NCBI GenBank assembly: GCA_030049955.1
Contig: JASIJX010000276.1
Span: forward strand, 1 to 20,575
Direction: 5' to 3'
Length of the DNA stretch: 20,575 nucleotides
DNA from: Acidobacteriaceae bacterium
GTDB taxonomy: Bacteria; Acidobacteriota; Terriglobia; Terriglobales; Acidobacteriaceae
The notes under the pieces are model-generated. The model was not told the DNA's origin. It saw only the letters and a program-made list of their open reading frames with translations, and did no database searches. Within the stretch, counting starts at the first letter, position 1, and every line of letters begins with the position of its first letter. Shown here piece by piece: positions 1 to 20,575 of the stretch. The translations under genes were made by a program, and so were the position numbers.

Positions 1-1292
1 CCCCGCAATGTCGGAATAATGCTTCGAAACTCAATCTTGGGGAGATATTTCGTGTTAAGCAATCCCTATGTCGTGAAGCAAAACCGCTGTCCTGAAGATT
101 CAGGAAAAAGCCTCTTGCCTCGCGCCGGGAAAGGTGTGCAATTCGCTTCTGGACCACAGTCAGCCTCTTCCGTTTCCGGCGTCGTCTCTCTGGAAGGGGC
201 AGAGGACATCGCATTCTTCGACAACCGCATTGAGCACGTCGGGTTTTGGGGCATTAGTTTGTTGGATGGCTGGCGCAATATTCGGATAGAGGGAAATACC
301 TTCGCCGATCTCGGGGCCGGCGGGGTAAAGATAGACGGAGCCAATTATCCTTCAGATCCGCGGAAGTTTTCGGGCAAAAACCTTATCACCGACAACTTTG
401 TGCGAGGCGGAGGCCGTATCTTTCAGAGCGCTGCCGGAATCCTGATTACCTGCGGTTATTCCAATCTCATTTCCCGCAATGAAATCAGCGACCTCTACCA
501 ATCCGGGATCGCTGCCGGCTGGGACTGGACGCGCAATACTCAGGTATCCAGGGACAACCTGATCGAATACAACCACATTTTTCATTTGGGACAGAAGATG
601 TCCGACGACATGGCGGCGTGTATATCCTGGGAATACAGCCGGGCACGATCGTGCGCAACAACTTGATTCACGACATTCAGCACCGGACCTATGGAGGCTG
701 GGGTATTTACACGGATGCGATGACAGCCCATGTCGTGATCGAAAACAATATCGTCTATGACGTGAGTGCGCATGCCAGTTATGTTCAGGGTGTGGGCGGC
801 GTGAATCGAGAGATAACCATACGCAACAACATCTTTGCGCTGGGAGGAGAAGGGCTCGCCGACTTACCTGAAACGTACGAAGAGAAAGAGCATAACGTGC
901 CGGGATTTTCGGCTACATACGAGCGCAATATTTTTCTTTCCAATGGAAGGCCGGTCTTTGAAGCTGGCGTCGACCCCGCTCCGGAGCACCCTCGCAATAC
1001 TCTCTTTTTGAGCGATCTGAACCTGTTTTGGGACGTGACTGGAAAACCGCTTGTAATGGAACAAAAGACGGGGCCCAAACCGCTGTTTCTGAACTGGACC
1101 GAGTGGCGTGATATCGGGAGTGATATTCACTCCGTTGTTGCCGATCCTAAATTTCGCGACTGGCAGAAAGGCGATTTTACGCTTGCGCCCGATTCTCCGG
1201 CATTCTCTCTGGGCTTCCAACCCATCGATATCGCCGATGTGGGCCCACGGCCGGAAGGAAGGCGCAGCCCGCACGATGACATGTCTCATTAA
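1..1292 (+). pseudogene. Secreted-type right-handed beta-helix protein (GH141-like), 5' truncated by window, frameshifted
   Basis: The frame is open to the first base, so the N-terminus lies outside the window. The protein is a series of short beta-helix rungs with recurring Asn-rich turns (IEGNTF, ITDNFV, ISRNEI, VRNNLI, IENNIV, IRNNIF, YERNIF), which is the hallmark of a right-handed parallel beta-helix. The motifs GVKIDG, DMGG-like, VYILGIQPGT and YGGWGIYTD resemble beta-helix hydrolases of the GH141 type (fucosidase/xylanase); that family call is inference from memory. The frame breaks at 612-617: residues before this are read in frame 1 and residues from the GTG at 618 in frame 3. A single G missing from an ATGGGCGGC-type sequence would restore MSD-DMGGVYILG. 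The C-terminus ends at the TAA at 1290. The product would act extracellularly on a polysaccharide, which fits the alpha-L-fucosidase in the same window. Whether the shift is real decay or a base-calling error cannot be told here. Confidence 0.8.
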
Positions 1293-1418
1293 GCGTGTCC
1301 ATGCACAGCGCATATCGCACGACGACATGTGCTTGGTTCCTGGGAGAATAAAGTTGGAGTTGTCCGAGACACCGGCTCTATTGATCCTGAGGAACTGATT
1401 TTAGACTGACAAAACGCT

Positions 1419-1700
1419 CTATGGAATGACGAAGATGGCCTCTGCGGAGGAGGTTGCGTCCTGCGGTTGGGCACCCGTAGCGACGAGACGATAGCGACCG
1501 GGAACCAAGGCGCGCGAGCCATCGGCCTGAACGACTTGAGATCCGCGTTAGACCCGGTCACGGCCCACCGGTGTAAGCCGGGGATGTGAAGGCGGGAATC
1601 GCCGGCGCGATTTCCAGTAATTGGCCCGCTTTTCCTTCGAGCGTCATGCGTGCGACGAGATCGCCAGCCACGGCGCGCAGAAGCGGGGTTTATGAGACCG
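1419..1700 (-). pseudogene. GH3 beta-glucosidase remnant: N- and C-terminal ends joined by a large deletion
   Basis: Two minus-strand frames meet back to back. From about 1690 down to a TGA at 1558-1560 the frame reads DLVARMTLEGKAGQL followed by EIAPAIPAFTSPAY. This matches the start of GH3 beta-glucosidases and xylosidases (DDLVxRMTLEEKxxQL, then IPRLGIPAY). From about 1550 to the TAG at 1419-1421 another frame reads VQADGSRALVPGRYRLVATG followed by AQPQDA and ends IFVIP. This matches the last strands of the C-terminal fibronectin-III-like domain of GH3 enzymes. Roughly 800 residues of a normal GH3 enzyme are missing between them, and the junction lies near 1540-1562. No signal peptide is in frame. 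The family match is from motif recognition only; the fragment cannot be functional. Confidence 0.62.
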
Positions 1701-1930
1701 CTCGACACATACAGCAAAAGACATAAGCATCTGGGCCACATTAGCATTCACAAAAATCTCGTATGGACGGAGTGACCACAGCTGCGACTGGCGTCACGGC
1801 CGCTAGCGGAAAGATGATCGCCCGCATGAGCCAATCACCCTATCAGCTCTAAATCACCATGGATCACGTGGTTAGGGAATCAGCGCCCATGTCATACAAA
1901 TGCAACCTTCTTTAACGGATCCTTCATCGA

Positions 1931-1950
1931 TAAAGTTAAGGATTGACAAC
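1931..1950 (+). promoter_or_regulatory. Shared 20-base -35-region element, copy 1 (TonB-receptor promoter)
   Basis: TAAAGTTAAGGATTGACAAC. It differs by one base from the minus-strand element at 14519-14538 in front of the GH29 fucosidase (TAAAGTAAAGGATTGACAAC). It includes the -35 hexamer TTGACA at 1943-1948. The identity extends 12 bases upstream of the -35 box, beyond what sigma factor alone would impose, which suggests a common activator or a recent common origin. Confidence 0.7.
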
Positions 1951-1972
1951 TGCAGGCATGTATGCCTATATT
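1943..1972 (+). promoter_or_regulatory. Sigma70-type promoter of the TonB-dependent receptor
   Basis: TTGACA at 1943-1948 and TATATT at 1967-1972 are separated by 18 bases. Transcription would start near 1979, giving a leader of about 120 bases before the ATG at 2099. The hexamers are close to consensus, the position fits the gene, and the same layout (18-base spacer, GGATTGACAAC context) appears in front of the GH29 gene. Confidence 0.72.
1954..1967. promoter_or_regulatory. Operator-like palindrome in the promoter spacer
   Basis: AGGCATGTATGCCT is an inverted repeat with 6-base arms around a 2-base centre. It fills the spacer between -35 and -10 and touches the first base of the -10 box. 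A protein bound here would block RNA polymerase, so a repressor site (for example LacI- or GntR-type) is plausible. The binding protein is unknown. Confidence 0.5.
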
Positions 1973-2098
1973 GCCAATTGCGTTCCTGAAGCAGCGGTTC
2001 CCAACGCCTAACTTTCAGAAGCCCGGTGGCCATCATCCGCCGGGTTGCTGGATTCGCGATGAGATCCGAAACAGCTCTGGGAGTTTGAGGGAGGCAGG

Positions 2099-5000
2099 AT
2101 GAGGATTTTTGATGAGACAAAGATTTGCGACCAGCGATTGATTTTCGGCCGTAGGCTGCTCGCGCTAGTCGTAAGGTTCGTCGTTCTTGCTGTGACATTT
2201 ACGGGCATACTGCAGGCACAAGTCGATACTGGAACCGTGCTTGGAACAGTTGTTGATTCAACTGGTGCGGCCGTTCCCAAAGCCGTTGTTTCGATTAAGA
2301 ACGAAGACACAGGCCTGACGCAACAACAGACGGTGAATGAAACCGGCGGCTACATCTTTACAGCATTGAAAGTGGGAGTCTATACGCTCACGGGTCAGGC
2401 TTCAGGCTTTGAACTCGAGGAGTTGCCCCACATCTCTGTCAACATTCAGCAACAGTTGGTAGTTACCATTACTCTGAAACCGGGGAAGGTTACAGAAACG
2501 GTTTCGGTTTCGGCAGCACAGGAGGCCCTTCAGAAAGAAGATGCCTCTGTTGGGCAGATCGTTGATGAGCACGCGATCAATAATCTTCCCCTCAACGGCC
2601 GCAACTTTACACTGTTGGCGCAGCTGGCCCCGGGCACGACTACCGCGGTTTACGATAACGGCCATGGCGAGTTGCAAAGCGGGACGTTTACGGCAAATGG
2701 CGTAATCACGACCTTTAACAACTACCTTCTTGATGGCATCCCAAATAACAATCTGCAATCCGACTTCGGTGATGGCAATGCCTTCACAATTCTGCCTCCC
2801 CCGGAGGGTCTCGCGGAGTTCAAGGTTGAAACAGGGGACTACTCCGCGGAGTATGGCCGCTCGGGTGGCGCAATCGTCAATGCCGTGACCAAGTCAGGTC
2901 AGAACACCTTTTTTGGCGACATTTGGGAATTTAACCGGAATTCGTTTTTCGATGCCAACGATTTCTTTCTAAAGCATGCCGGGCAACCTCGTCCGCCATA
3001 TTCTCGCAACCAGTTTGGATTCAGCCTTGGTGGCCCGGTGAACATCCCCCATCTCTACCATGGCACTAATCGCACATTCTTTTTTGTCGATTATTCGTCT
3101 CTAAGAAGCGTGCAAGGAGAGGCGTACACCTCATCGGTCCCCACGGCCACGGAGCAATCCTCGGGCTTTACGAACTTCACCGATCTTCTTACATATCAGA
3201 CCGGTACACAAACAGATATCCTGGGCAGGGTCACCAAAATCGGTCAAGTTTTCGACCCGGCAACGACACGGTACCTTAGCAAAGGTTTTGTCGATCCACT
3301 TACTGGCCTGACTGCGACTACGGGCGGCTACGTTCGGGAGCCGTTTGCGGGCAATATGATTCCGGCAAATCGCATCTCTTCGGTCTCGAAGGGGCTGCTG
3401 GCTTTATTCCCGTTACCGAACGCGAACAGTGGGAACATCGTGAACAATTACGTCAGTGCTCCTTTGCTGCAGTCGGACTTTAACACCTTTGACTCTCGCG
3501 TAGATGAGAATATCTCACCCAGGGACCAGCTATTTGCGCGCGGCAGTTACGGCTTTCTACCGCGTGTTATCCCGAATCCCTGCCCAACCCTTGCCAATTG
3601 CGGCACGTCTGCTTCCGTAGGTACCGAGAGCGATGTCGTGTTCGGTGCAGCCATTGGAGAAACCCACACCTTCTCGCCCTGGGTTCTCAATGAATTACGA
3701 CTCGGCTACGACCGCGACTGGATGAACAGAGTTGAGCCCTACGGCGCGGAGGCTGGGCTGAATGCCCAGTACGGCATTCCTGGAATACCGGACGTGGCAG
3801 GAAATGGCGGCCTCGAGCAAATGAAAATCACCGGACTAGCCGAGTTGGGCACGCACAACAATCTCCCCTTGGACGAGATCGGCGTGGAATCGGTATACCT
3901 GGATAATGTTTCTGTCGAAAAGGGTCGCCATTCCATGCGCTTTGGCGTGGACTACGAGAGATCGAAGAACGCCATTAACTCGGGCCAATTTCCTCATGGT
4001 CTAACGTACTACACCGGCTCATATTCCGACCTACCAACTACATCTGCCGGCGCTGCCGGCAACACAGCAAGCACGGGTCCCGCTCAATTTGTTATTGAAC
4101 CGATCGCTTCGACTGCGACAGGCTGCACGGTAATCGTTGGCGTGGCCGCCAGTGGCACCGGTTGCGAAACATATAACTACGTCGGCGGGGCATCCCAGCT
4201 TGAGGGATCGCCGTTATCTCAACAGGATTATCGGAAACCCTATTTAGGCCTGTATTACAACGATACCTGGAAGCTTACAAGCAAATTTACCGCGACACTG
4301 GGCATGCGCTGGGAATACTTTGAGCAAGGCGTCGACAAGTATGGCCACGGCGCCAACTTTGTTCCGTCCTTTGCAAGCGGCAACGGCACTTCGTTGTATT
4401 TGATTGACGCTCGCTCCAAAGACATCCCACTGTCTGCATCATTCACTTCATTGATGGCGCAGGAGGGAGTCGCCATCACGTACACCTCGAATAAGCAGCT
4501 CAGTCAAGTGAATGAGAAGAACTTCGGGCCCCGAGTCGGCTTTGCGTGGAGCCTTTGGCCAAAGACAGTACTGCGTGGTGGATTCGGAATCTCGTATGCC
4601 GGATTCTATAATCGGGGAGACGGATATAACGCCGGTGATAATTATCCCTTCTCATTTAGCATTGACATCACTTCAAACAACCAGGGCGGGCCTGCATCGG
4701 ATTCCGGCAATACCATTGGCCCTGTGGACAAGGGGTTTTCAGACATCCCTTTGACGCCGACACTGGCACTGGGGTATCAGATAGGGCCTCGCGGAAACCA
4801 GTACATTGTCCGCGTGCCTTATGTCGAAGTAGGCAATCTGACTTTGCAACAGCAGTTGAGCACTTCGCAATACTTCCAAATTGCGTATGTGGGTAGTCTT
4901 TCGCGACATGTCGAAAGCACGATTGACTTCAACAGACCAGATTTGGTCATTCCAACAACATTCTCGCTTAGCCCTGTGAGTGCCAGCGCTACTTGCAATG

Positions 5001-5905
5001 ACGCAGGTTTGTATCACGATGTGGACCCCGGCAATCCTAACCCGACGACAGAAGATACCAAGGTCTACTACGACCAGTATCCATGTCTTCCAACGAGCAA
5101 CATCTACGACTGGAATGAGGGATCGAATAACTATAATTCGCTCCAGGCAAAGTATGAGAAGCTGAATCGCAATGGAACAAGCCTGATCGCCGACTACACG
5201 TGGTCGAGATACCTCGGATATGGTTCAGATACAAATATTCTCAATTCAGAGTCATATCGTGCACCGCAGGTTCCGGGGTTTGGGATGAAAGGCGAGTATG
5301 GTCCTGAAGATTTCCAATCGGAGAATGTCGTCCATGGAGGCGGGACATGGGCGCTTCCTTTCGGTTATGGCCGCAAGTGGCTTAGCACCAAAGGATTTAC
5401 AAACGATCTCCTGGGCGGCTGGAATATGGATGGAATCGTTACCTATCAGAGCGGTCAACCGGTGAACGTCAGTTGCGCAAGTACACATGCAGCCTCCATT
5501 GCTTGCTATGCACTTGCCACGAGGTCACAAGTGTATAGCGGCGCTCACAACATAACTCATTGGCTCAATGCCGCAGCGTTTAGCGATCCAACGCAGAACC
5601 CAACAACTCCAGAGGACACGAACTTTGCCGCGATGGGCGCAGCGCCGTCCCAAGCCAATGGCCCGGCCTTCCACCGTGGCGATGTAAGCGGATGGAAATC
5701 ATTCACCATGCCCAGGGAGAACGTGTTGGAGTTTCGTGTAGACATGTTCAACGTAACGAACACGCCGAATTTCGGTCAACCGGGGACACTGACTTATACG
5801 AGCTCCGCTTTTGCGTCGATCACAACTGAAAGAGACGCTCCGAACGATTCTCGAGAGATGCAGTTCTCCGTAAGATATCTCTTCGGAAGCGGAAACCAGC
5901 AGTAG
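2099..5905 (+). CDS. Oar-like TonB-dependent outer-membrane receptor
   Basis: This is an outer-membrane beta-barrel transporter, probably importing glycan fragments or another large substrate using TonB energy. Residues 1-41 hold a basic stretch and a hydrophobic signal segment ending LQAQ. Residues 42-130 form a carboxypeptidase-regulatory-like beta-sandwich (TVLGTVVDSTGAAVPKAVV, ETGGYIF, GVYTLTGQASGF). The plug follows at about 135-265 (INNLPLNGRNFTLLAQLAPG, YLLDGIPNNN, YSAEYGRSGGAIVNAVTKSG), and the barrel runs to the C-terminus with the terminal beta signal QFSVRYLF. This layout and the 1268-residue length are typical of the large TonB receptor families of Acidobacteriota. The ATG at 2099 is preceded by GAGGGAGG (about 2087-2094), a good ribosome-binding site. 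It stops at TAG. A promoter lies at 1943-1972. The gene is intact, unlike many neighbours, and is followed 95 bases later by a secreted zinc hydrolase. The substrate cannot be read from sequence. Confidence 0.95.
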   Translation: MRIFDETKICDQRLIFGRRLLALVVRFVVLAVTFTGILQAQVDTGTVLGTVVDSTGAAVPKAVVSIKNEDTGLTQQQTVNETGGYIFTALKVGVYTLTGQASGFELEELPHISVNIQQQLVVTITLKPGKVTETVSVSAAQEALQKEDASVGQIVDEHAINNLPLNGRNFTLLAQLAPGTTTAVYDNGHGELQSGTFTANGVITTFNNYLLDGIPNNNLQSDFGDGNAFTILPPPEGLAEFKVETGDYSAEYGRSGGAIVNAVTKSGQNTFFGDIWEFNRNSFFDANDFFLKHAGQPRPPYSRNQFGFSLGGPVNIPHLYHGTNRTFFFVDYSSLRSVQGEAYTSSVPTATEQSSGFTNFTDLLTYQTGTQTDILGRVTKIGQVFDPATTRYLSKGFVDPLTGLTATTGGYVREPFAGNMIPANRISSVSKGLLALFPLPNANSGNIVNNYVSAPLLQSDFNTFDSRVDENISPRDQLFARGSYGFLPRVIPNPCPTLANCGTSASVGTESDVVFGAAIGETHTFSPWVLNELRLGYDRDWMNRVEPYGAEAGLNAQYGIPGIPDVAGNGGLEQMKITGLAELGTHNNLPLDEIGVESVYLDNVSVEKGRHSMRFGVDYERSKNAINSGQFPHGLTYYTGSYSDLPTTSAGAAGNTASTGPAQFVIEPIASTATGCTVIVGVAASGTGCETYNYVGGASQLEGSPLSQQDYRKPYLGLYYNDTWKLTSKFTATLGMRWEYFEQGVDKYGHGANFVPSFASGNGTSLYLIDARSKDIPLSASFTSLMAQEGVAITYTSNKQLSQVNEKNFGPRVGFAWSLWPKTVLRGGFGISYAGFYNRGDGYNAGDNYPFSFSIDITSNNQGGPASDSGNTIGPVDKGFSDIPLTPTLALGYQIGPRGNQYIVRVPYVEVGNLTLQQQLSTSQYFQIAYVGSLSRHVESTIDFNRPDLVIPTTFSLSPVSASATCNDAGLYHDVDPGNPNPTTEDTKVYYDQYPCLPTSNIYDWNEGSNNYNSLQAKYEKLNRNGTSLIADYTWSRYLGYGSDTNILNSESYRAPQVPGFGMKGEYGPEDFQSENVVHGGGTWALPFGYGRKWLSTKGFTNDLLGGWNMDGIVTYQSGQPVNVSCASTHAASIACYALATRSQVYSGAHNITHWLNAAAFSDPTQNPTTPEDTNFAAMGAAPSQANGPAFHRGDVSGWKSFTMPRENVLEFRVDMFNVTNTPNFGQPGTLTYTSSAFASITTERDAPNDSREMQFSVRYLFGSGNQQ

Positions 5906-5928
5906 CGCTCGCTGTCACTTGGATCGAG

Positions 5929-5962
5929 CAACGCCTCAGCGAGAAATGAGGCTGGGGCGTTG
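5929..5962. terminator. Hairpin between TonB receptor and phospholipase-like gene (no T-tract)
   Basis: CAACGCCTCAGC (5929-5940) pairs with GCTGGGGCGTTG (5951-5962) at 11 of 12 positions around a 10-base loop, 24 bases after the receptor stop codon. No T-run follows (TACCTCTG), so it may attenuate or protect the transcript rather than end it fully. Confidence 0.45.
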
Positions 5963-6000
5963 TACCTCTGAAGGACTTTAAAAAGAGAAGATTACAAACT

Positions 6001-7470
6001 ATGAATGTTCGCCAGTGCTCGTGGTCACCGATCATTGCCTCTGTCTGCATTGTGTTTGCTGCAGGCTTCATCCCGGCATATTTGCACGCGTGGGGAGGCA
6101 TTCCTCATCAACAGATTATTGACGGCGCTCTTACGGCAATTCCGGCCGACGACCAGATAGACGTGCGTCTAGGGAGCCAAGTCGAACATCTTCGCGACAC
6201 GGTTGAGATGGGTGACTGGGTAGACTCCTTCGTAGTTGTTCAAGAAAACTGGCATGTCCCTCCGGATGATTATCCGCAAGTCAGTTCCGAATACTTTGGC
6301 AACGATTACTTGCTCTTTCCTGCCGCACCCCACACATTCGATCACGGTGTTCCTGGGGTCCGGGGAACCTATGTTCCCTTCTTTCTGAGAGCACTACAGG
6401 CGTTGAGAACGGAAGACCAGGAGAATGCGGTTCGCTGGATGGGAAGCTTATTGCACTTCGTTACAGATTCAGGATCCCCACCGCACGCCATCGGCTTGAC
6501 CGGACCAAACCACACCAAAATGGAAAACTGGCTGGATGCGAGCCACATCGATCTTCACGAATATAAGCCCTTACTGTTGGGAAACACCGATGAAGAGGCG
6601 GTAAAGGGATTGCGACGGCGCATGGATGGCCTGATCGAGCGCAATGGGAAAATTGCCAAACGCATGCTCCCCTTTGCAGAAGCCAATGACAGAGCGACAA
6701 TCGAGCCGATGGCCTTGGATTGCGCGGAGGAAACGGCAAGAGTGACCGCGGACGTGATTCACACGCTGCTCGTATTGTCTGCGAAGACGACTACGGCGGA
6801 ATCGGGTTCGATTGTGGCCACTGTAACGGCTCCGGCCACAGCCGAATTTCCGCTGCTTCCTGCCAAACTCGTCTTGTTAGGCACCAACTACAGCACCCTG
6901 AGCGCACCTACGGATAGGCTCGCAGCAAGATATTCCGGCACGTTTTACTTTAGGAATCTGCCGCCGGGAACGTATCGCGCCGCGATCGAACGCGCCGGCG
7001 CGGAACCGCTCTTTACTGACCCGTTTACCGTATCAAACGAAGAACAACGTCATTTCAGTTGGCATCTGCAGAGTTCGTTGACGCCGGGAAACCTCCTCCA
7101 GAACGCCTCATTCTTATTGCACTGGGTTTCATCGACAAGCCCGGACCACTGGCGCCATGAAAACCAGTGCCATTGCTGGCACTCTGACAACATCCCTGTA
7201 ACTCCTGGACGCGTTTATCGCGCCGGCGTCGTTGGCAAAGGGTCGTCCGCACCGAAGGCATCGATTGAATGGATGGCCTACCACTGGAAAAGGACGGACG
7301 ACCCGGCAGTGGAGATACCCGCGACTGCTGGAGGCATTGCTATAACCGCACCTCCTGCCGCAGAGTATGTGCGCCTTGCGCTCGCGGGAGACGATCCACC
7401 GCAAAATTTACTACGTGAAGCGGTGTTACTCTCCGCAGCCGCGCCTATCTCCGTGGCATCTCCGCATTAA
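6001..7470 (+). CDS. Secreted zinc-dependent phospholipase C / S1-P1 nuclease-fold protein with C-terminal beta domains
   Basis: A signal peptide (hydrophobic 10-28, ending AYLHA) leaves Trp31 as the first mature residue. In zinc-dependent phospholipase C enzymes the mature N-terminal Trp is a zinc ligand. The rest of the trinuclear zinc set is visible with family spacing: Asp72 (GDWVDS), His111 or His115 (HTFDHG), His152-xxx-Asp156-xxxxx-His162 (LLHFVTDSGSPPHA) and His171-xxx-Glu175 (HTKMENW). It is therefore likely an active extracellular or periplasmic phosphoesterase (phospholipid or nucleic acid); the substrate is uncertain. Residues about 268-350 look like a carboxypeptidase-regulatory-type beta-sandwich (FYFRNLPPGTYRAAIE). 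Residues about 355-485 look like a jelly-roll binding domain beginning NLLQNASF. The catalytic family is usually about 250-300 residues, so the C-terminal extension is unusual. The ribosome-binding site is weak (AAGAGAAG). It lies 95 bases after the receptor and 35 bases before the AraC regulator, so the three may be co-transcribed. Confidence 0.82.
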   Translation: MNVRQCSWSPIIASVCIVFAAGFIPAYLHAWGGIPHQQIIDGALTAIPADDQIDVRLGSQVEHLRDTVEMGDWVDSFVVVQENWHVPPDDYPQVSSEYFGNDYLLFPAAPHTFDHGVPGVRGTYVPFFLRALQALRTEDQENAVRWMGSLLHFVTDSGSPPHAIGLTGPNHTKMENWLDASHIDLHEYKPLLLGNTDEEAVKGLRRRMDGLIERNGKIAKRMLPFAEANDRATIEPMALDCAEETARVTADVIHTLLVLSAKTTTAESGSIVATVTAPATAEFPLLPAKLVLLGTNYSTLSAPTDRLAARYSGTFYFRNLPPGTYRAAIERAGAEPLFTDPFTVSNEEQRHFSWHLQSSLTPGNLLQNASFLLHWVSSTSPDHWRHENQCHCWHSDNIPVTPGRVYRAGVVGKGSSAPKASIEWMAYHWKRTDDPAVEIPATAGGIAITAPPAAEYVRLALAGDDPPQNLLREAVLLSAAAPISVASPH

Positions 7471-7505
7471 ACACGGACGAGTTAACGCCGTAGGATGGGC
7501 TCCTG

Positions 7506-8456
7506 ATGAAGGCCAGCTTTGAAGAAATTGTCGGTCATGCGTCGCGGCTTCTGGTCTTTGAGCGATGTGAGTTTGCTTTTCTATCTCACTGGCACTATCA
7601 CTCCGAATTTGAGTTAACACTTATTCTTGACAGCCAGGGACAAAGATTGGTGGGCGACTGCATTCAAGGGTATGGCCCCGGCGACCTGGTGCTCATTGGC
7701 CCTAACCTGCCTCACACCTGGCGTTCCACGTCATCTGACCCCAAGCGACAATTGCATCGTGCGGTGGTTACGCAGTTTCGCGGGGATTTCTTGGGAGACC
7801 GCCTACATCAAGCGCGGGAGCTTCATGAGGTTGCCCAATTGCTCCTCCGGGCAAGGCGCGGAATTGCATTTGGAAATACTCCAATCGGCCGAACTGTGGC
7901 TAAGTATCTTGCGGATCTCCCGACTCTTTCACCGGCCAGACAACTAGTTACCCTACTTTCGGCATTGGTGGATCTTGCGGAGGAGAGGCAAGGTGCAGTG
8001 CTGGCGTCAAGTGGACCGCAATCCTTTCCCCGGACGGCGAGCAAGCGGCGCATTGATAATATCTATCAGTATTTGGACCAGCATTTCAACGAAGACGTCG
8101 ACTTTGCCCGTCTTTCATCACAAGTTCACATGGATCAAGCTTCTTTATGCCGCTTTTTTAAGCGCACGACCGGCCGCACAATGACTGAATACATTAATGA
8201 GCTGCGCATTGCAGAGGCTACGAAGTGCCTCATTGAGACGGATGAGAGCCTGATTGACATTTGTTACCGGGTGGGTTTCGGTAATTATGCCCATTTCAAC
8301 CGCCAATTCAAGCGCATTAAGGGATGCAATCCTGCTTTGCTCCGCAAGGAATTTTCTTTACACGGAGCTTCCGGATGGAGCTCCATGGAACAACTGAAAA
8401 AAGGATTGCATGAAGGGAGATCTCCGGCCGGAATCACCGGGTGTGCGCCCTCTTGA
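7506..8456 (+). CDS. AraC-family transcriptional regulator
   Basis: This 316-residue cytoplasmic regulator has an N-terminal cupin-like sensor (residues about 20-75: HWHYHSEFELTLI, GYGPGDLVLIGPNLPHTW). The His pair and GDLVLIGPNLPH are typical of AraC sensors that bind a small sugar. Its C-terminal double helix-turn-helix lies at about 183-283. The first helix-turn-helix is around DFARLSSQVHMDQASLCRFF; the second carries the AraC signature IDICYRVGFGNYAHFNRQFK and the end NPALLRKEF. The ATG at 7506 is the only sensible start, because an upstream ATG at 7494 runs straight into TGA. It begins 35 bases after the phospholipase-like gene. The location suggests control of this sugar locus. It is the only regulator in the window and so the best candidate for acting at the two similar promoters (1943-1972 and 14497-14526), but that link is inference. 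Confidence 0.92.
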   Translation: MKASFEEIVGHASRLLVFERCEFAFLSHWHYHSEFELTLILDSQGQRLVGDCIQGYGPGDLVLIGPNLPHTWRSTSSDPKRQLHRAVVTQFRGDFLGDRLHQARELHEVAQLLLRARRGIAFGNTPIGRTVAKYLADLPTLSPARQLVTLLSALVDLAEERQGAVLASSGPQSFPRTASKRRIDNIYQYLDQHFNEDVDFARLSSQVHMDQASLCRFFKRTTGRTMTEYINELRIAEATKCLIETDESLIDICYRVGFGNYAHFNRQFKRIKGCNPALLRKEFSLHGASGWSSMEQLKKGLHEGRSPAGITGCAPS

Positions 8457-8519
8457 AAGTCATCTTATAGATGCCTTCGAAGGATGCGGCGAAACAGAAC
8501 GTTCTTATGAAGTCGGCCA

Positions 8520-9017
8520 TTACCCTCGTATGCGTGCCAGTTTTGTGATGCGGCCCGTCTTATTCCAATCGGATATATAGATACTTGCGTCCTCGTCGAT
8601 GAAGCATCCGTGTGCCGCGCTGAACGTGACAGCGGAGATTGCGGATGGGGCGAGGTCATAGTTGGCCCATTGGGGTCGACGTGAATTATCGCCGAGAAAC
8701 GCGACCGGAACATTGTCGCGGTCGAGAATAACGGCACGGTCCTCGATCTCCGAAATGACCGCATAATCTCCATAGAAACTGATCTGGCAAGGTCGGCGCA
8801 GATGTTCGGTGACAGTACGTACAAACCTTCCGTCGAAGTCGCCGTGTGTGCCGCCAAAGTCGATTCCAGCGGGCAACTTTCCCCGCTCGGGAATCACCCG
8901 ATAAGTCCACTCGCCATTGCCTGTAAAAAAGTCTGCTCCGCCCGGCTGCGGCACCTTTCTCTGCTCGTCACGCGCGTTCCCCGCTTCGATCCTCTCCGAA
9001 GCGGGCAGTCGGCGCAT
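8520..9017 (-). pseudogene. NHL/six-bladed beta-propeller protein, internally deleted remnant
   Basis: The frame reads EWTYRVIPERGKLPAGIDFG GTHGD near its start (about 8840-8920), then abruptly FDGRFVRTVTEHLRRPCQIS, then DRDNVPVAFLGDN, FSAAHGCFIDEDASIYISDW and NKTGRITKL to a TAA at 8520. Both ends match a family of secreted NHL-repeat proteins related to the lyase part of peptidylglycine amidating enzymes. Several propeller blades that should lie between GGTHG and the FDGxFVR strand are missing. The reading frame continues across the deletion, near 8840-8850. No signal peptide is visible in front; the frame reaches back to 9104 only through unlikely sequence rich in Arg and Phe, and the first ATG is at 9017. 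It lies downstream of the decayed glycoside hydrolase on the same strand and is convergent with the AraC gene. It is most likely non-functional. Confidence 0.72.
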
Positions 9018-9094
9018 ACGCCATCGGATCAGAAAAGCGGGAAGCACCGACGCTTTCCGCTTTCCTGCACCTTGCCGAAAGAAAAAGAACCGCC

Positions 9095-11863
9095 TTAGGG
9101 GCAAGTGGTTGTGTCAAACAGCTCAGGCTGGTTATATACCGACTTAGAATCGCCGCCGGCGACAGTATAACTGGCTCCTGCAGCGTGTATTCACAGGTCA
9201 TGCCGGTTGGCACTGTATGAGAAGCTGGAGTCGAGCGGGGTGTACCATACCAGCCAGCCCGTGTTGCCGCCAGTTTCGTTAATCGGGCAAACCCAGGGCG
9301 CATTCTGAATGGTCCCGCTGGAGAATGTGCTGGTATCGTAGCACTTTGGGGTTCCCATCAGCTCCCAGGTCACGCTGCCATCAGTGGTCTGGTAGTACAT
9401 GCCTTTCGCCCATGTCGGTGCCGATGACCCTGACGTGCCAGCAGTTACAACGCGTTGCAGGCCAAACGTGCCATCGTAGACCGTGTCGTTTACCGCGTAG
9501 GCTTGGTTTTGCGCCCAGGACGACCACGACGACGAAGAACCCGAGAATGTTACACCATTTAGCCATTTATACATTCGGCTGAAGTTGCGGCCGGTAGCCG
9601 ATGGAATAAAAATAATGCCGCTACGCCCACCTGAATTTGTATTGGCAACCACGTCCTCCTAGGTTATCTGAGTGCTGCCGCTGCCGTCAGTAACTGTGCC
9701 GCCTTGCGTGCTGTTCCAGCTCGGTGCCGAACTTCCTGACACTCCGCCTCTTGGGCTTCCTGAACATGGGTACCATCCCAAACTAAGGCTCCTTAAGCAT
9801 AGCTTGTCACGCAGGCCAGTTTGTACTTTCAGCTGTCCACGTGACTGTGTTATCCGATGTCGTCTGGCCCGAGGTGTTGTTGAAGCTGGATTGGCTGGGC
9901 CCGTTGCCGCTTGTTCCTGCAGTGGTGCACTCCTGAATCGTTACCCGTCCCAAATAAAATTGCCTATGCTATATGCGGTTCCAGGCTGCCATGCCTTTGC
10001 GGGCAGGAAGTAGAGTGGCCCCCAGGTAGTATTATCCGTCTGATACCAAGCGTTAAAAGCATCCCCGCTCGCAGCAGTCAGAATAATCTGCCGCGCAACA
10101 TACGATTGATCAATGTAATTGGTAAGGCTATCATCATGAGCATCCGTTGGTGAGGTTGCTGTGGTAGTGCCCTAGTCGGAGTCATACCATATGCCATAAC
10201 TGCTCTCGGTATTCCATACCGGCGTTGAGGTAGGGAAATAGCTGTAATTGTCAACCGTGTTTGCCTGGGATAGGATACCCGTGCTGGGATTGCCCATCTG
10301 GTTGATCACACTGATCACCGAATCGCGACAATAAAGATGGGTCGGCTCTGTCGAGCTCACCGAAGTAAAGTTGCTGGGGTTATTCGCCGCAGTGCAACCC
10401 GGTTCAATAGAACTATAAGGTACATTCGTCTCCGGCATGGGATAATACTGCCCCGTGGCTGAATTTAACCTGGATGGATACGGATGAACGCTGATGGCAT
10501 CCGGAGTTAAGTCCAGGCCTACTCCCGAATGGCGGCTGGATTCCGTGGCATGAAGGTACCAATAGTATAAGAACTGGCCCATTGCCTGGGAATATGCAGC
10601 TGAGCAATCGTCATTTGTGCGCGGTGCCACCGGACAATGCTGATGATACCCATCGAGTGCAGATACGCTCCCTGCAATAAAGTAACAGTCGGCGCAGAAT
10701 TGATGAATAATATCATCAGCGTCCGTCTGCATAATCGCAAGCTAAAGGTAGTTGCCTTGCCAAGATCCATCGGAATTGAATTCATTCCACCCTTCGAAGT
10801 AGTGAATTGTGCACTGCTCTTTAAGTGGAGAAGCGGGAACACTCGTGACATTGCAGTTCTGCGCCATGAACCAGGTGACAAATTCTCTGAAGTAGCAGTC
10901 TCCTGTGACCGACGGGTTATATACATCGAGCCCGCTTATGCCCCCTATATTCGATTGACATGTATCCGTGGCCTGAACATCTGAGGGGGATAATTGGCGC
11001 CGTAGGTGACATACGCCAGGTCAGTTCCGCTGGTAGTGTAGTTGACCCGAGTCTCCAGTGTGTTTCCGTTGTAGTAATTCTCAGGCAGCGAAAATGTGAT
11101 GGCTAAAGATGCGCCTGAACCGCTCACAGCGGTCAGGGAAGAGGCGGTCGTGTTTAAGCTATAGCCATTGTCGAGAGTGCCGGCGTCAGCTATCGCGATG
11201 ACATCGTAGACCGGGCTGGATGCCTGGATAGTAAACTCCGTGGCATCGATCGTGAGTTGAACCGTGCAGGTTCCGGTGGTACATCCTGTCACGCTAACAG
11301 CGGAAACTGGCCAGCCTGAACCTCCTCCGCTGGAAGCCCATCCCGGTGCACCAAGAAACGTATAGAGTAGGTTGCCGGCGATTTCCGTGTTTCCGCCTTC
11401 TGTGATTTTCGAATTTGCATTCTGGCAGTCAGCGTAAGGAATCCACCCTGAGTTGTCCTCAGGAGCTGAGATGCTGGAGCAGTTGCCGGACCATGAAAAA
11501 ACGAGGTTGCCCGCGGTAGAACTGAAGGTTCCACGCGCGGTCTCTATATTGTCCTAACTGTTGCCGGCATTTATACGAGAGACTGTGGGGTTGGGTGGCG
11601 CGTACTCTGTGTTGTTTGAGAACGGCCAATTGTAGAAGTCCAGGTTCAGCGCCTCAGAAACCGGGACATTATATCCGCTGTAATACGGCGGCGTAATATC
11701 CTGGTTGGTTGCGTAGGGACGTTTGTGCTCCAGCTCCGAACGCAGCCAGGGCCAGCATGAAGAGAGTGAATGCGCTTAGATGCGCGGACAAGCTCCGTCC
11801 GGCAATGTTGAATGCCTGATTGTGACGGGGACTGATGCGTCTTTCGGGGAGATGCAGTGACAT
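9095..11863 (-). pseudogene. Large secreted clan GH-A-like glycoside hydrolase with three binding repeats, multiply disrupted
   Basis: The original start is ATG 11861-11863, with GGAGGAGA 5 bases upstream and a signal peptide (LSAFTLFMLALAAFGAGAQ). The protein can be followed to a TAA at 9095-9097 by switching frames. In-frame TAG codons occur at 11554-11556, 10742-10744, 10172-10174 and 9659-9661. Frame changes lie near 11690-11720, 10984-10988 (a C missing from a C-run), 9950, 9750-9830 and 9200-9220. Catalytic signatures survive: HYFEGWNEFN (acid/base Glu on strand 4 of a TIM barrel) and PVWNTESSYG (nucleophile Glu on strand 7), which place it in clan GH-A; the exact family is not resolved. 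Downstream are three related modules of 50-60 residues (about 9830-10000, 9665-9830, 9345-9530) with AY-x-(I/V)-G/N, (V/I)-(W/Y)-DG, TSGSSAPTW and TDGSVTW motifs, probably substrate-binding. The four TAGs could each be CAG-to-TAG changes. It is not translatable as one protein. Confidence 0.8.
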
Positions 11864-12438
11864 TGTTCTCCTCCATTAAATGGATACGGCGATTCCGCCG
11901 TTCGCGTTTGGCAATCGATGAAGGTGAATGATCGACCTGCCTGGTTGGGTTATCGCTAGCCGTCGTGAATACCTGGTTGCAGCGCATTGACTTGCCGCGC
12001 AAGAGGCGAGACCCATCCTGCACTCTCCGGACTTTTACATTGTGTCTTCCGCTTCGGACGATGCCGGATAAAAGATGGCGTGAGAACGATTGGGAACCTG
12101 CTTCTGGCGCACAAACGGAATGAGTATAGAGTTGATAGCGATTGGTGTCTCCGCCTTAATTGTTCAGATGATGCACTCAATTGATAGGACGGCTCGGCGC
12201 ATCGAGTACCCCGGCCAATCTGACTTTGCCGGGTTCTGCTCTACGCGCTTCGTTTCGAAATTGTGACGCTCTTTTAACAAAGACCTTAATTGGTAACTCG
12301 AGCTGATCATTGGCTACAATTCCAGCCGGGCAAGAGGACGCGGCCAATTGTCGCAAGATCAGAATGGCCGTTGAACGGGAGCGGCCGTGATCGAAGGGTG
12401 GGTCGGGCGCTGTCATGCAATATGCGCCGCTGCCGAAC

Positions 12439-12681
12439 TCAGTGACAGATTCGGCTAGGTCCAATGACCGAGGAATCCAGCTCCTTACTCAAAATCCTAA
12501 AGAGCTCTTCATCCTTGGCCCATGCCGTTTGAATCGCCTCAGAAGCTTTCATAAGGCACTTTCCGACTCTACATCCAATTGGTTCTCGATCAGGTCCATC
12601 AAGACAGTAACCGCCGTTTCTTGGTTCGAAGACGAAGATAGTCAGCTCATTCGCTTTCTGATCTCGCATATTATTTGTTAG
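12439..12681 (-). pseudogene. Unidentified small coding-like remnant
   Basis: One frame reads MRDQKANELTIFVFE, then later KASEAIQTAWAKDEELFRIL and SKELDSS to a TGA at 12439. Between them a neighbouring frame gives a more protein-like TAVTVLMDLIENQLDVESES, suggesting two compensating shifts in an old gene. I recognise no family. It could equally be chance; amphipathic helix-like composition is the only support. Confidence 0.22.
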
Positions 12682-12691
12682 CTTGTTCTCG

Positions 12692-12708
12692 CGGAGGCTT
12701 TCCCTCCG
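12692..12708. terminator. Short hairpin downstream of the GH29 gene
   Basis: CGGAGG, loop CTTTC, CCTCCG forms a perfect 6-base-pair stem about 100 bases past the fucosidase stop codon. No T-run follows on either strand, so termination is only a possibility. Confidence 0.28.
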
Positions 12709-12809
12709 TGCTATCAGCGAAATCGCATTCCATTCGCATTTTGGGACGGTTTGTCGAAGCGGCCGGAGGCCAGTCATTCAAATCGTCAGCCGTCGTCGCT
12801 CATTGCTGA

Positions 12810-14402
12810 TCACGCAAAATTAATCTTCAGTCCGATTCCTATGTCCGCTGCCACCGGCTTTTCGCCCAGCAGTGCCACGTGCAGCCCATCCGCATCCTGC
12901 GTAAACCGGAGCGCCTGATTTTGTCCAAGCATGCGCACATCCTGAACTTTGCCCGGCTGCTGCGGACTTGCCGTACCGAGAGCACGTATTGAAACTTCCT
13001 GCTGCGGCCATCCTTGCACGAATGCGTATAGGGTTTTGCCTCGGCTGGTGAAGCGAATGTCTGCCGCACTCAGAGGGGGTTCCTTGCTCTCGTTAGGGTT
13101 GTACTCCTTGCCGGTGGACGGAACAGCTACCTTCAACGCAGGCCCCTCGCCATGGATCAACCACGGCCGCGAACCATAAATGCCCTCGCTGTTTACATTC
13201 ATCCACGTGGTGATTCCTTCAAGCACTCTCATCTCATCGGGATCCAGCTCGCCTGATGCGGGCAGCGGAAAATTCAGCAGCAGATTGCCATTCTTGCTGA
13301 CAATGTCGACGAGCAGATCGATAACCTTCTTGGGAGTCTTGTAGACCTGCCCCTCCTTATAGTGCCAGTCGCCGATGCACGTATCCGTCTCCCATGGCAC
13401 CGGCCAGATTTGATCTGCCACGCTCCGCTCGCGATCTAGGGCGCACGTTCCTTCAGCGCAATCCGACAGGGTCTTGCTTCCGTATACGGCAGCTGCCTGC
13501 CCGTGCTGATTTACCGGCCCTACGTTGTACAGCTCGGCCACGCAGGCAAGGCCATATTCTTCGAATGGAATTCCACCATCCGTGTACAACAGATCCGGCT
13601 GATACTTATCTACGACGTCCTTGATCCTGCGGAAGTACTGAAGCTTCCACCTATCCGGCGCCACGCGTCCCATAGCCTGCGCCGTCCGCGCAAAATCTGC
13701 CGGCATACCGGCGTAATCATGATAGAGATCGGCATACGCGGGATTGGAACCATCGTACGGCACCCCCGCTAGCGGCCCTGTCGTGTCACTCAGGTGTGCC
13801 GGCGCAAACCAGTCGAAACTATTCGACAGATGCTCGCTTATACCGAAGCGAAGACCCCGCCTGCGCGCCGCCGTGGCCCACATGCCCACGATGTCTTTGC
13901 GTGGCCCGCAGTTCACTGCATTCCACCGCGGCTGGTACTTCGAGTCCCAGAGGTCGAAGTTATCGTGATGCACGCCCATGCTGAAAAAGTACTTTGCTCC
14001 GGCTTTCGCGTACAGATCGATCAGATGGTCCGGATCCCAGCGCTCGGCGGTAAAAAGGTGGATCAGGTCCTTGTAGCCAACTTTCGATGGCGGTCCAAAG
14101 CGTTGCACATGATATAAGTTCTGCGGAGAGCCCTGGATGTACATCTGACGCGCGTACCAGTCCCCGTCGCCCACTGCTGACTGTGGACCCCAGTGTGCCC
14201 AAATGCCGAATTTGGCGTCTGCAAACCAATCGGGAATTGTATACGCCTTGAGCGAGGGCCGCGTGCCGATATACCGGCCCTGGGTAATCTCAATCCCGTT
14301 GCCTGCGCTCTGCGCCAGCGCCGCTTTCATGCCGCCGTTAAAAGAAACCGCCGGAACTGCACTCCCAATCAGCCGTAAAGCCTGCCGTCTGCTGAGTTTC
14401 AT
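12810..14402 (-). CDS. Secreted GH29 alpha-L-fucosidase
   Basis: This 530-residue enzyme is likely to remove alpha-L-fucose from glycans outside the cytoplasm by a retaining mechanism. The start ATG is at 14400-14402, with GGGAGAG just upstream. Thirteen more in-frame codons exist upstream but lack a ribosome site and would spoil the signal. Residues 1-30 are a Tat-type signal (LSRRQALRLIG, ending AALA-Q). The GH29 barrel follows: WFADAKFGIWAHWGPQS (59-75), YAKAGAKYFFSMGVHHDNFDLWDS (131-154; the His pair at 145-146 is typical), RGLRFGISEHLS, and DLLYTDGGIPF (270-280), where Asp275 is the expected nucleophile. Residues after about 420 form the C-terminal beta-sandwich. HHDNF replaces the more common HHDGF, so specificity for another 6-deoxy or related sugar is possible. 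The gene is intact, has its own promoter at 14497-14526 and sits downstream of the sugar-catabolic operon. Confidence 0.9.
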   Translation of the reverse strand: MKLSRRQALRLIGSAVPAVSFNGGMKAALAQSAGNGIEITQGRYIGTRPSLKAYTIPDWFADAKFGIWAHWGPQSAVGDGDWYARQMYIQGSPQNLYHVQRFGPPSKVGYKDLIHLFTAERWDPDHLIDLYAKAGAKYFFSMGVHHDNFDLWDSKYQPRWNAVNCGPRKDIVGMWATAARRRGLRFGISEHLSNSFDWFAPAHLSDTTGPLAGVPYDGSNPAYADLYHDYAGMPADFARTAQAMGRVAPDRWKLQYFRRIKDVVDKYQPDLLYTDGGIPFEEYGLACVAELYNVGPVNQHGQAAAVYGSKTLSDCAEGTCALDRERSVADQIWPVPWETDTCIGDWHYKEGQVYKTPKKVIDLLVDIVSKNGNLLLNFPLPASGELDPDEMRVLEGITTWMNVNSEGIYGSRPWLIHGEGPALKVAVPSTGKEYNPNESKEPPLSAADIRFTSRGKTLYAFVQGWPQQEVSIRALGTASPQQPGKVQDVRMLGQNQALRFTQDADGLHVALLGEKPVAADIGIGLKINFA

Positions 14403-14496
14403 TGCTCTCCCTTTTCCAGCGGTGATCGAAATTCGCCACACTCGGCGCTACGGCCGACCTGCGCATCCCGCCTTAGCTTTCGAATCAAATAGCGAC

Positions 14497-14526
14497 ACTA
14501 TAGACAAGCGCAATATGCGTTGTCAA
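14497..14526 (-). promoter_or_regulatory. Sigma70-type promoter of the GH29 gene
   Basis: On the minus strand TTGACA (14521-14526) and TATAGT (14497-14502) are separated by 18 bases. Transcription would start near 14490, giving a leader of about 88 bases before the ATG at 14402. The strength and spacing match the TonB-receptor promoter. It lies in the 275-base gap after the ROK gene, so the fucosidase can be expressed separately from the operon upstream. Confidence 0.72.
14503..14524. promoter_or_regulatory. Operator-like inverted repeat in the GH29 promoter spacer
   Basis: Outer arms GACAA and TTGTC and inner arms CGCA and TGCG are inverted repeats, with one unpaired base shifting the two centres. 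The site fills the -35/-10 spacer and overlaps the -35 box, so occupancy would block polymerase. Its sequence differs from the palindrome at 1954-1967, suggesting a different repressor or a degenerate site. Confidence 0.45.
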
Positions 14527-14538
14527 TCCTTTACTTTA
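14519..14538 (-). promoter_or_regulatory. Shared 20-base -35-region element, copy 2 (GH29 promoter)
   Basis: On the minus strand TAAAGTAAAGGATTGACAAC, 19 of 20 identical to 1931-1950. It contains the -35 box of the fucosidase promoter. Confidence 0.7.
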
Positions 14539-14555
14539 ACGTTACTTTACGTTAC
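14531..14555 (-). repeat. Tandem GTAA-type repeats just upstream of the GH29 -35 box
   Basis: Read on the minus strand, GTAACGTAAA, GTAACGTTAAA and GTAAAGGA follow each other with a 10-11-base period, i.e. about one DNA helical turn. TAACGTTA (14537-14544) is also a perfect palindrome. Repeats in phase with the helix next to a -35 box suit a dimeric activator such as an AraC protein. This is inference. Confidence 0.45.
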
Positions 14556-14677
14556 GGCACACGCTTAAGAATTTGCCTTATGGCGCTCGCAAAGACAAGA
14601 TGATGACACTTGTAACTCGGGTGCCGTCGGCGGTGACGACGCAATCGCGCGCCACCCAATGACGCGGGGATCACGGC

Positions 14678-15663
14678 TTACTTCGGCTTCCGCCGGATTG
14701 AGTCCAAGCGTTCCCGCGCCATGAGCGCTGCACCGACAACCCCGCTCAAATCACCTAGTTCCGAGATCACGATCGGAACCTCCACCCCGCGCGGATAGCG
14801 AAAGATATGCCGGTTCACATGCGAGCACAACTCGTCGATGAAGAACCGGGCTGCACCCATTGCTCCGCCCGCGAGGATGATGACCTGAGGGGAATAAGCG
14901 TGGACTACGTTGACGAGCAACCAACCTAAAGCTCTTGTCCATCGCGAAAGTTCGTCCACACAAAGCGAATCGCCGCGGGCAACTCCGTCCTCCATAATCG
15001 CGCGAAAGTCGACATCAAATGGATCTTTCCAATATCGGTCCGTCAAGACGGAAGGGATGCCGCGTTGCAATCCACTGCACACCGCCAGAATCAGCGCGGT
15101 GGCAGAGCACAGCATTTCCGCGGTCCCGCGAGCTCCGATCAGGCAGAGCTGATCGTGACTGGTATCGATGACCAGATGACCGATCTGGGTGCCGAACATT
15201 AGATGCGGATCGTCGATAATGCGACCGTCAATCATAACTCCTGATCCCACACCTGTTCCGATGGTCAATGTTACCGCCCAGCCATAGCGCGCGCGTTTCC
15301 AGCATAGCGCTCAGCGTACATAGCAAGCCGACCATCGTTATCCGCCCAGACTGGAACCTTGAGATCATCACGGAGGCGCGAAACAATCGGAAATCCCTCC
15401 ATTCCCTGAATTTTCCCAGGCAATAGAACGACGCCACGGTCCGGATCAGTCGGTCCAGTGAGTCCAAGTCCAACGGCTATAGGTTTGCCGTGCTTGATAA
15501 TGAGCTGGCTTAAATGTTGAACGATAATGTTGTACGAATCCTCGGCTCCCGATGCCTTGTCGACAGTCAGCACCTCATGCGACTCAATTGCACCTTCCAG
15601 GGTGACGGACCCGATCTTGATCCGCGTTCCGCCCCAGTCAACTCCAATCAAAAACGGCTGCAT
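14678..15663 (-). pseudogene. ROK-family sugar kinase, frameshifted in a GC-dinucleotide run
   Basis: It would phosphorylate a hexose or amino sugar in the cytoplasm with ATP. The N-terminal part (ATG 15661-15663 to 15271) carries the phosphate-binding motif DWGGTRIKIG (residues 9-18), GLTGPTDPDRG and WADNDGRLA. The C-terminal part (to 14678) carries TIGTGVGSGVMIDGRI, QIGHLVID, and a C-terminal VIILAGGAMG. Together they make about 325 residues, a normal ROK length. The frame breaks at GCGCGCGCG (15287-15295): removing one GC pair restores NARYGWAVTLTIGTGVGSG. The usual ROK zinc motif (CxCGxxGC after GH) is reduced to LCLIGARGTAE, so structural zinc is probably absent. The start lies 3 bases after the oxidoreductase stop. 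Real decay, phase variation or an assembly error are all possible. Confidence 0.85.
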
Positions 15664-15666
15664 GAC

Positions 15667-16998
15667 TTACTCCGCTTCAAGGATCGCGCCTTCGCTGCGC
15701 AAACGGTTGCGCAAATCTTCAGTCGCTACGTCACGAGGAGTGCACCTGTTCTTCCATGCCATGGCCGCGGTGGTTCCGGCAGCGTGGCCCATGGCCATGC
15801 ACTGCGCCATCGAACGGACACTAGCGTGCGCATCATGCGAGGCAGAAAAACATCGGCCGGCGACCAGCACATTTTGTCCATCCCGCGGGATCAATGTTCG
15901 ATAAGGTATGCCCACGCATTGTCCCTCCGGAAGATAGTGCCAAACGGTATCGGCGCCTTCATGATGGTCTTCGATGGGGGCGCCCCACAGTCCAATCTGA
16001 TCCGCGAATTGCCTGCCGGTCAAGACGTCCTCTCTCGTCAACCGATAATCGCCGTAGACCCGCCGAGTTTCCCTAACGCCGATCTGCGTCCCGAACGAGG
16101 CCAGTTGTGCCTTTTCATAGCCGGGTACGTAATCTCGCAGAAAGCGTATATATTCGATCGCCTGCGACCGTCCTTCCATTTCGGCGGCTGATAGCAGTTC
16201 TGGATCGGTCGCATTAACCGCGCCGGATTCCAATTTGCGGAAGGATGGCAGGCGGGTCATGATTGTGGCTGTCATGTGATCCACGGGGGTGATGTGATCG
16301 CTGCCCTCTTTCCGTGGCAACCTGAATTTTCCTGATTCAGCCGCGCGTGCCATCAAGGCGTGCAGATCACTCTTCGTGATGGATTTTCGTCTTGCGATAT
16401 CGACATTCACGAGTTTGAACGTAGTTGTCAGGGTTTGGGCAGGCTCGACGTCACCAGCGTTTTCGTATCCGATGCCCGCGAAGTGACAAATGTCGGCGTC
16501 GCCCGTAGCGTCGATGATGAGATCGCCATCAAAGCGCCGCAGGCCAGCCTTTGTGGCCACGATAAGTGATTCGGTTCGGCCCTCCCTTGCGACTACATCT
16601 TGAACCCAGGCGTTGAGCAGGATTTCAACGCCCGCTCCTTTCACCAGGTTCTCCCAGACGACCTTTAAGTACTCGGGGTGATAGGTAACTCCTGTTCCGG
16701 CACCATGCGTATTAGGCCTCTCTACCCATGATGAGAATTCCTTCAATCCGTCGATCACGTCATCTGAGATTCCAGCAACCACTTTGCGGGCGCTGCTACC
16801 AGGAGTGTAGAACCCGTAAAACGTGTCCAATACTGCGGTGCTTGTTCCGCCCAGGAACGGCAAGCGTTCTAAAAGGAGCGTCTTGGCGCCACTGCGTCCT
16901 GCAGCGATGGCTGCTGTAGCGCCTGCAGAACCCGATCCGACAACGATTACGTCATATTGCCTGTTGTCCAGGATTTTCTTAGCGTATATAAACGTCAT
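15667..16998 (-). CDS. FAD-dependent oxidoreductase (FAD_oxidored family)
   Basis: This 443-residue flavoprotein probably oxidises or reduces a sugar-derived intermediate in the cytoplasm. YDVIVVGSGSAG (residues 15-26) followed by LLLERLPFLGGTST is the Rossmann dinucleotide-binding start. LIIDATGDADICHFAG is the second nucleotide-binding segment. NVLVAGRCFSASHDAHASVR near the C-terminus closes the FAD site, as in the family often annotated as FAD-dependent oxidoreductases of PF12831 type. I chose ATG 16996-16998 because its bases overlap the TGA that ends the SDR gene once that gene's frameshift is corrected (ATGA overlap). A longer frame to 17091 is only SDR sequence read out of frame. It ends in TAA, 3 bases before the ROK start. 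The gene is intact. The exact substrate is not known. Confidence 0.9.
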   Translation of the reverse strand: MTFIYAKKILDNRQYDVIVVGSGSAGATAAIAAGRSGAKTLLLERLPFLGGTSTAVLDTFYGFYTPGSSARKVVAGISDDVIDGLKEFSSWVERPNTHGAGTGVTYHPEYLKVVWENLVKGAGVEILLNAWVQDVVAREGRTESLIVATKAGLRRFDGDLIIDATGDADICHFAGIGYENAGDVEPAQTLTTTFKLVNVDIARRKSITKSDLHALMARAAESGKFRLPRKEGSDHITPVDHMTATIMTRLPSFRKLESGAVNATDPELLSAAEMEGRSQAIEYIRFLRDYVPGYEKAQLASFGTQIGVRETRRVYGDYRLTREDVLTGRQFADQIGLWGAPIEDHHEGADTVWHYLPEGQCVGIPYRTLIPRDGQNVLVAGRCFSASHDAHASVRSMAQCMAMGHAAGTTAAMAWKNRCTPRDVATEDLRNRLRSEGAILEAE

Positions 16999-17788
16999 GA
17001 TCCCAGCCCCGATGCCAAAGCCCAACCCGCGTCCACGGAAAATACCTGACCTGTGATGGCTCGTGAAGAATTCGTGAGCAGGTGCACGCACGTTCCGGCG
17101 ACATCTTCTGGCCGCATAGGGTTCCCAGCAATGGCTGACGAACCCTCATGTGCGCCCGGAGCGCAGAATCAGAAGTTGCGCTCCGGCTCATGGGAGTCTC
17201 GACCAGCGCCGGCGCAATCGCGTTGACGCGAATGCCGCAGTCAGCATAGCAAGATGCCATCGTGCGGGTCATGGATATGATGGCTCCCTTACTGGCGGCA
17301 TACGCCACGCCGGGAAAGTGTTACGCATCGGGGTGCAGCGCAAGGACGCTACTCATGTTGAGGACAACACCACGTTCGCCTTCGACTGCTTCCTGTTTGA
17401 GCATGATGCGCAGCACCTCACGGCACATCCGATATTGAGTGGTGACGTTTGTGCTCAAGATGCGTTTCCATGCCGTCTCGGTGCATTCATGAACCGGGCC
17501 GTCGCCAATGCTCCTTCCTCCTATCCCGGCAACGTTGAAGAGAGCATCAATTCTTCCAAATCTCTTCTTTAGTAAGCCAACGGTCCTCGGCGCGGCTTCC
17601 TGGTGTGTCAGATCGGCGCAGAAGTACTCGCAATCCGAAGCCAGCTCCCGCAGCTCGGCCGCAAGCGACCGGCCCGTCTCTTCGTTGTTGCTGATAAGCC
17701 CGAACACGGCCCCGCGCCCTGCAAGTTGTCTCGCAGTAGCTGCTCCAATTCCAGAGCTCGCGGTGATCATGTAGGTTCTCGCAGTCAT
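16995..17788 (-). pseudogene. SDR-family oxidoreductase with nonsense codon and frameshift
   Basis: This is a short-chain dehydrogenase of about 260 residues, likely acting with NAD(P) on a sugar or sugar acid. It starts at ATG 17786-17788, overlapping the SIS stop (ATGA). The N-terminus reads MITASSGIGAATARQLAGRG; the usual TGxxxGxG motif lacks its Gly, as if one codon was lost. FNVAGIGG matches the NNAG region. NMSSVLALHPDA leads to an in-frame TAA at 17321-17323, then HFPGVAYAASKGAIISMTRT continues in the same frame with the catalytic YxxxK. GAA-to-TAA would explain the stop. After RVRQPLLG a one-base loss near 17121-17127 shifts the frame; the corrected reading is NPMRPEDVAGTCVHLLTN, then GQVFSVDAGWALASGLGS and TGA at 16995-16997. 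Three independent lesions argue for genuine loss of function. Confidence 0.86.
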
Positions 17789-18600
17789 CCGGCACTTTCC
17801 GAAATGTTTGGGTTGTGCATAGCTCGTGCGTAACGGCGGTGTTGATCATTGAGCCACAAATCGTAATTTTCGCGGGCCTGACTTAGGTGCATGTTTTCAA
17901 GAACGCAGTGCCGGATACCGCGCGAATCTAGAATCCGAAGGGTGAGCTCATTGAGACACTGGACGATAGAGAGCGCGCCGATTGATGAGAGCGGTGCGAT
18001 TCGGTACACTCCGGTCTTTCCCTCGATTGTTGTGCTCACATCGCCCATTGGCATCCCGTTATCCAGAAAGATCCCGCGACGAGATTGGTTAACAACATGA
18101 AAGAGGGTCATCCCAGAGGAATGTTTAGGCGGTGCTGTAGACGCTTGACGATGCGAAGCGATGACGATCAGCGGATTGTCGGGCATGCGGCGCGTAAATT
18201 CCAAGGCAATGTCGACAGCCGCCGCCGTTTGTCCGGTTGCGGAGACCACGATCAATGGCTCATTTGGCGCGATATACACCTCATCAAGCAATTTCGGACC
18301 CAAGCCCTCTACCTGTTCCACTGCCTGAGCCAGTCGAAGACCGCTAGCCCCGATCACATCGGTAAACGTCGAAAGGACTGCCGGCAGGATCGGATGAAAT
18401 CCTGTCAGGGCGCCCATCCGTACGCAAAGTTCTTCGACGGCAAGCCGTGAATGTCCGTTGGCATATACGTGAACGAGGCCGCCAGCGCCAATTGCATCCG
18501 CAAAGAGTTTCGCGACCGATACCAGATTGTCTTTCTGCGCGACGAGGCACTGCTGAATCAAAGCCAGCTGTCCAGGAAAGGAAAGTTCGTATTCGGACAT
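17785..18600 (-). CDS. SIS-domain (phosphosugar-binding) protein
   Basis: This 271-residue cytoplasmic protein resembles the COG4821-type sugar isomerase-domain proteins, which bind or isomerise sugar phosphates. Residues about 30-190 are the SIS fold: AGGLVHVYANGHSRLAVEEL (39-58), then LIVVSATGQTAAAVDIALEF and NPLIVIAS, where the SATGQT loop takes the place of the usual phosphate-gripping Ser/Thr-rich loop. The C-terminal third is helical. ATG 18598-18600 is chosen because AGGAGA stands 8 bases upstream; a frame extension to 18636 has no ribosome site. It lies 32 bases after the corrected end of the MFS gene and overlaps the SDR start by 4 bases. It is intact. Placement beside a ROK kinase suggests handling of the phosphorylated sugar, but the reaction is not known. 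Confidence 0.85.
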   Translation of the reverse strand: MSEYELSFPGQLALIQQCLVAQKDNLVSVAKLFADAIGAGGLVHVYANGHSRLAVEELCVRMGALTGFHPILPAVLSTFTDVIGASGLRLAQAVEQVEGLGPKLLDEVYIAPNEPLIVVSATGQTAAAVDIALEFTRRMPDNPLIVIASHRQASTAPPKHSSGMTLFHVVNQSRRGIFLDNGMPMGDVSTTIEGKTGVYRIAPLSSIGALSIVQCLNELTLRILDSRGIRHCVLENMHLSQARENYDLWLNDQHRRYARAMHNPNISESAG

Positions 18601-18664
18601 GAGCGGTTCTCCTATTCTGTACGAAATTACATTCAATCGAGTTCTTGGGATCTCGGCGTGGAAT

Positions 18665-20080
18665 TCAAATCAACTGGATCATAGGTTGCCGTTCTTGCTT
18701 TGTCGCGAGCCGCATTCTTCCGAAAAGCACCGCGGACGAGATTCGCTTCGATCTCTTCGAGGGTAGCGCCCTTAGTTTCGGGCAGAAATCTCCACGCAAC
18801 GAATGCCTGGAGGCCGGCCATGCACGCCAGCAAGGAAACGTGAAAGAAGGCCCAACGCGGTGGAACAAAAGTGGAAATAAAAGAACAACAGTCGCATTTG
18901 TAAGCCACTGGGTTATCACCGGCAGCATCATCAAGCGGCCTCGTGCGCGGTTCGGAAAAAGCTCCGGGATAAGAGTCCAGAAGGCCGGCCCTATACAGGA
19001 TGCGAAGAATGCGATAAACATCGCGAAGAGAAAGATGCTGGCTGGCCCTGCCAGTTGGCCCGTGTTCGCCCTGATGCAGAGAAGAAAAAGGGAGCAGAAC
19101 ATTCCCAGTGAGCCCACAACGTAGAGGGCGCGCCTTCCAAAGCGATCGATCGTCCAGAACGATATCGCAGTAAACGCAAAGTTGACGCTGCCGATCAAAA
19201 ACGTCGAAAGCAGAGCAGTGTCAATTGTCCATCCCTCCGACTTGAGCATGAGAGGCAAATAGTCGATTACTGTATCAATGCCAGAAACGTGAACCAGAAC
19301 CGCGAGGACCAATGTGAGAGCCAGAACCCGGCGCAAACGGGGGTCCTTAATGGAAATCTCTCGTCCCGAATTCCGTAGGCTTTCTTCGATTTCTGCGGCT
19401 TCCACATTCAATTCGTCCTGGCTCACAATACGGCCAAGAACTTCGCACGCTTCCTTCTTTCTCCCTGAAATGAAAAGATAGCGCGGGGTCTCAGGAGCAC
19501 CAAGGAGGACTGCAACGAACAAAAGACTAGGGAGGCATCCGCTGATGAACATCCAACGCCAATTCGTGCTTCCCAGATTCCGCAAGCCAAAATTGATGAG
19601 ATAGGAAATGAGGATTCCGCTCGTAATTGACATCTGATAAGCAGCGCCCATGCGCCCGCGAATATTCTTTGGGGCGACTTCGGCCACGTATAGCGGTGAA
19701 AGGATTGACACCGCTCCCACGGCCAAGCCTCCCAAGAATCTCGCCACAATCAGAACCGGAACATCGGGCGCGAGGCCCGTTACAAGAGAGCTCGCAGCGA
19801 AGGTCGCTGCAACGATCAGGAGCAGACGTTTCCGCCCAAAGCGGTCGGTGAGCGAACCGGCCAGCGCCGCACCGAAGATGCAGCCGAATAGTAACGAACT
19901 GTAAACCCAGCCAAGCCCGAGATCGGAGAGATTGAAGTGTGCTGAGAGAAACGGACCTGCGCCGACAATGATTGCCAGGTCGAAGCCAAACAACAGCCCT
20001 CCCAAAGCCGCGACAGCTCCCAGGAAGATGACATAGGGAATGCTGCAGTGGTTGCGGCTTTTTTCGTGAACAGAGCCCAT
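18665..20080 (-). CDS. MFS sugar porter, 3' end frameshifted
   Basis: This inner-membrane sugar:proton symporter-type protein has about 12 expected helices. Sugar-porter marks are GGLLFGFDLAIIVGA (TM1), DRFGRKRLLL (loop 2-3), RFLGGLAVGAVSILSPLYVAE (TM4), GAPETPRYLF (end of TM6), DRFGRRALY (loop 8-9) and FWTLIPELFPNRARGR (TM10-11). Near 18848-18856, after LLFHRVG, the frame changes. The alternative frame gives WAFFHVSLLACMAGLQAFVA (TM12) and then the family signature PETKGATLEEIE, ending at a TGA at 18633-18635. In the frame given here TM12 and PETKG are replaced by unrelated residues, so this product is probably inactive unless the shift is an error. ATG 20078-20080 has a GGAGAG ribosome site and starts 24 bases after the aldolase stop. 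Confidence 0.9.
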   Translation of the reverse strand: MGSVHEKSRNHCSIPYVIFLGAVAALGGLLFGFDLAIIVGAGPFLSAHFNLSDLGLGWVYSSLLFGCIFGAALAGSLTDRFGRKRLLLIVAATFAASSLVTGLAPDVPVLIVARFLGGLAVGAVSILSPLYVAEVAPKNIRGRMGAAYQMSITSGILISYLINFGLRNLGSTNWRWMFISGCLPSLLFVAVLLGAPETPRYLFISGRKKEACEVLGRIVSQDELNVEAAEIEESLRNSGREISIKDPRLRRVLALTLVLAVLVHVSGIDTVIDYLPLMLKSEGWTIDTALLSTFLIGSVNFAFTAISFWTIDRFGRRALYVVGSLGMFCSLFLLCIRANTGQLAGPASIFLFAMFIAFFASCIGPAFWTLIPELFPNRARGRLMMLPVITQWLTNATVVLLFPLLFHRVGPSFTFPCWRAWPASRHSLRGDFCPKLRALPSKRSKRISSAVLFGRMRLATKQERQPMIQLI

Positions 20081-20104
20081 GCAGAGCTTCTCTCCTCATT
20101 CACT

Positions 20105-20575
20105 TCAGGCATGACTTCGTTCGGCGCTTCGAGGAGCTCTCGCTTCGTCGATTCGCATGCTGTAATCCCTTACTCGTCCCACGATCTCGGATACATCCTG
20201 ACGCGCGATCTTTGAGGCGCTGATGAGATCGTTTCCCACCCCCAATGCAAAGGCGCCGGCACGAATGTAGTCCTCAGCATTGGCCACGGATACACCTCCC
20301 ATGGGAAGCAGATCGACTTGCGGAAGGGGCGCTTTAACCGCACGGATGAAATCAGGGCCGCCACCGGAGCAGGCCGGAAATACCTTTACGCAGCTCGCCC
20401 CCGCCTCCCATGCAGCAAGGATCTCCGTCGGGGTGAAAGCGCCAGGGATCACTGGAATGCTGTATCTGCGGCAGTAGCGGACAACGGAGCGGTTGAGTGT
20501 TGGACTGACAATGAATTGCGCGCCTGCTTGCACGCAGCGCGCCGCTGTTTGGGTATCCAGCACCGTGCCCGCTCC
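20105..20575 (-). CDS. KDPG/KHG-type aldolase (N-terminus outside window)
   Basis: This class I aldolase would split a 2-keto-3-deoxy sugar acid (phosphate) into pyruvate and an aldehyde. The frame is open to the last base (GAGTVLDTQTAARCVQAGAQ), so about 50-60 N-terminal residues, including the catalytic Glu region, lie beyond the window. Visible marks are GAGTVLD, the AQFIVSPTLN strand, IPVIPGAFTPTEI, the Schiff-base Lys in ASCVKVFPA, LLPMGGVSVANAEDYIRAGA (phosphate-binding GG) and FALGVGNDL. It is intact as far as seen and stops at TGA 20105-20107, 24 bases before the MFS start. It is the most upstream gene visible in the catabolic operon; the promoter is off the right edge. Whether the substrate is KDPG, 2-keto-3-deoxyfuconate or another acid cannot be read here. 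Confidence 0.9.
   Translation of the reverse strand, partial: GAGTVLDTQTAARCVQAGAQFIVSPTLNRSVVRYCRRYSIPVIPGAFTPTEILAAWEAGASCVKVFPACSGGGPDFIRAVKAPLPQVDLLPMGGVSVANAEDYIRAGAFALGVGNDLISASKIARQDVSEIVGRVRDYSMRIDEARAPRSAERSHA

Follow-up and report, generated by a model that had tools for sequence, protein, structure and literature searches.

A near-identical sequence element spans the -35 boxes of the TonB-type receptor and alpha-L-fucosidase promoters in an acidobacterial carbohydrate cluster

Results

Two promoters of one cluster share a 20-base element

In a stretch of acidobacterial DNA of 20,575 bases (54% G+C; hereafter the window), the promoter of a TonB-type receptor gene (P1) and that of a GH29 alpha-L-fucosidase gene (P2) share an element that is real and non-random, and with moderate confidence we propose that it would be a common binding site over the -35 box through which both units are co-regulated. 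The copies of this element lie at 1931..1950 on the plus strand (TAAAGTTAAGGATTGACAAC) and at 14519..14538 on the minus strand (TAAAGTAAAGGATTGACAAC) and comprise 12 bases upstream of the -35 box, the box itself and 2 bases after it. The original prediction of a match at 19 of 20 positions is confirmed in both coordinates and count; the consensus of the two copies is TAAAGT(T/A)AAGGATTGACAAC, and the sole mismatch is the seventh base, which is T at P1 and A at P2. P1 (1943..1972, plus strand) consists of TTGACA (1943-1948), an 18-base spacer and TATATT (1967-1972), and P2 (14497..14526, minus strand) consists of TTGACA (on the 14526 side), an 18-base spacer and TATAGT, each agreeing with the consensus at 11 of 12 positions and showing the 18-base spacer and near-consensus -10 box that had been claimed for it. 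Both show the characteristic features of sigma70 promoters, with near-consensus hexamers at a spacing of 16-18 bases located upstream of a start codon with a Shine-Dalgarno sequence, and they score best among the 14 sigma70-like sites of window bases 1-20000, a total that is itself ordinary (shuffles give 12.6).

No other non-overlapping pair of 20-mers in the window is identical at 19 or more positions, and the 20-mer consensus has exactly 2 matches in the window at up to 3 mismatches compared to 0 in 100 shuffles. Given two TTGACA boxes, at least 13 of 14 identical flanking bases are expected with p=1.7e-7 (calculated with the composition of 2008 intergenic bases and before allowing for choice among pairs). 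Among 299,925 random pairs of intergenic flanks (300,000 drawn, with 75 identical draws excluded), the best agreement was 12/14, reached once. The element is therefore common beyond chance to two functionally linked units, those of the receptor and the fucosidase. Looser searches of the window returned 9 matches to the 17-base motif at up to 5 mismatches (5.2 expected), of which the 7 other than P1 and P2 each have 5 mismatches, and 4 matches to the 12-mer at up to 2 mismatches (1.05 expected), of which the two extra ones lie in the fucosidase gene (12951) and in a set of direct repeats at P2 (14554). These direct repeats (14529..14555, minus strand) show shifts of 5, 10, 11 and 16 bases and run into copy 2 of the element, with GTAACGTAAA / GTAACGTTAA (10/11-base shift) and TAAAGTAACG / TAAAGTAAAG as examples; no direct repeats of this kind are found at P1.

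The genes behind the promoters and their linkage

P1 precedes the gene of a TonB-dependent receptor-like outer-membrane protein (2099..5905, plus strand) with CarboxypepD_reg, Plug and OMP_b-brl_4 domains. Behind it on the same strand follow the gene of a 489-aa protein (6001..7470) without any Pfam or NCBIfam match, whose motifs such as HFVTDSGSPPHA may resemble those of zinc-dependent phospholipase C/P1-nuclease proteins, and the gene of an AraC-family protein (7506..8456) as a candidate regulator. The AraC protein matches HTH_18 over the cut-off together with a weak N-terminal cupin match below Pfam's cut-off; it has a RhaS/AraC build and does not reach the cut-off of any of the 25 NCBIfam models listed. 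P2 precedes the GH29 alpha-L-fucosidase gene (12810..14402, minus strand), whose start was placed at the ATG at 14402 based on entry P0001, which has 530 residues, and on a GGGAG ahead of this ATG; the N-terminus MKLSRRQALRLIG encoded there (14402-14310, minus strand) resembles a Tat export signal. The minus strand also encodes the end of a KDPG-type aldolase, a sugar porter, a sugar isomerase-domain protein, an FAD oxidoreductase and a ROK kinase in two pieces.

The ROK-family kinase gene (15663-14678, minus strand) is split by one in-frame stop into open reading frames at 15663-15271 and 15268-14678, which are in one frame as judged from their positions and each of which matches ROK models. 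Two other genes are each represented by two non-continuous open reading frames, one at 1-1292 (plus strand) with beta-helix-like repeats and one at 17788-16979 (minus strand) that appears SDR-like, both by reading of the translation, a pattern that suggests frameshifts due to either decay or sequencing errors. The short, broken open reading frames that follow one another at 11292-8520 (minus strand), of which two scanned pieces have no Pfam match, might belong to one gene that is decayed or full of errors. In the predicted receptor leader, a ten-pair hairpin AGCCCGGUGG...CCGCCGGGUU is found at 2020-2046 (plus strand). Folding of the P1 leader with the first codons gave a z-score of -1.49 (11/200 shuffles fold as well) and folding of the P2 leader a z-score of 0.98, and Rfam and tRNA scans returned no matches.

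By protein similarity, named relatives of the three proteins would place the source in or near Acidobacteriaceae, with the fucosidase 67% identical to a protein of Acidicapsa ligni and the receptor 57% identical to one of Paracidobacterium acidisoli, besides four Acidobacteriaceae bacterium records among its best 120 matches; the best 120 matches of the AraC protein include Terracidiphilus sp. (56%) and Acidobacteriaceae bacterium (53%). Among the best 120 matches per protein search, one relative each of the receptor (P0263, 62%), the AraC protein (P0122, 61%) and the fucosidase (P0006, 78%) share the same source tags and list precisely the same length, 30,138 bases, for their longest contig. 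They apparently lie on this one contig, from which we infer that the three genes are probably kept together in a relative.

Palindromes in the promoter spacers

Each spacer was originally described as filled by an inverted repeat of its own, and such repeats do exist at both promoters but are insecure as a signal. The repeat in the P1 spacer, AGGCAT-GT-ATGCCT (1954..1967, plus strand), is a possible operator with weak statistics; it has its core GGCAT-GT-ATGCC at 1955-1966 and, when the flanking bases are counted, overlaps the -10 box by that box's first T. Arms of at least 5 bases occur in 3.6% of 20,000 random 18-mers, and arms of at least 6 bases, with the boxes included, in 2.3% of random spacers, which makes the P1 palindrome moderately unusual. 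The P2 spacer contains the exact dyad CGCA-TAT-TGCG at 14519-14509, whose 4-base arms are ordinary (at least 4 bases in 18% of random 18-mers and in 38% with the boxes included). With one bulged base, this dyad extends to GACAACGCA-TAT-TGCGcTTGTC (14503..14524, minus strand), a repeat of 9 pairs that starts within the -35 box and ends with the spacer. Nine such pairs are found in 0.2% of simulated spacers by a measure that is post hoc and was chosen after looking, and P1 is unremarkable on the same measure (6 pairs; 11%). The two palindromes differ in sequence and are both off-centre, covering spacer positions 7-18 in P1 and 2-12 in P2. As to further copies of the palindromes, GGCATNNATGCC has one occurrence in the window, whereas CGCANNNTGCG is found again at 12891 and 15829 and is thus not specific. 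Separate, gene-specific repression via these palindromes, as had been suggested, would be a guess that builds on palindromes of which one is ordinary.

The AraC-family protein as a candidate reader of the element

The AraC protein is encoded in the same cluster as its proposed targets and is the nearest candidate factor that could read the shared element. Regulators of the AraC class usually occupy two half-sites, and the shared 16 bases from -47 into the first 4 bases of the -35 box are about one half-site in size. At P1, potential second half-sites are no better than in shuffles in either direct or inverted orientation (equalled by 56% and 99.7% of shuffles). At P2, a direct partner starting 16 bases upstream agrees at 11/16 positions (3% of shuffles) and belongs to the direct repeats described above, and an inverted partner is equalled in 60% of shuffles. 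In neither orientation do the two promoters have a second half-site in common, and the shared core contains no dyad (4 pairs at best), so the idea of AraC as the reader lacks its expected signature.

Occurrence of the element in other genomes

Many occurrences in front of unrelated genes had been named as the observation that would reduce the element to a general promoter style of the host. We see no sign of the element being part of the group's ordinary promoter in three substitutes for such a survey, matches to the strict pattern in a GTDB-wide genome collection, matches to the element in acidobacterial plasmids and near-consensus promoters of these plasmids. The strict pattern (AAAGTNNAGGATTGACA-17/18-TANNNT) has 26 matches in the GTDB-wide collection, a number close to chance for 18 specified bases (an estimate, made with no control, of 15 at even composition and more in AT-rich genomes). 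None of the 26 carries an acidobacterial label in this collection, which may hold few or many acidobacterial genomes; all labels are non-acidobacterial or unspecific, with L007 labelled only as "bacterium" and its genome lacking a receptor match. Weak receptor matches are found in 6 of the 26 genomes, and a set of 100 genomes comprising G007 and 99 relatives contains 2; neither set yielded an acidobacterial genome. The lack of the strict motif from any genome labelled as acidobacterial argues against an old, conserved regulon signal in this strict form. In viral contigs, the strict pattern without the -10 box has 66 matching stretches that we take as background; receptor relatives in these contigs show no match to the pattern. 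The corresponding search with the fucosidase produced 2 pattern matches, neither of them a relative.

Six plasmids of Granulicella tundricola and Acidisarcina polymorpha (1,344,020 bases; 1.34 Mb) contain 3 matches at up to 3 mismatches compared to 2 for a reversed-pattern control, i.e., the level of chance. Near-consensus promoters (at least 5/6 per box and at least 10/12 in all) are scarce in this DNA, with 13 sites in 1.19 Mb, of which 11 lie outside open reading frames (193.6 kb) and 2 inside (998 kb). The scan covered 1,192,063 bases, comprising all of W01 and W04, 120,000/121,048 bases of W02, 300,000/300,292 of W03, 100,000/188,167 of W05 and none of W06. Seven of the 13, all in front of open reading frames and two of them the same sequence on two Acidisarcina plasmids, were compared with the 12-mer and match it at 5/12 positions at best; one of the seven reaches 11/12 consensus positions. 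Promoters of the quality of P1 and P2 thus seem rare in the plasmid DNA scanned. In 400,000 bases of W01, 4 intergenic TTGACA promoters are devoid of the element as judged by eye, and 4 more inside open reading frames were counted only. This baseline is thin, as it consists of plasmids, not chromosomes, with receptors that are 25-27% identical to the window receptor (best five records).

Discussion

A proposed common control site as the best explanation of the shared element

The most plausible reading of these observations is that P1 and P2 would be genuine sigma70-type promoters, with P1 driving the receptor gene and perhaps the gene at 6001-7470 and the AraC gene behind it and P2 driving the fucosidase gene. 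The shared 20 bases would then be a predicted binding site extending over the -35 box and 12 bases upstream, and one DNA-binding protein at this site would control both units and switch uptake and fucose release together. The spacer palindromes may add gene-specific repression, though we hold this with low confidence. What the analysis shows is the sequences, where they lie and how far they exceed chance; binding of the element by a protein, its being a single protein and the sign of its action are inferred. Of the common control of uptake and fucose release that was originally proposed, the non-chance element shared within one carbohydrate cluster stands, but the second half-site expected for AraC was not found, and the element is present in only two copies, of which that at P2 alone has direct repeats upstream.

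A class II-type activator at the predicted site is a tentative possibility to which we lean slightly over a repressor occluding the -35 box, which is more doubtful. With promoters this close to the consensus, an activator is not obviously needed, so activation is not supported over repression; near-consensus boxes equally allow a repressor over the -35 box or no regulator at all.

The latter would be the case if RNA polymerase itself reads the element, with the alpha CTD on the UP-like A-rich stretch and sigma on the extended -35 region of two strong constitutive promoters that have no dedicated regulator. This reading, the first of two main rivals, seems somewhat unlikely, even though both promoters match the consensus at 11/12 positions and their bases from -46 to -38 agree with the consensus of the proximal UP subsite (AAAAAARNR) at 6 and 7 of 9 positions. 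However, a UP-like contact leaves the GGA before the -35 box and the AC after it unexplained, and the stretch is absent from the 7 plasmid promoters and the 4 promoters of W01, which are small and distant baselines.

The second main rival, that the match arose by chance or survives from an old promoter copy and has no function today apart from the -35 box, is unlikely. Some pair with at least 19/20 identities is found in 3 of 150 first-order Markov sequences of the window, and many comparisons would have been possible, from which this one was chosen by eye. Given these sequences, it is the position on two promoters that makes the case, with the pair coinciding in exact register with the window's two best promoters and with the low conditional probability given above. 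A recent copy would also leave identity in the flanks, but identity beyond the 20-mer is at chance level (14/48 upstream and 16/52 downstream), so constraint is more likely than recent copying.

Less probable still is a more elaborate version of common control, a lineage-specific two-layer switch in which one regulator would act at the -35 site of both units and the different spacer palindromes would give each unit its own repressor. The regulator in this switch would perhaps be the AraC protein, which would then also control the unit from which it is transcribed.

Recognition of the extended -35 sequence AAGGATTGACAAC by an alternative sigma70-family sigma factor could account for a conserved block that crosses the -35 box on both sides, but it is very improbable given ordinary, TATAAT-like -10 boxes and no sigma factor among the window proteins scanned (two sets of ten entries), although the gene of such a factor could lie elsewhere in the genome. 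Least likely is MerR-type control, in which a MerR-family activator corrects the twist of a long spacer by binding to a dyad within it: near-consensus boxes with dyads in the spacers are indeed present, but MerR promoters have 19-20 base spacers with a centred dyad, whereas the P1 and P2 spacers have 18 bases with dyads that are off-centre and unlike each other, and no MerR family member is among ten proteins scanned.

Significance

Acidobacteria can carry very many receptors of the TonB family, as illustrated by 25 receptor-family domain matches on a single 476-kb Granulicella plasmid (some of them pieces of one gene), and we found no paper on the control of acidobacterial TonB-type receptors in the literature searched. 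Promoter elements shared within catabolic clusters are an ordinary kind of finding, and the present one is of local interest. A site that links a receptor with one particular glycosidase would make it easier to assign a substrate, here a fucosylated glycan, to that receptor. Within the same literature, the two-layer switch would, if true, be the first mapped control logic of an acidobacterial TonB-receptor/glycosidase cluster.

Comparison with known systems

P1 and P2 resemble sigma70 housekeeping promoters (TTGACA - 16 to 18 - TATAAT) in their hexamers and 18-base spacers but differ by the shared 12+2 bases around the -35 box, which the core consensus does not explain. The upstream part agrees with the consensus for the proximal subsite of an UP element at the 6 and 7 of 9 positions noted above, but the identity of P1 and P2 runs on through the GGA past the -35 box. 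With MerR-family promoters they have the spacer dyads and near-consensus boxes in common, and they differ in the shorter spacers, in the off-centre, unrelated dyads and in the absence of MerR from the ten proteins scanned. Without a core dyad or a common second half-site, the element is unlike the sites of most dimeric regulators. In class II promoters of AraC and RhaS, an activator half-site overlaps the -35 box, and the 16-base, half-site-sized stretch overlapping the -35 boxes of P1 and P2 is similar to this arrangement, as is the AraC/RhaS-like gene in the cluster. Yet P1 and P2 lack a common second half-site, and both have a perfect -35 box, as promoters that depend on an activator rarely do. 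Compared to the TonB-receptor/glycoside hydrolase neighbourhoods of acidobacterial plasmids, where the promoter element does not occur beyond chance, the window differs in its promoters but is similar in its gene content, since plasmid pACIX902 of Granulicella tundricola carries a receptor of the same family beside a gene with a glycoside-hydrolase domain, just like the cluster described here.
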